Assembly (NCBI GenBank): GCA_020444325.1
Contig: JAHLLD010000006.1
Location: 124,001 to 188,000 of the forward strand
Length of the DNA stretch: 64,000 bases
Direction: 5' to 3'
From: a bacterium
Lineage (GTDB): Bacteria > Bacteroidota > Ignavibacteria > SZUA-365
Shown: one piece after another, positions 1 through 64,000 of the stretch
Position numbering within the stretch: position 1 is the first letter of the stretch
How the letters are laid out: each line of letters opens with the position of its first letter
The notes under the pieces: model-generated
What the model saw: the letters and a program-made list of their open reading frames with translations, nothing else
Told to the model about the DNA's origin: nothing
The model's database searches: none
Made by a program: the position numbers and the translations under genes

Positions 1-1
1 G

Positions 2-721
2 GAAATCACCTGGGTTACCGGTGTCCTCCTCTTCTACCTCTCCCTCGCATTCGGCTTCAGTGGTTATCTGCTGCCCTGGAATGAGCTGGCATACTTTGCG
101 ACGAAGGTGGGAACGGACATCGCGGGGAGTGTGCCGTTCGTCGGCGGACCCATCATGGAACTGCTGCGGGGCGGCGAACAGGTGTCAGGCGCCACGCTCT
201 CGCGCTTCTTCGGCTTTCACGTCGCACTTTTCCCGGCAATCTTTACCGTTCTGCTCGCCATTCACTTGCTCATGGTGCAGCGACAGGGCATGAGCTCTCC
301 GATTGGGGAAGAAAAAAATCCCAAGGCCCGCAGCATCCCGTTTTTCCCCAACTTCTTCCTTCGTGATGTACTGCTCTGGCTCATCGTCCTCAACATCCTC
401 GCCATTCTCGCCGTGTTCTTCCCCTGGGAACTGGGCGTCAAAGCGGATCCCTTCGCGGCCGCCCCGGCGGGCATCGTCCCCGAATGGTATTTCCTGTTCA
501 TGTTTCAGGTGCTGAAGCTGCTTCCCGCACATGTGCTTTTCCTGGAAGGAGAAGTGTTTGGTGTGCTGCTGTTCGGTACGGCGATGACGCTGTGGATTTT
601 CATTCCTTTCTTCGACCGCCAATCGCAGAAGGGACAGCGAGGCCGCCTGTTCACGATCATCGGATTGGCCGTGATCATCTTCATCCTGTTTTTCACCATT
701 CTCGGATGGGTGATGCTATGA
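2..721 (+). CDS. Cytochrome b of a bc-type quinol:cytochrome c oxidoreductase (5' end outside window)
   Basis: This is the C-terminal ~239 residues of an integral-membrane cytochrome b, the quinol-oxidising and haem b-carrying subunit of a bc1/b6f-like complex. Visible hallmarks are GFSGYLLPW near the start, a haem-ligand pair in FHVALF...AIHLL with 14 residues between the two histidines (the b6-like spacing; mitochondrial-type cytochrome b has 13), and the Qo-site motif PEWYF. Several hydrophobic helices follow, the last ending in ILGWVML. The b6-like and subunit IV-like parts lie in one chain, so this is a long-form, unsplit cytochrome b. Its stop overlaps the next gene as ATGA, implying translational coupling with the multihaem cytochrome. 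The first haem-ligand helix and start codon are outside the window, so the gene is partial here. Confidence 0.93.
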
Positions 722-2235
722 GATACTTCCAGCAAAGACTCCTTCGTATCCTGCTCGCACTCTCCATCCCCATGGCGGCACTTGTCGTCCCGACGATGCT
801 GCCTGCGCAGCAGGACGAATGCTTCACCTGTCACCAGATGATGGACGGCGATGCCGCCACAGCTTTCGTTTCCGATGTCCACAGGTCCGCAGGACTCACC
901 TGCGCGTCATGTCACGGCGGCGATGCCACAACCGATGACATGGAAGAGGGGATGAGCAAGGCAAGGGGCTTTATCGGCGTCCCCACCGGGGAAAGCATCT
1001 CCGCCCTCTGTGGGAAATGCCACGATGATGCGGAAACCATGGAACGCTACGGGTATGAGGGTCCGACGGGACAGCTGACGTCGCTTCGCGGGAGTGCACA
1101 CAGTCAGCAGGCGGGCACGACAGTCACGCTGCTGCTGCAGTGCACCGACTGCCATGGCGCGCACGGCATCCGTCATCCCGAAGATGCCGCTTCCCCCGTC
1201 TCTGCGTTGCGCGTTACCTCGCTCTGTGCCTCCTGTCATGCGGATCCCTCCTACATGCGCCGCTACAATCCTTCCCTGCCGACGGATCAGCTCGCCAAAT
1301 ACCGTACAAGCGTCCATGGCGAGCAGAACCTGCAGGGAAATACCAGGACGGCGACATGCAACGATTGCCATAGTGCACACGACATTCGTCCCGCGGAGGA
1401 AAGTACATCCAGCACGAACGCCTTGAACCTCCCGCAGACCTGCGGGCGATGTCATGCCAGTGCTGAGTACATGCGGGGTACGGGACTGCCGACGACACAG
1501 GTCGCGGAATTCCGCAGCAGTGTGCACGGCAAGGCATTGCTCGAGAAACGGGATATGAGTGCGCCTTCATGTAATGACTGTCACGGAAACCATGGCGCCG
1601 CGCCACCGAGCGTGCAGTCGATTTCCAACGTCTGCGGGACATGTCACGCGATGAACGCCGAGCTGTTCCGCGAAAGTCGGCACAACACCGAGTTTGCGCG
1701 GCTGGACAAACCGGAATGCGAAACCTGTCATGGCAATCACGCTGTGCAGCCGGCAACCGAAAAGCTGCTTGCACTCGATGCCGGCTCTCCGTGTGCATCC
1801 TGCCACGGAAAAGACCGCGCGCCCGAAGGATACCGCGCAGCGAAGCGTATGCGTTTGCTGCTCGACAGCCTGATGCTGACCATGCATGAAGCGGAAGTGC
1901 AGCTGGATGCCGCCGAACAGAAGGGGATGGAAATTGACGACATCCGTTTCGCACTGAGAGACGCGCGGCAGGCACGCCTGCAATCCCGCACTGCCATACA
2001 CGCCTTTTCACTCCCGAAGTTCGAGGAGGTCGTCGATCCCGGACTGCGTATCGCGCGCCAGGCACTGAAGGACGCCAGCGCCGCGAACGAGGATTACTAT
2101 TACCGGCGGTACGGACTCGCCGTCGTGACACTCATCATCACACTGACCATCATTTTTCTCGCGCTCTACATTCGCCGCATTGAACAACGGCAGAAAGCGG
2201 AGCATCATGCATCGGGTGAGCCCACGTCCACCTGA
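718..2235 (+). CDS. Membrane-anchored multihaem cytochrome c (11 CXXCH motifs)
   Basis: The protein has 505 residues: an N-terminal signal sequence ([16 protein letters not shown], cleavage near LPAQQ), then eleven CXXCH haem c sites between about residues 35 and 370 (CFTCH, CASCH, CGKCH, CTDCH, CASCH, CNDCH, CGRCH, CNDCH, CGTCH, CETCH, CASCH). A helical stretch and a C-terminal transmembrane segment ([20 protein letters not shown]) with a basic cytoplasmic tail follow. Recurrent 'R.SVHG...CNDCH..H' units resemble cytochrome c554/NrfB-type repeats. The start at 718 is chosen because it forms an ATGA overlap with cytochrome b and leaves a clean signal peptide; the same frame is open further upstream. 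The role is inferred to be electron acceptance from the bc-type complex on the periplasmic side. No nitrite-reductase-specific CXXCK site is seen. Confidence 0.93.
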
Positions 2236-2286
2236 TCGCATCCGGTACATGCTTGAACCCGGATGATTCATATACAGAGGTATCCC

Positions 2287-3978
2287 ATGAACACTGATCA
2301 TGCAGAACACGAAGACCGCATGCTGGAGACCATCGAACAGCTCGATGCAAGGCTCAAGCGCATTGAACGTGCCGTTGAAACGCTGCCCGAGGAACAGGCG
2401 GCGGCATTCAAGTCGATCATAGACGACGAAGCGGCTCCGTCACCGGAGCCACGCGATGATACCGAAGGACTCGAGTACCGTATCGGACGCATCTGGCTGC
2501 CACGCATCGGCGTCGTCATTCTCACGCTCGGACTCGTATTCTTCCTGACGCTCCCGCTTGACGTCCTGCCCGCGTTGGTAGGCAACAGTATGGGATTCGT
2601 CTTCGCCGTCGTCATCATGGCCATGTCCCTGATCTGGCGAAAACAGCTGCCCCAGTTTTCGCGTGCCCTCATCGGCGGCGGCATGCTCCTGCTCTTCTTT
2701 GCAGCTCTGCGCATGCACTATTTCAGTCCCGATCCCCTCATCGTCAGCACCACTGCCGAGTTCATCTTCTTGCTTTTGATTACAGGAATAAACCTGCTGC
2801 TCAGTCTGCGACAGAACTCGGTGTACCTCGCCACGATGGCGCTCGCAATGGGTTACGTGACAGCGCTGACCAGTACGGACAGCTGGATTCTCCTTGCGGG
2901 AATTGCCACCATGTCTGTCATCACCGTCAGCCTCGCGACCTGGCGACAGTGGCAGAGCATGCTGACATCCGGTCTCATTTTCGCCGTCCTTTCTCATTTT
3001 CTCTGGAGCATCAACAATCCCCTCTTCGGGGGAGAGGCCACGCTGCTCACCGAGCCGTACGCGAACATATTCTTCCTCTTTTTCTACGTGGCGCTCTTCG
3101 GTTTCGCGAACGTCAGCATGGCGCAGCGCAGCGGTGACAAAAACATGGAAGTGGTCACCGCCTTCTTCAATACCACGATGCCGCTGCTGGTGCTGATGTT
3201 TCTCAGTTTTGGCCCCTTTCGTGCACAGTTCGCCACCTCGCAGCTCTTCATGTCCATCGTCTACCTCGCGCTGGCCGTGGGCACCTGGCGCGGCACCCAG
3301 CAGCGATTTTCCGTCTTCTTCTACACCATGGCGGGCAATCTCGTGCTGACCGCAGCCATTTTCGAGCAGTTCGAGACGCCGAATGAATTTCTGTGGCTTT
3401 GCCTCCAGAGCTTCCTCGTCATTTCCATGGCGATCTGGTTCCGTTCCCGCATCATTGTCGTAACGAATTTCGTGATCTTCCTCGGCGTGTTCATCGCCTA
3501 TCTCGTACTCGCTCCCTCGATCAACGGCATCAGTCTCGCCTTCGGTTTCGTCGCGATCGCCAGCGCGCGTATCATGAACTGGCAGCGCGATCGCCTGGAA
3601 CTGAAAGCCGATATGCTGCGCAACGCATATCTGCTCACGGCCCTGTTCATCTTTCCCTACGCCTTCCATCACCTGCTCCCTGCAGGATATGTCAGTCTGA
3701 GCTGGGTCGCTGTTGGTGCATTTTACTACCTGATGAGCAAGCTGCTCAAGAATTTCAAGTATCGCTGGATGGCGCTTACCACGCTGCTCGCAGCCGTCGT
3801 GCACCTGATGGTCGTCGGAACCACCAGCTTTGAGCCCACATACAGAATTGTCTCATTTATCGTGCTCGGCCTCGTGTTGCTCGCCGTCTCCCTGTGGTAT
3901 TTCAAAACGAGCACGCGCGAGTCCACCAGTGACGATGACCATATCGCCCCGAGCGATCCGCCTCCCGCCATCCATTAG
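2287..3978 (+). CDS. DUF2339-like polytopic membrane protein
   Basis: A 563-residue protein with an N-terminal helical, probably coiled-coil segment (residues ~8-40, ETIEQLDARLKRIERAVETL), an acidic linker, then IGRIWLPRIGVVILTLGLVFFL and about 14-16 further hydrophobic helices. The coiled coil followed by 'IGxxWLxRIGVV' and many helices is the layout of the DUF2339 predicted membrane family, whose function is unknown. The start at 2287 has AGAGG six bases upstream; an in-frame ATG at 2263 lacks this. The gene follows the cytochrome genes after 51 bases and could share their transcript, but I see no functional link. The C-terminal tail is short, polar and cytoplasmic. Confidence 0.75.
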   Translation: MNTDHAEHEDRMLETIEQLDARLKRIERAVETLPEEQAAAFKSIIDDEAAPSPEPRDDTEGLEYRIGRIWLPRIGVVILTLGLVFFLTLPLDVLPALVGNSMGFVFAVVIMAMSLIWRKQLPQFSRALIGGGMLLLFFAALRMHYFSPDPLIVSTTAEFIFLLLITGINLLLSLRQNSVYLATMALAMGYVTALTSTDSWILLAGIATMSVITVSLATWRQWQSMLTSGLIFAVLSHFLWSINNPLFGGEATLLTEPYANIFFLFFYVALFGFANVSMAQRSGDKNMEVVTAFFNTTMPLLVLMFLSFGPFRAQFATSQLFMSIVYLALAVGTWRGTQQRFSVFFYTMAGNLVLTAAIFEQFETPNEFLWLCLQSFLVISMAIWFRSRIIVVTNFVIFLGVFIAYLVLAPSINGISLAFGFVAIASARIMNWQRDRLELKADMLRNAYLLTALFIFPYAFHHLLPAGYVSLSWVAVGAFYYLMSKLLKNFKYRWMALTTLLAAVVHLMVVGTTSFEPTYRIVSFIVLGLVLLAVSLWYFKTSTRESTSDDDHIAPSDPPPAIH

Positions 3979-4340
3979 CGGCTTCGCCGCGCGGGTGCGG
4001 CTTCGCCGCGCGGGTGCGGCTTCGCCGCGCTTGCGTTCCGCTTCGCGGAACGCGGGAGCCTCGCTTCGCTCGGCGCTGGAACTCGTTCAGCAGAGCTGAA
4101 CTCGCGCGTGACCCCGCTTCGCGGGGAAACGCCAATATCTGCATACTCCGGACAAAGTCAGGGTTTCAAGCGTCGCGAAGCGACTTCCGCGTGCGAAGCA
4201 CTCACGCGCCGAGGCCCCGATGAAATCGGGGACGAGGCTCCCGCGCGCCGCCTCCGTCCGCCGAAGCTTGAGCGAAGCGAGAGCGAAGGAGGAAGGCGCT
4301 CACGCGCCGAGCAAAGCGAGGCTCAGGCGCTCACGAGCTC
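3978..4340. repeat. Array of TTC/GAA-loop mini-hairpins with a 19-bp tandem repeat
   Basis: This stretch carries no gene apart from the last codons of the next one. It begins with about 2.8 copies of a 19-bp unit, GCGGCTTCGCCGCGCGGGT (3978-3996, 3997-4015, partial 4016-4030). It continues with many perfect short inverted repeats separated by a 3-base TTC or GAA loop: 4033-4053 (9-bp arms), 4112-4126 (CCCCGC/GCGGGG), 4172-4184, and 4215-4231 (CCCCGAT/ATCGGGG). The pattern runs into the 3' end of the methyltransferase gene at 4323. It may act in transcript termination or stability between converging genes, or be a decaying mobile palindromic repeat; the sequence does not decide. Confidence 0.85.
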
Positions 4341-5072
4341 AAAGATCATGAAGCAACTGTCGTCGGTGAGGGGACTCCAATCATAGCCACCCCATTCGTT
4401 GCTGATGCGGAGGTTGGCGCGTGAGGCGAGTTCCGCGAACTCATCCTTTGCATAGACGCGGTATCTGGGAGTGAAGATACGTTTGCGATGCAAAACGCCA
4501 TCGACGTCATACTCTTCGTAGAGCTGGTAGCTGGTCCCGACATTGGTTTCGGCATCGAACGTGCGGGCATTCCAGAACAGCATACGGTTCCCGTTTTTCA
4601 TCTCGGTATCGGTGACGAGGCGCAGCGCACGCGCCGCAACGGTATCCTGCTTCCCTGGATTATGCAGCGTTATGATGGCGCGTCCCCCCTCCCCGATATG
4701 TGCCCTCACGCCGCGTAGTGTGGCTGTGACGTCACAGCTATCGGTCAGTTCCTGCAGCGACTGAAAGGGAATGATGACCAGGGGGAAGGTGCGTCCCAGT
4801 TCCAGCTCACGCATGTCGGACACAACCGTCTCCACTTCCAGTTTCGCCTCCCGTGCCTTGTTGCGCAGCCGCTCGAGCTGATGATAGGCAACATCCACCG
4901 CCGTGATACGCACTCCCTCCCTGAGGAGCGGCAATGTTACGCGTCCCGTTCCCGCCGTAATTTCCAGCACTTTATCAACACCGGCGCACTCCTTTTTCCA
5001 GAATGCGATATCGTAATCGGCGGTGACATACAGGTCGTACAAATCTGCGATTCGGTCGTAATTGTTCAGCAT
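4323..5072 (-). CDS. Class I SAM-dependent methyltransferase
   Basis: A 249-residue soluble protein with a Rossmann-type methyltransferase N-terminal half. The SAM-binding motif I is VLEITAGTGRVTLPLL (around residues 35-50), the acidic end of strand 2 is ITAVDVA, and a motif IV-like segment is FPLVIIPFQSLQEL. The C-terminal half (YQLYEEYDVDGVLHRKRIFTPRYRVYAKDEF...) resembles the substrate-binding part of small-molecule methyltransferases. The substrate cannot be named. It stands alone, converging on the DUF2339-like gene, and its last codons lie within the mini-hairpin array, so the extreme C terminus may have been shaped by repeat insertion. Confidence 0.85.
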   Translation of the reverse strand: MLNNYDRIADLYDLYVTADYDIAFWKKECAGVDKVLEITAGTGRVTLPLLREGVRITAVDVAYHQLERLRNKAREAKLEVETVVSDMRELELGRTFPLVIIPFQSLQELTDSCDVTATLRGVRAHIGEGGRAIITLHNPGKQDTVAARALRLVTDTEMKNGNRMLFWNARTFDAETNVGTSYQLYEEYDVDGVLHRKRIFTPRYRVYAKDEFAELASRANLRISNEWGGYDWSPLTDDSCFMIFELVSA

Positions 5073-5435
5073 GAAATACCCCTGATTTGTCGATGAATCG
5101 TCGCAACATCGTATACCGTCAAATACGATTTCCCTGATAAAAGATCAAGAGGGCATGAGATATTCCGATAAGGTACTCTTGACATCTTATTGAGAAATCA
5201 CTATTTAGCAGGCAAATATTTGACATAAGCATCTATTTCCACTCTCAGCAGATGAAGCATCTCGCCGGAAGGCGAGGCAGGACTTTACGATTGGTGCATC
5301 TCCTACTGGCACGCGATGCATCACAGATACAACACTCCGCACCTCTTCATTGCAGCACCTCCGCGCAGCGTCAACGCCACGCTGCCCGTCCCCTGTATCC
5401 AAACATTGCTTTCACTCCCTGATTGAGAGGTTCTC
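5073..5435. other. Intergenic region between divergent genes
   Basis: 363 bases without a convincing gene. It holds the promoter candidate at 5179-5207 facing the lipoprotein gene, leaving a long (~220-base) untranslated leader before 5436. I see no clear riboswitch fold or terminator in it. Confidence 0.5.
5179..5207 (+). promoter_or_regulatory. Sigma70-like promoter candidate for the lipoprotein gene at 5436
   Basis: TTGACA at 5179-5184 and TATTTA at 5202-5207 with a 17-base spacer. The -35 is a perfect consensus match; the distance to the coding start is long, so a shorter leader from another promoter is possible. Confidence 0.45.
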
Positions 5436-5987
5436 ATGAAACATCTGACGCTGCTGTTCGTTGCAGTCACACTGCTTGCCACTGCCTGCTCCAATCCTGA
5501 CAACGACGCTGCCGCCGGTGACAGCACCGACGCTGTTCAGGCCGCAGGCGTGAGCGAATTTCCCATGATGACGAAGGATGCGTACGCCCCCTGGGCGAAA
5601 ATGCAGAGCGAGGCATACAGCTCCGTGCATCCTGCGGATGCGCCACGTGCCGCCGATATCGACATCCCCCCCTTCCCTGAATCATTCATTATTTCAAGCG
5701 GCACCGTAGGCGAGGACAATGCGAAGATGCGCTTCGTCGTTCTCATCTGCACCGATGCTCCTGAAGCTGTGCAGCAGTTCTACCTGCGTGAGCTGGTAGA
5801 CGGACGCGGATGGAATTATGCGGATCAGTACAGTGTCTTCCAGCCCGGTACCGGAAATGATTTTATCGTCAAGAACACACCCTTCGTTTCCATCACTTCC
5901 CTGAATCCGCACGCCGAGGAAATGCGCTTCGTGGACAAAGCTTTTGCGAAAAACTTTATCACACGCATACAGGTGACGTATAAGTAG
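5436..5987 (+). CDS. Hypothetical lipoprotein
   Basis: A 183-residue protein with a lipoprotein signal peptide (MKHLTLLFVAVTLLATAC, lipobox LATAC with Cys18), an acidic, low-complexity linker (NPDNDAAAGDSTD), then a compact alpha/beta domain with no motif I recognise (RFVVLICTDAPEAVQQFYLRELV, then SVFQPGTGNDFIVKNTPFVSIT). 'Tethered domain with an EAVQQFYxREL helix' recalls proteins that test stepwise 'p-value-like' polypeptide segments, but I assign no family. It is expected at the outer or inner membrane facing the periplasm. It is monocistronic. Confidence 0.8.
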   Translation: MKHLTLLFVAVTLLATACSNPDNDAAAGDSTDAVQAAGVSEFPMMTKDAYAPWAKMQSEAYSSVHPADAPRAADIDIPPFPESFIISSGTVGEDNAKMRFVVLICTDAPEAVQQFYLRELVDGRGWNYADQYSVFQPGTGNDFIVKNTPFVSITSLNPHAEEMRFVDKAFAKNFITRIQVTYK

Positions 5988-6027
5988 CTCCTCCTGACAG
6001 GGACGTGCAGCCGCAACGGGGCGACAC

Positions 6028-6056
6028 TTGACAACCTCAGATGATATTCGTATGCT
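6028..6056 (+). promoter_or_regulatory. Promoter of the first paralogous small-protein gene
   Basis: TTGACA at 6028-6033, 17-base spacer, TATGCT at 6051-6056. The 15-base block TGATATTCGTATGCT spanning the -10 is repeated exactly in front of the next paralogue (6791-6805), and both leaders end in AGAGGAGG ribosome-binding sites. This argues for duplication of the whole promoter-gene unit. Confidence 0.7.
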
Positions 6057-6103
6057 GATGTGTCTTTCCACACCATATACTATTGACCAGAGGAGGTGCC
6101 GGT

Positions 6104-6703
6104 ATGGCCAGCAAGGAAGTACTCCGTACAGATCCCATCCCCGGAGAATGGTTCGAAATCGCTTTTCGAGACGGATCGAAGTACAAAATCCAGGTTGCGT
6201 TTGAGGATGTGGAGGAAATCAGCGAAGGTTCTTTTGTGTTCGAACTGCTCGTGCTCAATACGACGGATTTCCTCCGCGCAGCGATCAAATCCAATCCCAA
6301 CGGTGCATTTCCGGATGACTATTACGGACAGGTCAATTCAGGCAGCTTCTGCGCACATGTCAATGAATTTCCCGAAACCGGAATATCGAATATCGCGTAC
6401 GATGACTTTTCAACGAGACTGTGTTCAGAAGAAATTCCGATTCACAGCGATTGGCACTGGGTCAACGACATCGGGGATGACAATTTCCACGTCATCCTTC
6501 TCGAATTCAGCAAGGCCGTCTCGGGAACCGGTGCATGTACAGGCCTGAAACCGGAGGCTGCTGGTGATGACCCGACAGTGACCGCCGGTCCTGTGGACTC
6601 AGTATCAAAATCCGTTTTCTACCCCATTCCAGAGGACGGAAGCGACGACGACCGAAAGAAGCTGCGCAAGAAGAAAGTTGTGGTCATCTGGAAAATGGCC
6701 TGA
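6104..6703 (+). CDS. Hypothetical cytosolic protein, paralogue 1
   Basis: A 199-residue protein without signal peptide or membrane segment, rich in acidic residues until a basic tail (DDDRKKLRKKKVVVIWKMA). The start at 6104 is set by a strong AGAGGAGGT site 6-7 bases upstream; an ATG-like start further upstream would skip it. It shares gene organisation, promoter block and C-terminal pattern (KKLxxKKVxVxW) with the gene at 6853, so the two are paralogues. The N-terminal half has beta-rich segments (WFEIAFRDGSKYKIQVAF). No known family is recognised; the tail may bind nucleic acid or a partner, which is only a guess. Confidence 0.75.
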   Translation: MASKEVLRTDPIPGEWFEIAFRDGSKYKIQVAFEDVEEISEGSFVFELLVLNTTDFLRAAIKSNPNGAFPDDYYGQVNSGSFCAHVNEFPETGISNIAYDDFSTRLCSEEIPIHSDWHWVNDIGDDNFHVILLEFSKAVSGTGACTGLKPEAAGDDPTVTAGPVDSVSKSVFYPIPEDGSDDDRKKLRKKKVVVIWKMA

Positions 6704-6731
6704 ATCTACTTCGGGACTATGAGCGTCCTGC

Positions 6732-6768
6732 ACCCGGTGATATCCCCCGCATATCACCGGGTTTTCTT
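6732..6768 (+). terminator. Rho-independent terminator of paralogue 1
   Basis: A perfect 12-bp stem (ACCCGGTGATAT at 6732-6743 with ATATCACCGGGT at 6751-6762), a 7-base loop and a following TTTTCTTT run. Confidence 0.9.
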
Positions 6769-6776
6769 TACTCAGG

Positions 6777-6805
6777 TTGCTTATAAATCCTGATATTCGT
6801 ATGCT
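6777..6805 (+). promoter_or_regulatory. Promoter of the second paralogous small-protein gene
   Basis: TTGCTT at 6777-6782, 17-base spacer, TATGCT at 6800-6805. It matches the promoter of the gene at 6104 in spacing, -10 sequence and the surrounding TGATATTCGTATGCT block, but its -35 is weaker. Confidence 0.65.
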
Positions 6806-6852
6806 CTGATGTTATTTCCATCCCAGACATCTTACTACAGAGGAGGCGTACC

Positions 6853-7389
6853 ATGGCGTATCAGCTCGACCAATACTACGATTTCACATTCGGTAGTCTC
6901 GGAGCACAGAGAATCAAGGTCACGCTGTGTGACAGTTCCAAAGCCGATGCTGACCATTTCGTGTTTGCGCAGGAGCACACAAAGTCGGCGACGAAGAGTT
7001 TCAAAGCACGTATACATGGATCAGGCGCGGATGCAGACTATTCCCTTGTAAACGATGGGAAGTGCTGCTTCACGCCTCCACCCTGCACCGCGACGACGAC
7101 CCCGGACGGCGAAATCATCTCTGCCCCCATTGAGATCTTAGCAGATGATCAGTGGGTATTCGTGGAAGTACCGCCTGGCGACGGCGGCGACGAGACCAAG
7201 GTGACACTGCATTTGTATTTCAGGATGGCAAATGAGCCGATTGACCCCTGCGATCCGGATGCGGGCACCCCTCCAGACGAAACCGGGGATGGACCCGCAG
7301 TGTTCGTCACCAGCATACCGATTGGAGAAGACAAGAAATTGAAACAGAAGAAGGTCAAGGTTCTCTGGCCGGCGGATACTGCCAAGTAA
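6853..7389 (+). CDS. Hypothetical cytosolic protein, paralogue 2
   Basis: A 178-residue acidic protein with no signal peptide, preceded by AGAGGAGG. It starts MAYQLDQYYDFTFG, contains a Cys/Pro-rich centre (KCCFTPPPC) and a second cluster (PIDPCDPDAGTPP), and ends with the basic pattern KKLKQKKVKVLW shared with the gene at 6104. Both open with a beta-rich segment and close with acidic-then-basic sequence, so I treat them as a duplicated pair of unknown function. Its own promoter lies at 6777-6805, after the terminator of the first copy, so the copies are transcribed separately. It converges on the kinase gene at 7456. Confidence 0.75.
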   Translation: MAYQLDQYYDFTFGSLGAQRIKVTLCDSSKADADHFVFAQEHTKSATKSFKARIHGSGADADYSLVNDGKCCFTPPPCTATTTPDGEIISAPIEILADDQWVFVEVPPGDGGDETKVTLHLYFRMANEPIDPCDPDAGTPPDETGDGPAVFVTSIPIGEDKKLKQKKVKVLWPADTAK

Positions 7390-7455
7390 CACCTGGCCCG
7401 GCAGTACCGGCTTCCTCCGGCAACATGGGATGCGCTCAGTGCAGAGGCATCTCCT

Positions 7456-10400
7456 CTACGTCAGAGGCAGCTGGATACAGAATTCCGTATAAGCACCCGG
7501 CTCCGTTCGTACGGTGATTTCACCGCGATGGAGCTGGGTTATTATTTCATGGCTCATGGAAAGTCCGAGACCAGCGTTCCGACTGCTTTCCTTTGTGGTA
7601 AAGAACGGTTCGAATATGCGATCAAGGACGACGGGATCCACTCCATGGCCATTGTCACGAACATATACCCGCACGGCCCCGTCACTGCGTTCGCTGCGAA
7701 TGTGAACCGCAGGCTTGAATTCCTCACCGTCTTCGGCGGCTCGAAGGATGGCGGCTTCCCAGGCATTGTTGCAGATGTTGACAATAACGCGGCTGAATTC
7801 CTGTGGCACGACCGCCACCTCCCCGACAGTTTCGTCGTAGCTGGTCTGCAGATCCAGCTTGAACTGTGGAAAGAGCAGGCACATGCCATGGTATGAGAGG
7901 AGTACGAATTCGTCGAGCAGGCTGTTGAGCATGATGGGTTCACGCGAGCTGCGGGACGAACGGCTGTGCATGATCATGGCATTGACGATGGATGTTGCTC
8001 GTTGTCCGTGCTGCCTGATGTGTTCGCAGTTCGCCTTGATCATCTCGATATGTTTGAGCATGGACTTTTTCCTCGCTCCCTCGACATGCTGCAACTCCTG
8101 CTCGAGTTCATGCAGAAGCTCGCAGGAAAGTTCCGAGAAGTTGTTGACGAAATTCAGGGGATTCTGAATTTCGTGGGCAATGCCCGCCGTCAACTCACCG
8201 AGCGCGGCGATCTTCTTCTGAGCGACCAGCTGCTCCTGCGTCGAAATGAGCTGATGATTCGCACTGTCGAGTTCACGATTCTTCATTTCCAGCTCTTCCA
8301 GAGCGTTCGCCTTGGCCACCGCCGAAGAGGCATGCTCCTTGAGCCGCAGGAGACGTTGCAGATCGTCTTCGCTGAAGCTCTGCGTGTCGCGGGACCCGAG
8401 AACGAGGAACCCTTCAATGGTTTTCTCCCGCTGCACCGACATCGCCATGAAGCGCACGGCGCGAAGGGCACTATCGCGACTGCGTTCTGCGATCACCTCT
8501 CCCAGTCCGCTAAGCAGATACACCCCTTCCTGCATGCGCTGCATGCCGACGTCCGCGCCGCCGAGAATTTCTCGCAGCACCATCTTCAGTCCCTGTACCT
8601 GGGAAGTATGTTTCCCTGTCGCGTGAATCACTTTAAAGACTTCGCTTTCGTGGGTACGTCGGACGAACATTGCGATATCCGCTTTTGGAAAGAACTGCAG
8701 CGACTGTACGAGCAGCGCTTCGAGTACACTGCCCAGTCGGGTTTCCCGATTCACGGTACGCACGATAGCGTCTACTCTTTCGAGTTCTTCAGCCTGCAGG
8801 CGGATTTCCTCCGACTGTTTCGCTATCTCTTTCGTGCGCTCCTGCACCGTCTGCTCAAGTTCCTTGCTGCGAATGTGCAGGACCCGGCCCTTATACCAGA
8901 GTCGCGCGATCCAAAGCAGGAACAGAAAGCCGGCGGCGAAGAGCAGGTAGGCCCACCAGGTTCGATACCAGGGTGGGAGGACAACGAAGCGGTACATCAC
9001 CGTTGGGCTCTCTTCTCCGCCAGGACGTTCAGCCATAACTTCAAATACATATTCGCCCACTGGCAGATGGGTGTATACCCGCCGGTTATTACTGCTCCAA
9101 TCTGACCAGGCCGAATCATATCCGCGTAGGCGCCAGTTATAGAGCACATTGTTCACGCCGTAGTAATTCGATGCAAATCTGATGCTGATTGATGGGTCGT
9201 CGTTCGGCAGCTCAACCACTTGCGTCGTGTCGATGGGGACATTCCCATGATACAGTATTCTGTCTACCGTGCTGATTTCACGAATAAAGGCCCGGAAGTT
9301 GCCCTGCTCCGACACTTCAACTTTCGGATCATATCGGTAGAGATGATTCAAGGAAGCAAACCAGGCGGTTCCATCCTTTTCAACCGAGATACTCGTCAGT
9401 GCGTCGGTGGGCAGCCCCGAAAATGGCGTACTCGAGAGATCATATTTCCCGCTCCCATCCGGAGTACACAGAAACATGTATCCATAATACCCGTCCTGCA
9501 GCCACAGACGGCCGTACTGGTCGGCTTTGAGATAAACGGGATTCCGTTTTAGTTTCCGCTTGAGGAGCTGCTTGAACATGCTGTCTTCGACAAGCCTGTT
9601 GCTCTTCCTGTCGTATCTGCAGAGTGAATCAGCGCTTACAATGCGCATGACACCCTGCACGGGGACACAGAGTAAACCTCCCTGCGGAACACCACGGGAA
9701 GAATCAAGAGTCTTGATATCCGGGGAGGAAAAGCCTTTCGTGAAATCCAGCAACTGCACCTCACGATGGATATGCGTGACCCAGACGATTCCTTCGGCAT
9801 CTCTTCCCATATCTCTGACTTTCATGTTGTCCCGCTGGTAGATAAAGGGATGTTCGGTCCATCCGCTTCCGTTCCATGAAAGAATGAAGAGGCCATTGTC
9901 ACTGGCAACAAGAACGGTGTTGCCGTCTGGAGTCAAAGAAAGAAACCGCTGTGCCTTCCTCGCGCTGATTTTACGCACGTTCTGTGCGGTAGTGAGAAGG
10001 AAGGTTCCGAAATTGACATCCGCAATGAGAAGTCCGTGCTTGGTAGCGAGCAGATCGAAGCAGGCCCCCTTTATCGCATTGACATTCTCGAATCGCGCTT
10101 CGGTATCGGACAGGGTTTTATGCGGGGACTCTGCCTTTATCAGGCGAAACACTCCAGCGAGAGTTGCGACGTACAGCGATCCCCGATAGCGTTCGGACAT
10201 CACGACCTCACCCGAGAGGCCTTGTTGACTGCGGAAGACCGTCAACGGTGCTGGCCATTCCACCACTGCGAGACCGTTATCCAGCATGATCCAGAGATAC
10301 TGCCCTCCGTCATGATACATAGTCTGAACTCGTTCGTCACCGAGTCCCTTGCTCCGGTCCAGATAGAATACAATGCTGCCAAGTGAGTCAATGACAATGG

Positions 10401-11247
10401 CACCGCTTTTCATTGTACGCAGAGCAATCTGTCCCTGCGGAAGATTGATGCCGGGCTCGAGATGCAGAGCTTCAGCGTCTTCCAGTTGAATATCCCACGC
10501 ATGCTTCCAATTCGTTCCATCATACAGATATGCAGAACCATTTGCCGTACCAACGAGCAATCCGCTTTGCCCCTGGGATCTGACAAAAACTACGGCGTTG
10601 TCGTCGCGTATGAGAAATTCAGAACCAGGCAGCTTTTCCAGCTTGTTCTCCTGCTGAACTACGAAAAGTCCCTCATCCTTTACGGGGACATACAGCCTGT
10701 CGCGCACAACCCAGGAATGCTGAAACCGTCCATCCGCAAACAGCGCCCCGACCTTTTTACCGTCCCAGAAAAACAGTGTTTCATCTGTCCGAAACCACAC
10801 GGTGCTTCCGACAACACAGGTTTCATGAACTCGTCCAAACTTGAGACTCAGTCCGTCCATCTTCGCATCCAGTATGACGAAATCCCGCCTTCCGAGCGAA
10901 TCCGTCACGAGATATCCGAACCAGCCGAACCCTCCAACGTACACCGTACCATCAGGAGCAATGTCCATGGAGAAAATGGGAAGTGAGTTCGGTGTTTCAA
11001 TCTGTCTCCAGTTGGCGCCGTCATACTCAAGCAGTCCGTTGGAACTCCCGAACAGCATGATTCCGTTGGCATCCTTCTGCGCACAGAAGTTCTGTGTACC
11101 AAATCCCATCTCATCGGAATCGTAGTATTTCAATAGTGGCGTACCCAGTTCCGCGTGTTGCTGTGCTGCCGCGGGAAATGGGCAGAGCACTGCGATCAAT
11201 AATAAGATCGCGGCACACATGTATCCTGTGACACTGGCACTACGCAT
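7456..11247 (-). CDS. Periplasmic beta-propeller sensor histidine kinase (Reg_prop/Y_Y_Y/GAF/HisKA/HATPase)
   Basis: A 1,263-residue sensor kinase. An N-terminal signal (ILLLIAVLCPFPAAAQQ) is followed by about 650 residues of beta-propeller repeats (Reg_prop-like, e.g. FGSSNGLLEYDGANW, DGTVYVGGFGWFGYL), a Y_Y_Y domain (NWRLRGYDSAWSDWS...LPVGEYVFEV), one transmembrane helix (TWWAYLLFAAGFLFLLWIARLW), a coiled coil, a GAF-like domain, then HisKA (ELTAGIAHEIQNPLNF, phosphorylated His) and HATPase (NICNNAWEA N-box, DNGHGV G1, FEPFFTTK). It resembles the hybrid systems that sense glycans or other extracellular ligands in Bacteroidota, but lacks a receiver and an AraC output domain, so it must signal to a separate regulator not visible beside it. 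It converges on the small paralogue at 6853. Confidence 0.93.
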   Translation of the reverse strand: MRSASVTGYMCAAILLLIAVLCPFPAAAQQHAELGTPLLKYYDSDEMGFGTQNFCAQKDANGIMLFGSSNGLLEYDGANWRQIETPNSLPIFSMDIAPDGTVYVGGFGWFGYLVTDSLGRRDFVILDAKMDGLSLKFGRVHETCVVGSTVWFRTDETLFFWDGKKVGALFADGRFQHSWVVRDRLYVPVKDEGLFVVQQENKLEKLPGSEFLIRDDNAVVFVRSQGQSGLLVGTANGSAYLYDGTNWKHAWDIQLEDAEALHLEPGINLPQGQIALRTMKSGAIVIDSLGSIVFYLDRSKGLGDERVQTMYHDGGQYLWIMLDNGLAVVEWPAPLTVFRSQQGLSGEVVMSERYRGSLYVATLAGVFRLIKAESPHKTLSDTEARFENVNAIKGACFDLLATKHGLLIADVNFGTFLLTTAQNVRKISARKAQRFLSLTPDGNTVLVASDNGLFILSWNGSGWTEHPFIYQRDNMKVRDMGRDAEGIVWVTHIHREVQLLDFTKGFSSPDIKTLDSSRGVPQGGLLCVPVQGVMRIVSADSLCRYDRKSNRLVEDSMFKQLLKRKLKRNPVYLKADQYGRLWLQDGYYGYMFLCTPDGSGKYDLSSTPFSGLPTDALTSISVEKDGTAWFASLNHLYRYDPKVEVSEQGNFRAFIREISTVDRILYHGNVPIDTTQVVELPNDDPSISIRFASNYYGVNNVLYNWRLRGYDSAWSDWSSNNRRVYTHLPVGEYVFEVMAERPGGEESPTVMYRFVVLPPWYRTWWAYLLFAAGFLFLLWIARLWYKGRVLHIRSKELEQTVQERTKEIAKQSEEIRLQAEELERVDAIVRTVNRETRLGSVLEALLVQSLQFFPKADIAMFVRRTHESEVFKVIHATGKHTSQVQGLKMVLREILGGADVGMQRMQEGVYLLSGLGEVIAERSRDSALRAVRFMAMSVQREKTIEGFLVLGSRDTQSFSEDDLQRLLRLKEHASSAVAKANALEELEMKNRELDSANHQLISTQEQLVAQKKIAALGELTAGIAHEIQNPLNFVNNFSELSCELLHELEQELQHVEGARKKSMLKHIEMIKANCEHIRQHGQRATSIVNAMIMHSRSSRSSREPIMLNSLLDEFVLLSYHGMCLLFPQFKLDLQTSYDETVGEVAVVPQEFSRVIVNICNNAWEAAILRAAEDGEEFKPAVHIRSERSDGAVRVYVRDNGHGVDPVVLDRIFEPFFTTKESSRNAGLGLSMSHEIITQLHRGEITVRTEPGAYTEFCIQLPLT

Positions 11248-11338
11248 TCAAAGACCCCGGAGGAAAAAATTTTCTTGGAGTTGCTCTCACAGATACTACG
11301 AAAATGAGCTGCAAAGAGCAAGATACGGCATCACTACC

Positions 11339-11367
11339 TTGCATCTGTACGCGCTGTCTGCTATCAT
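11339..11367 (+). promoter_or_regulatory. Promoter candidate for the secreted protein at 11425
   Basis: TTGCAT at 11339-11344 and TATCAT at 11362-11367, 17-base spacer, 57 bases before the start codon, in the gap between divergent genes. Confidence 0.5.
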
Positions 11368-11424
11368 TCGGATAGATTACTCTGATTTCCTTCACGACAT
11401 CGCAAACATTCCCGGGGGGACCCC

Positions 11425-14400
11425 ATGCGTAACTATTACGGTATTGCCTCGCATTTCCTGTTCAGCATCTGCCTCCTGTTGTTGCCGCCGACACTGACGG
11501 CACAGCAGACGAACTCTGCGGAAGCAGGGAACGGCTCGGACAATACCCGCATTCTCACCAACGACTTCTATGACAACCTCGCTGCCAACAGGCTGCTGCA
11601 CTGGATCAGCAACAACGGCACGTCTTCGCACAATCCGATAACAGGTGGGGCTGGAACGATGTGGCCCGGGGAGAACGGTGCTTCGGTAATCTATCAGGAC
11701 GGTCTGGTATGGGGCGGCAAGATTGAGGGCTACGTGATGATAGGGGGCTCTACGTATCGCGGCGGTCTGCAGGCGGGAAATATCCTTCCCGACGGAACGA
11801 CGGATCCAGTCGATGCCAAGCATCGCATTTACGGGCTCTCACTGGTAAACCGCAGCGGTTTCATGGCGTTGGACACGTCATCGCAGAAGCGTATGCGACA
11901 GGATTTCAGGGAATGGCCTGCCACGCTTGGCGCACCGTATGTGGATGTGGATGGCGACGGCAGCTATACGCCGGATTTCGATTCCTGGCTCGACGATCAC
12001 GACGGCAGCGACCATCCGTATTTCGCGGGAGAGCAGATTCTCTGGTTCGTAAGCAATGATCTCGACGCGAGACGAACTGCGGATCTCTACGGTTCACCGC
12101 CAATCGGCCTGGAAATGCGCGTATACGCATGGGCTTCCGCCAGCGATCCCCTGCTCGACAATACGGTATTCGTAGAATACACGATTATCCATCGCGGCGC
12201 TTCCGATCTCACGGAATTTCACCTCGCCCGCTGGTCCGATCCTGATCTCGGAGCCGCCGATAACGACTATCTCGGACTCGACCTCGCACAGAACATGCAG
12301 TACGTGTTCAACGCTACGGGGAGTGATACTGCCTTCGCCGGTCCCCCACCCGCCTTCGGCTACATCTGGCTGCAGACTCCGCTCGAGGAGCAAAGCGGTG
12401 CGGTCGCGGACTACGGACTCGGGACGCGCAGCGGATACAGAAACGTACCTGTCAGTGCGTTCACCTACTATATCAATTCCGATCCCACATACCAGGATCC
12501 GGACCTGGGCGATCCGGCGGGAACCCTGCAGATGTTCAATAACCTCAATGGCGCTCTCTATGATTACGGACCGCAGGTGGACCCCACCAATGGGGAAGAA
12601 ACCAAAACGGCGCTGGACGGCGATCCGATTTTCGAAACCGGCTGGCGCGACGGCATCGTGCATGGTCCGGGCGACCGCCGCATGCTGGGCTCCTGCAGCG
12701 TCGATCGTTTCGCCATGGGGGACACGCAGAAAGTCGTCTTTGCGCTGCATATCGCGGATGGTGGCAATGCCATGCTCAGTGTTCGCCAGCTGCGCAATGA
12801 AGCGCAGCGCCTGCACGATCACTATCAATGGCAGCGCAGCCAGGGTGAGCCGCCCGAACTACATGCGTCGATCACCTGGCCCGATGCAGGAAGCTACGCC
12901 GTGCATGTCACTGCCTCATCCCTCCCCACCGGCAGCCTGACCGCGCTGTTGGAAGACGAAGCGGGAAATCTCATTTCCTCGGCAGCAATGCTGGATGATG
13001 GACAGCATGACGACGGCGGAGCAGGAGACGGTATGTTCGGAGCGGTTATCCCGGGCAGCCGCATTCCAACCGGCGGTACGGTGTCCGTCATGAACGTCGT
13101 GGGCGGAGACAGCGCCCTGTGGTTCGTCGAAAACGATCTGCCACTCGCCGGGGATATTGATGTATCCATCAATGCCGTGATGTCGGATCACCTGAACTAC
13201 GACGGGAAAATCAATCCCGGGGAGAACGTCCGCCTCCAGTTGCATTTCGAAAACAGCACCATTGACAGTATCCCCATGTGGTACCTCTTCCCGGTCAACG
13301 AAGCGAACGCTATCGTGCCGCAGCATGTGTATCATTTCCGTCTCCCTGTCGCCGGAGGCTCCGCAGCAAACACGGTGTATGACCCCACGACCACGACGGG
13401 ATATCTCACCGTGCAGGTGCCCGAAAACGCTTCACCCGGCATTTTCGAATGTCCCATCGTCGTGCTGGTCGAGGGACGAGGCATGTGGCGCGATACGCTG
13501 CGCATGCTGGTGGAGCCTTTCGGCACGCCGCCGGCGGTGGGACGGCTGGAGCATCTCACGGGAAGCGCCACAGGCACTCTCGATTACGTGGTGGCCGACT
13601 GGACCGCATTCAAACCGCATTTCTACTACATTCAGGCCGAAGGCGAATATGATGAGGAGGTGACCTTCTCCATCCGTGACGAATCGCTCAGGAAGGAAGT
13701 TGCCAGTGGTCTCCCGTTCCCCGATGCGCTGGGACACGATGCGCAGATCGTCGATGGATGGAAGCTGCTTTCCGGCTCAACACACCCGGGTCCCGCCTAT
13801 GATGGTGATGGAAATCTCACTGCCAACTACGATGGACAGGCACGGGCGCAATGGAGTCATCCCGAGCGCACCTGGCTGGAGTTCTATGCAGACTACCTGA
13901 TCACCGGTGAAGTGTTTTTCGGAAGTTCACTCCTGATCTATGATATCTATCCCGTTCGTCTCGTCTTCGATGCAACGCAGACACAGAAAGCCTACCGCTG
14001 GCTTCGCGGCGGCGATCCCTCCTACGGGTACGTAAGTTACGACGACATTGCCGTGCGCGCGTATGACATGTCCGACAGTCTGAATCCCCGCCAGATCACA
14101 CTGGGTTACATCGAGAATAAAGGTGGTGCGCGTGAAGATGGTCAGTGGAATCCGCAGGAGATCATGGACAGGGAATATTTATTCGTATTCGATGATGACT
14201 ATACAACCACTCCGCAGACGAAATACCAGGGCGTCATTATCTCTGATGCCATACAGCTCCCCTGCGTTTTTGCGATGTGGGCCTATCATCATCCGGGACT
14301 CCCGATGTACGAGAACGGAGATGCGATGACGATTATACCCACCATCCCCGTCAGCAAGCAGGACGCATACATTCTCGACATGTCCGCCGTAACCTCGGCA

Positions 14401-14685
14401 GAGGGCAATCCGCCAGTCACCGGATATTTCTCCCTCCATCAGAATTATCCCAATCCCGGCAGGGGACAAACCGTCATCAGCTTCGATGCGGGACGCAGTG
14501 GCTACGTGCGTCTCGAACTCTATGACCTGCTGGGACGAAAATGTCGGACGCTGCATGAAGGCTTTGTGAATCAGGGACGGCATACCATCCCGCTTTCGAC
14601 GGCAACTCTGCAGCCGGGAACGTATTTTTATCGTTTGACTGCCGGCGGCACACAGTTGCTGCGTCGTATGCAGATTCTGCATTAA
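11425..14685 (+). CDS. Large secreted protein with type IX sorting domain
   Basis: A 1,086-residue exported protein. The signal peptide is SHFLFSICLLLLPPTLTAQQ. The N-terminal part carries an acidic calcium-site-like stretch (VDVDGDGSYTPDFDSWLDDHDG, residues ~173-194), and the middle has beta-sandwich-like segments. The last ~85 residues are a type IX sorting domain (SLHQNYPNPGRGQTVISFDA...LYDLLGRKCRTL...PGTYFYRLTAGG). Export through the outer membrane by the type IX system and surface attachment or release are expected from family knowledge. No catalytic motif is recognised. It is divergent from the sensor kinase at 7456, which suggests, but does not prove, co-regulation. Confidence 0.88.
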   Translation: MRNYYGIASHFLFSICLLLLPPTLTAQQTNSAEAGNGSDNTRILTNDFYDNLAANRLLHWISNNGTSSHNPITGGAGTMWPGENGASVIYQDGLVWGGKIEGYVMIGGSTYRGGLQAGNILPDGTTDPVDAKHRIYGLSLVNRSGFMALDTSSQKRMRQDFREWPATLGAPYVDVDGDGSYTPDFDSWLDDHDGSDHPYFAGEQILWFVSNDLDARRTADLYGSPPIGLEMRVYAWASASDPLLDNTVFVEYTIIHRGASDLTEFHLARWSDPDLGAADNDYLGLDLAQNMQYVFNATGSDTAFAGPPPAFGYIWLQTPLEEQSGAVADYGLGTRSGYRNVPVSAFTYYINSDPTYQDPDLGDPAGTLQMFNNLNGALYDYGPQVDPTNGEETKTALDGDPIFETGWRDGIVHGPGDRRMLGSCSVDRFAMGDTQKVVFALHIADGGNAMLSVRQLRNEAQRLHDHYQWQRSQGEPPELHASITWPDAGSYAVHVTASSLPTGSLTALLEDEAGNLISSAAMLDDGQHDDGGAGDGMFGAVIPGSRIPTGGTVSVMNVVGGDSALWFVENDLPLAGDIDVSINAVMSDHLNYDGKINPGENVRLQLHFENSTIDSIPMWYLFPVNEANAIVPQHVYHFRLPVAGGSAANTVYDPTTTTGYLTVQVPENASPGIFECPIVVLVEGRGMWRDTLRMLVEPFGTPPAVGRLEHLTGSATGTLDYVVADWTAFKPHFYYIQAEGEYDEEVTFSIRDESLRKEVASGLPFPDALGHDAQIVDGWKLLSGSTHPGPAYDGDGNLTANYDGQARAQWSHPERTWLEFYADYLITGEVFFGSSLLIYDIYPVRLVFDATQTQKAYRWLRGGDPSYGYVSYDDIAVRAYDMSDSLNPRQITLGYIENKGGAREDGQWNPQEIMDREYLFVFDDDYTTTPQTKYQGVIISDAIQLPCVFAMWAYHHPGLPMYENGDAMTIIPTIPVSKQDAYILDMSAVTSAEGNPPVTGYFSLHQNYPNPGRGQTVISFDAGRSGYVRLELYDLLGRKCRTLHEGFVNQGRHTIPLSTATLQPGTYFYRLTAGGTQLLRRMQILH

Positions 14686-14716
14686 CCCGTTTCATATTGT
14701 AGAGGACACGATCGGA

Positions 14717-15226
14717 ATGAAGCAATTGAAGGACTCTCTCGCCCACATGCACTGGGCAGACGCCGGCATGTGGCGCGCACTGCTTGCCTGCGAGGCGGCA
14801 CATGAAAACGAACGCATTCTCAGTTTGAGCTATCACCTGCATCTCGTGCAGCATGCGTTTCTGCATGTGTGGAAAGAGGATGCATTTGAAGTCCCGAAGG
14901 CCGACAGTTTTCCGGCACTGCACGATATCGCAGTGTGGGGAAAATCATTTCACCCCGCAGCAGCTTCATGGCTGGAGACCGCCAACCCGGACGCCTTCGA
15001 TGATGAGGTGACCGTCCCCTGGTCCTATCAGATCAAGCGCATGTTCGATGTTGTTCCCGGTCCGGTCACCCTGGCCGAAACCTTCACGCAGGTGGCGATG
15101 CACACACAATATCATCGCGCTCAGATCAACATGCTGCTGCGCGCGCTGGATGGAACACCCGCACACGGCGATTATATCTCCTGGATATGGCTGCAGCGTC
15201 CCGAGGCGGACTGGCCGGCACTCTAG
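14717..15226 (+). CDS. DinB-like metal-binding protein
   Basis: A 169-residue protein of the DinB/YfiT-like four-helix fold. The three expected metal-ligand histidines are visible: one in the second helix region (LSYHLHLVQHAFLHVW) and two in MHTQYHRAQINMLLRALDG. The HxxxHRxQI signature and the C-terminal 'D(Y/F)ISW' segment are typical of the family. Members include putative bacillithiol- or mycothiol-dependent transferases; the actual substrate here is unknown. It lies 31 bases after the secreted protein, so it may be cotranscribed, and ends before a strong hairpin. Confidence 0.85.
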   Translation: MKQLKDSLAHMHWADAGMWRALLACEAAHENERILSLSYHLHLVQHAFLHVWKEDAFEVPKADSFPALHDIAVWGKSFHPAAASWLETANPDAFDDEVTVPWSYQIKRMFDVVPGPVTLAETFTQVAMHTQYHRAQINMLLRALDGTPAHGDYISWIWLQRPEADWPAL

Positions 15227-15271
15227 CACGCGATTCTTCTCCGGGCGCCTGCCCTGATCCTCACAAAACAC

Positions 15272-15304
15272 AACCCCGCCGCATCGTCCGGATACGGCGG
15301 GGTT
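15272..15304. terminator. Bidirectional terminator between convergent genes
   Basis: Stem AACCCCGCCG (15272-15281) with CGGCGGGGTT (15295-15304), 13-base loop. On the minus strand it is followed by GTGTTTTG, so it best serves the gene at 15333-17006; on the plus strand it lies 45 bases past the DinB-like gene. Confidence 0.75.
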
Positions 15305-15332
15305 GCTTCATCTGCGCAAAACTGCGGAGGTA

Positions 15333-17006
15333 TTACTGGGAGACAATGAGCATTTTCGATAGCACATCATTGCCAGCGCGCAGACGATAGATATATGAAC
15401 CCGGTGACACGGCATTCCCCGCATCGTTGAGTCCATCCCATGCCACGGTATGTGCGCCTTCCGAACGCATGCCGTCAAACACGGTGGCGACGCGCTGTCC
15501 GAGCATGTTATACACTTCCAGCGTCACCATTGCTTCGCCGGGAAGTGAGTAGCGGAAGTAGGTGGACGACTTGAACGGATTGGGAGCGTTCTGCTCGAGT
15601 CCGAAAGTGAATGCTGATGTGAGTCCATCCTTGGGACTGCTGTTGTCGATGATGCGGATCACATCCGATCCCTCGAAAGGAGTGTTGTCCGTCAGCATAC
15701 CGGTAACTGTCAGCTGCACACAGTCACCATTCGCGGGTCCGCCCAGCGTCGCGACGATATCCTGCATCTTGAACTTGAACGTACGGTCGGTATAACCGTC
15801 CGCACCACCCAGATTGCAGTCGTAGCAATCAGACGCGAAGCCGAGATACGGCATGGTGTTGTCACTCATCCCCGAATTCCCTGTGGGAGCGACGCCGTTG
15901 ATGCGAACGGTGGCGGGATCGATATCCGAGACATCGAACCACGGCGTCCCCACGATGGTGACCGGCAGCTTGCCGTTACTGTTGACGTTTACCGAGTTCG
16001 GGCAGGAACCGGCCTTGACGTCCACAAAGGCATTGATGGCCGTTTTGGTGGAGAGCACGTGCACGCCCCAGGTAAGGCAGTCGCCCGCGGCGGTGATACC
16101 GGGGATAGCGTTCGTCGCCGTGTTGTGCGGGAAGAAGCTGCTGACATCCAGCGTATGCGTATCCCACAGTCCCTGCTGGGGATGAACATTGAAGATACCG
16201 TCAGCCCCGTCGAAGGCATCCACGGTCTTTATAGGTGTAGTCGGACCACTGGTCGCCACACCGTTGAACTGCGTCTGTCCGCCAACAAATATGGCCTGTC
16301 CGTCGGCCACGATATACGTATGCACGGCGGCTGCGTCGGCAGGATTCCCCGACTGGAACGTCGTGTACGACCCCATGTTTTCGCTGATGTTCTGACTGGA
16401 AAAGGTCTGTGCTCCCGAAATGATGTCGATCTGGTTCTGATCCCAGGCCGGATGTTCGAAAATGGCTACAATGGTCGCACCTTCGCAGAGCGGGAATACG
16501 ACACTGTTGGGGGGAAAGGAATTATCGGTGACTCCGCTGGGGAAATTGGTCAGATTGTTGGCACCGACTGTTGCGATGCCGGTGACGTTGTAGCCATAAA
16601 AATAAATGCGCTCAACTGTCGACAGGGCACTTGGCCAGCATGGTGTACCCGATACCCCGAGGAATACTCCACCTACAGTCGTGCCGTTAATGGTGGCCTG
16701 GTTCGATGGAACCGTGGTCCCATCGCCAATAATTGCCCAGAACATATAGGCACCCTTCAGTGAGGCTCCAGCCGGGATCGCAATATTGATGGTTCCAGAC
16801 CCGATGTTACGCATGCCGACACCCGCGGCGACATAATCACCCCATACGGTTGTAGATACAGTTGGCGAAAACCCGGTCTGCGGTGCATACAGGGTCTGTG
16901 AGCTCGGGCCCGTCATGCCACCCTGGGCAAAGGCGGAAAACGATAATGCGCAGCTCAGGAAAACTGCCACGAGAGCTGTTGTCAGAAACGGTCGTTGCTT
17001 GTTCAT
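15333..17006 (-). CDS. Secreted protein with DUF3344-like region and type IX sorting domain
   Basis: A 557-residue exported protein. The start at 17006 has AAGGAT upstream and a clean signal peptide (TTALVAVFLSCALSFSAFAQ); a longer frame upstream would bury it. The first ~300 residues (MRNIGSGTINIAIP, GAYMFWAIIGDG...) resemble the DUF3344-like extracellular domain. Then comes VKAGSCPNSVNVNSNGKLPV, a motif often seen in secreted proteins with 'IDPATVRING' (residues ~370-410). The C terminus is a sorting domain (NAPNPFKSSTYFRYSL...NMLGQRVATVF...SPGSYIYRLRAG). Function unknown. It is followed by the shared terminator at 15272. Confidence 0.87.
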   Translation of the reverse strand: MNKQRPFLTTALVAVFLSCALSFSAFAQGGMTGPSSQTLYAPQTGFSPTVSTTVWGDYVAAGVGMRNIGSGTINIAIPAGASLKGAYMFWAIIGDGTTVPSNQATINGTTVGGVFLGVSGTPCWPSALSTVERIYFYGYNVTGIATVGANNLTNFPSGVTDNSFPPNSVVFPLCEGATIVAIFEHPAWDQNQIDIISGAQTFSSQNISENMGSYTTFQSGNPADAAAVHTYIVADGQAIFVGGQTQFNGVATSGPTTPIKTVDAFDGADGIFNVHPQQGLWDTHTLDVSSFFPHNTATNAIPGITAAGDCLTWGVHVLSTKTAINAFVDVKAGSCPNSVNVNSNGKLPVTIVGTPWFDVSDIDPATVRINGVAPTGNSGMSDNTMPYLGFASDCYDCNLGGADGYTDRTFKFKMQDIVATLGGPANGDCVQLTVTGMLTDNTPFEGSDVIRIIDNSSPKDGLTSAFTFGLEQNAPNPFKSSTYFRYSLPGEAMVTLEVYNMLGQRVATVFDGMRSEGAHTVAWDGLNDAGNAVSPGSYIYRLRAGNDVLSKMLIVSQ

Positions 17007-17309
17007 AGGTGATCCTTTGCGTATGTGAATTGAACAGTGTGATGGGGCAGTTGCACGATTATCTCGCTGCATACGACGCCACGAAACCAGCCTGCGCTGG
17101 TTCATTGTCGGGAAACGCCATACGGCGCTGTGTCGTATTGAACGGGTTATCTCGGAGTGAGGGCAGAAAAATGCGCGTCGTTGCAGCAGCAGACGAAACT
17201 GCCGAAAGGACTGAAGTACGAATCAGGAGGCATCCGCAGGCAGAAGACACCACGCCGGCCAGGCGAAGCTGATGATCCGTAGATACTAATCGGAATAATG
17301 ACTGCTCTT

Positions 17310-17338
17310 ACGATAGGCATTCCTGCGGGGAATGTCAA
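17310..17338 (-). promoter_or_regulatory. Promoter candidate for the secreted protein at 15333-17006
   Basis: Read on the minus strand: TTGACA (17338-17333), 17-base spacer, TATCGT (17315-17310). The -35 is perfect and the -10 imperfect; the leader to the start codon is about 300 bases. Confidence 0.4.
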
Positions 17339-17449
17339 GAAAAATCGACCGTTTGGATTGTACTGAACGATAATCGGACAATGGAGATGAATCGGGTGAC
17401 ATCCTGCTCTATCCAGATACATATTCACTGATTAACCGAGCACAAAACC

Positions 17450-17479
17450 TTGAATTACTGCATGCGGGAAGCGTATATT
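17450..17479 (+). promoter_or_regulatory. Promoter candidate for the gene at 17506
   Basis: TTGAAT at 17450-17455, 18-base spacer, TATATT at 17474-17479, about 26 bases before the start codon. Confidence 0.45.
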
Positions 17480-17505
17480 TTCCATTATCACCACCTGAGG
17501 CCACA

Positions 17506-17898
17506 ATGAGTATCGCATCCAAACTTTTCGGACCGCGATCGAAGTATGACAGAACGCTGCCCTATACATACGTCGCACGTGTTGACGTTGTAGAAGGTGT
17601 TGACGACCTGCAGAATGAGTATTTCGCGGATACCATCTGTGGATTGATCGAGTATCTCGATCGCAACGACGTGCTTCCCGAAGACGTAAAGATTTTCGGC
17701 GTATATATGGAGCGGGAGATCGAGCTTGAGAAGAAGTACTGCCTGGACAAAGAGGGGCAGTGGCTCCCGCGTCCTGGGATCTGCGAGGCGCTCGAAGCGC
17801 ACTACAGTGAGACTCTCGAGGGACAGTACAAGGGGCACGTGGCCAATGGTGATTGTTCCTACGATGACAGGGAACGTGCGGGCAGCGGTCCGTACTGA
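17506..17898 (+). CDS. Hypothetical protein
   Basis: A 130-residue soluble protein with no signal peptide. It has an alpha/beta look (TYVARVDVVEGVDDLQNEYFADTICGLIEYLDRNDVLPEDVKIFGVYM), three cysteines and an acidic composition. The conserved-looking 'ADTICGLIEYLDRNDVLPEDVKIFGVY...I.LEKKYCLD.EG.WL.RPGICEALE' suggests a small conserved family, but I cannot name it. It stands between a divergent secreted protein and a kelch protein and has its own promoter candidate just upstream. Confidence 0.75.
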   Translation: MSIASKLFGPRSKYDRTLPYTYVARVDVVEGVDDLQNEYFADTICGLIEYLDRNDVLPEDVKIFGVYMEREIELEKKYCLDKEGQWLPRPGICEALEAHYSETLEGQYKGHVANGDCSYDDRERAGSGPY

Positions 17899-18017
17899 TA
17901 GCAAAAGGGGTGAAGGAGAATGCAGGCAGGGTGTGATGGCAGCGTGTATTGCTGTCCGCGGATGTCCTGTTTCAACCAGGCTGTAACGTTTGCGACCAGT
18001 TACATAAGGAGTTCTGT

Positions 18018-20438
18018 ATGAAACGCATGATATCGAGTATCCTCCTCTCCCTCCTCCCGGCCCTCCTCCTCATTACCACCGCTACCGCGCAGTCAACCGA
18101 CGCCGTCCCCGGCGATATGGCATTCCCTGTCGTCGAAAAAGGCAGGCAGGCTGTGGAGTTCCCCGTCGTGGCGGCCGGACAGTGGTCGCAGGTGACAACG
18201 CTGCCCGGTGCAAAATGCTATCATGGCGCAGCCTGGTACGATGGCGCTATGTACGTGTTTGGCGGACTCGGTGCGACACTGCGCTTCGATAAAACCTGTG
18301 CAAAATATGACGCGGCAAGCGGTACCTGGGAAACACTCGCGCCGCTGGAGGAAAACCGCGGCCTCCCCGTTGTGGAAACGGTCGGCGACAAGATCTATAT
18401 CATCGGCGGCTACAGCGCAACCAATCCCTTCACCGTCCAGGAACCGGTTCTCGAATACGACCCGGCCACCAATACATACACCGAAAAAGCGTCCATGATT
18501 CTGCCTGTGTTCGGTGCAGGATCTTTCGTTCATGAAGGACGCATCTGGGTGCTCGGCGGAGGTACCACGGCGTTCAATACGTCGACGGACAGAATTCAGA
18601 TCTACGATCCCGCTTCGGATACGTGGACGGTCACCTCGAGCGTGACACCCTACACCTCCTGGGCAAGCGGTGTAACACTGGCCGGCACGACGGTGCTGTA
18701 CGTTGGCGGCGCGCGATACACGAATGGACAGGGACTCTTCGGTGCCTGGGCGTACAAAGGCAGCATCAGTGGCGATAATATCACATGGACAGCGATCGCC
18801 GACTACCCGGGACGCTCAACCATGCGGCATGCCGCGGGTTCGGATGGAACAAAAGCCTATTTCGTCGGTGGCTACAACGCCGGCTCAATGAACAGCGGTC
18901 CCCCTACCGGCGTATCCTACTGCTACGACCCGGCCCTGGACAGCTGGAGCATGAAAGATGTGAAGCCGACACCCGTGTATTTCGCGAGCAAACTTGTTTA
19001 TGACGGCGACGAACTGCTCTACGTCTCAGGGGGAAATGATCAGCCCAGCAGTGTCACAGATGCAGTCGAAGCACTGAATATCAATACTGCAGGCGGTCCC
19101 ATTGCCGGCGTCTACCCCACTGCACGAACGGCCTGGGTGAAAAACGGGGATCCGACAGTGGAGTCGTTCATGCTGTGGAATAACGGCAGCGCCCCGCTGA
19201 CCATCGCAACCTCGGTGACGGAAGGGAACGCCTGGATGGTGTCGACGCAGGATGCCTCCGTTCTCGAACCCGGTGAGCATACATTCGTCAAGGCGGTGAT
19301 GAATTCCGCGTCCGTCGGCGTCGGGACCTATGAAGGAACGATTACCGTCACCACGAACGATCCGGAGCATGAAACCATTACCCTCACAGTGACAATGAAT
19401 GTGCAGGACGAGGATGTGGACACCGACATGAACGTCTTGCTGGAAGAGGGCACCGGTACCTGGTGCGGTTTCTGTCCCTTCGGAGCGGATACGGTCAAGG
19501 CCATGGTCGAGGAATTCGATGGACGCGTCATTGCGATCGCCTATCACGGGGGCAGTGACACCGAGCCGATGTGGACGGAACACACGGACTTCTGGAAAGA
19601 CATTGTCGGACTGACCGGGTGGCCAAACGGATCGATCAACCGTATGGTTTTTGAGGGCGATTCCAAAGCTGCCATGAGCAGATCACTATGGCGGCAGCGC
19701 ATCGGGGAAGTCCTCGAAAATTACCGTAGTCCGATCAGCATTGATGTTGTCGACAAATCATACGACCCGGTTTCCAAGGCCATTTCGATGACGGTCGAAG
19801 TCTTCTTTCACCGTGGATTCGAGAAACCGCTGCGCCTCAATATCGCGCAGGTGCAGAACCAGATGAACTATACGCAGTCATTCTATCCTCCGGAAGGCGG
19901 CAGCACGAAACTCTTCCCCTACTATCACGATCATGTACTCCGTCAGATCATCCCGAACGACGCAGGGGAAGTCATCTGCACCGGCGACTTCATCGCATCA
20001 CAGAGTGCTGTCCGCCGGACCTTCTCGTTCACTTCTGTCGACTCCACCATCGAAACATCGCACTTCGTGATTTTCGCACATCTTTCGGACGGCAACACTT
20101 TTGGAGAAGTGGTTCAGTCCGAGGAGGTAGCACTCGCAGACTTCGTCACGGGAATCGAACGTATGCCGGACGCGGCAATCTTCGCATTGCTGCCGGGATA
20201 TCCGAATCCCTTCACCGCGCAGACCACGCTCCGATACGATCTCCCCGAGGCAGGCAATGTCACGCTGCGTGTCTATGATGCCCTTGGTCGTATGGTTGCA
20301 GTGCTTGAAGACGGGTACTGCGTTGCCGGCAGGCATGTCCGGCAGTTCAACGCCAGCGAACTCCCTGCAGGTATCTATACAGTGGTACTGCGTGGTGCAC
20401 GGACGCAGTCCGTACAGCAGCTGCTGCATGTTCATTGA
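18018..20438 (+). CDS. Secreted kelch-repeat / Omp28-like thioredoxin-fold protein with type IX sorting domain
   Basis: An 806-residue exported protein. The start at 18018 is preceded by AAGGA and gives the signal peptide SSILLSLLPALLLITTATAQ. Residues ~45-370 are kelch beta-propeller blades (AAWYDGAMYVFGGLG, GDKIYIIGGYS, EGRIWVLGGG, GTKAYFVGGYN, DGDELLYVSGGND). A BACON/Ig-like domain follows (MLWNNGSAPLTIATSV...YEGTITVTTNDPEH). Then comes an Omp28/thioredoxin-like domain with a redox-type motif (LLEEGTGTWCGFCPFG), and finally a sorting domain (GYPNPFTAQTTLRYDL...YDALGRMVAVL). The CGFC pair suggests a disulphide or thiol function, but Omp28 family function is not established. A strong terminator follows. 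Confidence 0.88.
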   Translation: MKRMISSILLSLLPALLLITTATAQSTDAVPGDMAFPVVEKGRQAVEFPVVAAGQWSQVTTLPGAKCYHGAAWYDGAMYVFGGLGATLRFDKTCAKYDAASGTWETLAPLEENRGLPVVETVGDKIYIIGGYSATNPFTVQEPVLEYDPATNTYTEKASMILPVFGAGSFVHEGRIWVLGGGTTAFNTSTDRIQIYDPASDTWTVTSSVTPYTSWASGVTLAGTTVLYVGGARYTNGQGLFGAWAYKGSISGDNITWTAIADYPGRSTMRHAAGSDGTKAYFVGGYNAGSMNSGPPTGVSYCYDPALDSWSMKDVKPTPVYFASKLVYDGDELLYVSGGNDQPSSVTDAVEALNINTAGGPIAGVYPTARTAWVKNGDPTVESFMLWNNGSAPLTIATSVTEGNAWMVSTQDASVLEPGEHTFVKAVMNSASVGVGTYEGTITVTTNDPEHETITLTVTMNVQDEDVDTDMNVLLEEGTGTWCGFCPFGADTVKAMVEEFDGRVIAIAYHGGSDTEPMWTEHTDFWKDIVGLTGWPNGSINRMVFEGDSKAAMSRSLWRQRIGEVLENYRSPISIDVVDKSYDPVSKAISMTVEVFFHRGFEKPLRLNIAQVQNQMNYTQSFYPPEGGSTKLFPYYHDHVLRQIIPNDAGEVICTGDFIASQSAVRRTFSFTSVDSTIETSHFVIFAHLSDGNTFGEVVQSEEVALADFVTGIERMPDAAIFALLPGYPNPFTAQTTLRYDLPEAGNVTLRVYDALGRMVAVLEDGYCVAGRHVRQFNASELPAGIYTVVLRGARTQSVQQLLHVH

Positions 20439-20474
20439 CACCTTGCTGAATGGCAGTCAGACTCAGACGAACAC

Positions 20475-20508
20475 AAACCGCCGCACGTCATGCTCCGTGC
20501 GGCGGTTT
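20475..20508. terminator. Bidirectional terminator between convergent genes
   Basis: A perfect 13-bp stem (AAACCGCCGCACG at 20475-20487, CGTGCGGCGGTTT at 20496-20508), 8-base loop, followed on the plus strand by TATTTTC. It separates the kelch protein from the kinase gene ending at 20531. Confidence 0.88.
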
Positions 20509-20530
20509 TATTTTCATCCGTCTTTCGGTT

Positions 20531-23179
20531 CTATTTTTTCAGTGCATCAGGCAGCAGCGCGCGAATGGTATCGAGCAGATCATCCTGGCCAACGGGTTTG
20601 AGCAGATATGCGTCACAGCCCGCTTCGATGCAGCGCGTGCGATCGTGAGCAAAACCATGTGCGGTCACGGCCACGATAGGCAGTCTCGCCAGCCGGGCAT
20701 CGGCACGAATCTCGCGTGTGATGTCGAGTCCGCTCTTCTCCCCGGCAAGCGAAATATCCATGAACACCAGGTCCACCTTCTCCGTCCTGAGGACATCCCA
20801 TGCCTCCGAAGCGGATTCAGCGAAGCAAAGATGCACATGTCCCCTCAGCAGCGTACTCATGTATTCGATGGTCAGCCGCTCATCTTCGACAAGGAGTACA
20901 CGAATGCCTTCCTCATGCTGCCCCTCATCCTCTTCGCTGCCCTCGTCGCCCGGCAGCAGCGCGCTGTCCGTCTTTGCGCCGAAAGTAATGCTGATCGTAG
21001 TCCCACGATTTTTCTCACTGGAAATATCGAGGGACGCACCGAGAAGCTCCGTATACTTTTTCACCAGTGACATCCCCAGACCGATACCCTCAAAGCTGCG
21101 TGTGTAACCCGATTCCTCCTGTGTATAGGGTTCAAACAGCAGCGGCAGATACTCCTGTGAAATCCCGATGCCGGTATCCACCACTTCGATGCGCGGCTTC
21201 CCCGACGGAGTACTGCACAGCCGCAGCGTCACGCCACCTTTTCGTGTGTACTTGATCGCATTGTCAATGAGATTCTGCACTGTCTGCACCGTGCAGTATT
21301 CATCGGTGCGGACGATGGGGGAGGCAAGTTCACTGGTGAAGGCTAATGTGAGGCCCTTTTCCTTCGCCAGGGGGTGATAATCCTCAATGATGTCTTCGAG
21401 CAGCTGCTTGAGGTCGATATCCTTCGGTTCGAGCCGAACGTCCCCCACCTGGAGACGTGATATGCTCAGGATCATGTCGACGGTACGCTGCAGCCGCTGG
21501 GCGCCCCGCTGCACACTGTCGTAATAGCCTTGCTCCTCGTCGTCGATCTTTCCCTGCATCATCTCACCGATCAATCCGGTGTAGCCCAGAATGATGTTCA
21601 GGGGCGTCCGTACCTCGTGCGAGATATTTGCGATGAACGCATCTTTGAGTCTGTCAGAACGTTCGGCGCGTTCCTTTTCCGCGATGATTGCCTGCTCGGC
21701 AAATTTACGATCAGAGATGTCGCGCGCGACGCCCACATAGGCGACGGGTTTCCCTTCCTGGTCACGAACCACCGAGGTCCACAATTCGACGGGGAATTCC
21801 GTGCCGTCCTTTCGCTGATTGAGGACCTCGCCATGCCAGCCACCCTCCCGGGTGGAGGGGAAAATGCCCTGCGTTTTCTCAGGCGCCAGGTTGGCGGGAC
21901 GCAGTACGGAAACATGCTGGCCCAGCACTTCGTTCTCGGTAAACCCGTATGTGGCGAGAAACGCATCGTTGACAAAGATGATGTGATCTTCATTGTCGGT
22001 GATGGAGATGCAGTCGCGCACGGATTTGAGCGTCTGGGCCAGCAGTATGTTCTGTTCCTCGGTGCGTTTGCGGTCGGTCACATCGCGGATTGCCGTCACA
22101 CGCACCTTGCGGCCATTATGAAGCATATTTTTCACGCGCACTTCGACCGGGAACAACGAGCCATCCTTCTTTCTGGCATGGTGCTCGTATCGGCTTTCGT
22201 CTTCAGACTCGATATTGCTTTTAACGACCTCCCGCGAACCGGGCGCAACGAACTCGATGACCTCTCGTCCGATCATCTCCTCAACGGTGCACCCGAGAAT
22301 CCCTGCAAGCTGGCGATTCACATCAAGTATGATTCCGCGCTCTGTAAACACAATCCCCTCGAACGCGGCATCGGTGAGCATGCTGAATCGCGCTTCGCTC
22401 TCGCGCAGCAGATCGTTGGAACGCACCAGATGGTACAGATTGCGGTGTCCAACGAGCAGGATAAAGCAAAGTATACCGATATCATCGACCAGACCGAGCT
22501 CCACATTCCTGATATCCAGCAGCACGACGTCGAGAAACAATCCCAGGAGTCCAACGGTGATCGCTGCCAGCAAGAGACGCGCGTATTCCTTTTCCCCATG
22601 CTGCATCTGGTAAATCACAGCACGTACGGTATACAGAAGCAGCGCGATCACCGCCGCCATCGAGAAGTAATTGCCAACCCCGGTGCTTCCATCAATGCCC
22701 TGGAGTTTCTCACCCCAGAAATACTCTTCCACAATCATTCCGTGCACACTCGACCAGGTCAGTCCGTAAGGCAGCAGCCAGTTGGCGATGAGCAGAAACA
22801 GCAGCATGGCAAGCATGGAGATAATTGCTGCCCGTGTCTCATACCCGGTCAGGGCCGAAACGAGGGACACGAACGCTCCTCCGGTCAGGAGGAGAAACAT
22901 ATTGACGAAGCGGTCATACAGCAGCGCCGTGGCAGGATCTGCTTCGTAGACCAGCAATGTCCCAAGGATTGTCGTGATCGTGAGGCAGCATGCGAACAAC
23001 GTATACCAGAGATTGACCCTCCTCTCAATATTGCGGAGCGCAAGAAAGCCACTGAAGACTGAACTCAGTATCAGCAGGCCAACAACAATCCCACTTATGA
23101 CAGTATACAGGCTCACGGAGGCGAGGGCTCGACTGATGGCGATATCGATGCTATTGTACGCATCCCCGCAACCATCCAC
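20531..23179 (-). CDS. Hybrid sensor histidine kinase (7TM-like, PAS-PAS-HisKA-HATPase-REC)
   Basis: A membrane kinase with about seven or eight N-terminal transmembrane helices (VSLYTVISGIVVGLLILSSV onwards), two PAS domains (ARFSMLTDAAFEGIVFTERG; VRDCISITDNEDHIIFVNDAF), HisKA (FIANISHEVRTPLNIILGY), HATPase (NLIDNAIKYT, VDTGIGIS, GIGLGMSLVKKY) and a C-terminal receiver (VLLVEDERL, phosphoacceptor in VFMDISLAG, Lys in LLKPVG). I place the start at the GTG at 23179 (VDGCGDAYNS...), because the longer frame to the GTG at 23248 would encode the terminator hairpin at 23202-23239. No output domain follows the receiver, so it works as a phosphorelay hybrid kinase. A partner is not evident nearby. 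Confidence 0.9.
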   Translation of the reverse strand: MDGCGDAYNSIDIAISRALASVSLYTVISGIVVGLLILSSVFSGFLALRNIERRVNLWYTLFACCLTITTILGTLLVYEADPATALLYDRFVNMFLLLTGGAFVSLVSALTGYETRAAIISMLAMLLFLLIANWLLPYGLTWSSVHGMIVEEYFWGEKLQGIDGSTGVGNYFSMAAVIALLLYTVRAVIYQMQHGEKEYARLLLAAITVGLLGLFLDVVLLDIRNVELGLVDDIGILCFILLVGHRNLYHLVRSNDLLRESEARFSMLTDAAFEGIVFTERGIILDVNRQLAGILGCTVEEMIGREVIEFVAPGSREVVKSNIESEDESRYEHHARKKDGSLFPVEVRVKNMLHNGRKVRVTAIRDVTDRKRTEEQNILLAQTLKSVRDCISITDNEDHIIFVNDAFLATYGFTENEVLGQHVSVLRPANLAPEKTQGIFPSTREGGWHGEVLNQRKDGTEFPVELWTSVVRDQEGKPVAYVGVARDISDRKFAEQAIIAEKERAERSDRLKDAFIANISHEVRTPLNIILGYTGLIGEMMQGKIDDEEQGYYDSVQRGAQRLQRTVDMILSISRLQVGDVRLEPKDIDLKQLLEDIIEDYHPLAKEKGLTLAFTSELASPIVRTDEYCTVQTVQNLIDNAIKYTRKGGVTLRLCSTPSGKPRIEVVDTGIGISQEYLPLLFEPYTQEESGYTRSFEGIGLGMSLVKKYTELLGASLDISSEKNRGTTISITFGAKTDSALLPGDEGSEEDEGQHEEGIRVLLVEDERLTIEYMSTLLRGHVHLCFAESASEAWDVLRTEKVDLVFMDISLAGEKSGLDITREIRADARLARLPIVAVTAHGFAHDRTRCIEAGCDAYLLKPVGQDDLLDTIRALLPDALKK

Positions 23180-23201
23180 AAGTATGATTCCCGAATAATA
23201 A

Positions 23202-23239
23202 CAGCGCGTCCGGTCTCGAACTGCGGACCGGACGCGCTG
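23202..23239 (-). terminator. Terminator of the lipoprotein gene at 23268
   Basis: A perfect 14-bp stem (CAGCGCGTCCGGTC at 23202-23215 with GACCGGACGCGCTG at 23226-23239), 10-base loop, followed on the minus strand by TTATTATT. It lies between two genes of the same strand and argues against an upstream start for the kinase. Confidence 0.82.
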
Positions 23240-23267
23240 CGTGGACACTGTGCGCAGGTGAACGCGA

Positions 23268-23798
23268 TTACCTGGACAGTGATGTTATGTCAATGACACT
23301 CTGCGGACGGTCGAAGGATCCTTTCAGGGAGGCGACCAGATCGAGCTTGAAAGTGAGCGGAAGTTGATCCGAGGACTCATTCGGCTCGACGACGAGGACG
23401 CGATATACGCCAGCAGGGATGTCAGTAATCTTCATTTTAAGATCGTAACGCTGCAGGGATCCTGCACCTGCAAATTCGTCTTCAACGATGGTAAGGATGT
23501 TTTCCTCGCGGTCGAGTTTCACGGCGATGGTGCCGGGGACACTTGAGAACAGGGCATCTACGTGGGTCAGGTACAGCGTGCGTGTATCGGGATCGTAATT
23601 GTAGTCGATGCTTCCTGCGGAGGCGAGTCCGCTGTTGTCGCTCTCGCCGTTTGAAGGGGTGACGGACTGCAGAAGGATATCTGAATCCGCGGAGCTGCGG
23701 AAGGTGTCACTGTTGTTGGAGCTGGTCACATTGTCACTGCATGCCGCGAAAACGACGACAGAGAGTATGATGGCGAGGGTACGTGTGAGACGTTTCAT
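23268..23798 (-). CDS. Hypothetical lipoprotein
   Basis: A 176-residue lipoprotein: MKRLTRTLAIILSVVVFAAC with lipobox FAAC, then a Ser/Asn-rich linker (SDNVTSSNNSDTF) and a small beta-rich domain (TRTLYLTHVDALFSSVPGTIAVKLD, KMKITDIPAGVYRVLVVEP). The start at 23798 follows AAGGAGAC; the frame extends 20 codons further upstream without a ribosome-binding site. No family is recognised. The PAGxYRVLV segment resembles the carboxypeptidase-regulatory-like or DUF-type beta domains of surface lipoproteins. It is followed by a strong terminator. Confidence 0.78.
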   Translation of the reverse strand: MKRLTRTLAIILSVVVFAACSDNVTSSNNSDTFRSSADSDILLQSVTPSNGESDNSGLASAGSIDYNYDPDTRTLYLTHVDALFSSVPGTIAVKLDREENILTIVEDEFAGAGSLQRYDLKMKITDIPAGVYRVLVVEPNESSDQLPLTFKLDLVASLKGSFDRPQSVIDITSLSR

Positions 23799-23970
23799 GA
23801 CGGTCTCCTTTCCAGGATTTGATAGGTGATAGCTGGTTTGCTCTTCATACCGTCTCAAAGCGTATCATCGGTCTCCGGAGTTCGTGATGTCTGTGTACGG
23901 TGGCGTTTTCATTGCCTTTGATATAATGACAACCGAAGGAAGGAAAAGGTGACAATATGTGCGAAAAAAG

Positions 23971-25257
23971 TCAGGGAAGGATAAGTACGCGGCGTACGGC
24001 CATCGCTGCATCAGAAAACGCAGCAAGCAGATAGCTGCCACCGGGGAGTCCGTTCGTCCGCAGGTGAAACTCTGCTGCGCCGGTTGTCCCCGTGCGCTGC
24101 CCTTCGGTGGTGAGTACATTTCTGCCGAGCATATCGTAAAGCACTAGCTGCACAGGCGTCACGGCTGTACAACGAATCCGCGCGTGGAGATTGTGCCGAA
24201 CCGGCTGCGGCGAAATGCTGATCTCCATTATACCAGGCGGCAATATGGCTGCCACATCAGGAAGTTCGGACACTCCGCCATCCCACCCCGCGATCCGGGC
24301 CATGAGTACCCAGAACGCTTTCGCTATGCGAATACCTCCCGCGGAAATGGACCCAAGGTGTCCCCCCTCGGTTTCCGTGGTGTACTGCGGACAGATTGCG
24401 GGGAGGTCCAATCCATCATCAGGATGGTTCTCGGTCAGATACGTCACACCATCCCTGTTATCGAAGCAGGGGGCGCCCGCAGGATCATGTGATAGAATGT
24501 CAGCGACATCGAAAAGCACAAGGCTACTGTCGCGGCAGTAAGTGCGCATGGACTGATTGAAATCCTGCGCCTCTTCCGTGCCGATGCTGCGGGCCAGTGA
24601 GGTGGTCCACCAGATGACCGTCTTCTCTGGATGCCGCGCTGCAAACGCCGCGTAATCCGCAGCTTGTCCGCTCCCACCCTCCGCAAAGAAACCGCTGGTG
24701 GGATCCGCGAGTTTCGAGCCCGGCATGACCGCGAGATAGCTGAACTGAAATCCCACGACGTCAAACGAGTCGATGCGTCCTTCAACAGATTCGATAAAAC
24801 AGTTCGCGTCTTCCGAACATCCCGCGGGCCAGAACTCATAGCGCCAGTTGCTGCGATCCCATTCCCCATCCCAGTATACTTCCGAAGGATCGACGGCGTA
24901 GCGTGCGTCCCGATGTCCCGCCCGCGTGCAGGAATTGGGGGCATCCCCATGCAAATGCGAAAGACATGACAACGCATCATTGATGTTTCCTCCGACCGAG
25001 CGGTCCATGAAAAACAGCCGCAACGCAGCTGCCGCATCCTTATATGCCGGAGGGATATGCTCGAAGAGCGCGACAGAAGTATGATCGACGACAATATGCT
25101 GTGCATGCAAGGCAGCTTGTGGATACGGCAATGCTGTCAGCAGCAAAAACGCTGCAATACTCAGCACCGCGCGGTGACGCCGATGTGAACGCAAAGCGGG
25201 AATATGCAGAATGTGCATCATGAAAGCGCGCATGCGGGGAATATGCAGAATGTGCAT
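23971..25257 (-). CDS. Secreted protein with type IX sorting domain, SGNH-like region possible
   Basis: An up to 428-residue exported protein. A hydrophobic signal (VLSIAAFLLLTALPYPQAALHAQ) is followed by a ~300-residue domain (SVALFEHIPPAYKDAAAALRLFFMDRSVGGNINDAL, SFDVVGFQFSYLAVMPG, EKTVIWWTTSLARS, VLFDVADILSHDPAGAP, GGHLGSISAGGIRIAKAFWVLMARI). The late 'H...G...RIAKAFW' is reminiscent of SGNH-type esterase C termini, but an N-terminal GDS motif is not seen, so the family is open. A sorting domain closes it (ISPQPVRHNLHARIRC...YDMLGRNVL...PGGSYLLAAF). The start is uncertain: two palindromic repeats overlap the first 20 codons, encoding HILHIP twice, so the real start may be 25221, 25218 or a GTG at 25167. 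Confidence 0.78.
   Translation of the reverse strand: MHILHIPRMRAFMMHILHIPALRSHRRHRAVLSIAAFLLLTALPYPQAALHAQHIVVDHTSVALFEHIPPAYKDAAAALRLFFMDRSVGGNINDALSCLSHLHGDAPNSCTRAGHRDARYAVDPSEVYWDGEWDRSNWRYEFWPAGCSEDANCFIESVEGRIDSFDVVGFQFSYLAVMPGSKLADPTSGFFAEGGSGQAADYAAFAARHPEKTVIWWTTSLARSIGTEEAQDFNQSMRTYCRDSSLVLFDVADILSHDPAGAPCFDNRDGVTYLTENHPDDGLDLPAICPQYTTETEGGHLGSISAGGIRIAKAFWVLMARIAGWDGGVSELPDVAAILPPGIMEISISPQPVRHNLHARIRCTAVTPVQLVLYDMLGRNVLTTEGQRTGTTGAAEFHLRTNGLPGGSYLLAAFSDAAMAVRRVLILP
25198..25257. promoter_or_regulatory. Two 21-bp direct copies of a palindromic operator-like site
   Basis: GGGAATATGCAGAATGTGCAT occurs exactly at 25198-25218 and 25237-25257, 39 bp apart. Each contains the dyad ATGCA-GAATG-TGCAT. 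The same site with 9-bp arms and the same spacer (reverse orientation) occurs at 40954-40976 before another gene. Placement in front of a secreted-protein gene and divergent from an AraC-type regulator suggests operators. Confidence 0.7.
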
Positions 25258-25409
25258 AATGGAATTGTCTGCGGGAAACTACACAGCTATCGCATCACCC
25301 GCAAGATACCGGGACATGGGCGGGTCAATCAAAAATCCATTCTCTCGCTTGCGGAGAATGCTTACTATATAGTGTCCATCACACCGGCAACAATTGTGCG
25401 AGAACATGT

Positions 25410-26258
25410 ATGCTGCGGTATTCCAAAGCCAGCTTGAATGCTTTTTTCAGCGTCGGCTTCCTGGAAGAGGATTTCCAGGTCGGGTCAAGACAGTGCATCC
25501 CCCATTACACCATTCTGCTTTGTCTGGACAGCGACTGCAGTCTTGCATGCGACACCTCGCGCATCTCGCTTGGGACTGCGACGGGACTCACGCTTTCCCC
25601 GGGGACGCTGCTTGAGGTCGACCGCCTGACGTCGCGCAGCGTGTACTGCATTCAATTCAATCGTGAATTCTACTGCGTGGAGTATCATGATGCCGAAGTC
25701 AGTTGCAACGGACTGCTGTTCAACACCGCGATGCAGCCACCGGTGATCGATATTCCACAGGGGGATGCCGACAGCGTGAACCTCGTGCTGCAGATGCTCG
25801 AGCGCGAGTTCGAAAACGCGGATCGTCTGCAACTCGAAATGCTTCGCGTCCTGCTCAAGCGGCTGATCATCACCTGCGCCCGGCTCGTCAAGGAAAAGAT
25901 GGAGAAGGAACAGAACCTCCTACTCGCGCAGACCGATCTGCTGCGCTCTTACAGTGCGCTTGTCGACAAGCATTATCGCAGCAAACACAAAGTTGCGGAC
26001 TATGCCGCCCTCCTCAATCGCTCCCCAAAAACCCTGTCCAATCTCTTCGTGCGTTATGCGGGACGCAGTGCACTGCAGGTGATTCATGAACGTATCGTTC
26101 TCGAAGCGCAGCGGCTGCTGCTGCTCACGGACAAGACGGCAAAGGAAATCGCCTTTGAGCTTGGCTTCAGCGATGCTGCGCAGTTCCTCCGTCTCTTCAA
26201 AAAGGTCACCGGGCATACCACCCAGGAACTGCGCGATGCACGCATACCAGTTCAGTGA
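25410..26258 (+). CDS. AraC-family transcriptional regulator
   Basis: A 282-residue regulator. The C-terminal ~100 residues are a double helix-turn-helix of AraC type (HKVADYAALLNRSPKTLSNLFVRYAGRSALQVIHERIVLEAQRLL followed by TAKEIAFELGFSDAAQFLRLFKKVTGHTTQEL). The N-terminal ~150 residues form a cupin-like sensing domain (YTILLCLDSDCSLACDTSRISLG...SPGTLLEVDRLTSRSVYCIQFNREFYCVEYHD), with a helical linker between. Six cysteines occur in the first ~110 residues; some could bind metal or sense redox state. It is divergent from the secreted-protein gene at 23971 with two palindromes between, so it could bind them, but AraC sites are usually direct repeats rather than palindromes. Confidence 0.93.
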   Translation: MLRYSKASLNAFFSVGFLEEDFQVGSRQCIPHYTILLCLDSDCSLACDTSRISLGTATGLTLSPGTLLEVDRLTSRSVYCIQFNREFYCVEYHDAEVSCNGLLFNTAMQPPVIDIPQGDADSVNLVLQMLEREFENADRLQLEMLRVLLKRLIITCARLVKEKMEKEQNLLLAQTDLLRSYSALVDKHYRSKHKVADYAALLNRSPKTLSNLFVRYAGRSALQVIHERIVLEAQRLLLLTDKTAKEIAFELGFSDAAQFLRLFKKVTGHTTQELRDARIPVQ

Positions 26259-26305
26259 TCCAATAGTGCATTGATTTTTCAGGTCACTGAACCGTCCGGT
26301 CATGA

Positions 26306-26329
26306 ATTATTCCGCATATCGGGAATAAT
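26306..26329. promoter_or_regulatory. Inverted repeat, possible operator
   Basis: ATTATTCC (26306-26313) and GGAATAAT (26322-26329) with an 8-base spacer, in the gap between the AraC-type gene and the next lipoprotein. It lacks a T-run, so a terminator is less likely. Confidence 0.4.
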
Positions 26330-26499
26330 CCGCATGGCCTCGGGACATTCCATCATTTCTCTCCAGGGATACGCTTCCTAGATTACAGCAGTGTTAATCG
26401 GAAAGCTGTTTCATCCGACGCTCATTCAAGGAGAAGCCGTGGAGCACCGCTCCACATCGCTCTCCGGGAAATGTCATTCATCATTCACAGGAGAGATAT

Positions 26500-26973
26500 A
26501 TGAAACGCACACTTTTTCCCCTCGCAGCTGTAGTCTTTCTCGCCGGCGCCATGACGTTCATGGGCTGTAACCAGGAAGCAGGTCCCATTTCCCCGGACGG
26601 CAACGCAGGTCCCGACAACAGCGAGTCCACCCTGATGAAGGTCGGCCGCGGTACCATCTGGGGCGACTGCACGCTGTTCCGCACCGTCGGTACCCCGGCA
26701 CATTTCAATCCGAATGCAGGAAATTTCGATGAACTTTACAATGTCGGACTCGTGATGGGTGAGTTCAAGGACGGTGTCGGCGCCATCTCCGAATCCAAAC
26801 CCGGCGATCAGGACTTCAACGGCGGACGCTGGCACGTGAACGTGCTCAAGAGCGGCGTCGATCCCTTCAAGTACGACGATGCCTGCAGTGTCGAGGATCT
26901 CGACCTCTCCGATTTCGAAAGCACATCGACGTACTTCGAATGCCCCCTCATCCCGATGCCGCAGAATAACTAG
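26500..26973 (+). CDS. Small hypothetical lipoprotein
   Basis: A 157-residue lipoprotein preceded by AGGAGAG. The signal is MKRTLFPLAAVVFLAGAMTFMGC with lipobox MGC. The mature part (NQEAGPISPDGNAGPDNSE linker, then GTIWGDCTLFRTVGTPAHFNPNAGNFDELYNVGLVMGEFKDGVGAISESKPGDQDFNGGRWHVNV split across a compact domain) has three further cysteines. 'PGDQDFNGGRWHVNVL' and 'DLDLSDFESTSTYFECPL' look like a conserved secreted domain found in other environmental bacteria, but I cannot name the family. It ends before a clear terminator. Confidence 0.8.
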   Translation: MKRTLFPLAAVVFLAGAMTFMGCNQEAGPISPDGNAGPDNSESTLMKVGRGTIWGDCTLFRTVGTPAHFNPNAGNFDELYNVGLVMGEFKDGVGAISESKPGDQDFNGGRWHVNVLKSGVDPFKYDDACSVEDLDLSDFESTSTYFECPLIPMPQNN

Positions 26974-27010
26974 TCATATGCGCATCGCGTAAGAGCGCTA
27001 TTTCTCGCAC

Positions 27011-27046
27011 AACGCCCCGTCCTTCTCCTGTGAAGGCCGGGGCGTT
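27011..27046 (+). terminator. Terminator of the small lipoprotein gene
   Basis: Stem AACGCCCCG (27011-27019) with CGGGGCGTT (27038-27046), extended inside by CCTTC/GAAGG, and followed by TTAC after a TTTT run at 27045-27048. Confidence 0.8.
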
Positions 27047-27172
27047 TTACATCTGTCACGCAGACGGCATCACAACACACTTGCTTCTCTGATATTATTC
27101 TCTCATTATGATATTTACCGTACGATGGTAAGACCGCATTGCGGTCGTTGTTCACTTGCCCGGGAGGAGACC

Positions 27173-30100
27173 ATGTGTTGTCAGCTGCTGCGTACTGTTG
27201 CGATTGCACTGTTTTTACTCACAACCACTGCGCAGGCACAGCTTATTCCCAACCGGGGAATGCGGGCGGGAAACGGGAACTGGATGCAGATTCCCGATAA
27301 TTCTTCCATCGCCATACCCGTGTTTACGGTCGAGGTATGGGTAAAATCTTCGAGCGGTGGATTGATCGTCACACGTGATGTCACGAGTGGAACCCCCTCT
27401 GACTGGCAGCTGTGGTATGAGTTCAGCCGTAAACGTCTAGCCTTCATCACTGCCAAATCACCTCCCGACAGCTACTTCTATACTGCCGACAATTCCTTCC
27501 TCCCAGATACCTGGTATCACGTAGCCCTCGTGGTCAATGGTCCCGCCGGATACGCGAAACTGTATATCGACGGCCAGCTCGCGATCTCCCCGACATTCAC
27601 CTCACGTCAGTTCAATTGCAACACCGGTCTCGCCTGGTGCGGATACTATAACAACAGCTCAGGGGCGTACCTTGATGGCATCATCGATGAAGCCCGGTAC
27701 TGGAACATCGAGCGGACGCAGGCGCAGATCAATGCGACGAAGGATAAGGATCTTTCGAACAGTGACAAGACGGGACTTGTGGGCTGGTGGCGCTTCTGTG
27801 ATTCGTATGAAGATTATTCTGGCATGGGGAACCATGGGACGCCGAAAGGCTTCCCGCAGCTCGTACTCATCAGCCTTCCATTCGGCATCACCTGCAATGA
27901 GAATCCATGTGACAGTCTGAATATCACCATTACGGGTGACAGTGAAATCTGCGAGGGTGAGGAAAGTATCCTGACCGCCACTCCTGGCTATGCATCGTAT
28001 TACTGGACCCCGACAGGTGATACGACAAATACGACAGTAGGCAAAACCCCGGGGCTGTACACGGTGGAGGTTCTCGATACCGCGGGTTGTCCGGGTGTCG
28101 CCTATTTCTCACTGAATGTGAGAGCAGCGCCGGTTGCGGATGCGGGCCCCGATCTGGTGCTCTGCAACAGCGTCACAGGGACAATCGGGACACCACCGTC
28201 CGATCCCTCCGCGACGTATGCCTGGTCTCCACCGGATGGACTCACCACCCCCGACTCGGCACAGACTGCGGTACAGGCAAGCACTGACCGAAGATATATT
28301 CTCCGTGTTGAAAACCGACGCGGTTGTGTCTCTTTCGACACGGTCGACGTACGCATCGTGCCTCCCCCCATCCTGCTGCTGCCGGATTCATTGTTCCTCT
28401 GTCCGGGAAGCTCGGCCCCCATACCATTGCAGGTGACGCAGGGACTCCCGCCGTTCGACGTTGTCTGGTCGCCCGGCACGGGGTTGAGCGCAACGGATGT
28501 TCTGCAACCTATCGTGTCCCCCACCATTCCACGATGGTATCATGTTGTACTCCGTGACTCGGCTGGCTGCGAGGTGCGCGACAGCATCTACGTCACACTC
28601 CGCGACGAGTTGGATCTGCAACTTCCCGATTCGATCGCCATCTGCGCCGGCAACAGCGTACGCCTCCCCCTCGTCATCAGCAATGCCACGCCACCGTACA
28701 CCATTGCCTGGACGCCCGCAGCATCGCTCAGCGACAGCACCGTGCAGCAGCCGCTGGCGAGTCCGACGGTTGCGACAACCTATCATGTCACTGTCATCGA
28801 CAGTAACGGATGTATCGGAGAGGATGACATCCTTGTCACAACTGATGGGGAACTGGAATTGTTGCTCCCTGACACCGTGTTTGTATGCGCAAACGCATCG
28901 ATCACCCTTCCGCTGCAGCTCATGAGTGCGACCGGGAAGGTTACGTTCCGTTGGCGCCCTGCTGCGGGTATGAACGACAGCACGAAGCAGCAGCCCACCG
29001 TCACCGTGCAATTTCCCACCACGTATTACGTGCATGCAGTCGACAGCCTCGGTTGTGAAGGAATTGACAGCATTCGCGTTGAGGTATATCCCACGTCGGG
29101 CATCGATCTCAGCATTGACGGTCCCACCGTGCGCTGCATCGGCGACAGCGTGCTCCTGACCGCCGCGGCGGGTTATCAATCGTATACATGGCGCACACCG
29201 ACGCGCATCATTCCTGATACGGGCAGAACACTGCTTGCCACTCAGCCGGGACGCTACAGCGTCTCGGTGCATGACACCTTTGGCTGCGAAGCATCCTCGT
29301 CATCGATTTTTCTGACATTCAAGCCCGGCTTTACGCTCGATATCGACATCAACGGCAGCTTCCCCATGTGTGAGGGCGACAGTGTACTGCTCAGCGCCAC
29401 CAGCGGCTACAGGAACTACAGGTGGGTCGATGATTCGGGCAGGATTGTGAGCAACACAAATGCGCTCGTCACCGGTCGCGCCGGGAGCTACTATGTCATA
29501 GCTGAAGACAGCACTGGCTGCAGCGGGTTGAGCGATACAATCGATGTCGCGGTGAACCCCGGTCCCAATTTCACTATCGACGGCCCCACCCTTGTCTGCC
29601 TGAACAGCATTCATGATTACAACACTCTGCTGCGCGGCAGCTGGGAGTACACCTGGACCATCGAGGATGGGCAGGCGATCAGCAGTACGACGCGGGATGC
29701 GCTGCGGGTACGATGGACGACAGCCGGACGCATGCAGCTTCAACTTGTGGTCGTCGATGCGTCGACAGGCTGTTCCGATACGCTGCGCTATCCGGTAGAA
29801 GTCATCACTGGTATCGATCCTGATATATACACCGGCGGTCCACCCCGCATCTGCGATGGCGATTCCCTCCTTCTGCGTTCGGTCAGGAGCTGGCCGATTA
29901 TTACCTGGACGAACGGGGATGGTGAGATCATCGGCAGTGGACGCTCATGTACAGTATGGAAAGAAGGCTGGTATTATATTCACGCTGCAACGGCGGATAG
30001 CTGCAGGGGCATTGACAGCATATTCGTCACCGTGCTGCCGGCACCCGACCCGCAGCTCACGGGACGTCTGCACCTGTGCGCAGGAGACACCGCGGTGTAC

Positions 30101-32080
30101 ACGCTGCAGAAGGGGGACGGAAGTACGCAATGGGATATCCCATCAGCCGCGGAAGTACTGCAGCGCGACTCCCTGCAACTCACATTGCGCTGGCTGCAGC
30201 CAGGGACGTACACGCTCCAGGTAACCGAGCACGATAGTACAGGCCAGCTGCCCTGCAGCGGATCGGCAGTGCTCGAAATCGTCGTTCACGAGATTCCCGA
30301 TGCTGTACTGACCGCGTGGCCAGACACCGTCATCTGTGAGACCGATTCCGTCATTCTGAGCACGGGCAAAGGCGAAGCCCGGTACATCTGGCATACGCCG
30401 TCGGGTGACATTGGCACAACGGCGCATGAACTTCGCGCGCGTGAGAGTGGCACGTATACTGTCACCGTCATATCCGCCGGAGGCTGTGAAGCCACGAGCA
30501 TTGCCAGGCAAATCACCATCCTTCCCGCCCCGGATCCGGAAATTCTGGGTCCCATTACGGTATGTCGCAACACCATTGCCACGTATCGGCTGCGTCCCCA
30601 GGCAGGCAACACCATACGATGGGAGCTCGCCGGGGGCATTGCGGAGAATACATTGAGCGAAGACAGTCTTCAGGTACAATGGGGAGGAAATGGTGCGGGG
30701 TTCGTCATCGTCATCATCGATAACGGTGTATGCCAGGCTGTTGACACATTGAACGTCACCATCGGTGACAGCATCAGGCCCACCATAAGCGGCGCCGCTT
30801 TCTTCTGTGCGGGATCCGAGCTGCAACTCGACGCGGGCAGCGGCTACCTCAATTACAGTTGGACTACGCCCGATGGACCGGCTTCCGGGCAGGTGATAAC
30901 TGTTCGGACGCCCGGACGTTATACCGTATACGTACGCGACGCCGCAGGTTGTGCAGGCAGTTCGGATCCGTTCACAGTGAGCGTATACCCTGCACCGGAC
31001 CCTGAAATCATCGGTCCGGCGCAAGTCTGTCCCGGAGACACCGCAGTGCTGGCCGCGACACCGGGCTTCGTATCCTACCGGTGGAGCGACGGCAGTACAG
31101 GACCATATTGCACGATGACTGGCACCGGCGACAGAACGGTGACCGTCGTCGACAGCAACGGCTGTGAAGCGACTTCCGATCCGCATCATGTGCAGATGCA
31201 CGCGCAACCGCCTGCACCGGTCATCTCAAGGGATGCAATGATACTTGTCTCATCTCCGGCTACAACCTATCAGTGGTACAGGAATGACAGCCTCCTTCCC
31301 GGCGAGACCGGACAGCAGTGTCCCATTACCTTTGCCGGGACATATACCGTCGTCATTACCGATGCCAACGGCTGTCCCCTCGCATCTTCCGCTTTCCCGG
31401 TGGACTGCGTCGCCGCAGCGACAATCATCGCGTTGCCGCATCGCGTCGTGAGTCCCGGCGATACCGTACGCATCGATCTCAGCATGTCAGAGCACAGCTG
31501 TCTCGATGCTGTCGGGGCGAACCTCTTCACCGCTCGCGTGCGTTTCAACAAATCCGTACTGGTTCCGCTCGACGAGAGTCTCCCGTCAACAATCGATGCG
31601 GGTGATCGCATCGTTGAAATCTCTTCCTCACTTGCCACATTGCGCGCAGGTGGTGTGTACTTTGATGCCATCGCTGCCCTGGGCAACCGGGACTCCATTC
31701 CCCTGCTGTTCGATGCGATGCTGTGGACCGATGCTCCCGTTGCGGTGACGCTTCTCGATGGATCGCTGCGCATCAACATATGCCGTGAAGGGGGCGACAG
31801 ACTTTTTGATGCAGAAGGAACCGCACGTCTCTCGCAGAATAGACCAAATCCTTTCAACGGTGCGACGGTGATCACGTATGAACTCATCGAGCGCGGCAAT
31901 GCAGAGCTGTATATACTCAACACGCTCGGGCAGCGCGTGGCCACACTCTTCAGCGGATACAGGGAGGAAGGCGCATACCAGGCGATGTTCGACGCGAGCA
32001 CGCTGGCTTCCGGCAATTACATCTGCATCCTGCGCACGGAAAATATCGTGCTGCACATGGTCATGTCACAGATCAAGTGA
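27173..32080 (+). CDS. Giant surface protein: LamG domain, ~14 Cys-containing Ig/PKD-like repeats, cohesin-like region, type IX sorting domain
   Basis: A 1,635-residue exported protein. The start at 27173 has GGAGGAGA upstream and gives the signal TVAIALFLLTTTAQAQ. Residues ~20-215 are a LamG/concanavalin-like domain (FTVEVWVKSS, DTWYHVALVVNG, LYIDGQLAI, GIIDEARYWN, GLVGWWRF). Then about fourteen ~80-residue repeats each open with a cysteine motif such as CEGEESILTATPGYASYYW, CIGDSVLLTAAAGYQSYTW or CPGDTAVLAATPGFVSYRW, as in Ig-like/PKD surface stalks. A cohesin-like segment (VVSPGDTVRIDLSM...ARVRFNKSVL) and a sorting domain (NRPNPFNGATVITYEL...NTLGQRVATLF) end it. It is probably a surface adhesin or stalk. 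Confidence 0.88.
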   Translation: MCCQLLRTVAIALFLLTTTAQAQLIPNRGMRAGNGNWMQIPDNSSIAIPVFTVEVWVKSSSGGLIVTRDVTSGTPSDWQLWYEFSRKRLAFITAKSPPDSYFYTADNSFLPDTWYHVALVVNGPAGYAKLYIDGQLAISPTFTSRQFNCNTGLAWCGYYNNSSGAYLDGIIDEARYWNIERTQAQINATKDKDLSNSDKTGLVGWWRFCDSYEDYSGMGNHGTPKGFPQLVLISLPFGITCNENPCDSLNITITGDSEICEGEESILTATPGYASYYWTPTGDTTNTTVGKTPGLYTVEVLDTAGCPGVAYFSLNVRAAPVADAGPDLVLCNSVTGTIGTPPSDPSATYAWSPPDGLTTPDSAQTAVQASTDRRYILRVENRRGCVSFDTVDVRIVPPPILLLPDSLFLCPGSSAPIPLQVTQGLPPFDVVWSPGTGLSATDVLQPIVSPTIPRWYHVVLRDSAGCEVRDSIYVTLRDELDLQLPDSIAICAGNSVRLPLVISNATPPYTIAWTPAASLSDSTVQQPLASPTVATTYHVTVIDSNGCIGEDDILVTTDGELELLLPDTVFVCANASITLPLQLMSATGKVTFRWRPAAGMNDSTKQQPTVTVQFPTTYYVHAVDSLGCEGIDSIRVEVYPTSGIDLSIDGPTVRCIGDSVLLTAAAGYQSYTWRTPTRIIPDTGRTLLATQPGRYSVSVHDTFGCEASSSSIFLTFKPGFTLDIDINGSFPMCEGDSVLLSATSGYRNYRWVDDSGRIVSNTNALVTGRAGSYYVIAEDSTGCSGLSDTIDVAVNPGPNFTIDGPTLVCLNSIHDYNTLLRGSWEYTWTIEDGQAISSTTRDALRVRWTTAGRMQLQLVVVDASTGCSDTLRYPVEVITGIDPDIYTGGPPRICDGDSLLLRSVRSWPIITWTNGDGEIIGSGRSCTVWKEGWYYIHAATADSCRGIDSIFVTVLPAPDPQLTGRLHLCAGDTAVYTLQKGDGSTQWDIPSAAEVLQRDSLQLTLRWLQPGTYTLQVTEHDSTGQLPCSGSAVLEIVVHEIPDAVLTAWPDTVICETDSVILSTGKGEARYIWHTPSGDIGTTAHELRARESGTYTVTVISAGGCEATSIARQITILPAPDPEILGPITVCRNTIATYRLRPQAGNTIRWELAGGIAENTLSEDSLQVQWGGNGAGFVIVIIDNGVCQAVDTLNVTIGDSIRPTISGAAFFCAGSELQLDAGSGYLNYSWTTPDGPASGQVITVRTPGRYTVYVRDAAGCAGSSDPFTVSVYPAPDPEIIGPAQVCPGDTAVLAATPGFVSYRWSDGSTGPYCTMTGTGDRTVTVVDSNGCEATSDPHHVQMHAQPPAPVISRDAMILVSSPATTYQWYRNDSLLPGETGQQCPITFAGTYTVVITDANGCPLASSAFPVDCVAAATIIALPHRVVSPGDTVRIDLSMSEHSCLDAVGANLFTARVRFNKSVLVPLDESLPSTIDAGDRIVEISSSLATLRAGGVYFDAIAALGNRDSIPLLFDAMLWTDAPVAVTLLDGSLRINICREGGDRLFDAEGTARLSQNRPNPFNGATVITYELIERGNAELYILNTLGQRVATLFSGYREEGAYQAMFDASTLASGNYICILRTENIVLHMVMSQIK

Positions 32081-32171
32081 CAGGCAGGTCGTGCACGGCT
32101 GATTGCAGACTGCGCTGACGAACAATATCACAGAGGGAACATGTCTCCAGGGTGTACTGTTGTGAAGATGT

Positions 32172-33956
32172 ATGACTCTGGAAATGTGGATTGTTATCGG
32201 ACTGCTTGCGGCCGCCCTCGTGCTGTTTTCAATAGAACGTATAAGGGTGGACGTGACTGCTGTGCTCATCATGGCGGCGCTCATCGTGAGCGGTGTTTTG
32301 ACACCGCGGCAGGGATTCGCCGGTTTCAGCAACACAGCGACGATCACCGTTGCCGCAATGTTCGTCATCAGTGAGGCGTTACGTCGAACAGGTGCGGTCA
32401 GCTATCTCGCAGTAGCCAGTAAGAAAATTTTCAACCGGGGGTACATGCAGGGACTCATTCTCACGATGGTCCTGATCGCAGTCGTTTCAGCTTTTATCAA
32501 CAACACCCCGGTTGTAGCCGTTTTCATCCCCGTACTTCTCAGTGTCTCTAACGATACTTCCATCAGCCCGACACGTCTGCTGCTCCCTGTTTCCTTCGCT
32601 TCGATGTTTGGCGGCATGCTCACCCTCGTGGGTACTTCGACCAACATTCTTATCAACTCCATCGCCGTCGAGCATGGCCAGAATGCCTTCGGCATGTTTG
32701 AATTCACGCTACCGGCGCTGCTGCTGCTTGGGGCGGGCTTGCTGTACATGATGACCTTCGGGCTGCGCCTGCTGCCTGATCGTCCCTCTGAGAACAGCCT
32801 GACGCGCCGCTACGACATGGCGGATTACCTGACAGACATCGTCCTTCTCCCCGAAGCTCCTTCCGTGGGCAGTCGCGTGGACGAGTCTCCCCTCGTGCGA
32901 GATCTCGACATTGATGTGATCGGCGTCATCAGGGATGGGACGTGGCAGGGCGATGCCCCGCATGCAGTGAGGCTTGAAGCGGGTGACACGCTGCGGGTAC
33001 GCTGTGATGTGCGCCAGATTCATGAACTGAAGCGTCATGTCGGCTGCACGGTCAAGGGAGATAAAACGCTGCAGGACGAAGATTTCAACACCGAGGAGCT
33101 TTCGCTGCTCGAAGTCATCGTCGCTCCCAACGCTCCACTGGTGGGACAATCGATTCGCAGCGCGAAGTTCAGGGATATGTTTCGTGCCACTGCGCTTGCC
33201 CTGAGACATCGCGGCGCTTTGCAGCGCAAGGGATTTCGCAACACGCGTCTCAGTCCCGGTGATGCCATCCTGATCGAAACGCCCAAGGCGGATACGCGGC
33301 GTATCGAAGCCGATCCCAATTTCGTGGTGGCCTCCGAGGTACAGCTCCCGACCTACAGACGCTCCCGTCTGTTCTCCGCCTTGCTCGTCGCCGCTGCTGT
33401 CATCGTCGTTGCGGCGCTGAACCTCCTCCCCATCGAGGCTGCAGCAGTTGCCGGAGCTATCCTTCTTGTTCTCATCGGCACTATTACCATAGAGGAAGCC
33501 TACAGGGCCATCGACTGGAAAGTGATCTTTCTTCTCGGCGGCATTCTCTCACTGGGCATCGCCATGGAAAGCAGCGGACTGGCCTCGCAGCTCTCGGACA
33601 CCCTCATCTCCATGGTCGGACAATTCGGACCACTGGCCTTCCTGGCGATACTCTACCTGCTCACCGCTCTGCTGACGGGCATCATGTCGAATGCGGCGAC
33701 GGCAGTGCTCATCGCCCCCATTGCCTTTGCCGGAGCCGAATCCCTCGGGATCAGCGCGCGTCCCCTCCTCGTAGCGGTGACCTTTGCGGCGTCTGCAAGC
33801 TTTCTGACACCGGTCGGGTATCAGACCAACACGATGATATACGGTGTCGGACAGTACCGGTTTGCGGATTTCCTTAAGATCGGCACCCCGCTGACCCTGC
33901 TCTTCTGGGCACTCTCCGTGCTGCTGCTCCCCGTTTTTTTCCCATTCCACGGATAA
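32172..33956 (+). CDS. SLC13/DASS-type anion transporter with two TrkA-C (RCK_C) domains
   Basis: A 594-residue inner-membrane permease. N-terminal helices include the family signatures FINNTPVVAVFIPVLL and MLTLVGTSTNILIN, the 'SNT'-like hairpin of the divalent anion:sodium symporter group. A soluble middle (residues ~210-385) holds two TrkA-C-like regulatory domains (VIGVIRDGTWQGDAPHAVRLEAGDTLRV; LSLLEVIVAPNAPLVGQSIRS...LSPGDAILIETP). The second membrane half contains GIMSNAATAVLIAPIAF and LTPVGYQTNTMIYGVG. Family substrates include sulphate and dicarboxylates; the substrate here is unknown. An MscS gene follows after only 3 bases, so the two are cotranscribed. Confidence 0.92.
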   Translation: MTLEMWIVIGLLAAALVLFSIERIRVDVTAVLIMAALIVSGVLTPRQGFAGFSNTATITVAAMFVISEALRRTGAVSYLAVASKKIFNRGYMQGLILTMVLIAVVSAFINNTPVVAVFIPVLLSVSNDTSISPTRLLLPVSFASMFGGMLTLVGTSTNILINSIAVEHGQNAFGMFEFTLPALLLLGAGLLYMMTFGLRLLPDRPSENSLTRRYDMADYLTDIVLLPEAPSVGSRVDESPLVRDLDIDVIGVIRDGTWQGDAPHAVRLEAGDTLRVRCDVRQIHELKRHVGCTVKGDKTLQDEDFNTEELSLLEVIVAPNAPLVGQSIRSAKFRDMFRATALALRHRGALQRKGFRNTRLSPGDAILIETPKADTRRIEADPNFVVASEVQLPTYRRSRLFSALLVAAAVIVVAALNLLPIEAAAVAGAILLVLIGTITIEEAYRAIDWKVIFLLGGILSLGIAMESSGLASQLSDTLISMVGQFGPLAFLAILYLLTALLTGIMSNAATAVLIAPIAFAGAESLGISARPLLVAVTFAASASFLTPVGYQTNTMIYGVGQYRFADFLKIGTPLTLLFWALSVLLLPVFFPFHG

Positions 33957-33959
33957 ATC

Positions 33960-34865
33960 ATGGAACAGATTCAATTCATATTCAATGAAATAGTGCGCAT
34001 CGCCAACACGCCACTTTTCTCACTCGGGAAGACCGATGTTTCGGTGTGGACAATCGTCTATCTCGGCGTGGCACTCTTTCTGTTATTCTGGCTCACCGGG
34101 AAGCTGAACAAGCTGATCGTCTACCGCCTGCTCGCACGCAGCCGCATCGAGCTCGGCACACGGGCAGCCATGGGTTCGTTTATCCGCTACTTCGTCCTGA
34201 CCATCGGCTTTATCATCCTGCTTCAAACTGCAGGCATCAACCTAAGCAGCATTACCGTTCTTCTCGGTGCTCTCGGTGTTGGTATCGGATTCGGTCTGCA
34301 GACCATTACGAACAACCTCATCAGCGGCCTCATAATCTTCATGGAGCGGCCCATCAAGGTCGGTGATCGCATCGAAGTATCAGACATTGCAGGGAACGTG
34401 ACCAACATTTCCATGCGAGCCACGGAAATCGTCACCAACGACAACATCTCCATCATCGTACCGAACTCCGAGTTCATCTCTCAAACTGTCATCAACTGGA
34501 GTCATTCCGACAGCAAAATCCGCCTGAACTTCCCGATCGGCGTCACATACGCCGAGGAGGCATCGCGCGTGCGGGAAGTCCTGATCTCCATCGCTGAGAA
34601 TCATGAGGGGGTGCTCGAGAATCCGGCACCCGATGTACTGATCTCGGAATTCGGGGAAAACGGGATCATTTACAATCTTCGCGTTTGGACACGGGAGTTC
34701 ACTTCGCGTCCTGGCGTCATGCGCAGTCAGATGTATTTCGCCATCGACAAACGTTTTCGCGAGGAAGGCATCACTATCCCCTTCCCGCAGCGGGACATCC
34801 ACATCAAGGACATGCCTCGCCGCAGCAGCGACAGGTCCCACGACCTGGATGGTGAGAGCGCATGA
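33960..34865 (+). CDS. MscS-family small-conductance mechanosensitive channel
   Basis: A 301-residue membrane protein with three transmembrane helices. The pore-lining third helix and following strand show the family signature (VLLGALGVGIGFGLQTITNNLISGLIIFMERPIKVGDRIEVSDIAG). The beta-domain (VTNISMRATEIVTNDNISIIVPNSEFISQTVINWSH) and the mixed C-terminal domain follow. It gates under membrane tension to release osmolytes on hypo-osmotic shock. It begins 3 bases after the SLC13-type transporter, suggesting a shared transport or osmotic operon. About 110 bases separate it from the arginine genes. Confidence 0.95.
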   Translation: MEQIQFIFNEIVRIANTPLFSLGKTDVSVWTIVYLGVALFLLFWLTGKLNKLIVYRLLARSRIELGTRAAMGSFIRYFVLTIGFIILLQTAGINLSSITVLLGALGVGIGFGLQTITNNLISGLIIFMERPIKVGDRIEVSDIAGNVTNISMRATEIVTNDNISIIVPNSEFISQTVINWSHSDSKIRLNFPIGVTYAEEASRVREVLISIAENHEGVLENPAPDVLISEFGENGIIYNLRVWTREFTSRPGVMRSQMYFAIDKRFREEGITIPFPQRDIHIKDMPRRSSDRSHDLDGESA

Positions 34866-34978
34866 GGTCCTGCAGCTGCATAAAAAGTGCGGAAATCCGA
34901 CTGCATTTTGCATCGGGCCCAAAAATCCTATCTTATATACTTATCAATACTTCAGCGAAACATTTCTGACAACGTGAG

Positions 34979-35815
34979 ATGACCGGACTGATTGTAATCA
35001 AGTACGGCGGTAACGCCATGCGCGACGAAACTGTCACAACGCAGATCGTTCAACAGATCGCAGACCTCCATCGACAGGGCGCACGCGTTGTTGTGGTACA
35101 CGGGGGCGGACCGTTCATCGCGGAAACGCTGGAACTCGCCGGCGTGGAATCCACTTTCGTTGGTGGTCACCGGGTCACCACAGGCGAAGCGCTCCGCTAT
35201 GTCGAGATGGCCCTGAAAGGCCGCGTCAACGGAGACCTCGTGCAGCGCTTCAACAGCACCGGACTGCGCGCGGTCGGACTCTCCGGTAAAGACGGACGCA
35301 TGGTGACCGCCACACGCCGCCTTCACCGGGAGGAGAAGGACGGAAAGCTCCATGAGCATGATCTCGGGCAGGTGGGCGATGTCGCCTCGGTCGACCCCGC
35401 CCTGCTGGAACTCCTGCTCGACCGCGGCTATCTGCCTGTCATGACCTGTATCGCATCAGACGAGCACGGCACCGACTACAACATCAATGCGGATATGTTC
35501 GCTGGACATATCGCAGCCGCGCTCAAAGCGGATCGCTACCTCGTGCTGACCGACGTCGATGGTGTCTACGAAGACATCCATCAGCCCGAATCCTTCATTC
35601 CGCGAATGACGCTGCAAGAGGTTGAAGCCGCCATGGGCGGTATCATTGTCGGCGGCATGATACCCAAGCTGGAATCCTGCCGCGTCGCCCTGCTGCATGG
35701 CGCGGCGGAAGCACGCATTATCAACGGCATGAAACCGGATCAGCTGCGGATGGCGGCAGCCGGCGAGGAATGTGGAACTCGTATCGTTCACCAGGGAAAC
35801 AACAATGGCACTTGA
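34979..35815 (+). CDS. argB: Acetylglutamate kinase (ArgB)
   Basis: A 278-residue cytosolic kinase that phosphorylates N-acetyl-L-glutamate, step 2 of arginine biosynthesis. Amino-acid-kinase hallmarks are the N-terminal VIKYGGNAM (nucleotide-binding Lys), VVVHGGGPFI, the substrate loop GHRVTTGEAL, NINADMFAGHIAAAL and the late VGGMIPKLESCRVALLHG. Length fits the family. It overlaps argD by 11 bases, so the genes are translationally coupled. It is first in the argB-argD-argC-argJ cluster, with an AT-rich region and -10-like TATACT (34936-34941) just upstream. Confidence 0.97.
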   Translation: MTGLIVIKYGGNAMRDETVTTQIVQQIADLHRQGARVVVVHGGGPFIAETLELAGVESTFVGGHRVTTGEALRYVEMALKGRVNGDLVQRFNSTGLRAVGLSGKDGRMVTATRRLHREEKDGKLHEHDLGQVGDVASVDPALLELLLDRGYLPVMTCIASDEHGTDYNINADMFAGHIAAALKADRYLVLTDVDGVYEDIHQPESFIPRMTLQEVEAAMGGIIVGGMIPKLESCRVALLHGAAEARIINGMKPDQLRMAAAGEECGTRIVHQGNNNGT

Positions 35816-37010
35816 AAAAACCAACGAAGCGCTGCACGGACTCGACCGGCAGTATCATCTTCAGACGTACAACAGAATACCGATTGCCTTTTCACACGGC
35901 AGCGGAGCACGACTCTGGGACGTGGAAGGCAAGGAGTATATTGACGCACTTGCCGGCATTGCCGTGAACAGTCTCGGGCACAGTCACCCACGCATCGTTG
36001 AAGCCGTGCGGGAGCAGGCAGGCAAACTGATGCATATCTCCAACTACTTTGTCAGCGAACCACAGGTGGAACTCGAGAAGCTGCTTGTGGAGGTTTCGGG
36101 AATGGACAGGGTGTTCTTCTCGAACAGTGGGACGGAGTCCATCGAAGGCGCGTTCAAAATCGCACGCAAGTATGCCCACGCACATGGACGTGGTGGCGGC
36201 ATCATCGCCATGGAGCGTTCCTTTCACGGTCGTACACTCGCAGCCATCGCGACGGGCGGAGAACGCATGCAGCGGGGATTTGGTCCCATGCCCCCGGGTT
36301 TCACCCGCGTCCCGTTCAACGACCTCGCCGCAGCCGAGGCCGCAGTGCAGGCGGATACCGCCGCCATTGTCGTCGAGCCGATTCAGGGGGAAGGCGGCAT
36401 CAATGTCGCCGAACGTGATTTCCTCGAGGGACTCCGGGCACTCTGCGACCGCAGCGGTGTGCTTCTCATTTTCGATGAAATTCAATGCGGAATCGCCCGC
36501 ACAGGAAGTATGTTCGCGAAGGATGTGTTCGGCGTGCAGCCGGACATCATGACACTGGCGAAAGGACTTGGCGGCGGCATCCCCATCGGCGCCATCCTCT
36601 GCAGCGAGAAGGTCGCCGCGGCGATGGAATTCGGTGATCACGGCACGACTTTCGGTGGCAATCCGCTCGCAACGGCCACAGCGCTTGCAACCATGCGTAC
36701 GCTGCTCGACGAGAACATCGCCGGTGTGGCAAAAGAAAACGGGGAATGGTTTCGCGATGAGCTGCTCAAGCTCAAAGAGAAACACGGAGTGATCCGTGAA
36801 GTACGCGGTATGGGGCTCATGCTCGGTGTGGAATTCAGCATGGCATCGAAACCCGTTATGCTGGAAATGCTCGCGCGTGGAGTTATTGCCAACGCGACGG
36901 CGGAGAACGTCCTTCGCCTGGTTCCCCCGCTCATCATCAGCAGGGACGAGCTGCGAACCATCATCGACACGCTTGATGCCGTCCTTTCCAGCATGGAGGG
37001 AAAAACATGA
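35805..37010 (+). CDS. argD: Acetylornithine aminotransferase (ArgD)
   Basis: A 401-residue PLP-dependent class III aminotransferase that converts N-acetylglutamate semialdehyde to N-acetylornithine. Visible signatures are FFSNSGTESIEGAFKIAR, the ERSFHGRTLAAIATGG glycine-rich region, LIFDEIQCGIARTG, and the Schiff-base lysine in MTLAKGLGGGIPIGA. The start at 35805 (MALEKT) lies within the last codons of argB (11-base overlap); an in-frame upstream start is less likely. It overlaps argC as ATGA. Dual activity in lysine biosynthesis (succinyl-diaminopimelate) is common in the family and cannot be excluded. Confidence 0.97.
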   Translation: MALEKTNEALHGLDRQYHLQTYNRIPIAFSHGSGARLWDVEGKEYIDALAGIAVNSLGHSHPRIVEAVREQAGKLMHISNYFVSEPQVELEKLLVEVSGMDRVFFSNSGTESIEGAFKIARKYAHAHGRGGGIIAMERSFHGRTLAAIATGGERMQRGFGPMPPGFTRVPFNDLAAAEAAVQADTAAIVVEPIQGEGGINVAERDFLEGLRALCDRSGVLLIFDEIQCGIARTGSMFAKDVFGVQPDIMTLAKGLGGGIPIGAILCSEKVAAAMEFGDHGTTFGGNPLATATALATMRTLLDENIAGVAKENGEWFRDELLKLKEKHGVIREVRGMGLMLGVEFSMASKPVMLEMLARGVIANATAENVLRLVPPLIISRDELRTIIDTLDAVLSSMEGKT

Positions 37011-38053
37011 GCGAGGCCACACGCATACGCGTCGCCATCGTCGGCGCCACCGGGTACACGGGGTCTGAACTGCTGCGCATCCTTGTCCAGCATCCCTCCG
37101 TGGAAATTGTTGCGATCACATCCGAACGTCGCGCAGGGGACGCATTTTCGGATGTACACCCGCATTTCCAGGACATCCTCTCCCATACGCTGATTTCGGC
37201 TGATGAGCTGGCTGATCATAAACCCGACCTGGCCTTCCTTGCCCTTCCCCATGGCGTATCCATGGATTTTGTGGCACGTCATGCCGGCAGCGGCTTCCGC
37301 ATGATCGATCTTTCCGGCGATTTCCGGCTGCACTCGGCACAGGCGTATGCGCAGTGGTACGGAAAGGAGCACGTGTATCCGCAAGGTATCGAGGAAGCAG
37401 TATTCGGTCTTCCCGAGCTGCACAGGGAGAAGATCACCGGGGCACAACTGGTGGCCAATCCCGGTTGTTATCCCACCTGCTCTATTCTCGGAACACTGCC
37501 GCTGCTTGAAGCCGGACTCATTGATCCGACGCAGATCATTGTCGATGCAAAATCCGGCACTACCGGTGCTGGCGTCACACCGAAGGAGACGACACACTAT
37601 TCGAACGTCGCGGACAATTTCCGCGCGTACGGATTGAAGACGCATCGGCATACCGCAGAAATCGAGGAACAGCTCGTGGCGCGGGGAGCCACCGAAGCGT
37701 CGGTGCAGTTCACTCCCCACTTGCTGCCGGTAGACCGCGGTATACTCGCGACCATTTACACTACGCCCTCGAAAGAACTCTCGGAAAGTGACGTGCGCGA
37801 GGCATATGCAGAACGTTACGCAAACGAACCCTTTGTCCGCCTGCGCAGCACACCGCCCACGCTCAAGGAAGTGCGCGGTTCGAATTACTGCGATGTCTAC
37901 GTCACCTATGATCAACGCACAAGGCGTATCATCGCGCTTTCCGCAATCGACAATCTCGTCAAAGGTGCCGCCGGACAGGCGGTACAGAACATGAACTGCA
38001 TGTACGGACTGCCGGAGACCACCGGTCTTACGCAGGTTCCGATGCATCCCTGA
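37007..38053 (+). CDS. argC: N-acetyl-gamma-glutamyl-phosphate reductase (ArgC)
   Basis: A 348-residue NADPH-dependent reductase making N-acetylglutamate semialdehyde. It shows the N-terminal dinucleotide-binding loop VAIVGATGYTGSELLRIL, the catalytic cysteine in NPGCYPTCSILG, the following GTTGAGVTPKETTHY, and the HRHTAEIEEQL and HLLPVDRGILATIY segments typical of the full-length type 1 enzyme. The start overlaps the argD stop (ATGA). The next gene, argJ, begins 36 bases downstream. Confidence 0.97.
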   Translation: MSEATRIRVAIVGATGYTGSELLRILVQHPSVEIVAITSERRAGDAFSDVHPHFQDILSHTLISADELADHKPDLAFLALPHGVSMDFVARHAGSGFRMIDLSGDFRLHSAQAYAQWYGKEHVYPQGIEEAVFGLPELHREKITGAQLVANPGCYPTCSILGTLPLLEAGLIDPTQIIVDAKSGTTGAGVTPKETTHYSNVADNFRAYGLKTHRHTAEIEEQLVARGATEASVQFTPHLLPVDRGILATIYTTPSKELSESDVREAYAERYANEPFVRLRSTPPTLKEVRGSNYCDVYVTYDQRTRRIIALSAIDNLVKGAAGQAVQNMNCMYGLPETTGLTQVPMHP

Positions 38054-38089
38054 ACGATCGCGCAATAAGACGATCCATCATTCACCAAC

Positions 38090-39316
38090 ATGATAGATAC
38101 ACTCATGCTACGCAATCTGACGAACGTACGCGGCATCACCTGCTGGGGAGCACATATTGGTATCAAATCCATGCGCCGCGACCTGGCAATCATCCATTCC
38201 GAAGTACCCGCAGCGGCAGCCGCGACATTCACACGCAATAAGGTCACGGCCGAACCTGTGAAGGTGTCTCAGCGCAACATCGCGGATGGAATGGCCCAGG
38301 TCATCGTCTGCAACGCGGGAAATGCCAATGCCTGCACCGGCGAGCAGGGTCGTGAAGGCGCTGAGGCCATGGTGACCGCAGCGGCGGAGACACTGAATAT
38401 CGATCCATCTCTCGTACTTGTTGCCTCAACCGGCATCATCGGCGAACCCTTCCCTACCAACGAAGTCGTCGAAGGTATACGCACCAACATGGAGAAGCTG
38501 TCGGACGACTCGAAAGCGGGGTCGTTTACGGCCAACGCCATCCTCACAACCGACACCTTTGCGAAAGAAGGGTTTGTCGATTTCGAACTTGACGGCATCA
38601 CCATCAATCTCAGCGGTATCGCCAAGGGCTCGGGCATGATTCATCCCAATATGGGAACCATGCTGGCCTTCATCGTCACCGATATCTCGATTGACCCGCA
38701 AGTGCTGGACATCGCCGTACGCAGCTGCGTCGACGATACCTTCAATATGATCACGGTGGACGGCGACACATCGACCAACGACATGGTAGCCGTCATGGCG
38801 AATGGGATGGCAGGAAATGAGACGATCACTTCGACCGACAGCAGCAGCTATGCTCTGTTCTACGAACATCTGCATGAGCTGATGTCGCACCTTGCCAAGC
38901 TTATCGTTTCTGATGGGGAAGGCTGTTCGAAATATATCGAGTATCGCGTATCCGGCGTGCAGGACCGTGAAACCGCCCGTAAACTGGTGCGTGCAATCTC
39001 CAGTTCCATTCTCGTGAAAACGGCGATGACAGGACGTGACCCAAACTGGGGTCGCATTCTCGGTGCTGCGGGGAATGCAGGTGTCCCATTTGATCACAGC
39101 AAAGTCGACCTCGCACTCGGCTCTGAAGAAATCCAGGTTTCTGTACTCGAGGCTGGTCGTCCCGCCGAGTTCGACCGCAACAACATAAAACGTCTGCTTC
39201 GCGAATCCCATATCGTCGTCGACATGAACTGCAACGACGGCGACGCCGAAGCCGTGGGCTGGGGAACCGACCTGACGACGGACTACATCATATTCAACTC
39301 GGTGTATACCACCTGA
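38090..39316 (+). CDS. argJ: Ornithine acetyltransferase / glutamate N-acetyltransferase (ArgJ)
   Basis: A 408-residue Ntn-type enzyme that transfers the acetyl group from N-acetylornithine to glutamate, recycling it; bifunctional members also use acetyl-CoA. Visible features are FTRNKVTAEPV, VCNAGNANACTG, ASTGIIGEPFP, the autocleavage/nucleophile site ILTTDTFAKEG (cleaved before the second-part Thr), GSGMIHPNMGTMLAFI, TVDGDTSTNDMV and GRDPNWGRILGA. Whether it is mono- or bifunctional cannot be decided by eye. No argA is in the window, consistent with an acetyl-cycling pathway. A very strong terminator follows. Confidence 0.97.
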   Translation: MIDTLMLRNLTNVRGITCWGAHIGIKSMRRDLAIIHSEVPAAAAATFTRNKVTAEPVKVSQRNIADGMAQVIVCNAGNANACTGEQGREGAEAMVTAAAETLNIDPSLVLVASTGIIGEPFPTNEVVEGIRTNMEKLSDDSKAGSFTANAILTTDTFAKEGFVDFELDGITINLSGIAKGSGMIHPNMGTMLAFIVTDISIDPQVLDIAVRSCVDDTFNMITVDGDTSTNDMVAVMANGMAGNETITSTDSSSYALFYEHLHELMSHLAKLIVSDGEGCSKYIEYRVSGVQDRETARKLVRAISSSILVKTAMTGRDPNWGRILGAAGNAGVPFDHSKVDLALGSEEIQVSVLEAGRPAEFDRNNIKRLLRESHIVVDMNCNDGDAEAVGWGTDLTTDYIIFNSVYTT

Positions 39317-39337
39317 TCAGCAAGCGCACTCCTATTG

Positions 39338-39374
39338 AAAAACGTGCACATCAGGCAACGATGTGCACGTTTTT
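39338..39374. terminator. Bidirectional terminator after the arginine genes
   Basis: A perfect 15-bp stem (AAAAACGTGCACATC at 39338-39352 with GATGTGCACGTTTTT at 39360-39374), 7-base loop, with T-rich sequence on both strands. It ends the argBDCJ transcript and the convergent gene at 39410. Confidence 0.93.
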
Positions 39375-39409
39375 TTTTACGAACCGTCCTTCAGTTGCGC
39401 CAAGACCTG

Positions 39410-39715
39410 TCAGTCGGTCTCGACAATATTGTAAATCTCTCGCTGTCCGTCAGTGAGAAAGGGCAGGAATGATTTGTACCACTGCTGCCAGTCCTCGGTT
39501 GCGAAAAGGGTTTTCATTTCACTCTCATACGCAGCGAGGCTGTCAAATGTCAACTCCAGGACGAGTGTGTAATACGGACCTGCCGCGTCGGTGAGAACGC
39601 GAAACGGGAAGGTTTCACCCTTGCTGGCGAGATTGGATGCCATGTCCTGAAGCGAGGCAACAGCAGGCTTCATCTGGCCGAATTGTACACGGAAAACATC
39701 GCGAACGACGATCAT
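39410..39715 (-). CDS. Small dimeric alpha-beta barrel-like protein (NIPSNAP-like)
   Basis: A 101-residue soluble protein with a ferredoxin-like/dimeric alpha-beta barrel look: MIVVRDVFRVQFGQMKPAVASLQDMASNL, YYTLVLELTFDSLAAYESEMKTLFATEDWQQWYKSFLPFL. The pattern of N-terminal strand, 'G...A....' helix, central strand and 'F.SLA.YE....' helix is typical of NIPSNAP or related monooxygenase-like small proteins. No catalytic residue can be named. It is the last gene on the minus strand before the arginine terminator. Confidence 0.7.
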   Translation of the reverse strand: MIVVRDVFRVQFGQMKPAVASLQDMASNLASKGETFPFRVLTDAAGPYYTLVLELTFDSLAAYESEMKTLFATEDWQQWYKSFLPFLTDGQREIYNIVETD

Positions 39716-39751
39716 TGTTTTATCCTTTCATTATGTATGTAATGGAAGCCT

Positions 39752-40120
39752 TCAGGCCTCTCTGATTTTTTGCTCACGGTTATATCCCAGCTCCCCTGAA
39801 GGCTGCAGTTTTTCCACCCAGATCTCTTCAAGCAATTTCAATTCATCGTCGATGTCGAAGCCGGGTTTGTCGGAGGGTTCGATTGTTTCGAGAATCTCGA
39901 AGACAAAAGCTTCCGATCCGAATTCCCTGAAGTCCTTCTGCATCTCAGTATTGCGGTGCGAGCCGATCTGCAGCATGAACCTGTGCTTGTTGAGGGGGCC
40001 CTCAATATTGAGGCTGCTGCCGAGCAGGAATCTCCCGTTCGCGGTATTCTTTATGATGAAGACCCCGGCGGTGTGTTTCCGCTCTTTGTATTCACGTATG
40101 ATATCCTTGCGTGATTGCAT
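39752..40120 (-). CDS. GIY-YIG nuclease family protein, catalytic residues diverged
   Basis: A 122-residue protein. The start at 40120 (MQSRKDIIREYKERK) is preferred over a longer frame that runs into the next gene. The GIY-YIG layout is visible as AGVFIIKNTANGRFLLGSSLNIEGPLNKHRF then GSHRNTEMQKDFREFGSEAFVFEILETIE, matching small stand-alone members of the family ('LQKDWxxFGxExFxFEILE'). The two tyrosines that define the family are Phe ('GVF') and Leu ('LLG') here, so nuclease activity is doubtful. The C terminus LQPSGELGYN is also typical of the small subfamily. Confidence 0.8.
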   Translation of the reverse strand: MQSRKDIIREYKERKHTAGVFIIKNTANGRFLLGSSLNIEGPLNKHRFMLQIGSHRNTEMQKDFREFGSEAFVFEILETIEPSDKPGFDIDDELKLLEEIWVEKLQPSGELGYNREQKIREA

Positions 40121-40145
40121 GTTGATTGTATCCAGTCTTTCTGAT

Positions 40146-40871
40146 TCAGGGAATAATCTGCAAAGTGCTTCCTCCGGTGACGGATACGCTGCCAAGCTGT
40201 GCATTCCCGGTGTAGTAAACGCGTGAACCGCCCGAGGCACTCACGTCGAGTCTTCCGCTGCAATTGATATACACAATGCTACCTGCATCGGCGGATACGC
40301 TCACATCCGTCATTGTAAAGTCGCGCAGATCCACCGTACTGCCAGCGGATGCGACGATGCTTCCCAGCAATCCGCTGCCCTCGAGCGTCAGATTGCTCCC
40401 CGCCGTCGCGAGACAGGAAATGTTTCCCGTCACGATATTTCCTTCAGCTGAAGAACCCGCAGTGAGTACGACGCTGAAAGGAAGCAGTGAAGAGAAGCCA
40501 TCCTTCAGTGAGCAACGTGCTCCACTGGCCAGTGTCAGAGATTCGAGCGAAGGCATGCGCACGTCCGCACGCAGCTCCGTGAACTGCACATCGCTGTTGG
40601 GTTTAACCTTGAGGTTGAGCGTCGTACTGGAGCGGGAAACATCGACATAGTCGAGCAGATTGTCATCCGTAGTTACCGCAACAGAATAGAGGCTGTCCGG
40701 TGAGAGACTCACACGAAACCCTGTTTCTGCTGCAACGCTGTTGAAATCCGCGATGGTGTAAGGGATGGTCTGCTGCTGTCCACTACCATCGATCTGATCA
40801 TCATCGCAGGCGTTTGCGACGAACACAATGGCAAGGAGCAGAAGAGGAAGTACAATCCTTTTCGTTTTCAT
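40146..40871 (-). CDS. GIN-domain (DUF2807) lipoprotein
   Basis: A 241-residue lipoprotein: MKTKRIVLPLLLLAIVFVANAC signal with lipobox ANAC, acidic DDDQIDGSG linker, then the head-GIN/DUF2807 repetitive beta-helix (FNSVAAETGFRVSLSPDSLYSVAV, ADVRMPSLESLTLASGARCSL, SCLATAGSNLTLEGSG, DVSASGGSRVYYTGNAQLGSVSVTGGS). The family is common in Bacteroidota as 'putative auto-transporter adhesin head GIN domain', with unknown exact role. The start at 40871 leaves a classical signal peptide. The 23-bp palindrome at 40954-40976 lies about 83 bases upstream and is a candidate operator. Confidence 0.9.
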   Translation of the reverse strand: MKTKRIVLPLLLLAIVFVANACDDDQIDGSGQQQTIPYTIADFNSVAAETGFRVSLSPDSLYSVAVTTDDNLLDYVDVSRSSTTLNLKVKPNSDVQFTELRADVRMPSLESLTLASGARCSLKDGFSSLLPFSVVLTAGSSAEGNIVTGNISCLATAGSNLTLEGSGLLGSIVASAGSTVDLRDFTMTDVSVSADAGSIVYINCSGRLDVSASGGSRVYYTGNAQLGSVSVTGGSTLQIIP

Positions 40872-40953
40872 GATGCCGTATTCCTGTGGCAAAGTTTGTC
40901 AGTGCGGTGTTCATTTTTACGGGGAGTCGCACTACAAGTTACACAGGAATTTG

Positions 40954-40976
40954 AAATATGCACATTCTGCATATTT
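40954..40976. promoter_or_regulatory. Perfect 23-bp palindrome, operator-like
   Basis: AAATATGCA (40954-40962), CATTC spacer, TGCATATTT (40968-40976): perfect 9-bp arms. It is the reverse-complement version of the site duplicated at 25198-25257 (ATGCA-GAATG-TGCAT, same spacer). Here it precedes the GIN-domain lipoprotein gene. Confidence 0.75.
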
Positions 40977-40982
40977 GCGCGG

Positions 40983-42134
40983 TCAGTGAAGGACCTGCAA
41001 TCGTCCCGTTACCATGGGACTGGAACTGCTGAACAGGCAATACAGGTAGGAACCGGAAGGCAAGGCCGAAGCATCGAGCGTATAGAGATTCCGCCCCGTT
41101 CTGACGTCATATTGCGCGACCTGGCGTCCTGCAGCATCCGTCACGACCAGTCTGCCGCTCTCTCCTGCGGGCAGATCAGTGCTGAGACGGATGAGATCGT
41201 GTGAAGGATTCGGCCAGGCCAGGATAGCCGGAGATTGGGGACCGGGAGCGTGGCAAATGATGATGGTTCTTGCATCGACCTGGGCTTCCGCAGCGTGAAT
41301 CACCTGCCGCTTTTTTATATCCTCATCGTAATACGAGAGAAAAGCCACCACGGAGATGGCATCCTGCCGGCCGATGTTGCAATCATTCCAGACATCCATG
41401 AGCGAACCGGACCAGGAATACGTATACGTGACGCCGGTTTCTGGCGACGGAGGAACGATACCGGCCACTCCCCACGTCCCGGTCGGCACGGCACTGACCA
41501 CGCGCCTGTGCACGAAGCCGAGAATGGGATTTCCTGCCTGGTAATAGGGGTGTCCCGCACTCCCGTCGTAGTAATTCTTCTGATCGAAACCACTTCCCGT
41601 TCCGATGACGCTGTCTTCCACAAGGAACATATTCACGCGGATATCCCCGGGTTCTGGTACCGTGCTGAACACAATATCGATGCTGCAGTTGAGCGTGGTG
41701 GTGGCTGCATTGTAAGAGGTCGTGATGTCGAGGCGCGCATACTGTTCATCCCCGAGCCGGGCCGTCACCACACTGTCCCACTTCGACCGCGTAGTTCCGA
41801 TTTTCCCGTACTCCTCCAGATACGGCGCTACGTGTACCGGGTACACCCCTCTATCAATCAGTGCCGAAGGTGCGAAGTTTGTAAAGGCCGATGCAATCCC
41901 CTTGCTCTCCGGCGTCGTCATCGAATCCACTCCGAAACCGGCATGATGCGTCACCCAGATTACCGACGGATGATCATGCGCAATCTGCTCGGCAACGAGT
42001 CCGCCATCGGGACAGAACCCGCATACTGCAGTAGAAAATTCCTCGAGCAGAACCTGACGCTGTGTCTGTGCATGCAAAGGGAGAGTGCAGCAGATGACGG
42101 CAAGGATAACGATGCTGACAGATGGAGTTCGCAT
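40983..42134 (-). CDS. Secreted Omp28-like thioredoxin-fold protein with type IX sorting domain
   Basis: A 383-residue exported protein. The start at 42134 (MRTPSVSIVILAVICCTLPLHAQ) gives a proper signal; the frame runs 53 codons further upstream. Next comes the Omp28-like region with a CxxC motif (LLEEFSTAVCGFCPDGG), as in the kelch protein at 18018, then beta-rich sequence and a sorting domain (AWPNPSHDLIRLSTDL...TDAAGRQVAQY...PSGSYLYCLF). Omp28-family proteins are outer-membrane or secreted thioredoxin-like proteins of unknown substrate. It precedes the GIN-domain lipoprotein by about 110 bases on the same strand and could share a transcript. Confidence 0.88.
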   Translation of the reverse strand: MRTPSVSIVILAVICCTLPLHAQTQRQVLLEEFSTAVCGFCPDGGLVAEQIAHDHPSVIWVTHHAGFGVDSMTTPESKGIASAFTNFAPSALIDRGVYPVHVAPYLEEYGKIGTTRSKWDSVVTARLGDEQYARLDITTSYNAATTTLNCSIDIVFSTVPEPGDIRVNMFLVEDSVIGTGSGFDQKNYYDGSAGHPYYQAGNPILGFVHRRVVSAVPTGTWGVAGIVPPSPETGVTYTYSWSGSLMDVWNDCNIGRQDAISVVAFLSYYDEDIKKRQVIHAAEAQVDARTIIICHAPGPQSPAILAWPNPSHDLIRLSTDLPAGESGRLVVTDAAGRQVAQYDVRTGRNLYTLDASALPSGSYLYCLFSSSSPMVTGRLQVLH

Positions 42135-42333
42135 GGTGGGCCTCCGGAAATTTGGATGAGAGCTTCGGAGTGGAATATATGAATATTTACACGCGTGGGA
42201 AACGTCCCGCGTAAATGCGGCACCTGCGTCTGCCTTATCGGATGTCCTTGTCTTGCTTCGTTCTTTTTGTGATATTCTTCGTATCATAACCACGCATCAG
42301 CGCAGACATCGCAGCACATTCAGGGGTGACCAG

Positions 42334-44268
42334 ATGGCCAAGTTCTTCGTCCTATCTATCCTGCTATTGATCGGCGTCGTGCACGCCCAGGAATCCGACA
42401 GCCTTCAGACATGGGAAATGAACACGGTGGAGATTTCCGCCCGGCGCATTGGCTTCGGACGCCTTGACGTTCCCATGCGCAAGGAGGCTGTCTCATCCAT
42501 TCTTTCACAGAACGGCTTTTCGCTGGTCCGCCGCGGTGTGCCCTTTGCACAGGATATCGCCGTCGACGGTTTCAGGCGCGGAGACATCGTTGTGGTCGTG
42601 GACGAAGAGCGCTATCACAGCGCATGTCCCAATCGTATGGACTCCCCGCTCACTCGCGTCAATCCACTGGAACTTGCGAACGTGGTGCTGGATAAATCAT
42701 CCATTCCCCCTGCGTCGGGACTCGCGGGCAGCGTGCAGTTCCGCAGGCGTCCCCCATCTGAAAACTTCCGTCTTCACACCTCCTTCGCCGGCAGTGCCGA
42801 CGCCTTGCGCAGTATCGACGCGGCGGTCATGGCCGAAGGAGCACATCATGCTCTGTCCCTTCGGTATGCGACAGGCGATCCGTACAGAGACGGCGACGGA
42901 ATGGATTTCGGTGATCGCTATGGATACCACACGCTCCCGGGACATATGCTGGCGGAAACCGGCCTGCGTGGCAGCGCGGGACATTGGAAATACGGCGGGA
43001 GCTTTGCCTATACCGAAAACGTGCTCTTCCCCTACCTGCTGATGGACGAAATCTACAACCGGGTGTGGAATGGCCACGTGCAGTGGAAGCAGTTTCGCTT
43101 CTATACCACGTATACAGATCACCTGATGACGAACGAACACCGCTATTCAGCCGTAAAGATGCGTACCGCGGCGCGAAATCTGACCGTCGGTGTCTCTGGC
43201 GATCATTTTGAAGTCTGGATGCGAAGGTGGGATGCGGATAATCGTTTCAACCAACCGGATTCGGTAGCAAATGCACAAATGGGCAAGACCGTACTCGGTG
43301 AAGAGCTCTCTGAATCCGCCAGCTCCTCTGGCGTGCTCGAAGGACCACTGATCCTGACGAATCATCTGATGCCGGAAGTGTACCAATATTACGGTGCTGC
43401 GAGTAGCGGGATGACCTGTGGGGCGTGGCACATTTCGCTGCGAGGTGGACTCACGCATCTGCGCATCGGGGATGATAGCCGCCTGGCGTTTTATCGCGAG
43501 GTTTTCGCCGATGCGGAGAACGGAAGGAATTTCCCCCTGGTTGCCGCAACATTACAGTGGCGCAGGCGTGACGGACTGCAGAGCGGTTACGGTTTTCAAG
43601 TTGAAGTTGCCACTGAAAGTCCCCAGGCGGAAGAGCTCTATGTCACCGTACGCAAACCCGGTGACAAACCGGCATGGATCGGGAATCCCACGCTCGCCCA
43701 GCCTGTGCGTGGTACACTGCGCGGTAGTGCTCGCTGGCACGCACTGCAGGCGGAGGCGTTCTGCAGCAGCGTTGCAAATTACGTGCAGCCGGCAAAGCGC
43801 AGCGGAAGCCAGGGAATGTATCAGACATTTGAAAACGTGGATGCATTACTCGTCGGTGTCACCATGCGGTATGAACGCAAACTGCTGACGGCCGACGTCG
43901 CATGGACCTGGGGACAGCATTTGAATAATTCCAATCCGCTGTCGGAAATTCCTCCCCTGCGTGCCCAGCTCCAACTCAGATCACCGGAATGGCAGCGCGT
44001 CCTGCTGCATGCCGGCATTGTTACCCAGGCGGCTCAGTATCGCATCGACCCAACCCTGGGAGAGGATGGTACCCCCGGATGGCTGCGCGTGGACGCGGGA
44101 CTGCGCTGGAACGGCAGTATGCTGCGCGCTGATCTGACAGTCGAAAACCTTTTCGACAACAACTACCGCCAGCATCTCTCCTACCTCCGCAATCCCTTCG
44201 CCGCTGGCAACCAGGTCTGGGAACCCGGCCGCGTCGTTCGCCTTCAGCTGCACGCGGTATTGGAGTAG
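42334..44268 (+). CDS. TonB-dependent outer-membrane receptor with copper-receptor-like CxxxM and HxM motifs
   Basis: A 644-residue outer-membrane receptor: signal KFFVLSILLLIGVVHAQ, plug domain (QNGFSLVRRGVPFAQDIAVDGF, VDEERYHSACPNRMDSP, VNPLELANVVLDKSS, GLAGSVQFRRRP), 22-strand barrel and a C-terminal ENLFDNNYRQHLSY...WEPGRVVRLQLHAVLE. The plug motif C98-PNR-M102 and HLM (H263-M265) in the early barrel match the CxxxM plus HxM copper site described for OprC/NosA receptors, so copper uptake is a specific hypothesis. The start at 42334 is chosen for the signal peptide. It diverges from the Omp28-like gene and converges on the lipoprotein at 44273. Confidence 0.85.
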   Translation: MAKFFVLSILLLIGVVHAQESDSLQTWEMNTVEISARRIGFGRLDVPMRKEAVSSILSQNGFSLVRRGVPFAQDIAVDGFRRGDIVVVVDEERYHSACPNRMDSPLTRVNPLELANVVLDKSSIPPASGLAGSVQFRRRPPSENFRLHTSFAGSADALRSIDAAVMAEGAHHALSLRYATGDPYRDGDGMDFGDRYGYHTLPGHMLAETGLRGSAGHWKYGGSFAYTENVLFPYLLMDEIYNRVWNGHVQWKQFRFYTTYTDHLMTNEHRYSAVKMRTAARNLTVGVSGDHFEVWMRRWDADNRFNQPDSVANAQMGKTVLGEELSESASSSGVLEGPLILTNHLMPEVYQYYGAASSGMTCGAWHISLRGGLTHLRIGDDSRLAFYREVFADAENGRNFPLVAATLQWRRRDGLQSGYGFQVEVATESPQAEELYVTVRKPGDKPAWIGNPTLAQPVRGTLRGSARWHALQAEAFCSSVANYVQPAKRSGSQGMYQTFENVDALLVGVTMRYERKLLTADVAWTWGQHLNNSNPLSEIPPLRAQLQLRSPEWQRVLLHAGIVTQAAQYRIDPTLGEDGTPGWLRVDAGLRWNGSMLRADLTVENLFDNNYRQHLSYLRNPFAAGNQVWEPGRVVRLQLHAVLE

Positions 44269-44272
44269 GGGA

Positions 44273-45973
44273 TCACGGGATATGTATCGTGGATCTGGCG
44301 TACCACGTCCCACCCATTCTTGATTGAAACGAATATTCAGTGAGCCCGATTCCCAGCCGCATGGTCATGCGGGCGCGCGAAGGACCATCGTCCCAGTACA
44401 CAGAATACTCATCCAGGTCCTGATCGGCAAAGCGATAGACCGTGAGGTGACTTGTGAAGTCGTCAAAGACCCAGCCACTCAGACGATGCATCTCAGCCGG
44501 ATACTCAATCACGGTCTGGAAATTCCACGGTTCGGTACCAGCCCCCGTACGGAACGTGTATTCAATACGATCTTCGATCTGTTCGATGCGCTCGAGGGTT
44601 CCAGTAACAGTATCACGGCTAATCTCTCCCTGATCGTCGTCCATAAACTCATATGTCCATTTCTCCCCCAGCTCGAACGAGACAATTGGACGTGTATCGT
44701 CGAGCACAGTGTACGGTCCCAGAGTATCAGCGAATAGCCGGGAGCCTCGCCATCCCTTCATCGCATAATAACACTCTTGTCCTGGTGGAAGCGGGAACAG
44801 CTTCGTACTATTGTCATATCTTTCATTCGCGAACGCGTTCTGCTTTACCGCCTTCCATGTTATTCCTCCGTCCGTTGACCAGAAATGTTCCGCCAAGGGA
44901 CCGGCGGGATGCGAAGCAGCACCGTGCACAATTGTTCCCCTCTTGATAATTGATCCTGGCGGCGGGCCCGTGAGACGGAAGTCAACAATGGTGTAAACTG
45001 GCGAATACGTCCATGTAGTATCACTCTCGGGACGAATACGAAATCTGCGCTGAGGGTTATAATCCAGATACTGCGCGTCCGTGGCATCGATAAGATCACT
45101 TGGATGGAACTCTTTGTTTGAGACATCGAACCACTTCGACCGCTCCCATTCGCGCCCGACAATCTGTTGCTGCACATACACACCATGCACCTCCTCCACA
45201 TGGTCTGGGAGGATATTCCAGCGCAGCACATCACGGTGATAAATCAATGTGTCCAAGGAGGTGGGAAGAAAAGCAACCGTCCCGGGTGCATCATCAGTAG
45301 TGATATGGATCTGTGCCGAGGTGGTGGAGATAGAACCTGCCATATTTCGAAAACGCAGGTAGAAATCGCTTTCGGGAATTTCAGTTGCAAGAATATTCAC
45401 GCAGAATTCCCCGATGACAATGTTTCGAAGGTATTGCCAGTCGCCCTCCGGAAGGGGACTGTATTCCATCACAAAGACTTCGGTTCGGTCAAGATCGGTG
45501 GTACGCCAGCACACATGCAGTGTATCCCCCTCACGAAGCACGCTCGCCTCGGTATAGGTTGTGAACCAGAGCAATTTCAGTTCGTAGACTGATATCCGAG
45601 CGGAGAACGCCACTTTCTCCATTCCTGGCGTGCGGATGCGCAATGAAAAGTCGACCTTGTTGATAGCTCGTACGGGAATGTTGAGGCAACCACTTGTGCA
45701 TGGCACGGATTGGAGAAATTTCCATGTACGTGAAGCAGGTTCTGGAGCCATGTATTCGATAATCAGGGAATCAGCCTCGAGTTCTCCCATCACCTCCCAG
45801 CAGTAATGTAGTGTGTCGTTGATTGAAACTTCAATTCGTTCGTTCAAGGTTAGCGAAATAAGCCCAGCCTGCTCCGATTCGGGTTCGGGTTTCGGCTCCG
45901 TAGGTGCATCCTTGCATCCCCAGAACGCAAATAGCAGCAAAGCGACTGGAGCAATCTTTTGTATTACAGCCAT
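44273..45973 (-). CDS. Hypothetical lipoprotein with duplicated domain
   Basis: A 566-residue lipoprotein: MAVIQKIAPVALLLFAFWGC with lipobox FWGC, then a Glu/Pro-rich spacer (EPKPEPESEQ). Two clear ~105-residue repeats follow, each with DTLHxCW then an (I/V)xEY strand and 'W(K/Q)(F/Y)L...' and ending '(DF/FY)xLR(I/F)R' (about residues 45-155 and 155-260). A third weaker copy (DVLRWNILPDHVEEV) and a late beta-domain (RPIVSFELGEKWTYEFMDDDQGE, RIEYTFRTGAG) complete it. Function unknown. It has no sorting domain. It converges on the TonB receptor with only 4 bases between the stops. Confidence 0.82.
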   Translation of the reverse strand: MAVIQKIAPVALLLFAFWGCKDAPTEPKPEPESEQAGLISLTLNERIEVSINDTLHYCWEVMGELEADSLIIEYMAPEPASRTWKFLQSVPCTSGCLNIPVRAINKVDFSLRIRTPGMEKVAFSARISVYELKLLWFTTYTEASVLREGDTLHVCWRTTDLDRTEVFVMEYSPLPEGDWQYLRNIVIGEFCVNILATEIPESDFYLRFRNMAGSISTTSAQIHITTDDAPGTVAFLPTSLDTLIYHRDVLRWNILPDHVEEVHGVYVQQQIVGREWERSKWFDVSNKEFHPSDLIDATDAQYLDYNPQRRFRIRPESDTTWTYSPVYTIVDFRLTGPPPGSIIKRGTIVHGAASHPAGPLAEHFWSTDGGITWKAVKQNAFANERYDNSTKLFPLPPGQECYYAMKGWRGSRLFADTLGPYTVLDDTRPIVSFELGEKWTYEFMDDDQGEISRDTVTGTLERIEQIEDRIEYTFRTGAGTEPWNFQTVIEYPAEMHRLSGWVFDDFTSHLTVYRFADQDLDEYSVYWDDGPSRARMTMRLGIGLTEYSFQSRMGGTWYARSTIHIP

Positions 45974-46129
45974 GTGGTGCCCAGATGTGCTGACAACACT
46001 CCAGCGACCAGTAGAACCAAGGCAACGTTTACGTCAATACTTGTTTGCATCGCGGTTCGTGTATACAATAAGCTTAGCAGTCAGGTGTTCAGGAAACCTG
46101 CACACTTCAGATCTCAATATCAAGGACAC

Positions 46130-47749
46130 ATGAACATCATAGTTGTTCCTTCCAACGCAAATGTTCTCATTGGGTGGAAACCGGCACCTGCAACATCTGA
46201 GCGATTGTTGTGTCTTTGCAATAGCCACACGGTGAAAGCTGTGTACACCATATCACTTCTCCTGCTGTTTCTGTTTCCTGCGTCTGGACAGAGCAGCGCT
46301 CCGGAGCTTCCACGCATCGGCAACAGAATTACTGCGGCGGAGCAGGCGTATTTCGAGCTGTTCACCGGAGTCGATGGGTTTGCACATGCAGACTTGCGTT
46401 GGTGTGGGATGGACAGTGTGTGCTGCACCGTTGTGAGCGAAGTGGGAACGGTGCCTGACATCAGGTTTGATGCACTGGAATTCACCGTACTCAGCGAATG
46501 GGTTGCACAGTACGAGCGCTTCCACCTCTCACCTGATGGCATTACCACTGCCTTCTCTGAGTTCCTCAAACGTCGAGAAGATGCCGCGCAGTTACGGGCC
46601 TTTTCCAGGCTCATCATGAAAAAGATCATAGTAATAGATAACGGAAGGTTCTCGCTGCCGTCACTTCCGACCGTTGTCACCCAGGATGGCAATCGCCTTC
46701 ACCGCCCCCTGCTCGCCGTTTCGGATTCCGCATTGTTCGTTTGGGACAGCGATGAGGTGTATGATGCAGCGCTGACGGACCGCTACTTGCGTCGCATCGC
46801 GATCGAGGAAATCCGCTCCCTCGAATCTCCGAACTACCTTCCCCTCGGTCCGTCAATCGTACTCTCCAGTTATGCATTCTTGTCTCTGCTCATTTCCAGT
46901 GCGCACTCCGCGACCGCAAACGAGAAAGAACACATACCGGTAATCTATAGCACGATCGCATATACACTGCCTGCCGTCGTATTCGGTACGGGTGTGGGCT
47001 TCGCTGTTTCTGGCATTGACATGGGTTCAATGAGCACGACGGAGGAAGACTCCCTCGCTGTCAAACGGGCCGTCCAGCATCTTGTACCTTACTCCCTCTT
47101 CGGGAATGTACTTCCTCCCGAATTTCACGATTCGCGACTTACGCGGGGAGATGAGATGATTGTATACGCGGGTGACGATCGTCATCCCTATGATTTTCTC
47201 CCTGATCCGAATGCGGATTTCGCCCTGCAGCTGGGCGTAGAGTCCCTCTTCCATGTGTATGACGTCTACACACGACCGGTCAGTGCCCATGCTGCCATTT
47301 CGCTTTCCCGCCGAATCCCGCTGACGGGACATCGCGACGGCCACGGCTGGTACCTCGCCGTGCGGCCGAGGATTGCCGCAGGCTCCTTCCTCACCGCTGA
47401 ATCGTGCCTGCAACTCGCATATCCGGAGAAGTTCGCATTCAACGCCGGACTCGCGTACACCCACACGTTCGAGGACCTTGGTCCTTCGGATGACGGTGGA
47501 TACTGGAGAACCTACTACGAGAGTGAATATGAGCGCAATGATCTTCTTCAGGAAACATTCGTTCTAGCCGGAATGACCATCTCCTCCTCGTATGGCAATC
47601 TGGAATTCCAGGTCCGCCGCCTGCTGAAACCCGCTGTCAGCGAACATGGATACAGAACCGTAGACGTCAGCTCTGATACCAGAGATGTATTCGACAACGG
47701 AAAGAAGGTTTTCTGGGGAGTCTCATTTCTTTTGAGTGTGCGATTATAG
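46130..47749 (+). CDS. Hypothetical envelope protein
   Basis: Up to 539 residues. From the ATG at 46130 (AAGGA upstream) the protein has a 34-residue lead and then a signal-like segment (VKAVYTISLLLLFLFPASGQ); a GTG at 46232 would start directly at this signal and is a real alternative. Later features are a paired hydrophobic region (LGPSIVLSSYAFLSLLISSAH; VIYSTIAYTLPAVVFGTGVGFAVSGI) near residues ~245-300, and a beta-rich C-terminal half with alternating aromatic residues (FLPDPNADFALQLGVESLFHVY, YEREL-like strands) that could be an outer-membrane barrel. No family is recognised. The gene is divergent from the lipoprotein at 44273. Confidence 0.68.
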   Translation: MNIIVVPSNANVLIGWKPAPATSERLLCLCNSHTVKAVYTISLLLLFLFPASGQSSAPELPRIGNRITAAEQAYFELFTGVDGFAHADLRWCGMDSVCCTVVSEVGTVPDIRFDALEFTVLSEWVAQYERFHLSPDGITTAFSEFLKRREDAAQLRAFSRLIMKKIIVIDNGRFSLPSLPTVVTQDGNRLHRPLLAVSDSALFVWDSDEVYDAALTDRYLRRIAIEEIRSLESPNYLPLGPSIVLSSYAFLSLLISSAHSATANEKEHIPVIYSTIAYTLPAVVFGTGVGFAVSGIDMGSMSTTEEDSLAVKRAVQHLVPYSLFGNVLPPEFHDSRLTRGDEMIVYAGDDRHPYDFLPDPNADFALQLGVESLFHVYDVYTRPVSAHAAISLSRRIPLTGHRDGHGWYLAVRPRIAAGSFLTAESCLQLAYPEKFAFNAGLAYTHTFEDLGPSDDGGYWRTYYESEYERNDLLQETFVLAGMTISSSYGNLEFQVRRLLKPAVSEHGYRTVDVSSDTRDVFDNGKKVFWGVSFLLSVRL

Positions 47750-47802
47750 ACGAGTTCAGCATTCCCCTTGTCCCTGAAAATCCGTTCGCACATATTTCTC
47801 GC

Positions 47803-48636
47803 ATGAAATCATATCCTGCATACATGCTCTCTCCTGACCGTGTCGATGGACGCAGCTATACGTTGTTCGGAGATTCCCCGTCAACGGAGGGGTATTACGC
47901 GACATGTCACAACATGCTTGCGGAGTTGCTGGACTCGTTCGACTCGAAAGAGATGTTGCTTGTGGGACTGCGTGCTGCAGCGAGACGGACTCGCAGAAGA
48001 GGCTTTCACGCAAACAGGGAATCACGCGGCGGGGAACCGATCACTCGTGAACAGCAGGAACGGATTGATAATGCACTGGCCCCGTTTACACGGGCGACGG
48101 AGGGACATCTCTCGCAACTTTCCTTTCTCAGGCGGCACGACAGCGTCCTGGGTATGACACGTCGACAGTATCATCTCGCCATGCTCGAAACCATGCTGGT
48201 CAACCGCATGCAGCGTGAGCGTTTCGCTGCTTCAAGCTATCGCATCGCCCTTCTCCCCCATTGCCTGCGGGATCTGACGCGGGAATGCAAAGCAGAGCGT
48301 GATGAAATCGAGATGCGCTGCCGCAAATGTTCACAAGACTGCTTCATACATCATGTGAGTGCAGCACTGGAAAGACATTCCATCAAACCGTACCTGTGGA
48401 TGTCGCTCAGTAGACGCCAGCTGTTCAAACGCCTCCGGGAAAAGTCTACCTCTCCCGCAATCCTGGGCATCGCCTGCATACCAGAGCTGCTGAGCGGAAT
48501 GCGCATGTGCACGCAGCATAAGGTGCCGGTGCTGGGTCTGCCGCTCAACGCCAATCGGTGCGGCAGGTGGATGGACACATTTCACCCAAACTCCATAGAT
48601 CTCGGACAGCTTGACGCTCTGCTCGAAGGTATCTGA
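47803..48636 (+). CDS. DUF116-like cysteine-rich protein
   Basis: A 277-residue soluble protein. The middle shows the DUF116 pattern: ALLPHCLRDLTRECKAERDEIEMRCRKCSQDCFIHHVS (residues ~150-187), five cysteines spaced as C-x7-C-x10-C-x2-C-x3-C and a possible iron-sulphur or metal site. Then PAILGIACIPELLSGMRMC, the typical 'LGIACxPELxxGM' segment, and VPVLGLPLNANRCGRWMDT. The N-terminal half is helical and basic (AAARRTRRRGF). DUF116 members are often encoded near radical-SAM or lipoyl/methyltransferase genes; none is evident next to this one. Function unknown. Confidence 0.8.
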   Translation: MKSYPAYMLSPDRVDGRSYTLFGDSPSTEGYYATCHNMLAELLDSFDSKEMLLVGLRAAARRTRRRGFHANRESRGGEPITREQQERIDNALAPFTRATEGHLSQLSFLRRHDSVLGMTRRQYHLAMLETMLVNRMQRERFAASSYRIALLPHCLRDLTRECKAERDEIEMRCRKCSQDCFIHHVSAALERHSIKPYLWMSLSRRQLFKRLREKSTSPAILGIACIPELLSGMRMCTQHKVPVLGLPLNANRCGRWMDTFHPNSIDLGQLDALLEGI

Positions 48637-48662
48637 ATTTCACGGACGGCGAGCTCAGAACT

Positions 48663-49106
48663 TCACTCCTCAGCCAGGCCGCAGCGAATCATGATGACTT
48701 CCGGTTCTATCAGTCCCTGCATACCGGTGCACTGTCCCGTAATGCGAACGGCATCACCGGCCTTGAGCGACTGCGCGCGAGCAGATTCCTCCTTGGTGAG
48801 CGTACAGGAGACGTTCCCGTCGACGCCCTCCCCGGTAACGGTCACCACGGCGATGCCTCGGTCATCGATTACAACATCACCGATGACACCGCGTACGAGC
48901 ACGACCCTGTCATCCGCGACATATTTTTTCGTCGCCGCCTGCTCGTCGGTGGAGAATTCCCCTATCAGCGCGGCCGCGGTAACGGTATAGTCCGGATCCG
49001 CGCCCACGAAGTTTTTGTGCGGTTTGAAATACATTGCGAGTCCGATTCCGATGACAAGCACCGCAACGGAGGCGATGGAGAGCAGTATGATACGGGGTTT
49101 ACTCAT
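48663..49106 (-). CDS. Membrane-anchored OB-fold (tRNA_anti-like) protein
   Basis: A 147-residue protein with an N-terminal transmembrane anchor (IILLSIASVAVLVIGIGLAMYF) and a small OB-fold domain of the tRNA_anti-like type: DYTVTAAALIGEFSTDEQAATKKY, DDRVVLVRGVIGDVVIDDRGIAVVTV, VSCTLTKEESARAQSLKAGDAVRITGQCTGM. This domain occurs in Bacteroidota membrane proteins of unknown function. It is the last gene of the minus-strand operon that starts at 51384 and lies 6 bases after the YceI gene. Confidence 0.78.
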   Translation of the reverse strand: MSKPRIILLSIASVAVLVIGIGLAMYFKPHKNFVGADPDYTVTAAALIGEFSTDEQAATKKYVADDRVVLVRGVIGDVVIDDRGIAVVTVTGEGVDGNVSCTLTKEESARAQSLKAGDAVRITGQCTGMQGLIEPEVIMIRCGLAEE

Positions 49107-49112
49107 GCTGCC

Positions 49113-49670
49113 TCACTTTTTGTAGGGTTTATATGTCATGTCGACGGTGACTTCAAAGGATTTCGCAATTTTATCGCGCACGACACCCGGAATCTCGATA
49201 CCATAATCCTCCGGCTTCACGTCGAACTTCGCGCTGATTCTGATCGTCCCCTTGCTGACCTTGATCGTCCCGGTTTCCTTGACGCTGTTGGTTTTATTGT
49301 GGATGGTCAGCTTGCCCTCCACCGTGGCTTTGTACGTACCGTCCTTTGAGAAGTTGATGTCGTCGAGATTCGTGATCGTGCCACGGAAATCGCTTTTCGG
49401 GTACTTCGACGATTCCATGTAATTCTCATTGAAATGTTCTTCCATGAGGGCACGGTCAAACTTGAAGGCCTTGATGAGCAGCTGGAAGGCCAGTTCCCCG
49501 GTGGAGGGAGTGAGGATACTCGCGACCTCGTGGTTATGGGCCTCAATGGTCTCGAGCGGTGTCTGCGAATAGAACCAGACGTGACCATTTTTGCTGATGT
49601 ATTTGTCCTGTGCGCCGGCCGTCGCGACGGTCAGCAGCAGGGCGAGAATGAGGAGTGCTGTATGTTTCAT
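49113..49670 (-). CDS. YceI-family periplasmic protein
   Basis: A 185-residue exported protein; signal MKHTALLILALLLTVATAGAQ. The lipocalin-like YceI fold is recognisable in HVWFYSQTPLETIEAHNHEVASIL, KFDRALMEEHFNENYMESSKYPKSDFRGTI, GTYKATVEGKLTIHNKTNSV and ISAKFDVKPEDYGIEIPGVVRDKIAKSFEVTV. YceI proteins bind isoprenoid-type lipids or polyprenyl pyrophosphate in some bacteria. The start at 49670 is the Met before the signal; four residues upstream are possible. It sits in an operon with haem lipoproteins and a DUF5777 barrel, a combination typical of this group of bacteria. Confidence 0.9.
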   Translation of the reverse strand: MKHTALLILALLLTVATAGAQDKYISKNGHVWFYSQTPLETIEAHNHEVASILTPSTGELAFQLLIKAFKFDRALMEEHFNENYMESSKYPKSDFRGTITNLDDINFSKDGTYKATVEGKLTIHNKTNSVKETGTIKVSKGTIRISAKFDVKPEDYGIEIPGVVRDKIAKSFEVTVDMTYKPYKK

Positions 49671-49707
49671 ATCTATATCCAATCCGATGTGACAGTTCTG
49701 GGCCTGG

Positions 49708-50592
49708 CTAGAGTGAGAACACGCGTGAAATATTGAAGCCGAGATGAATCGCGCCGTCTTCCCACCTCCCTGTGGTTTCGCCGATGAATCCGCGTTCAGT
49801 CATCGGCAGTGTGTTGGTCAGCATGATCTGAAAGACGTGTCCCCCTGTTTCAATGTCCGTACCGATGGAAAAGGATTGCAGCGGCTGCGTGACACCGTCG
49901 CGCCCCGGCGTAATGGGAATGAAGTACTCGGCATTGATTGAAACGCGGCTGGTGATCTTGTAGCGCCCACCGAATCCCAGCGCGAACAGGTCGTTCGGAT
50001 CCAGCGCGGTAGGAACGAGATTTCTGTGCACCACAAGTGGCGTGATCTGCAGCGAGAGTTCTTCGGAAAACTTTCGCGCGATAAAGAGCTGAAAGATGTA
50101 GGAGAGACGCGAGGAGAAATAGTTTTCGCGATCAGGATAGCGCCATTTGATGGTCTGATCGTCAATGCCAGCGTAGCCTGAGATGGCGACGGGCATGTTG
50201 ATTTCTCCGGTGGATTGTCTCCAAAGCTTGAACTTCGCAAAGCCGGTATACGCCTTCTGATACGAAGAGCGTCCGATACCCAGCATCAGCCAGTCGGTCA
50301 CCCCGTACTCGAGTCCAAGAAAGATGGTGCTCTGATCGAGTCCCCAGAGTTCCTGTGCGCCGTCGCGCACTTCGCCGAAGCGGTGGTGAATACGGAAATC
50401 GAGCTGCCGCGCTTTCATCTGCTCGATGGAATGACCGTTGATGATGCGCGAGGCCTTGAATGTGGCCGAAGCGTACTCCGTTTTCGGCGTGGTCAGTTCA
50501 TCGAGAAGATTCATGTCATCCTGCGCATGCAGCATCACAGGCAGAAGCAGGACGAGGGCGCATACGATGAAGGAGGAATGGAGAGATCTCAT
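49708..50592 (-). CDS. DUF5777-family outer-membrane beta-barrel protein
   Basis: A 294-residue exported protein: signal SSFIVCALVLLLPVMLHAQ, then ATFKASRIINGHSIEQMKARQLDFRIHHRFGEV, the N-terminal signature of DUF5777 barrels, and amphipathic strands with aromatic belts (GLEYGVTDWLMLGIGRSSYQKAYTGFAKFKL; AEYFIPITPGRDG; LGFNISRVFSL at the end). It is expected in the outer membrane. Its start overlaps the stop of the upstream haem lipoprotein gene (ATGA), so synthesis is coupled. Role unknown; conserved linkage to YceI and haem lipoproteins suggests an electron-transfer or lipid-linked system. Confidence 0.88.
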   Translation of the reverse strand: MRSLHSSFIVCALVLLLPVMLHAQDDMNLLDELTTPKTEYASATFKASRIINGHSIEQMKARQLDFRIHHRFGEVRDGAQELWGLDQSTIFLGLEYGVTDWLMLGIGRSSYQKAYTGFAKFKLWRQSTGEINMPVAISGYAGIDDQTIKWRYPDRENYFSSRLSYIFQLFIARKFSEELSLQITPLVVHRNLVPTALDPNDLFALGFGGRYKITSRVSINAEYFIPITPGRDGVTQPLQSFSIGTDIETGGHVFQIMLTNTLPMTERGFIGETTGRWEDGAIHLGFNISRVFSL

Positions 50593-50993
50593 TGTGCACC
50601 TCCTGCCGTCGTGAAGGGAGAACTGTTGGGTGCGCCCTGGGCGATCCAGATTTCTATGATGCGAATGGAGCAGTCGGGCAATTGGGCGGAATTCTGAGGC
50701 ATCGGGGTGTAACCGGGCTGCCAGTTCACCGCACCGCGGAGCCGATCGAGGTTCTGCTTCACATCGTCATACGCTTCGAGCCTGATATTGCTGCCGAACT
50801 GTGCGGAGTTCGCATTGCTGTGACAGCTGTAGCAGTTCGCTGAGAGGATGGGGACGATGCTTCCGGCAAAGGTCACGTTCGTTGTATCACAGTTGCTGCT
50901 GAGTGATGGGTACAACGCTTCTTCACTGTCATAGTAGCAGCCGGAAAGCAGGAGTCCCGCAGCCAGCGCGAAATAAAGCATTCTGAATTTCAT
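50589..50993 (-). CDS. Small haem lipoprotein (one CXXCH)
   Basis: A 134-residue lipoprotein: MKFRMLYFALAAGLLLSGC (lipobox LSGC), then one haem c motif in VPILSANCYSCHSNANSAQ and a downstream methionine candidate ligand in TPMPQNS. The pattern 'SIVPILSANCYSCHS...ALPDCSIRIIEIWIAQGAP' is that of the small cytochrome c-like domains of Bacteroidota lipoproteins. The start at 50993 gives a clean lipobox. Its stop overlaps the DUF5777 start as ATGA. Confidence 0.88.
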   Translation of the reverse strand: MKFRMLYFALAAGLLLSGCYYDSEEALYPSLSSNCDTTNVTFAGSIVPILSANCYSCHSNANSAQFGSNIRLEAYDDVKQNLDRLRGAVNWQPGYTPMPQNSAQLPDCSIRIIEIWIAQGAPNSSPFTTAGGAQ

Positions 50994-51006
50994 GGTGCCC
51001 ACCTCC

Positions 51007-51384
51007 TCAACTGCCGCAATTGGTATCTGCACCCTGGAGTATCCAGAGCTGAATAATGGTGCGCTGCTCTTGCGTCAGCGGTGGATTGGGCGATGGAGGC
51101 ATGGGATTGATCCATGTACTGGTGATGGCATTGTACAGGCTGCTTTCAAACGGCTTTCCTGGCGTAACATGACGCAGAATCCCTGCGTCACTCCGCAGGT
51201 CGATCTCACCGCCGGCGTGACATCCGCTTTTGGCACAGTTGTTCTGTATGATGGGTTTGACATCGGTCTGGTAGCAAACAGTAGGCTGCTGGTCGACACC
51301 GACCGGATCGTGCTGGCAGGCGGAAGTGGCAAGAAGCAGCGCCACAATGCCTGTGCTGAGAATACCGAAATGTAGACGAGACAT
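51007..51384 (-). CDS. Small haem lipoprotein with CX4CH motif
   Basis: A 125-residue lipoprotein: signal LHFGILSTGIVALLLATSAC (lipobox TSAC). The haem-binding motif is extended: IIQNNCAKSGCHAGG (CX4CH rather than CXXCH), with a methionine candidate ligand in WINPMPPSP. The same 'I.LWI.QGA' ending as the neighbour shows that the two are paralogous domains. It is the first gene of the minus-strand operon down to 48663; about 210 bases separate it from the carbamoyltransferase gene. Confidence 0.87.
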   Translation of the reverse strand: MSRLHFGILSTGIVALLLATSACQHDPVGVDQQPTVCYQTDVKPIIQNNCAKSGCHAGGEIDLRSDAGILRHVTPGKPFESSLYNAITSTWINPMPPSPNPPLTQEQRTIIQLWILQGADTNCGS

Positions 51385-51442
51385 TGCTCCTCGTATATCA
51401 GCTGAGTGAATATTGCTTTGCTTTCATATAAACAGACAGCAG

Positions 51443-51464
51443 GAATGTATACGCGGTTACATTC
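51443..51464. promoter_or_regulatory. Inverted repeat upstream of the haem lipoprotein operon
   Basis: GAATGTA (51443-51449) and TACATTC (51458-51464), 8-base spacer, about 60 bases before the first gene of the operon. Possible operator; no matching copy noticed elsewhere. Confidence 0.4.
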
Positions 51465-51594
51465 GCTGCGTTCAGACTTACCCTTGGCTCGTTCACAGAT
51501 ATAGTAATGCGGACCATATAGATGCAAAAAGGTAGAAATCCGGCCCCTACCTCCAGTCAATACGGTACATCGGTATCTCCCGGAATACCTGCCC

Positions 51595-53292
51595 TCACTT
51601 GCGCAGGTAAAATGGCCCCAGCGCCATGCTGTCTACTTCAGTCTTGCGAAAGAGATGCAGTGCTTCCTGTGGCGTACGCACGATGGGTTCACCTGCCACG
51701 TTGAGCGAGGTGTTCAGCACCATGCCGTGTCCCGTCATTGTTTTCAGCCGCATGAGCAGCGCGTGCAATGAAGGATTGTCGTCCCGCGTTACCGTCTGCA
51801 GCCGACAGCTGCCGTCGACATGACACACCGCGGGGAACACTTTCCGGTACTGCGGTTTGAAGTAGAATACTTTCAGCATGAATGGGGATATGCCACCGTT
51901 CTCAAAATACTCGTCGACATCCTCCGCGAGAAGTGCAGCGGCAAAAGGACGAAATGGCTCGCGGTGTTTGACCTTGCGGTTCAATATGTCTTTCATGGAT
52001 GGATGGAGTGGAGATGCAAGAATGCTGCGGTTGCCGAGGGCCCTGGGACCAAATTCCATTCGGCCATCAAAGCGCGCAACCACACGACCTGCCACGATAT
52101 CTTCGGAAATCACCTGTGTGATATCATCGGCACGGGAATATGCAGTTTCTGCATAATGGAGTGCGTCCTTCAGTTGCGGTTCATCGAATGACGTCCCGAG
52201 GAATGCATGACGCAATGGAGTACGTCTGAACGTGGGGTCCATTCGGGAGGATACATGCAGCGCCGCTCCGAGAGATACCCCGTTGTCACCGGCAGCCGGC
52301 TGAACGAAAAGATCAGGAGTCATTTCGCGTTGCAGCCTTCCATTGAGGACGGAGTTCAGAAACAATCCGCCGGCGGCTGCCAGGGGACGCGATCCCGCAT
52401 GAGGCAGTTCCCTGCGAAGCAGCGTGAATACCGTTCGCTCGACACAGGACTGCAGGGAACAGGCGAGATCCTGATGCGAAGTGTCCAACTCTTCTCCTCT
52501 CATTCTGGGTTTCATCTTCGTGCGCACGGACCATTCCTCACTGAACTGTCCATGCCGGGCCTGATGATAATCGAGAATTCCCGTCTTCAGGCGAAACCCA
52601 TCTCCGTTCGTTCCCATCGCGCAGGTTTCATCAAAGAGCAGCCGGAACCGGTCCTTTCCGAACGAAGCAAGCGCCATGACTTTCCCCTCGTCACTGGTGG
52701 GCCGAAATCCGAGGAACGCCGTGACCGAAGCATAGAGGTGCCCCAGTGAATGCGGATAGCTGACTGCCATGCGGGTTTGCAGGTCATTGCCGACCCCGGA
52801 GAACAGTGAGAAGGTCGACGATTCGCCAACGCCGTCGGCCACCGCGACGTCTGCTTCTTCGTATGGAGAGGCGAGAAACGCGCTGGCAGCATGTGCGAGA
52901 TGATGGTGCACATAGCGGATGCTGGCCCTGGTCGGACCGAAGCGGGTTTCAAACCCATGCCGCAACCGAATGATATTGCGAATACCCTGAAGATAATTCC
53001 CACCCCTGTGCAGTTTGCTCTGAAGAGCAGAGGGACGGCGCAGACTGTCGCGCAGCGATGCCGAAATGCGTGTCCCCCATCCGAGCCAGGGGTTCCAGCC
53101 GACGGCGATTGCGTCGATGTCGCGCATCTGCATTCCACTGATGCGAAGGCATTCATCCACGGCCAGCCAGGGCATTCCTTCAAAATGCTTGATACGATTC
53201 AGACGCTCTTCTTCCACGGCACAGAGAACTTCCCCACCGGACACCAGCGCTGCTGAAGCATCGCAAAACACACTGAGTCCCAGAATGTTCAT
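51595..53292 (-). CDS. NodU/CmcH-type carbamoyltransferase
   Basis: A 565-residue enzyme of the family that carbamoylates hydroxyl groups of small molecules via a carbamoyl-AMP intermediate. The N-terminal Kae1-like half shows MNILGLSVFCDASAALV, AVEEERLNRIKHFEGMP, RYVHHHLAHAASAFLASPYEEADV and AVADGVGES, with the metal-binding HHHLAHA. The C-terminal half has AAAGGLFLNSVLNGRL, FVQPAAGDNGVSLGAAL, ARFDGRMEFGPRALGNRSILASP and MVLNTSLNVAGEPIV. Length is typical. Its start overlaps the PP-loop gene stop (ATGA), making it the last gene of a four-gene operon with a methyltransferase and an adenylating enzyme. Confidence 0.93.
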   Translation of the reverse strand: MNILGLSVFCDASAALVSGGEVLCAVEEERLNRIKHFEGMPWLAVDECLRISGMQMRDIDAIAVGWNPWLGWGTRISASLRDSLRRPSALQSKLHRGGNYLQGIRNIIRLRHGFETRFGPTRASIRYVHHHLAHAASAFLASPYEEADVAVADGVGESSTFSLFSGVGNDLQTRMAVSYPHSLGHLYASVTAFLGFRPTSDEGKVMALASFGKDRFRLLFDETCAMGTNGDGFRLKTGILDYHQARHGQFSEEWSVRTKMKPRMRGEELDTSHQDLACSLQSCVERTVFTLLRRELPHAGSRPLAAAGGLFLNSVLNGRLQREMTPDLFVQPAAGDNGVSLGAALHVSSRMDPTFRRTPLRHAFLGTSFDEPQLKDALHYAETAYSRADDITQVISEDIVAGRVVARFDGRMEFGPRALGNRSILASPLHPSMKDILNRKVKHREPFRPFAAALLAEDVDEYFENGGISPFMLKVFYFKPQYRKVFPAVCHVDGSCRLQTVTRDDNPSLHALLMRLKTMTGHGMVLNTSLNVAGEPIVRTPQEALHLFRKTEVDSMALGPFYLRK

Positions 53293-53999
53293 ACCCCCAC
53301 CCCCTCTCCAGCGTCAAGCTGCCCGATGGCCTCACCCAATAGCTGTTCCGCCAACCGCGGCATACGTGCTTTGCCGCGAATGGGACGATAGTAGAGACGC
53401 GCGTGCGCATGAATCACGAGTCCAACATAGCAGCTGTGCTGCGTGGAGAAATACACATGTTCCTTTTTCGTGGCATGCATGGTCGCCATCCCCTGGGCTT
53501 CACATTGCAGGTCGGTGTTCTCTTCATCGAATATTACCGCTTCATACTGCATGTTCTGCCTTTCATAGAGCTGCTGCATGACACCGATATATCCCCGGGT
53601 CTGTGCCGGGAACAGCGGTGATGATTCCTTATTGGCACCATCGTAAGTCTGTGCTATCCCATGTTCGCGGTTGTATGCAATCGTCCTGCAATGCATCGCC
53701 AGCTTGCACGATCCACACAGCCAGGGCACGTAAAAGCTGCGGTAGCGCGGGATGCGCCGCTGCCAGTCCGCTCTGTACAGCTGTCGATAGAGCTTCCCGA
53801 TCTCTTCCTCATGAGGAATGATGCGATGCTCGCCAAAGCGCTGCTGCAATTCACGGGTGACGACCTGATGCCGTCCCATGCGGCTCATCAGTCCGTGATG
53901 ATAGGTCAGCAGGTGCACCCTCTCGGCAGACTTCAATGCACGAAGCACCGCCAGTGTAGAATCTGGTCCTCCTGAAAACAGTACGGATATATCACTCAT
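53289..53999 (-). CDS. PP-loop ATP pyrophosphatase (QueC/ExsB-like)
   Basis: A 236-residue protein with the PP-loop motif VLFSGGPDSTLAVLRAL at the N terminus, as in N-type ATP pyrophosphatases that adenylate a carboxyl, carbonyl or nucleobase group. A cysteine cluster LCGSCKLAMHCRTIAYN (residues ~103-119) could be a metal or iron-sulphur site; its spacing differs from classical QueC. Later: IAQTYDGANKESSPLFPAQTRG. The start at 53999 is favoured by GGAGG about 5 bases upstream; a second ATG at 54002 is adjacent and the frame runs far upstream without a signal. Coupled to the carbamoyltransferase by ATGA overlap. Substrate unknown. Confidence 0.87.
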   Translation of the reverse strand: MSDISVLFSGGPDSTLAVLRALKSAERVHLLTYHHGLMSRMGRHQVVTRELQQRFGEHRIIPHEEEIGKLYRQLYRADWQRRIPRYRSFYVPWLCGSCKLAMHCRTIAYNREHGIAQTYDGANKESSPLFPAQTRGYIGVMQQLYERQNMQYEAVIFDEENTDLQCEAQGMATMHATKKEHVYFSTQHSCYVGLVIHAHARLYYRPIRGKARMPRLAEQLLGEAIGQLDAGEGVGV

Positions 54000-54018
54000 C
54001 ATTCCTCCTTCCTGGTTG

Positions 54019-54705
54019 TTATCGGGGATTCTGTCCCTGTTGAGATTGCTGCGCGGTGAGGTGAAGTACGCATGAGGGATTGAGCGGCATGCGGGTACAC
54101 ATATCCACCTCGTACCCGAAGACGTCGCAGCGCCGACGTACTTCCTGCTCATCAAGATAGGCGGCGTTGAAGCCGAGAAGCAGAAGGCCCTGCGGACGCA
54201 GGCGCGGCCTGGCATCAGCGAGCAGGCGCTCAATAAATTCGTAGCCCGATTCCCCGCCACACCAGTCCGTTTCCGAAGGGTGCATGCGGTCTATCTCCCG
54301 CGACCTGCCATCCGCACGCGGAATATACAGTGTGTTTGAAAACACCAGGTCGTACTGCCCGGTAAATGCGGCAAACAGATCGCTCTCGATCACGGACACA
54401 CTGGACGCCGTACCTGCGACTTCCTGGCTGGCGGATTGAACGTACGTGGGATTGATGTCGCCCGCATCCACCGTACATGTGCAGAGGCGCCTGGCGATGC
54501 GCGCAAGCAGCGCATAAGGCCCCGTACCGATCTCCGCGACACGCATTCCGCTGCGCAGGCGCAGGCGCAGTGCACGCTGCAGCACCAGTGTCGTCATGTC
54601 CCAGTGAATCCGTTCACTGCCCTGAAGCCGCACGCCGAAAAGCAATGCCGTAAGCATCGCATTTCTGCGCAGCCCCCTGTTCAACACCTTCCTTGCAAGT
54701 CCCAT
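54019..54705 (-). CDS. HemK/PrmC-like SAM-dependent methyltransferase
   Basis: A 228-residue methyltransferase. The N-terminal helical part (RKVLNRGLRRNAMLTALLFGVRLQGSERIHW) precedes motif I VAEIGTGPYALLARIA and an acidic DAGDINPTYVQSA. The substrate-loop segment reads YDLVFSNTLYIP, resembling the [ND]PPY motif of PrmC-like N-methyltransferases but with NTLY. The C terminus is APLRPQGLLLLGFNA-type. It lies 19 bases upstream of the PP-loop gene start and 95 bases downstream of the large synthetase gene, in the same operon. Target unknown; a pathway intermediate is plausible. Confidence 0.86.
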   Translation of the reverse strand: MGLARKVLNRGLRRNAMLTALLFGVRLQGSERIHWDMTTLVLQRALRLRLRSGMRVAEIGTGPYALLARIARRLCTCTVDAGDINPTYVQSASQEVAGTASSVSVIESDLFAAFTGQYDLVFSNTLYIPRADGRSREIDRMHPSETDWCGGESGYEFIERLLADARPRLRPQGLLLLGFNAAYLDEQEVRRRCDVFGYEVDMCTRMPLNPSCVLHLTAQQSQQGQNPR

Positions 54706-54800
54706 AGCCCGGCCATTCTGATCAACATCCCGCTGTCCACCACGAAAGACACATGAATATCCGGATAATTACCCGGCAATAAAATTTTCCTTCCAACCCC

Positions 54801-57800
54801 TCACTCCGGCGATGCTGCTTCCTCGAGGAGCAGGCGAAATTCCCCGTCACGTGAATCGGCAGTGAATCCTGCATGCATGCAGAATGGTGCGAGGTAATGC
54901 GGCGCGCGAAGCGATTGAATGTCGGAGGCCTTGAGCTGCAGGGCGAGGTCCCGCAGCAGAGCATGCCCATAACCGTTGCCGCGGAGGCTCTGCTCGACGA
55001 TGACCGCCTGCAGCTCAGCTTCGGATGTGGGCAGGACGGAAAATACAGCACCACCAGCGACTCTCTGCCTGTCGTCGATAAGCGCCAGGTATCTCAGGTT
55101 TTCACCTGACGGAACGGGAAGCCGTTCCTGCACAAGCAGGGCGAGAATGCTTCCTGTCTCGGCGGCGGACAGTGGTTCACGAATCAGCATCTCCCCGCTT
55201 CCGGTGGTTTCCATGGGATGCTCGACAACGGCGGATTTTCTTCCCGCGATCTGCGTCCTCACGAGCTGCAGGTCTGCTCCCTCCGCTGCGGGGAACACCA
55301 TGCGTAAAAACTGCTCGCGCATGCCGCCGGCGGGAATCTGCTCCTGCAATTCGGCCAGTTCAACGCTGCGCGTAACGGCGAAACTGCTGTCCCTGTGCAG
55401 GCGCAGGATAAGTTCATCGAGCTGCTGTCCGCAGTCGCCTGGAAGCCCACCGAGCACCGTCCGCCGCGTCACAAACCACCGCGCGGCGGTGCCGTATCGC
55501 ATGACACCATACAGATCGAGCACGTGACGGAGGTAATCCTCCCCGCGTTCCTCCACGAGCAGCGGATACGTGTGCGCCCAATCGCGCCAGCAGGCGACGG
55601 CATTCCGTACCGCAATAGGTGGATTGTAACGCTGTGCACGCTGCTCCAGTTCGTAACGGATCAGTGCGGCAGTCTTCATATCGAGGTGCACTCCACGCGC
55701 ATCCAGCATCTCATCCACATGCTGCAGCAGTTCCGTCGCTTCCTGTTCACCAAGCACCTCAGCGCAGGCATCAATGACCCAGGAAGGCTGCAGGCGGGAT
55801 GTATTCCAGCGCTCTGCCGCACGCCGGAGAATATCAAAGAGTCCTTCAATGAGACAGTGCGTCCCGTCGCAACTCCGCCATCCTTCGACCGAGGCGAGCA
55901 CCGCTCCCTCGCGATAGCGCAACAGTGGTACGATGACATTTTCCGCTTCAATGGCGCCGGGCAGCAGTTCATGACTGCTATCGCGCCAGCCGCGTATCCA
56001 GGCAGACAAACCGGATATCCACCAGCGACGCAGCTCTGCTTCATCGGCCTGCGCCGCACCGCGATCCATAAACTCCGCCAGGCTGCGACCCGCAGATTCC
56101 GCGAGAGCAATGGCCCCTGCTTCCGGCATGAAGCTCCCGAAGCGCGGGAGCGCTGCATGGCGCACAGGAGCACCGGAAATCCGCAGAAGCCGCAGCACAT
56201 CCTCGTGCATCGCTTTCTCGCGGTAGCGGTCATCGAGCAGGAGACGGAAGGTAAATCTTCTCCCCGTGCGTGTCTGCAATATGACGCGGAAAGATCGCGA
56301 GCCGCTTCTGGACGAAGGCAGCGCTTCAATCAGGATCTGATCGAGCACCATCGCTTCCGAACCGAGTCCGTCAATACCGAAAAGCATGAGAACCGTAAGG
56401 GAGAGAAACGGCGTCTCAGCGAGCAATACGCGCAGCCGATCACGATCCGCGCCGGCGGCGTCCGGCATTGCATCAAGCGCAGCATCGAGCAGGTGCAGGA
56501 GACTGTCACGTCTGGTGGATGACGCTTCCTGCCTGCGGACGTAGACATCCTTCAGCGCATAGAACAACTCTCCTGCCCTGTCACGCATCTCATCGATCTG
56601 CATCCACAGCGCCAGTTCCGCGCGCACGTCGTAGACGAAGGACGCATCCCGCGCGGCCAGGCGGTAGAGGAGCACGAGAAGATGGTTGTACACGCGTTGT
56701 TCCGCTGCAGAGGGATGCGGCTGCTGCTGACGGTAACTGTGCAGACGGCGGCGCAGAGCTGCCAGCCGCTCACCGCGCATGTCGGGCGAAGCGATACGGT
56801 CGAGGGCGGGACCATCGAGGAAACTGCGCTCGGACCGCATGAACGCATTGTACGGTGCGGCATCCTCTGGCATTGGATCGAACAGCAACAGTGTTTCGTA
56901 GGCGCGGATGCGCACGGCCTCATCCGGATGCCAGGCACAGGCACCGAGGCGTTTGCGGAGCAGGGACAGATGCCGGTGCGGTATCGACTCAAGCGCGGCG
57001 CCGAGATCATCGAAGAGCTGCAGTGCCAGAGGGGAATCCGCAGTGAAGGTAATGGACAGCATGCGATGCAGCTGCTGCAGCACGGTGCCGATACTGGCCT
57101 TCGACGACGCGTCCACTCCCACCTCGGTGCGATCAGCGCCGTCCGACATACGCACAGCATCGACAGGCCATTGCAGCGGGATCACCGCTTCGACTTCATC
57201 GAGCGGGACATCCCACCCCTCGTGACAGGGGAGGAAACCGGTCAATGCTGCATTCCCTGTCCAACCATACGGCTGCCTGCAGAGGCGTCCGAGATCCACG
57301 GTCGCCGAACGCAGCTGGTATTCGAGATCACCAATTCGCCAGTGTCCCTCATTCCTTCCGGCCGCGACGGGGAGCAGTGCGCGGGTGGCCGCGTTATAGA
57401 GTCCCTCAGGACGCAGTTGCAAATCCCGTTCAGTGCACCCGAGATCCCGCAGCATCCACAACGGCAGACGCAGGCGCAGGCCGGCAATCTCGAAGCGCAG
57501 CGCGCGTTCCTGGTACATGCGCGCGATCTCCGCACTGTAGTTCTCCCTGATGCGCTTTCGATTGAGCGAGCCCTTGGGCGTGAGCTCACCGCGGGATTCG
57601 GAAAAGTCTTCATCGAGCAGCGTGAATTCGAGAATGCGTTCGTATACGGGAAGCTCCCTGTTCACGGCACGGATGATCTCGTTGAAATATCGCTCCCGCT
57701 GCTGCGTGGAGGCAAGCTTTTCGAGAATGGGAGCGGACGCATCGAGAACGATCAGCAGAGTATTATGCGCGCGTCCATCACCGGCCAGGAAACAACGCCT

Positions 57801-59369
57801 GATGCCGGGCACATCCTGAAAACGGTTCTCGACCGCCAGAGGAGCAATGGTCTGTCCCCTGCTGTTCTTGTAGATATCCTTCACACGGTCAACAATGCGG
57901 TAATGCCCGCTCTCACTCTGTGCGAACAGGTCGCCTGTTGGAATCCACCGTCCATGCAGCGACTCCCCATCCCCGGATTCTTCCGACACCTCGGTTGCGT
58001 TTTCCAGCGGAGTGGCCACGTAGGGACCGCGCATTTCCATCTCGCAGTTTTCGCGCAGGCGCACGTCGATGCCGGGCAGAGGGATGCCGACGGAGTCGGC
58101 TTCATACGCACCGGGCGGTGTCATGAGTATGCCGCCTGTCGCTTCCGTCATTCCGAAACCACTGCCGAGCGCCACACCATGCTGATGGAAGTAGCGAAAG
58201 ACCGATGGACTCAGGTACCCGGCTGCCGAGAGTCCCCAGCGCAATTTCCCTCCACAGGCCGCAGCAAGCGTATCGAAGCGGTCCGCTTCCTCCCGCAGCT
58301 CGACCCAGCGCTGGGGGATGCTGATCAGTCCTGTCGGCTGCACCTCGCGCATACGTGCGAACAGTGCTTCACGACCGGAACTGCCGACGAACACGTATCG
58401 TCCTCCCCAGAACAGCATGCCCTGCAGTTCGAGAAAACGTCCGAAGGTATGAAACAGCGGCAGGTAAGCGGCGAGCGTTTCATCGTCGCCGACATCAGGC
58501 AGCGCCGCCGCGCGCGCGAAGCGCTTGCTCACCATGTTCATCTGCGAGAAGGCAACGCCTTTGGGGAGTCCGGTAGAACCCGAAGTAAACATGACGGTCG
58601 AAGTACCCGTATACGGAATGTCCCTTGCCGATTGCCCGCCTTCGCCAACCGGCAGACTCCTTTCCCGGTTTTTGGCGATGAAGGCATCGAACAGTTCGAC
58701 ACCTTGCTCTTCCGGATTTCCCGCGCCGATGAACACGGGGAGCAGCTCGAGTCCGTATTCCGCCATGACGCGGAGCAGGAGCCGCAGCCGCTCGTTGGTG
58801 TCGACGAACACGAGGTTGATACGGAGCTGCTGCAGAATGGACGCAAGCGATGACTCGTCGAGATGCACGCTCAGTGGCGTATTGAGAATGCCATGTACCA
58901 GGCAGGACAGATCGCACAGTGCTCCTTCAAGCGAATTGGCGGTGAAGAGTGCGACACGGGGATGCGTCCCCGGTGTCCCTGCACGCATTGCATGCGCAAT
59001 GATACCGCATTGTTTCTCCACCTGAGCGAAACTCAGTCTGCGTCTCTCGCCGTCTCCCTCCTCGAGGTAACAGGCGGTCCCATGACTGCGTGCACGGTCG
59101 GCTAGCAGATCTCCCACCCCATAGCGGAGCCGGAGCAGGACCGCGCGCACCGTCTTTTCATAAATACCGTATCGTTGTTCCTGGGTGAGCGCGCACCGGA
59201 ATTCCGCGCCCGCAGCGGCGGAAAGGAATTCGCGCAGCGCCGCATTCAAACGATCCGTCGCATTGAAATGCGGGAGGGCGGAGTGGATCAGGTTCAGCAT
59301 ACGAGCTGGAATATCCGGATCCCGCTGCCGCTGATATTGCTGAAGGAGGTCCTCAATCGCTGCGGGCAT
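54801..59369 (-). CDS. Adenylate-forming synthetase fused to an unassigned helical middle and a GNAT acetyltransferase
   Basis: A 1,522-residue cytosolic protein. Residues ~85-620 are an AMP-binding (acyl-CoA synthetase-like) domain: VMFTSGSTGLPKGV (261-272), GSGFGMTEATGG, GRWIPTGDLF, YRIVDRVKDIYKNSRGQ and late lysine KGSLNRKRI. Residues ~620-1370 are mostly helical with HEAT-like pieces and no domain I recognise; the part LQTRTGRRFTFRLLLDD...DVLRLLRI...PEAENVIVPLLRY could be a degenerate kinase-like fold, a weak guess. Residues ~1380-1522 are a GNAT domain (VIVEQSLRGNGYGHALLRDLA, acetyl-CoA loop). No carrier protein domain is seen. It leads an operon with a methyltransferase, PP-loop enzyme and carbamoyltransferase. 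Confidence 0.88.
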   Translation of the reverse strand: MPAAIEDLLQQYQRQRDPDIPARMLNLIHSALPHFNATDRLNAALREFLSAAAGAEFRCALTQEQRYGIYEKTVRAVLLRLRYGVGDLLADRARSHGTACYLEEGDGERRRLSFAQVEKQCGIIAHAMRAGTPGTHPRVALFTANSLEGALCDLSCLVHGILNTPLSVHLDESSLASILQQLRINLVFVDTNERLRLLLRVMAEYGLELLPVFIGAGNPEEQGVELFDAFIAKNRERSLPVGEGGQSARDIPYTGTSTVMFTSGSTGLPKGVAFSQMNMVSKRFARAAALPDVGDDETLAAYLPLFHTFGRFLELQGMLFWGGRYVFVGSSGREALFARMREVQPTGLISIPQRWVELREEADRFDTLAAACGGKLRWGLSAAGYLSPSVFRYFHQHGVALGSGFGMTEATGGILMTPPGAYEADSVGIPLPGIDVRLRENCEMEMRGPYVATPLENATEVSEESGDGESLHGRWIPTGDLFAQSESGHYRIVDRVKDIYKNSRGQTIAPLAVENRFQDVPGIRRCFLAGDGRAHNTLLIVLDASAPILEKLASTQQRERYFNEIIRAVNRELPVYERILEFTLLDEDFSESRGELTPKGSLNRKRIRENYSAEIARMYQERALRFEIAGLRLRLPLWMLRDLGCTERDLQLRPEGLYNAATRALLPVAAGRNEGHWRIGDLEYQLRSATVDLGRLCRQPYGWTGNAALTGFLPCHEGWDVPLDEVEAVIPLQWPVDAVRMSDGADRTEVGVDASSKASIGTVLQQLHRMLSITFTADSPLALQLFDDLGAALESIPHRHLSLLRKRLGACAWHPDEAVRIRAYETLLLFDPMPEDAAPYNAFMRSERSFLDGPALDRIASPDMRGERLAALRRRLHSYRQQQPHPSAAEQRVYNHLLVLLYRLAARDASFVYDVRAELALWMQIDEMRDRAGELFYALKDVYVRRQEASSTRRDSLLHLLDAALDAMPDAAGADRDRLRVLLAETPFLSLTVLMLFGIDGLGSEAMVLDQILIEALPSSRSGSRSFRVILQTRTGRRFTFRLLLDDRYREKAMHEDVLRLLRISGAPVRHAALPRFGSFMPEAGAIALAESAGRSLAEFMDRGAAQADEAELRRWWISGLSAWIRGWRDSSHELLPGAIEAENVIVPLLRYREGAVLASVEGWRSCDGTHCLIEGLFDILRRAAERWNTSRLQPSWVIDACAEVLGEQEATELLQHVDEMLDARGVHLDMKTAALIRYELEQRAQRYNPPIAVRNAVACWRDWAHTYPLLVEERGEDYLRHVLDLYGVMRYGTAARWFVTRRTVLGGLPGDCGQQLDELILRLHRDSSFAVTRSVELAELQEQIPAGGMREQFLRMVFPAAEGADLQLVRTQIAGRKSAVVEHPMETTGSGEMLIREPLSAAETGSILALLVQERLPVPSGENLRYLALIDDRQRVAGGAVFSVLPTSEAELQAVIVEQSLRGNGYGHALLRDLALQLKASDIQSLRAPHYLAPFCMHAGFTADSRDGEFRLLLEEAASPE

Positions 59370-59433
59370 GTATTGAAACTACGCAGACGTCCGTCAACTG
59401 TCAATGCGCAGCGGTGTCATGCTGCACAGTAGC

Positions 59434-61515
59434 TTAATGCCTAATGAGACAACGCGCAGTTTGCATTCCCCACGTCCCTTGCAGCACAACAAGGTATAAT
59501 CCACTGTCCCATGACTCTGTCGTGAGGGAAATGATGGCATTGCCGTCCACCGTCCGCTGTGCCACGCAACGACCTGAAATATCAAACACGGTGATTGATC
59601 TTCCCCGGGATGCGAAATCGCGGACGTCGAGTTGCAGGATATCATCGGCCGGCTGTGGATGCAGTGAAAGCTCAGGCAGCTGATGATGTTGCGGCACACG
59701 CGGAACCGCTGTCGAGCCGTCCAGTTTTCGTCGGTAGAATCCACCTCGCGAGGGACTTGCGTATATCCACCCGTCATGGACCGTCAGGAGCCGTGCATCG
59801 CGGGAATCTGGAAGTCCTTCATCCCATGCATACCAGGGCCCCATATGATCATCAAGTCGTGACAACCTGATGTCTTCCCCGGTCGCAAAGATCTGTTTCC
59901 CATGTGAGAGAATCGACCGTACCTGACCTCCCTCTGCTGGTGCGATACCAAGTGGTTCCCACGGTTCGCTGTCGTTTGATTTCCAGTAAATCCAGTTTTG
60001 ATGGGCGTTCGGCCCCTGGAAACCGATGTATACACCGAAGGGATCGCTCCATGATACATATGCCTCTTCGCTTGGGAGACCCTCACGATCAGTTTGCCAG
60101 GTACTCCCGCCGTCAACTGACCGCACAACATGCCGACCGCAGCTGTAGTATGTAGATTCGAGACTGCGTACTGCGTCAGGATAAAAGCCGAACGGAACGT
60201 CTCCGGATCTCCAACTGGATCCCATATCGGTAGAATACCCGATGAAGTTTTGTGCCGCCGCAAACAGCACGCCATTGTGTACTGATAGATGCGCTTCAGA
60301 AACAGCATCCAATTCTTCCATGCGTTCCCAGGATTTTCCGGCGTCGTCTGACTTCCAGTATCCCGCAAATTTCGTTGCATACAGGAGTGATGAACCGACG
60401 GCAAGAAGCTGACTAGCCTCCTCAGATGCTGGAGTTCCAAACGGACCAGGCCGGAGCCACTCCCATATGCCTTCTTTCTTTGTGTAGATTCCCGGTTGCC
60501 CGCGCATCGCGATGAACCTATCATTTCCTACCCAGGCCACACTACTCACGCTGTTGGGAGATGTGGTCCCGAATTTCCAATGCACCCCGTAATCGTCCGA
60601 CAGCAACACTCCGGGGCCGTTCAAGGACAGCGCAATGCGATCGCCGATGATAACGCCATCAAAGACATTTACGCGACTGAGTCCGAATGTCTCAGCATGA
60701 AACGTCTCCCCTCCATCCAGGCTAATGTGCGGATTGTATGCGCCTCCTGCTATCACAATTGAATCTGTCACAGTAAGGGCGGTCCAGATACTGTACGCAA
60801 ACTGAATTGGAGCACGAGTCCAATTCTTCCCATCCTCCGACCTGATCAGTCCCCCAGTCTCTTCGGTCGCGAAAAGATAGCGACTGTTCGCGGCGATGCG
60901 AAAGATAGGTAAGCCTGAGGGACTGTTCGAGAACAGTTCCCACCTCCCATTCTTGTACATATAAAACAACCCGAACCTGGATCCGGCTACAGGACGGCCG
61001 CGAAACATCGTAATGGTGAACATCAGCCTTTCACTGTCAAGCCCTTCCCCACTGTTTTTCCAGACTTTGCCGGATGGGTCTGTCGAGAGCAGTACACCCT
61101 GTTTGGAGGTAGGTATGAAGACGGTATCCTGATGGACGAGAACATGGAATGCCTCGAAGCCATCATGGACCTTCTTCCACACGCGTTCTGAGTAATCAAA
61201 GCACCAGAGTGAAGTACTGCATGTGGAAAAATGCCGTGCAAGAACCCAGTTCTGTGCAAATGCGTGATAGAAGCGCAAATCATGGAAATCCCATTCCTGA
61301 GGTTCATGTTGCGGAAACCAATTGTCTCCCCTGTCTGGTGAGTACTGCCCACGAACCGTCAGTGTGTCACCAACACAAAGGATGCTGGTGAACGAGCCCC
61401 CGGGAGGAACATCAAGTTTGGTCCACTGGCCTGATGACTGCGCGGACACATTACATGGAGTGAGGATTATCGCGATTACGATCGTGAGAAAGAGAGTGGA
61501 TGCAATCCTGTACAT
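59434..61515 (-). CDS. Secreted BNR/sortilin-like repeat protein with type IX sorting domain
   Basis: A 693-residue exported protein. The start at 61515 (MYRIASTLFLTIVIAIILTPCNVSAQ) gives the signal; GGGGGG lies just upstream. Beta-propeller repeats follow with Asp-box-like pieces (SLDGGETFHAE, SDDYGVHWKFG, SDDAGKSWERM, STDMGSSWRSG, SVDGGSTWQTD), as in sialidase/BNR or photosystem-II stability-factor-like proteins. The C terminus is a sorting domain (SLHPQPADDILQLDV...VFDISGRCVAQR...WDSGLYLVVLQG). No sialidase active-site set is evident. It is separated by a short gap from the large synthetase gene and is probably transcribed on its own. Confidence 0.88.
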   Translation of the reverse strand: MYRIASTLFLTIVIAIILTPCNVSAQSSGQWTKLDVPPGGSFTSILCVGDTLTVRGQYSPDRGDNWFPQHEPQEWDFHDLRFYHAFAQNWVLARHFSTCSTSLWCFDYSERVWKKVHDGFEAFHVLVHQDTVFIPTSKQGVLLSTDPSGKVWKNSGEGLDSERLMFTITMFRGRPVAGSRFGLFYMYKNGRWELFSNSPSGLPIFRIAANSRYLFATEETGGLIRSEDGKNWTRAPIQFAYSIWTALTVTDSIVIAGGAYNPHISLDGGETFHAETFGLSRVNVFDGVIIGDRIALSLNGPGVLLSDDYGVHWKFGTTSPNSVSSVAWVGNDRFIAMRGQPGIYTKKEGIWEWLRPGPFGTPASEEASQLLAVGSSLLYATKFAGYWKSDDAGKSWERMEELDAVSEAHLSVHNGVLFAAAQNFIGYSTDMGSSWRSGDVPFGFYPDAVRSLESTYYSCGRHVVRSVDGGSTWQTDREGLPSEEAYVSWSDPFGVYIGFQGPNAHQNWIYWKSNDSEPWEPLGIAPAEGGQVRSILSHGKQIFATGEDIRLSRLDDHMGPWYAWDEGLPDSRDARLLTVHDGWIYASPSRGGFYRRKLDGSTAVPRVPQHHQLPELSLHPQPADDILQLDVRDFASRGRSITVFDISGRCVAQRTVDGNAIISLTTESWDSGLYLVVLQGTWGMQTARCLIRH

Positions 61516-61683
61516 GGTTACCCCCCTGTAGGTGTAGAAATTTTCAACCCTGTCCGCTGTGAACTTCAACACGCGACTGAATCATTAGTTACAGCGTTGT
61601 CACTCGAGAGCGTTCTGGTTCAGGAAGGAATAGATCGAGCGCCGCACGAACAAGTACTTATTAACGGGTACTCAGGGGAAGGG

Positions 61684-62205
61684 TCAACGGAGGGAGCGTT
61701 TGATTGCCGGGTCGTTGAGCAGGCGGGCGATGGATCTTTTGACGCCTGGAGAAAGGGTTTCGAGGTGCCAGTCCTGCGTCAGACCTGTAATTTCATTCGC
61801 CAGCTCGGGATATTTTTTCGCCATCCTGACGATGTGGCGGAAGGCGGTGATGCGGACGGAAGGAGACTTGGCGGGCTGCTCCCAGACGGACACGCAGTGA
61901 TCGAAAAGGCGCGCTTCGTGCTCCTCATTCAACTCCATGCGAGAAAGGATTTTCATGAGTTCGCGCTGATGTCCATCCTCCCGCTTCGGAATGGTCGCGA
62001 TGATTTTCGAACGATACCTGCGCACACGCGCGTCATTGTCTTCCATGCAGTCGAACAGCAGCCACGCCGCCCGCCAGGCCAGCGGCTGCCTGTCCGAGAG
62101 CGCCAGCACGACGGCCTCGTCGAAGGATTCGGGATGATCCTTCAGCCACGGAATCATCTCCTCCTTGTAGGCTTCCGTCAGAATCCGTTCGAGCGCGGTG
62201 CTCAT
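61684..62205 (-). CDS. HEAT-like helical repeat protein
   Basis: A 173-residue soluble protein with no signal peptide and several paired helices (EEMIPWLKDHPESFDEAVVLAL, PLAWRAAWLLFDCMEDNDARVRRYRSKII, VRITAFRHIVRMAKKYPELANEITGL, PGVKRSIARLLNDPAIKR), the pattern of HEAT-type adenylation-free scaffolds seen in 'HEAT repeat domain' proteins of Bacteroidota. The start at 62205 (MSTALERIL) is preferred; the frame is open back to 62229. It is 48 bases downstream of the lipoprotein gene and possibly cotranscribed. Function unknown. Confidence 0.76.
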   Translation of the reverse strand: MSTALERILTEAYKEEMIPWLKDHPESFDEAVVLALSDRQPLAWRAAWLLFDCMEDNDARVRRYRSKIIATIPKREDGHQRELMKILSRMELNEEHEARLFDHCVSVWEQPAKSPSVRITAFRHIVRMAKKYPELANEITGLTQDWHLETLSPGVKRSIARLLNDPAIKRSLR

Positions 62206-62252
62206 CGTGAACCCCGGGGATTCGTGCATATTCCCAGTCTGTTCTTCACTTC

Positions 62253-62888
62253 CTAATCGTCATAAACATGTTCCAGCGTCCAGTACAGGAATTCCAGGGG
62301 ACGCGTCCTTCTCTCCGACGCAATGACATTCCCTTCCGCGTTCACAAGATAGATATTGCCCTGTAACGACTGCGGTGACGGGAAGAGCCGTTTCTCGAAC
62401 GAAGAAGAATCGAAATCCGCGACAAAACCGGGCAAGCTCCACCCCGCCTTTTGCACCTCATCCCAGGATGCGTTGTACGTGCTGTCTCTGTAATAGAGGA
62501 ACACGAACTTGAGTTCCACCCTCGCATACTGCTGATGAAGAAGGTGGTAAAACGCGTATTGCTGTTCTTCCGTGGTGGCCGAAACAAGTGCCAACAGATA
62601 GGGATGACCTTGAAGTGAGTCCCCGGTGAGAACCTTCTGGTCGTCACCGATAGACATCAATCGAAAATTGCCGATGGGATATTCCCTTGCCGGACGGTCC
62701 ATTGTATCTTCCCAGGCATCACGCGTTTCCGGGAAAAACACTGCGAACATGGAGAGATCCGATTCAAGTTCATCGATTGCAGCCTGCAGCTGCGGACTCA
62801 AGTCCGAACCCTCAATGGAGCCGCGTCCCCCATCCGAACACGCACAGACCAACGCGACGGCGATACATAACACTGTTCGTAGAACCAT
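62253..62888 (-). CDS. Hypothetical lipoprotein with thioredoxin-like features
   Basis: A 211-residue lipoprotein: MVLRTVLCIAVALVCAC with lipobox VCAC, then a helical segment (LQAAIDELESDLSMFAVFF) and an alpha/beta domain with strands LKFVFLYYRDS and GNIYLVNAEGNVIASERRTRPLEFLYWTL. This recalls the C-terminal 'P...LVD.EG.V' strand of AhpC/TSA-thioredoxin-like proteins but without visible redox cysteines. It lies downstream of the toxin-antitoxin pair on the same strand. Function unknown. Confidence 0.76.
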   Translation of the reverse strand: MVLRTVLCIAVALVCACSDGGRGSIEGSDLSPQLQAAIDELESDLSMFAVFFPETRDAWEDTMDRPAREYPIGNFRLMSIGDDQKVLTGDSLQGHPYLLALVSATTEEQQYAFYHLLHQQYARVELKFVFLYYRDSTYNASWDEVQKAGWSLPGFVADFDSSSFEKRLFPSPQSLQGNIYLVNAEGNVIASERRTRPLEFLYWTLEHVYDD

Positions 62889-62947
62889 GATGCTCTCTAT
62901 CGCAGTATGACAGACTTCCAGTAGTAAGATAATTTATCGGTTGAAAT

Positions 62948-63304
62948 TCAGGAAAGTCCGAACACCGCCTTGAGTGCGCGGTCGATTGCCTCGAGGTGCC
63001 GTGCTTCGAGTGTGCCACGAATGCGGACCAGGCGCTGCCTGTGATCAACGGGACGCGTTTGCAGACAGTCTGCCAGTGACAGCTTGTCCAGCCCGTTTTC
63101 CTCCGAAGGGTTGATCTCGACATTCGTGAGTATTTCCGCTTTTTTCTCCGTCCACCCTGTGAGAGGCACTACCTGCAAAACCGGAAGCCTTCGGCTGTAT
63201 ATTTCATTGGTCACAATGACGCAGGGACGAACTTTGCCAGACTCCGAACCGCGTACCGGTTCGAGGTTAATGTCGATGACCATTCCGCGTCGTAAACTGT
63301 TCAT
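62948..63304 (-). CDS. MazF/PemK-family toxin (endoribonuclease)
   Basis: A 118-residue toxin. The start at 63304 (MNSLRRGMVIDINLEPVRGSESGKVRPCVIV) overlaps the antitoxin stop by ATGA; a longer frame would begin inside the antitoxin. MazF hallmarks are RRGMV...L.PVRGSE.GK.RPCVIVTN, PVLQVVPLTG and the C-terminal LSLADCLQTRPVDHRQRLVRIRGTL. Such toxins cleave mRNA at short motifs and are neutralised by the cognate antitoxin. Cotranscribed with the upstream RHH protein. Confidence 0.93.
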   Translation of the reverse strand: MNSLRRGMVIDINLEPVRGSESGKVRPCVIVTNEIYSRRLPVLQVVPLTGWTEKKAEILTNVEINPSEENGLDKLSLADCLQTRPVDHRQRLVRIRGTLEARHLEAIDRALKAVFGLS

Positions 63305-63534
63305 CCGGGCCACTGCGTCGCTGCGTCTTCGGTCCATTCTTTCATCTCTTCATCCCCATCGTACACCTCAGCGTAAAGCTCCGCAGACGCTTCCAAGCGC
63401 TGCCGCTCAAGTTCCGAGGAAAACAAATCCAGGGCCGCTCTCACAAGTGCGCTCTTATCCTTGAAACCATACCTCTTGCACTGCTCGAGAACACGCAGAT
63501 GTGACTCGTCGATACTGAATTTGGCCTGTTTCAT
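63301..63534 (-). CDS. Ribbon-helix-helix antitoxin
   Basis: A 77-residue protein that begins MKQAKFSIDESHLRVLEQCKRYGFKDKSALVRAALDLF, an MetJ/CopG-type ribbon-helix-helix with the N-terminal strand and two helices, followed by a longer acidic tail (ELYAEVYDGDEEMKEWTEDAATQW) for binding the toxin. The start at 63534 is preceded by GAGGGGG; the longer frame covers operator sequence. It overlaps the MazF gene as ATGA. Autoregulation through the inverted repeat at 63565-63589 is expected. Confidence 0.9.
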   Translation of the reverse strand: MKQAKFSIDESHLRVLEQCKRYGFKDKSALVRAALDLFSSELERQRLEASAELYAEVYDGDEEMKEWTEDAATQWPG

Positions 63535-63564
63535 CGCAACAACCCCCTCGTTCAGGGCTCTGTT

Positions 63565-63589
63565 ATTGGGTCCTGTTATTGGACCCAAT
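63565..63589. promoter_or_regulatory. Inverted repeat, likely toxin-antitoxin operator
   Basis: ATTGGGTCC (63565-63573) and GGACCCAAT (63581-63589), 7-base spacer, 31 bases upstream of the antitoxin start. Position and symmetry fit a ribbon-helix-helix operator. Confidence 0.65.
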
Positions 63590-63671
63590 CTAGGGACTAC
63601 GATGATAAATATCAAACCCTAAAAAACACGTGAGTGCCGTCGTCAGAGGTCATGCACATACAAAACAGCAA

Positions 63672-63752
63672 TTTTAACATATGTTAAAACTCGGCGAATA
63701 AAATTTTAACACATGTTAAAACTCAGTAGGCGAATTTTAACATGTGTTAAAA
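63672..63752. repeat. Three 18-bp palindromes, TTTTAACAYRTGTTAAAA
   Basis: Palindromic copies at 63672-63689, 63704-63721 and 63735-63752, with starts 32 and 31 bp apart (three helical turns). Arms TTTTAACA/TGTTAAAA are invariant; the centre varies (TA, CA, TG). Lies between the antitoxin gene and the kinase gene; no gene is within it. Confidence 0.88.
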
Positions 63753-63764
63753 TATGGGAAACGG

Positions 63765-64000
63765 CTACTTCGGCAGCGCGATGGTGAACACCGTACCTTC
63801 GCCGTCAGTGCTGTCGAAGTGCATACGGCCGCCGTGGCCCTTGACCACAGTTTCATAGCTGAGTGAAAGGCCCAGTCCGGTTCCCACTCCTGTGGGCTTG
63901 GTCGTGAAGAAGGGCTCGAGCACCTTGGCCTTGATATCATCGGGAATGCCGGATCCGTTGTCGGAGATTCGCACGATGACGGCGTCGCCTTCCAATGCGG
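63765..64000 (-). CDS. Histidine kinase, C-terminal HATPase part (5' end outside window)
   Basis: About 78 residues of the catalytic ATP-binding domain of a sensor histidine kinase: VIVRISDNGSGIPDDIKAKV (G1), LEPFFTTKPTGVGTGLGLSLSYETVVKGHGG (F and G2 boxes), and the final VFTIALPK. The sensory and dimerisation parts lie beyond 64000. The gene is followed, on the same strand, by the palindrome array at 63672-63752 and the toxin-antitoxin pair. Confidence 0.92.
   Translation of the reverse strand, partial: ALEGDAVIVRISDNGSGIPDDIKAKVLEPFFTTKPTGVGTGLGLSLSYETVVKGHGGRMHFDSTDGEGTVFTIALPK

Follow-up and report, generated by a model that had tools for sequence, protein, structure and literature searches.

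Two neighboring small genes in a bacterial genome of the Ignavibacteria lineage SZUA-365 (phylum Bacteroidota) raise the question of how two promoters so alike came to stand before two proteins so unlike, and what those proteins do. The window, meaning the whole stretch of 64,000 nucleotides that was analyzed, was initially annotated as holding a recently duplicated promoter–gene unit that encodes paralogous proteins of no known family, possibly a self/partner recognition or sensing pair. We find that the genes are an old tandem duplication in a lineage-restricted family of leaderless, acidic, all-β proteins. The family and a convergent membrane histidine kinase form a genetic module; this linkage is observed directly, and we infer from it how the two might work together.

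Promoters and leaders of the two genes

Each copy is a self-contained unit of promoter, leader, strong ribosome site, and gene, and a terminator closes the first unit (Table 1). The span singled out in the initial annotation runs from the −35 box of copy 1 (6028) to the stop codon of copy 2 (7389), and the architecture described for it is present: 17-base spacers, a common 15-mer, and identical ribosome sites at both genes, with a strong 12-pair terminator between them. The hexamers of both units fall within the 16–18-base separation of a σ70-type promoter, the −35 of copy 2 (TTGCTT) being weaker than that of copy 1, and across 464 kb of this genome TTGAC-N17-TANNNT is favored over the other spacings (22 sites versus 3–8). 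The first ATG of copy 1 lies at 6104; the mechanical ORF begins at a TTG at 6083.

Table 1. Coordinates of the two units, the convergent kinase, and other features of the window
Feature	Position	Strand	Details
Cytochrome b-like ORF	107-721		Named by eye
Multihaem cytochrome-like ORF	484-2235		Many CxxCH; beside the cytochrome b-like ORF; named by eye
Lipoprotein-like gene	5436-5987		Identity of 57-66% across five genomes of the genus; Pfam gave no match
Copy 1 promoter	6028..6056	+	TTGACA, 17-base spacer, TATGCT; TGATATTCGTATGCT at 6042-6056
Copy 1 leader block	6063..6071	+	TCTTTCCAC; TCCA-type block
Copy 1 ribosome site	6089..6096	+	AGAGGAGG
Copy 1	6104..6703	+	Orphan-family protein of 199 aa, leaderless and acidic (pI 4.56)
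Intrinsic terminator after copy 1	6732..6770	+	12-pair stem 6732-6762, then T-rich tail TTTCTTTACT
Copy 2 promoter	6777..6805	+	TTGCTT, 17-base spacer, TATGCT; TGATATTCGTATGCT at 6791-6805
Copy 2 leader block	6813..6820	+	TATTTCCA
Copy 2 ribosome site	6839..6846	+	AGAGGAGG
Copy 2	6853..7389	+	178 aa; paralogue of copy 1
Sensor histidine kinase	7456..11247	-	1263 aa; hydrophobic N terminus, Reg_prop propeller, Y_Y_Y, HisKA (below cut-off), HATPase_c
Large secreted protein	11425-14685		Type IX sorting tail; multi-copy family in 12 of 12 searched genomes

Ten of the 12 copies of the family have their own promoter of this σ70 type. In all 10 aligned leaders TTG, TA...T, GGAGG, and the 17-base spacing (judged by eye) are invariant, and GATAT-like bases between the −35 and −10 are conserved almost as strongly as the −10 itself (10 leaders, 8 genomes). 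By eye, 8 of the 10 leaders carry a TCCA block 3′ of the −10, and 8 of the 10 carry AGAGGAGG exactly.

How specific is this leader to the two genes? The exact 15-mer TGATATTCGTATGCT occurs at only two sites in the 4.65-Mb genome, both in the window, and with two mismatches at 13 further sites. Six of these 13 sites (L003-L008) were rejected as promoters, appearing chance-like by eye with no clear −35 where one is due. The pattern TTG-N12-GATATTNGTATNNT, with at most two mismatches, has 25 genome sites versus 4 for a reversed control, and several of the 18 nonwindow sites inspected lie no more than about 110 bases upstream of an ORF. A sequence-only model of the full leader, whose rows include both window leaders, matches just the two window genes genome-wide (61.9 and 49.2 bits; next match 13.7 bits). 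Thus, other promoters share the −10 form but not the remainder of the leader. The initial annotation had named, as what would overturn it, a generic promoter placed before proteins of unrelated families; the −10 block is indeed partly generic, but the complete leader is restricted to these two genes and the proteins belong to one family, and we therefore reject a generic promoter as the whole explanation.

The leaders bear on one account of the small proteins in which they are an output of the kinase: acting through a separate response regulator, the kinase would switch the promoters, with the GATAT and TCCA bases as putative regulator sites. We regard this as possible, though on balance unlikely. 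It agrees with conservation of the leader, GATAT-like bases included, in all 10 promoter-bearing copies from eight genomes, with occurrence of the whole leader at these two genes only, and with a strong ribosome site coupled to ordinary codon usage, as in a gene made on demand. Scored against 15 ribosomal-region genes picked by eye, the copies rank at the 40th and 30th percentile among 299 ORFs, a sample of the total, and with codon usage this average we reject very high constitutive expression. The leader alignment contains no conserved RNA structure or hairpin hiding the ribosome site, and the six leaders folded, of 10, did no better than shuffles (z −0.94 to 1.35); a DNA site in the leader is therefore likelier. 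Promoter-like sites with a GATNTTCGTAT-type −10 elsewhere in the genome speak against such a regulator site, as the block may be core promoter.

An old duplication in a narrowly distributed family

Compared directly, the two window proteins give a weak match (26% over 191 columns, E 0.018). Because copy 1 (E 2.3e-23) and copy 2 (E 4.0e-6), each searched alone, both find the same protein of the sister genome G002, they are homologous, and profile searches unite them with 10 more copies in one family. Their paralogy is thereby borne out, and the similar ends noted at the outset are present as well, the C termini KKLRKKKVVVIW (copy 1) and KKLKQKKVKVLW (copy 2) both reading KKLxxKKVxVxW. They likewise belong to no known family: profile search of both against Pfam, NCBIfam, and PHROGs gave no match at E 10. 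Profile search with the 12 members returned only a subthreshold DUF4896 (E 0.07), a PDB sequence search gave no convincing solved-structure relative, and PADLOC anti-phage defense profiles matched no family over the 12 members at E 1. The AidA/PixA inclusion-body proteins, considered as candidate relatives, were set aside for want of a Pfam match, and a literature look turned up nothing to the point.

The 12 copies are spread over 8 of 12 searched genomes of this Bacteroidota taxonomic family at one to three per genome: two in the window genome (G000) and in G002, three in G003, and one each in G001, G004, G006, G009, and G011. No copy was found in G005, G007, or G008, and a match in G010 (E 0.06) lies inside a 500-aa ORF and was taken for chance. 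The family is confined to genera g1 and g3. Beyond the taxonomic family, none of 49 other genomes of the same search has a copy, and 395 genomes of the phylum gave three matches at E 0.01, none convincing besides the window genome itself; matches at E 0.004 and 0.006 sit within unrelated-looking ORFs of 557 and 891 aa. A genome scan placed relatives at three loci, in Bacteroidetes metagenome-assembled genomes.

The duplication itself is not recent, contrary to the initial annotation. In a maximum-likelihood tree, G000_1 joins G002_1 (99/99) and G000_2 joins G002_2 (80/84); because the copies pair by position across these sister species, the duplication predates their split. Five of the nine inner branches of this tree are not starred, and its deeper branching order is only tentative. 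Recent tandem duplicates would be closer to each other than to copies in sister species, and the two window copies, at 23% identity to each other, are not. A separate duplication (96/94) gave copies 2 and 3 of G003, where three copies stand behind one single promoter.

Divergence of the proteins far outpaces that of the leaders, as first proposed, with protein identity at 23–30% while the leader is held. In a comparison of G000 with G002, each of the two copies is 30% identical to its counterpart, against 66% for the flanking lipoprotein-like gene and 79% for the methyltransferase beyond it; across most pairs the small proteins are 12–36% identical. Alike promoters on unlike neighbors need not, then, signal recent duplication. 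Identical leader bases number 30 between the G002 copies, 15 between the G000 copies, and 14 across species, and this greater identity within a genome than across may reflect gene conversion or constraint.

Members are about 175–200 residues long, acidic (pI 4.05–5.46) with a basic tail, and F15, W106, and K173 are invariant in all 12. None of the 12 has a hydrophobic N terminus: the Kyte-Doolittle maximum is 0.12–1.51, whereas four exported control proteins score 2.30–3.23 and a single cytosolic one 0.64. Modeled from 12 rows, copy 2 of G003 is predicted to consist entirely of strands (pLDDT 88.2, pTM 0.84; residues ∼125–148 poor); an earlier model of copy 1 from eight rows was poor (pLDDT 50). 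Structural neighbors of the model are all weak. They include DUF2436 at Z 5.1, a protein with a putative carbohydrate-binding role at Z 4.4, the outer domain of a peptide transporter at Z 3.9, and CBM9 at Z 3.6, and below Z 8, as the structure tool warns, a match may reflect merely a common arrangement. The best of them are mostly adhesin or carbohydrate-binding domains, with no kinase regulator among them. Foldseek returned 0 of 659 PDB and 0 of 646 viral matches at E 0.001, where a weak or missing match is no proof of a new fold; a carbohydrate-binding β-sandwich of the CBM9 or DUF2436 type is a candidate fold (Z 3.6–5.1, no Foldseek match at E 0.001). Of the 12 members, 7 have cysteines at both alignment columns 100 and 184, and the other 5 have neither. 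Their co-occurrence hints at a disulfide and hence at an oxidizing place, and on the tree the pattern may amount to one or two changes only.

Linkage to a convergent histidine kinase

The initial annotation did not mention the neighboring kinase. All eight gene-bearing genomes have it, and in each the small gene closest to it points toward it, in convergent orientation. The stop-to-stop distance ranges from a 4-base overlap in G002 to 146 bases in G004 (28 in G011, 51 in G001). These 4 bases, at L018:7237-7240 of G002, are where the stop codon of the second small gene overlaps that of the kinase. Among the 12 genomes searched, a full-length kinase orthologue (E 7.9e-234 or better) is found in seven of the eight that carry the small gene; the remaining one, G002, shows a 67% identical kinase tail that is cut off by the end of the contig. 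None of the four genomes without the small gene has a full-length orthologue, the best matches in G005 and G008 covering the kinase half only and G007 and G010 having none at E 1e-30. A second propeller sensor, kin of the window kinase and interrupted by two internal stops, lies elsewhere in the window genome (G000:C4:146939-149296; L081).

Such a pattern, adjoining in eight of eight genomes and absent together in four of four, is that of an accessory protein encoded beside one kinase and inherited with it, and it is consistent with the sensing role suggested at the outset. Nevertheless, convergent neighbors share no promoter, so the linkage may be mere co-inheritance, and one gain plus one loss (in G010) could suffice for the presence pattern. 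The genes might then be neighbors by descent only: an orphan soluble β protein of unrelated function, ligand or sugar binding for example, at a rarely rearranged locus. The narrow range of the family (genera g1 and g3) accords with this explanation, as do the weak neighbors DUF2436, the putative carbohydrate-binding protein, and CBM9. A locus that is simply static is harder to reconcile with the outer neighbors, which differ between genomes whereas the pair itself is constant. On that side G000, G002, and G003 have a lipoprotein-like gene; G001 and G004 an 814–818-aa ORF; G006 a secreted-type ORF of about 1100 aa, which G011 also has, truncated where its contig stops; and G009 a 424-aa ORF. 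We rate descent alone as rather unlikely, somewhat below control of the promoters by the kinase.

The two halves of the kinase have diverged to different extents. Between most genomes the propeller is 24–32% identical, whereas the HisKA-HATPase half is 55–67% identical; for G004/G001 and for any two of G006, G009, and G011, which are closer pairs, the kinase half reaches 73–82%, and propeller identity is also higher in G004/G001 (40%) and G006/G009 (51%). In a weak test over 21 genome pairs, which are not independent, small-protein identity correlates neither with sensor identity (rho 0.26, p 0.25) nor with kinase-half identity (rho 0.15, p 0.53). Because it tracks neither half, close coevolution of protein and kinase is disfavored, a result that also suits neighbors linked only by descent.

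The same result weighs on the self- or kin-recognition role that had been proposed. The diversified small proteins would be ligands of an equally diversified propeller, and the low identities of both (propeller against kinase half, and small proteins at 12–36%), the variable copy number among genomes, and the covarying cysteine pair, with its hint of a location outside the cytosol, all point that way. The proteins have no signal peptide, however, and would require another export route or lysis; the small protein and kinase do not co-diverge; and rapid change of the sensor may be a common trait of kinases of this type. We consider recognition improbable. Even less probable, to our minds, is a specific form of it in which a leaderless protein made on demand is freed by dying kin and read by the fast-evolving propeller kinase of neighboring cells, a species-specific sensing of self or kin lysis; if true, species would multiply and diversify a signal protein under an unchanging promoter.

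We tentatively favor a role for the small proteins as soluble, dedicated partners of the convergent kinase, and place this only narrowly ahead of their being its output, the evidence agreeing with both. The output role would depend on a postulated response regulator: a domain search of the 1263-aa kinase found no receiver and no DNA-binding domain. The propeller half of the kinase would lie outside the inner membrane and the kinase half in the cytosol, where the soluble small protein would presumably remain. There it could bind the kinase half directly and set its activity, in whichever direction, and extra copies arising in some species would then be free to diverge. Accessory proteins, which are treated as a class of two-component partners in PMC8534201, are described there as binding the catalytic domain of kinases. 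The cysteine pair and the adhesin- or carbohydrate-type fold neighbors are hints that count against a cytosolic partner. If the link is functional, the locus would represent a two-component module with a soluble partner family undescribed in a literature search that was not aimed at the family's sequence. At about 5 kb in total, the module should lend itself readily to experiment.

Comparison with known systems

The hybrid two-component sensors (HTCS) of Bacteroidota have a propeller and Y_Y_Y domain and carry a receiver and a DNA-binding domain on the kinase polypeptide itself. The window kinase resembles them in its Reg_prop, Y_Y_Y, HisKA, and HATPase_c domains but has neither a receiver nor a DNA-binding domain in the same chain, and thus falls outside the HTCS definition. 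Among Y_Y_Y proteins, BT4663 is mentioned in PMC8534201.

For the small proteins, the best structural neighbor is the DUF2436 domain of Porphyromonas gingivalis (PDB 9isp; Z 5.1, 113 residues aligned, rmsd 4.2), at only 10% identity and with a Z that may equal a common β arrangement. The entry title places DUF2436 in virulence proteins, whereas the window protein is leaderless.

QseG, a lipoprotein, and LiaF and GraX, which are parts of other systems, offer a comparison in gene organization. The window family differs from all three in being leaderless, all-β, and tandemly copied, and any effect on the kinase is putative. What it shares with these two-component accessory proteins is that a nonkinase gene is likewise kept beside one sensor kinase.

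Follow-up and report, generated by a model that had tools for sequence, protein, structure and literature searches.

A rare trio of methyltransferase, PP-loop and carbamoyltransferase genes as a putative small-molecule tailoring module

Three consecutive genes, encoding a HemK-like methyltransferase (MT), a YcfA/TgsB-like PP-loop enzyme and a class III carbamoyltransferase (CT), lie next to the gene of a much larger protein (the megaprotein) in the 64,000-nucleotide stretch of DNA analysed here (the window). We give a probability of about one half to the reading that this trio is a self-contained module for small-molecule tailoring, independent of the megaprotein, in which the CT would be directed at an amine, the PP-loop enzyme would exchange an oxygen atom and the MT would add a methyl group. 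The trio is a rare and portable set of enzymes, and its probable role is to install a single unusual chemical group on a small molecule.

Four minus-strand open reading frames were confirmed at positions 51595-59369, in the order given by the preliminary description of this DNA (Table 1). That description had reported four same-strand genes with junctions of 95 bases, 19 bases and ATGA, each gene with recognizable enzyme motifs, and both observations are borne out. The megaprotein and MT genes are separated by 95 bases, the MT and PP-loop genes by 16 bases if the PP-loop frame starts at the ATG at 54002 or by 19 if it starts at the adjacent ATG at 53999, and the PP-loop and CT genes overlap in ATGA. 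Curated domain profiles matched all four proteins, with scores well beyond chance: AMP-binding (1.2e-44), AMP-binding_C_3 (3.7e-11) and GNAT (1.3e-4) in the megaprotein, small-domain methyltransferase (2.8e-6) in the MT, QueC/PP-loop (2.5e-6) in the PP-loop protein, and Carbam_trans_C (3.7e-64) and Carbam_trans_N (3.8e-49) in the CT.

Table 1. Genes and sequence motifs of the trio and its upstream neighbour, in window coordinates.
Feature	Position	Strand	Basis or remark
AMP-forming ligase / unknown middle / GNAT megaprotein, 1522 aa	54801..59369	-	adjacent, probably outside the module
HemK-like SAM methyltransferase (MT), 228 aa, first gene of the trio	54019..54705	-	family matches below cut-offs; kept in 6/6 trios
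MT motif IV, NTLYIP	54319..54336	-	alignment of type A and type B members
YcfA/TgsB-like PP-loop enzyme, 236-237 aa	53289..54002	-	profile and fold searches, alignment to TgsB-type proteins
CxxC (C96, C99) of the PP-loop protein	53706..53717	-	invariant in four type A proteins
Third invariant Cys (C191) of the PP-loop protein	53430..53432	-	invariant in four type A proteins
Class III (NodU/TobZ-type) carbamoyltransferase (CT), 565 aa, without general-base His	51595..53292	-	domain profiles, alignments, tree
Cys10 codon of the CT, at the position of GdmN His27	53263..53265	-	gapless N-terminal alignment with GdmN

The four genes had been taken for a single compact tailoring pathway with no carrier protein, and a search of gene neighborhoods for the four-gene order had been proposed. 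Five genomes encode relatives of the megaprotein (G003, G006, G008, G009 and, more distantly, G023), and in the stretches read no MT, PP-loop or CT gene of the trio type adjoins it in any of them; in turn, the megaprotein is absent from the three other genomes (G004, G464 and G322) that carry the same type of trio as the window. Since no relative has all four genes side by side, an outcome that the preliminary description had itself named as a refutation, the four-gene operon was rejected, and only the MT, PP-loop and CT genes form a unit. The notion of a compact tailoring set without a carrier protein thus survives for the three downstream genes, which occur as a set in other genomes too, but not for the AMP-ligase/GNAT protein. 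A pathway in which the latter supplies an acyl group to the other three enzymes is largely refuted and seems very unlikely, although the genes share a strand, the 95-base gap holds no match resembling a promoter or terminator, and one genome (G006) has both the megaprotein and a second type of trio, on separate contigs. The megaprotein is most likely an independent neighbor of the trio and, judging from its domains, most likely acts alone as an acyl-activating N-acyltransferase. Its residues 960-1420, which cover part of the middle and the C-terminal region, gave a pLDDT of 46 when folded as a single sequence, too low for the model to be used.

Four genomes from two phyla share the trio of the window (type A), with its genes in tight linkage: that of the window itself (G000), one of the same genus (G004, L030), one from another family of the class (G464, L049) and a Zixiibacteria genome (G322), in which it is split between L045 and L031. 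Identity to the window proteins ranges from 38% (MT) to 68% (PP-loop protein), the flanking genes are not the same in any of the four genomes, and the GC content of the cassette tracks that of the host (57.0 vs 55.9% in the window, 36.3 vs 38.0% in G464). The trio is rare: a profile of its PP-loop protein matched three of 391 genomes of the class, one of 396 of the phylum and one of 39 of the phylum of the Zixiibacteria genome, in draws that overlap between searches. The CT of the Zixiibacteria genome carries an in-frame stop, which may reflect decay or a sequencing error. Literature searches returned no paper describing a gene set of MT, PP-loop protein and CT, in agreement with the preliminary description, whose author had recognized no described cluster of this kind.

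A second type of trio (type B) was found by searching 381 genomes of the class for the MT family. Six matches were obtained, three of them in type A trios (window, G004 and G464), two in type B trios (G097 and G006) and one lone (G565), which means that the family is almost confined to trios (5/6 matches). The lone MT is divergent and is encoded among glycan genes on a short contig without a CT or PP-loop gene. Type B genes are tightly linked, in the order MT-PP-CT in G097 (L062, 8568-12132) and MT-CT-PP in G006 (L061, 2-3642), and their CTs are NodU-type. The MT from G097 is 31% identical to that of the window over 187 residues (E 3e-27); for the PP-loop proteins of the window and type B, the BLASTP alignment is confined to the PP-loop stretch (E 0.007). 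Type B PP-loop proteins match WbuX, an N-acetyl sugar amidotransferase, with scores of about half the cut-off, whereas the window protein falls outside the WbuX family. Therefore, the set of three roles is the same in both types of trio, but the PP-loop enzyme is not. A phylum-wide search with a six-member MT profile gave strong scores for the window and G097 only, and the remaining matches (1e-19 to 1e-15) we infer to be PrmC-type enzymes. In total, six trios with predicted functions form the evidence base for the module.

Since the trio recurs with PP-loop proteins of two kinds, YcfA-like and WbuX-like, it can be argued that all three activities share one substrate, which would make the function testable with three small genes. 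If that substrate were an amino sugar, the trio might tailor a surface polysaccharide by carbamoylation, amidine or guanidine formation and N-methylation. The WbuX matches of type B, a GT2 glycosyltransferase gene after the G464 trio and the position of the lone MT within a glycan cluster are consistent with this, and NodU and TobZ act on sugars. However, no glycan genes adjoin the trios of the window, G004, G322, G006 or G097 in the stretches read, the WbuX scores are low, and ammonia partners of the HisH/HisF type are absent. We consider glycan tailoring unlikely but not negligible.

The assignment of the last gene to carbamoyltransferases of the NodU/CmcH kind, made in the preliminary description, is well supported: both domains score far above their cut-offs (Carbam_trans_N 168 bits against 24, Carbam_trans_C 216 bits against 27), and the protein can be aligned over its full length with class III enzymes of solved structure. 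In common with class III carbamoyltransferases (TobZ, GdmN, NodU), it has an HHH..HA metal site and the GPRALGNRS, KHRE.FRPFA and NTS.N motifs. The metal ligands of GdmN are two His and two Asp residues, H133, H137, D156 and D333 (PMC9633730); here the ligands H130/H131, H134, D153 and D336 are invariant. Both the metal ligands and the C-domain motifs are retained in the full-length trio CTs, with GARALG in place of GPRALG in type B. In a tree with 11 other CTs, those of type A form a group of four with 100/100 support.

Where the trio CTs differ from class III enzymes is at the general base, a feature that was invisible to the preliminary description. GdmN His27 deprotonates the hydroxyl acceptor, the H27N variant is inactive, and the residue has been called universally conserved in that subclade (PMC9633730). 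In the window CT this position is a Cys, and the corresponding column holds Ser (G004), Val (G322), Ala (G464) or Gln (G097) or is deleted (G006), so that the histidine is missing from all six trio CTs; each of the 11 CTs taken from relatives for comparison has a His in that column or the next one. Its loss suggests an acceptor that needs no base. The TsaD protein of the window genome also has a Cys at this site, in a gapless match made by eye (LGIESSCDE in TsaD, LGLSVFCDA in the CT), and in the reaction of the TsaD family the acceptor of the carbamoyl-type group is an amine of adenosine. For one NodU-like enzyme, carbamoylation of a lysine amine has been reported (PMC13174530). If an acceptor of this kind is confirmed, loss of the general-base histidine would provide a sequence rule for carbamoyltransferases with non-hydroxyl acceptors. 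One could suppose instead that the CT is catalytically dead, or that it is just a carbamoyl-AMP hydrolase or regulator, and that the chemistry of the trio is limited to thiolation or amination plus methylation. Loss of the base in six of six proteins, by unrelated residues or deletion, would fit such a role, but retention of the metal ligands and C-domain motifs in the full-length members is what would be expected of an active enzyme, and we regard a dead, hydrolytic or regulatory CT as highly improbable.

By profile and model comparison, the type A PP-loop protein is closest to YcfA of Erwinia amylovora, an enzyme of 6-thioguanine synthesis; this kinship is supported by sequence-based evidence drawn from few sequences. 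A profile built from three sequences matched YcfA at 1.4e-12 and QueC at 2.9e-4. When an AlphaFold2 model of moderate confidence (pLDDT 66.5, below 50 around C191) was searched with Foldseek, YcfA ranked first among solved folds (E 1e-8), with QueC behind it (7.6e-6), and the matches included YcfA complexes with GTP. QueC itself (preQ0 synthase) was rejected as an identity, since the window protein scores 22 bits with TIGR00364, against a cut-off of 150. The PP-loop with its Asp and a set of K-x-A-x-H...DG...Q residues are common to the window protein, TgsB-type proteins and YcfA, at about 22-30% identity to YcfA/TgsB. Among the best plasmid relatives is a TgsB-like protein in a tgs-like operon, the gene order of which is that of the published 6-thioguanine tgs operon (PMC7994395).

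These similarities raise the possibility of a purine or nucleoside antimetabolite pathway, in which the PP-loop enzyme would thiolate a purine nucleotide in the manner of YcfA/TgsB, and decoration of the base would fall to the MT and to a TsaD-like, amine-directed CT. The YcfA fold with its GTP complexes, the tgs-like operon of the nearest plasmid relative, the shared residues and the TsaD-like Cys of the CT all point this way. On the other hand, the identity to YcfA/TgsB is low, and type B uses a sugar-amidotransferase-like PP-loop protein instead. YcfA/TgsB relatives are accompanied by PLP desulfurase, NUDIX and HAD genes, whereas the partners here are an MT and a CT, and none of those three kinds of gene was seen beside the six trios in the stretches read; phosphatase and exporter genes are likewise absent nearby. 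Overall, an antimetabolite pathway appears distinctly unlikely.

The window protein also departs from YcfA/TgsB in its cysteines: C96, C99 and C191 are invariant in four of four type A proteins and absent from the two TgsB-type proteins aligned. A CxxC motif with a third Cys is the signature of Fe-S sulfur insertases of the LarE, TtuA and MnmA type (PMC9283937, PMC8584467), and on this motif the type A PP-loop protein is a candidate member. It shares the PP-loop, CxxC and distal Cys with TtuA, TtcA and Fe-S LarE, but neither close sequence kinship nor RNA-binding domains, and its cluster is a predicted one. In type B PP-loop proteins, too, a CxxC lies about as far from the PP-loop and a distal Cys aligns, so the motif alone does not settle between sulfur and nitrogen; the likeness of the type B proteins to sugar amidotransferases favors nitrogen over sulfur.

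The MT resembles HemK/PrmC N5-glutamine methyltransferases in its SAM fold, GTG motif and GG..G after motif IV, but it scores below the family cut-off (TIGR03534, 55 bits against 199). The HemK motif IV, NPPYIP, has its NPPY replaced in both types of trio, by N-x-[L/V]-Y-I-P in type A (NTLY, NAVY or NSVY) and by NAPYI in type B. In HemK-type enzymes NPPY binds a planar nitrogen, which makes a planar acceptor plausible by analogy for the trio MT; since the motif is altered, the acceptor may differ from that of HemK.

Taken as a tailoring module, the trio could work as follows. The CT would make carbamoyl-AMP and pass the carbamoyl to an acceptor for which no base is required. This would most likely be an amine, yielding a ureido group, or possibly another ready nucleophile. 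The PP-loop enzyme would adenylate a C=O, either of the ureido group or of a neighboring amide or nucleobase, and replace the oxygen with sulfur, by a TtuA- or LarE-like Fe-S mechanism involving CxxC...C, or with nitrogen, the choice between the two being a guess. The MT would then methylate the resulting planar nitrogen or sulfur, and the order of the three steps is likewise a guess. The substrate would probably be a sugar or a nucleotide, each with circumstantial support (WbuX kinship and some glycan neighbors for the former, YcfA kinship for the latter), and we claim neither. With such a module, three genes would suffice as a minimal pathway to an unusual functional group. A more specific version is tentative and rather doubtful: the base-less NodU-type enzyme would be an N-carbamoyltransferase, and interchangeable PP-loop enzymes together with the MT would convert the group placed on a common metabolite into an N-methylated guanidine or (thio)urea, in a portable pathway that has not been described.

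Several other identities were tried and rejected. For an anti-phage system, PADLOC gave no match apart from one of the methyltransferase domain to mad2, and the PP-loop protein has no relatives on phage or viral contigs. For a RiPP pathway, no convincing small open reading frame is common to the 900-base flanks of four trios; the best pairs in these flanks resemble chance matches in GC-rich frames. Plasmids, considered as carriers of the trio, gave no match to the MTs or to the clade of the window CT at the thresholds used. Some plasmids encode CTs that resemble the type B CT; in the four records inspected no PP-loop protein is annotated alongside, and in one of the four a methyltransferase is adjacent to the CT.

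The 1522-aa AMP-forming ligase/GNAT protein that adjoins the methyltransferase, PP-loop and carbamoyltransferase genes belongs to a family of proteins of about 1500-1580 aa, represented by the window copy and by six loci of relatives (L032, L033, L034, L035, L036 and L037). Its members share an N-terminal AMP-forming ligase, a middle region of about 800 residues and a C-terminal GNAT domain; the middle region is without domain assignment, and the motifs FGSFMPEAGAI and GAIEAENVIVP are conserved within it. The gene stands alone in five relatives. The protein is probably a one-protein machine for acyl activation and N-acyl transfer.

The BNR-repeat gene upstream of the ligase/GNAT gene, whose product carries a Por secretion-system sorting tail, is unrelated to the module. 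The downstream lipoprotein-like ORFs contain haem-type Cys/His motifs (NCYSCHSN; NCAKSGCHAG), and the second ORF has no Pfam match.

Feature coordinates in the window and in loci from other genomes and plasmids.
Sequence	Positions	Feature
Window	54801-59369 (-)	Ligase/GNAT protein
Window	59434-61572	BNR-repeat protein
Window	50589-51384	Two small lipoprotein-like ORFs
L031, Zixiibacteria	about 1869-1871	In-frame TAA
L063	1869-2576	Divergent methyltransferase
L064, Mycetohabitans rhizoxinica megaplasmid	6001-13689	Overlapping methyltransferase and NodU-type carbamoyltransferase genes
L040, Staphylococcus chromogenes DSM 20454 plasmid	6825-11113	Operon with tgs (6-thioguanine) gene order
L041, Alicyclobacillus acidoterrestris plasmid	10001-12711	Shorter tgs-order operon

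In the Zixiibacteria carbamoyltransferase, the stop codon separates the two domains and may be due to decay or to a sequencing error. The divergent methyltransferase relative lies within a glycan cluster encoding a radical SAM protein, a bactoprenyl-type sugar transferase and a DegT-type aminotransferase, on a contig from which carbamoyltransferase and PP-loop genes are absent. On the Mycetohabitans megaplasmid, a large gene for amino-acid adenylation comes after the carbamoyltransferase gene of the overlapping pair. The Alicyclobacillus operon comprises PP-loop, NUDIX, DMT and HAD genes, and the PP-loop genes there are annotated as 'hypothetical'.

Follow-up and report, generated by a model that had tools for sequence, protein, structure and literature searches.

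Known ANL synthetases either stop after the C-terminal subdomain or have a reductase or an acyltransferase attached. GNAT enzymes acting in trans are known to turn AMP-forming acyl-CoA synthetases off, and in Pat a dead synthetase domain regulates a GNAT in cis. We know of no ANL synthetase that combines a pseudokinase and a GNAT, and a pseudokinase inside an acyl-CoA synthetase has, to our knowledge, not been described. Two described systems offer a comparison. In Pat (PatZ/SePat, type I), a large N-terminal synthetase-type domain and a C-terminal GNAT share one chain, and the synthetase domain, of the NDP-forming kind, has no catalytic activity (PMC8556138). In the AcuA-AcsA system, a GNAT acts on an AMP-forming synthetase (PMC11255334).

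The window analysed here, a 64,000-nucleotide stretch of an Ignavibacteria contig (JAHLLD010000006.1), contains on its minus strand an intact open reading frame of 1,522 residues that starts with ATG at 59369 and ends at 54801 (54801–59369); 50 genomes contain homologues of comparable length. It encodes an acyl-CoA synthetase, a putative pseudokinase and a GNAT in a single chain. The layout resembles that of Pat in its N-terminal synthetase-type domain and C-terminal GNAT, but here the synthetase is an AMP-forming PF00501 domain with intact motifs and about 750 residues, including the pseudokinase, separate the two. Since the synthetase domain of type I and II Pat is NDP-forming and inactive, both types are ruled out, and the fusion fits none of the five bacterial GNAT types in the review (PMC8556138). 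A GNAT that acts on an AMP-forming synthetase, as in AcuA-AcsA, is also one of the proposals for the fusion, although AcuA and AcsA are two proteins without a pseudokinase whereas the window protein is one chain. No description of a synthetase-pseudokinase-GNAT architecture was found in the open-licence literature searched.

We asked whether the fusion is real and where it occurs. Full-length orthologues with 63% (loci L018 and L010), 60% (L019 and L009) and 39% (L020) identity to the window protein come from several members of the organism's own family; the orthologue scan used short exact peptides from one sequence, and its reach is near relatives. Records named among the relatives include "Ignavibacteria bacterium BM516" and "Bacteroidetes bacterium" SZUA-365 and MAG20. 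Of 391 genomes of the class, 54 from five families matched a profile of residues 985–1380, always with a single copy per genome; a 55th match (genome G460, E 6e-4, in a 97-aa frame) was left out of the count. The frames holding these matches are 1,431–1,654 aa long with the exception of three of 498, 543 and 1,108 aa; in G646 and G003 the short frame reaches a contig edge and in G631 it begins close to one. Profiles of residues 624–1522 and of residues 624–985 matched the same 21 of 396 genomes, scattered across the phylum, and the shorter profile added no others. The centre was never found as a free-standing protein among the genomes searched with the 624–985 and 985–1380 profiles, and we found no relatives on plasmids (tblastn) or in two viral-contig scans.

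Apart from the three short frames, profile matches thus lie in long frames only, so every complete copy of the gene in these samples joins synthetase, centre and GNAT. Synthetase and GNAT share one chain in every relative not cut short among the genomes searched, which answers the question raised in the preliminary description of whether the two are always joined. That description had also considered that an assembly error might have joined two genes. An assembly error or a chance read-through of separate genes now has a negligible probability in our estimate, because the same architecture recurs in dozens of independently assembled genomes from several families, including four single-contig genomes (G008, G175, G276 and G333). 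Judged by sequence comparison, the one-chain fusion is real and conserved across several families of Ignavibacteria-type bacteria. In a tree of the relatives, families f1 and f20 are cleanly split from f11 and f21 with full support, and f1 forms a single clade; this fits an old, mainly vertically inherited fusion. In all six sections of the protein and in the three pairs tested, dN was far below dS, with dS near or at saturation, a pattern that indicates purifying selection on all parts of the protein in these pairs.

The AMP-forming acyl-CoA synthetase spans residues ~85–622, and the borders proposed earlier for the AMP-binding domain (~85–620) proved right. The adenylation core (residues 100–445, 58035–59072) matches PF00501 with E 1.2e-44 and the C-terminal subdomain (AMP-binding_C_3, residues 503–621, 57507–57863) matches PF23562 with E 3.7e-11, both above the cut-off, as is typical of the ANL superfamily. 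Long-chain (FadD-type) acyl-CoA synthetases and the adenylation domain of carboxylic acid reductases share this motif set and the C-terminal subdomain family. Among 24 members, the motifs TSG[ST]TGxPKG, GFGMTEATGG, TGD, DRxKxIYK and ELTxK vary little or not at all and include Lys270, Glu409, Asp480, Arg495 and Lys599. The A3/P-loop motif reads TSGSTGLPKG in the window protein (residues 262–271, 58557–58586), with T262, S263, G264, G267 and K270 in 24/24 members and G271 in 23/24. The A5 motif GFGMTEATG (residues 404–412, 58134–58160) is invariant (24/24), and the A10-like motif ELTPKG (residues 595–600, 57570–57587) contains the candidate adenylation lysine, Lys599, in all 24. Motifs A3, A5, A7 and A8 and the A10-like lysine are thus conserved; Lys599 is the putative A10 lysine, equated with it by motif. 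All strands given here are minus.

With these residues in place the synthetase should be catalytically active. The closest profiles are those of long-chain acyl-CoA ligases, luciferases and carboxylic-acid-reductase adenylation domains, and the substrate is presumably fatty acid-like or long-chain. The domain reaches no curated NCBIfam cut-off, including that of the curated long-chain synthetase model; the top NCBIfam match was PRK06187 at 129 bits against a cut-off of 476. Other acyl-CoA-ligase-like regions are present in the same genome on four other contigs (C9, C12, C13 and C14), so general housekeeping may fall to another enzyme than the fusion.

No credible Pfam family turned up between residue 622 and about residue 1370, whether the query was the window protein, one of three orthologues or any of 24 relatives searched singly. 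A clear match of the centre to a known family, which the preliminary description had named as a ground for refutation, was thus not obtained with Pfam. The centre of about 750 residues, noted at the outset as free of recognisable motifs, therefore has no Pfam assignment. It begins with a small conserved domain (residues 624–730, 57180–57500), defined in alignments by IPxWxLRxxG, WxGN and FLPCHEGWD and likewise without a Pfam match. A helical block follows (residues ~755–984, 56418–57107), predicted from low-confidence AlphaFold2 helices and HEAT-like by eye. Just before the pseudokinase, in the part corresponding to window residues ~930–985, f11/f21 members (L055–L071) conserve the stretch FRxWLGxNxxxAVDxETGEEYxWxDVIIFEE, which we do not recognise in the window clade.

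The first reading of the sequence had suggested a degenerate kinase-like fold at residues ~1000–1160, around the string AENVIVPLLRY, which we locate at residues 1142–1152. To examine the centre by profile-profile comparison, a family profile of residues 985–1380 built from 52 members was aligned by hhalign to one made from 22 bacterial Ser/Thr kinases (PF00069) of related genomes. The two aligned with Prob 80–90 and a score of 46–51 over up to 131 columns, a coverage obtained with the gap-trimmed and 24-member versions of the profile. The aligned stretch, residues ~1014–1150, takes in, in kinase order, the glycine-rich loop, beta3, alphaC, the hinge and the catalytic loop. The maximum score was 25 in 100 column shuffles and 33 in 100 shuffles of 8-column blocks, a reversed profile scored 14, and no other part of the protein and none of twelve neighbour families reached 21. 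Splitting the kinase set into halves left the register unchanged, as did restricting the family to f1 or to f1+f20. Alignments from f20 alone and from f11/f21 were weaker (Prob 3–5), yet ended at the same catalytic-loop position. The kinase-like suggestion has thus gained support.

The catalytic residues of a kinase are largely missing from the aligned region. At the beta3 position (1040–1046), Lys does not figure among the common residues of the 52 members. The HRD-Asp position, 1139, is occupied by Asn in 21, Asp in 15, Glu in 6 and Ala in 4. The degenerate catalytic loop PGAIEAENVIVP (residues 1137–1148, 55926–55961), which takes the place of HRDxKPxN in the 52-member alignment, keeps Asn1144 in 43/52 members and has lost the Lys position. 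Position 1160, assigned by hand to the DFG Asp, is Ser in 48 members and Thr in 4, that is, Ser or Thr in 52/52. With the beta3 Lys and the DFG Asp gone and the HRD Asp mostly replaced, the domain differs from bacterial Ser/Thr kinases in the three residues that mark an active protein kinase, and it is invisible to Pfam. The loss supports the assignment of residues ~985–1260 (55590–56417, C-terminal limit approximate) as a pseudokinase. The helical segment that follows (residues ~1261–1369, 55263–55589, from low-confidence AlphaFold2 secondary structure) is probably the remainder of the kinase C-lobe or a linker.

It is also conceivable that residues 985–1260 have another fold, unrelated to protein kinases, and that the profile match reflects chance or a convergent pattern. 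With E values as high as 1 allowed, none of the 24 members gave a Pfam kinase match, the alignment is limited to ~131 columns, an APH-type kinase profile gave no hhalign match to the centre, and single subclades compared with the kinase profile reached only Prob 3–55. AlphaFold models of residues 624–1522 (from 4 rows) and 985–1290 (from 3 rows) had a mean pLDDT of 41–42, and a Foldseek search with the low-confidence 985–1290 model returned no significant match; the secondary structure of the two models, of low confidence, shows three strands, a helix and then further helices, which is compatible with a kinase N-lobe and was given no weight. We nevertheless consider an unrelated fold quite unlikely, given the distance between the score of the real profile and those of the 200 shuffles, the reversed profile, the other protein parts and the neighbour families, the constant register across the two kinase half-sets and the f1 and f1+f20 subsets, and the catalytic loop as common end point of every subset. 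Weak matches to MST kinases in the PDB (E ~0.8) also overlap the stretch.

A C-terminal GNAT had been named from the start, and it was confirmed by Pfam: Acetyltransf_1 matches residues 1426–1482 of the window protein (E 1.3e-4) and GNAT families match 24/24 members. The domain covers residues 1370–1515 (54825–55262), and the best solved relatives of its profile are Gcn5 acetyltransferases (tGcn5, E 2e-8), from which it differs in being joined to a synthetase and in a changed general-base position in the window clade. Motif A (residues 1463–1468, 54966–54983) reads RGNGYG and follows the R/QxxGxG/A pattern; the Arg is found in 22/24 members, Gly1466 in 24/24, and the last position is Gly in 7 and Ser in 17, relatives often ending in GIS. 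The general-base position 1454 is Glu or Asp in 21/24 members, Gln in the window protein and Lys in two sisters, so the GNAT may be altered in the window clade. A Glu is present at 1452 on the same strand in the window protein and the two sisters (residues 1452–1454, 55008–55016); Glu1452 is a possible shifted general base in this clade.

These features bear on a scenario in which the protein is a scaffold: the synthetase alone would be catalytic, and the pseudokinase and GNAT would be ligand-binding sensors for allosteric regulation, the reverse of Pat, in which a live GNAT is under the control of a dead synthetase. The adenylation core is the best-conserved part of the protein (mean majority fraction up to 0.7–0.8, against about 0.35–0.6 in the centre), which together with the prevalence of Ser at the end of motif A, the replaced general base of the window clade and the absence of kinase catalytic residues would agree with such an arrangement. 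The invariant Gly1466 and the acidic residue at 1454 in most members are what would be expected of an active GNAT, however, and the conservation of the GNAT (~0.6) is above that of most of the centre. We regard this scaffold reading as improbable.

The gene neighbourhood differs between the families. In f11/f21 relatives, the fusion gene lies directly after or close to a citrate synthase gene in 13 of 17 loci, mostly with a gap of about 75–230 bp. The hpnC-hpnD-hpnE genes are often ahead, and CTP synthase, a TPR protein, purN and purH come after the gene in six. In L055, L056, L064, L065 and others the order is PBP1A, hpnC, hpnD, hpnE, citrate synthase and the fusion gene, continuing with CTP synthase, TPR, purN, purH, mreB and mreC. 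The citrate synthase neighbourhood is absent from f1 loci. The synteny with citrate synthase and squalene genes may be inherited gene order and not function. Directly downstream of the gene in the window (51595–54705, minus strand), a methyltransferase, a QueC/ATP-pyrophosphatase-like protein and a NodU-type carbamoyltransferase lie in a row. These three genes are not found beside the orthologues, and a biosynthetic-cluster reading was rejected for the fusion gene for this reason.

Our preferred interpretation, held tentatively and a little short of an even chance, is a stand-alone multidomain acyl-activating enzyme with a live synthetase, a pseudokinase scaffold and a GNAT that uses the acyl-CoA in cis. 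The N-terminal long-chain-type AMP-forming synthetase would convert ATP and a carboxylic acid to acyl-AMP and then to acyl-CoA. The centre, a helical scaffold and a catalytically dead kinase fold, would position the domains or sense a nucleotide or a partner. The C-terminal GNAT would then use the acyl-CoA in cis to acylate an amine, which might be a small molecule, the head group of a lipid or a lysine of a protein. A conserved one-chain fusion, intact synthetase motifs, a kinase-profile relationship with lost catalytic residues and purifying selection on all parts in the pairs tested can be read directly from the sequences; the enzyme activity, the long-chain substrate, the channelling between the two enzymes and the role of the pseudokinase are what we infer. 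We counted in favour of acyl-CoA use in cis the near-invariance of the synthetase motifs in the 24 members, the best family matches to long-chain acyl-CoA ligases and PF23562, the retention of the fusion, the low dN relative to dS, the other ligase-like regions of the genome, the tree and the kinase-profile evidence. Against it we counted the replacement of the acid at 1454 in the window clade, the derivation of the kinase fold from profile comparison only, both AlphaFold models being poor, and the similarity of the GNAT to Gcn5-type enzymes. Gcn5-type acetyltransferases use acetyl-CoA, not long acyl chains.

The last point leads to the chief rival, a self-regulating synthetase in which the fused GNAT would acetylate Lys599 with acetyl-CoA and switch the synthetase off when acetyl-CoA is high, the pseudokinase serving as a hinge or sensor. 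The model for this is the action of AcuA on AcsA and of Pat on Acs in trans: acetylation by AcuA of K549, which lies in motif A10 of AcsA, inactivates this synthetase (PMC11255334), and acyl-CoA synthetases are acylated and inactivated by Pat (PMC8556138). The invariance of Lys599 and the affinity of the GNAT profile to Gcn5-type lysine acetyltransferases speak for this model, and the adjacency to citrate synthase in f11/f21 fits control by acetyl-CoA. The Pat and AcuA examples act in trans, however, and we found no precedent in cis; the intergenic gap and the squalene, CTP and purine genes nearby leave room for a synteny that is inherited order only, and f1 loci are without the citrate synthase neighbour. 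We hold self-acetylation to be somewhat less likely than the use of acyl-CoA in cis, the sequence being compatible with both.

The family offers about 750 residues of conserved centre, mostly without an assigned fold. The fusion could, as a speculative possibility that we put well below an even chance, represent a further bacterial GNAT type beyond the five described, in which the GNAT would use self-made acyl-CoA under pseudokinase control to acylate an amine or the synthetase domain of the same protein. A chain that unites a live-looking synthetase with a pseudokinase and a GNAT would make it possible to study synthesis, transfer and control within one polypeptide.
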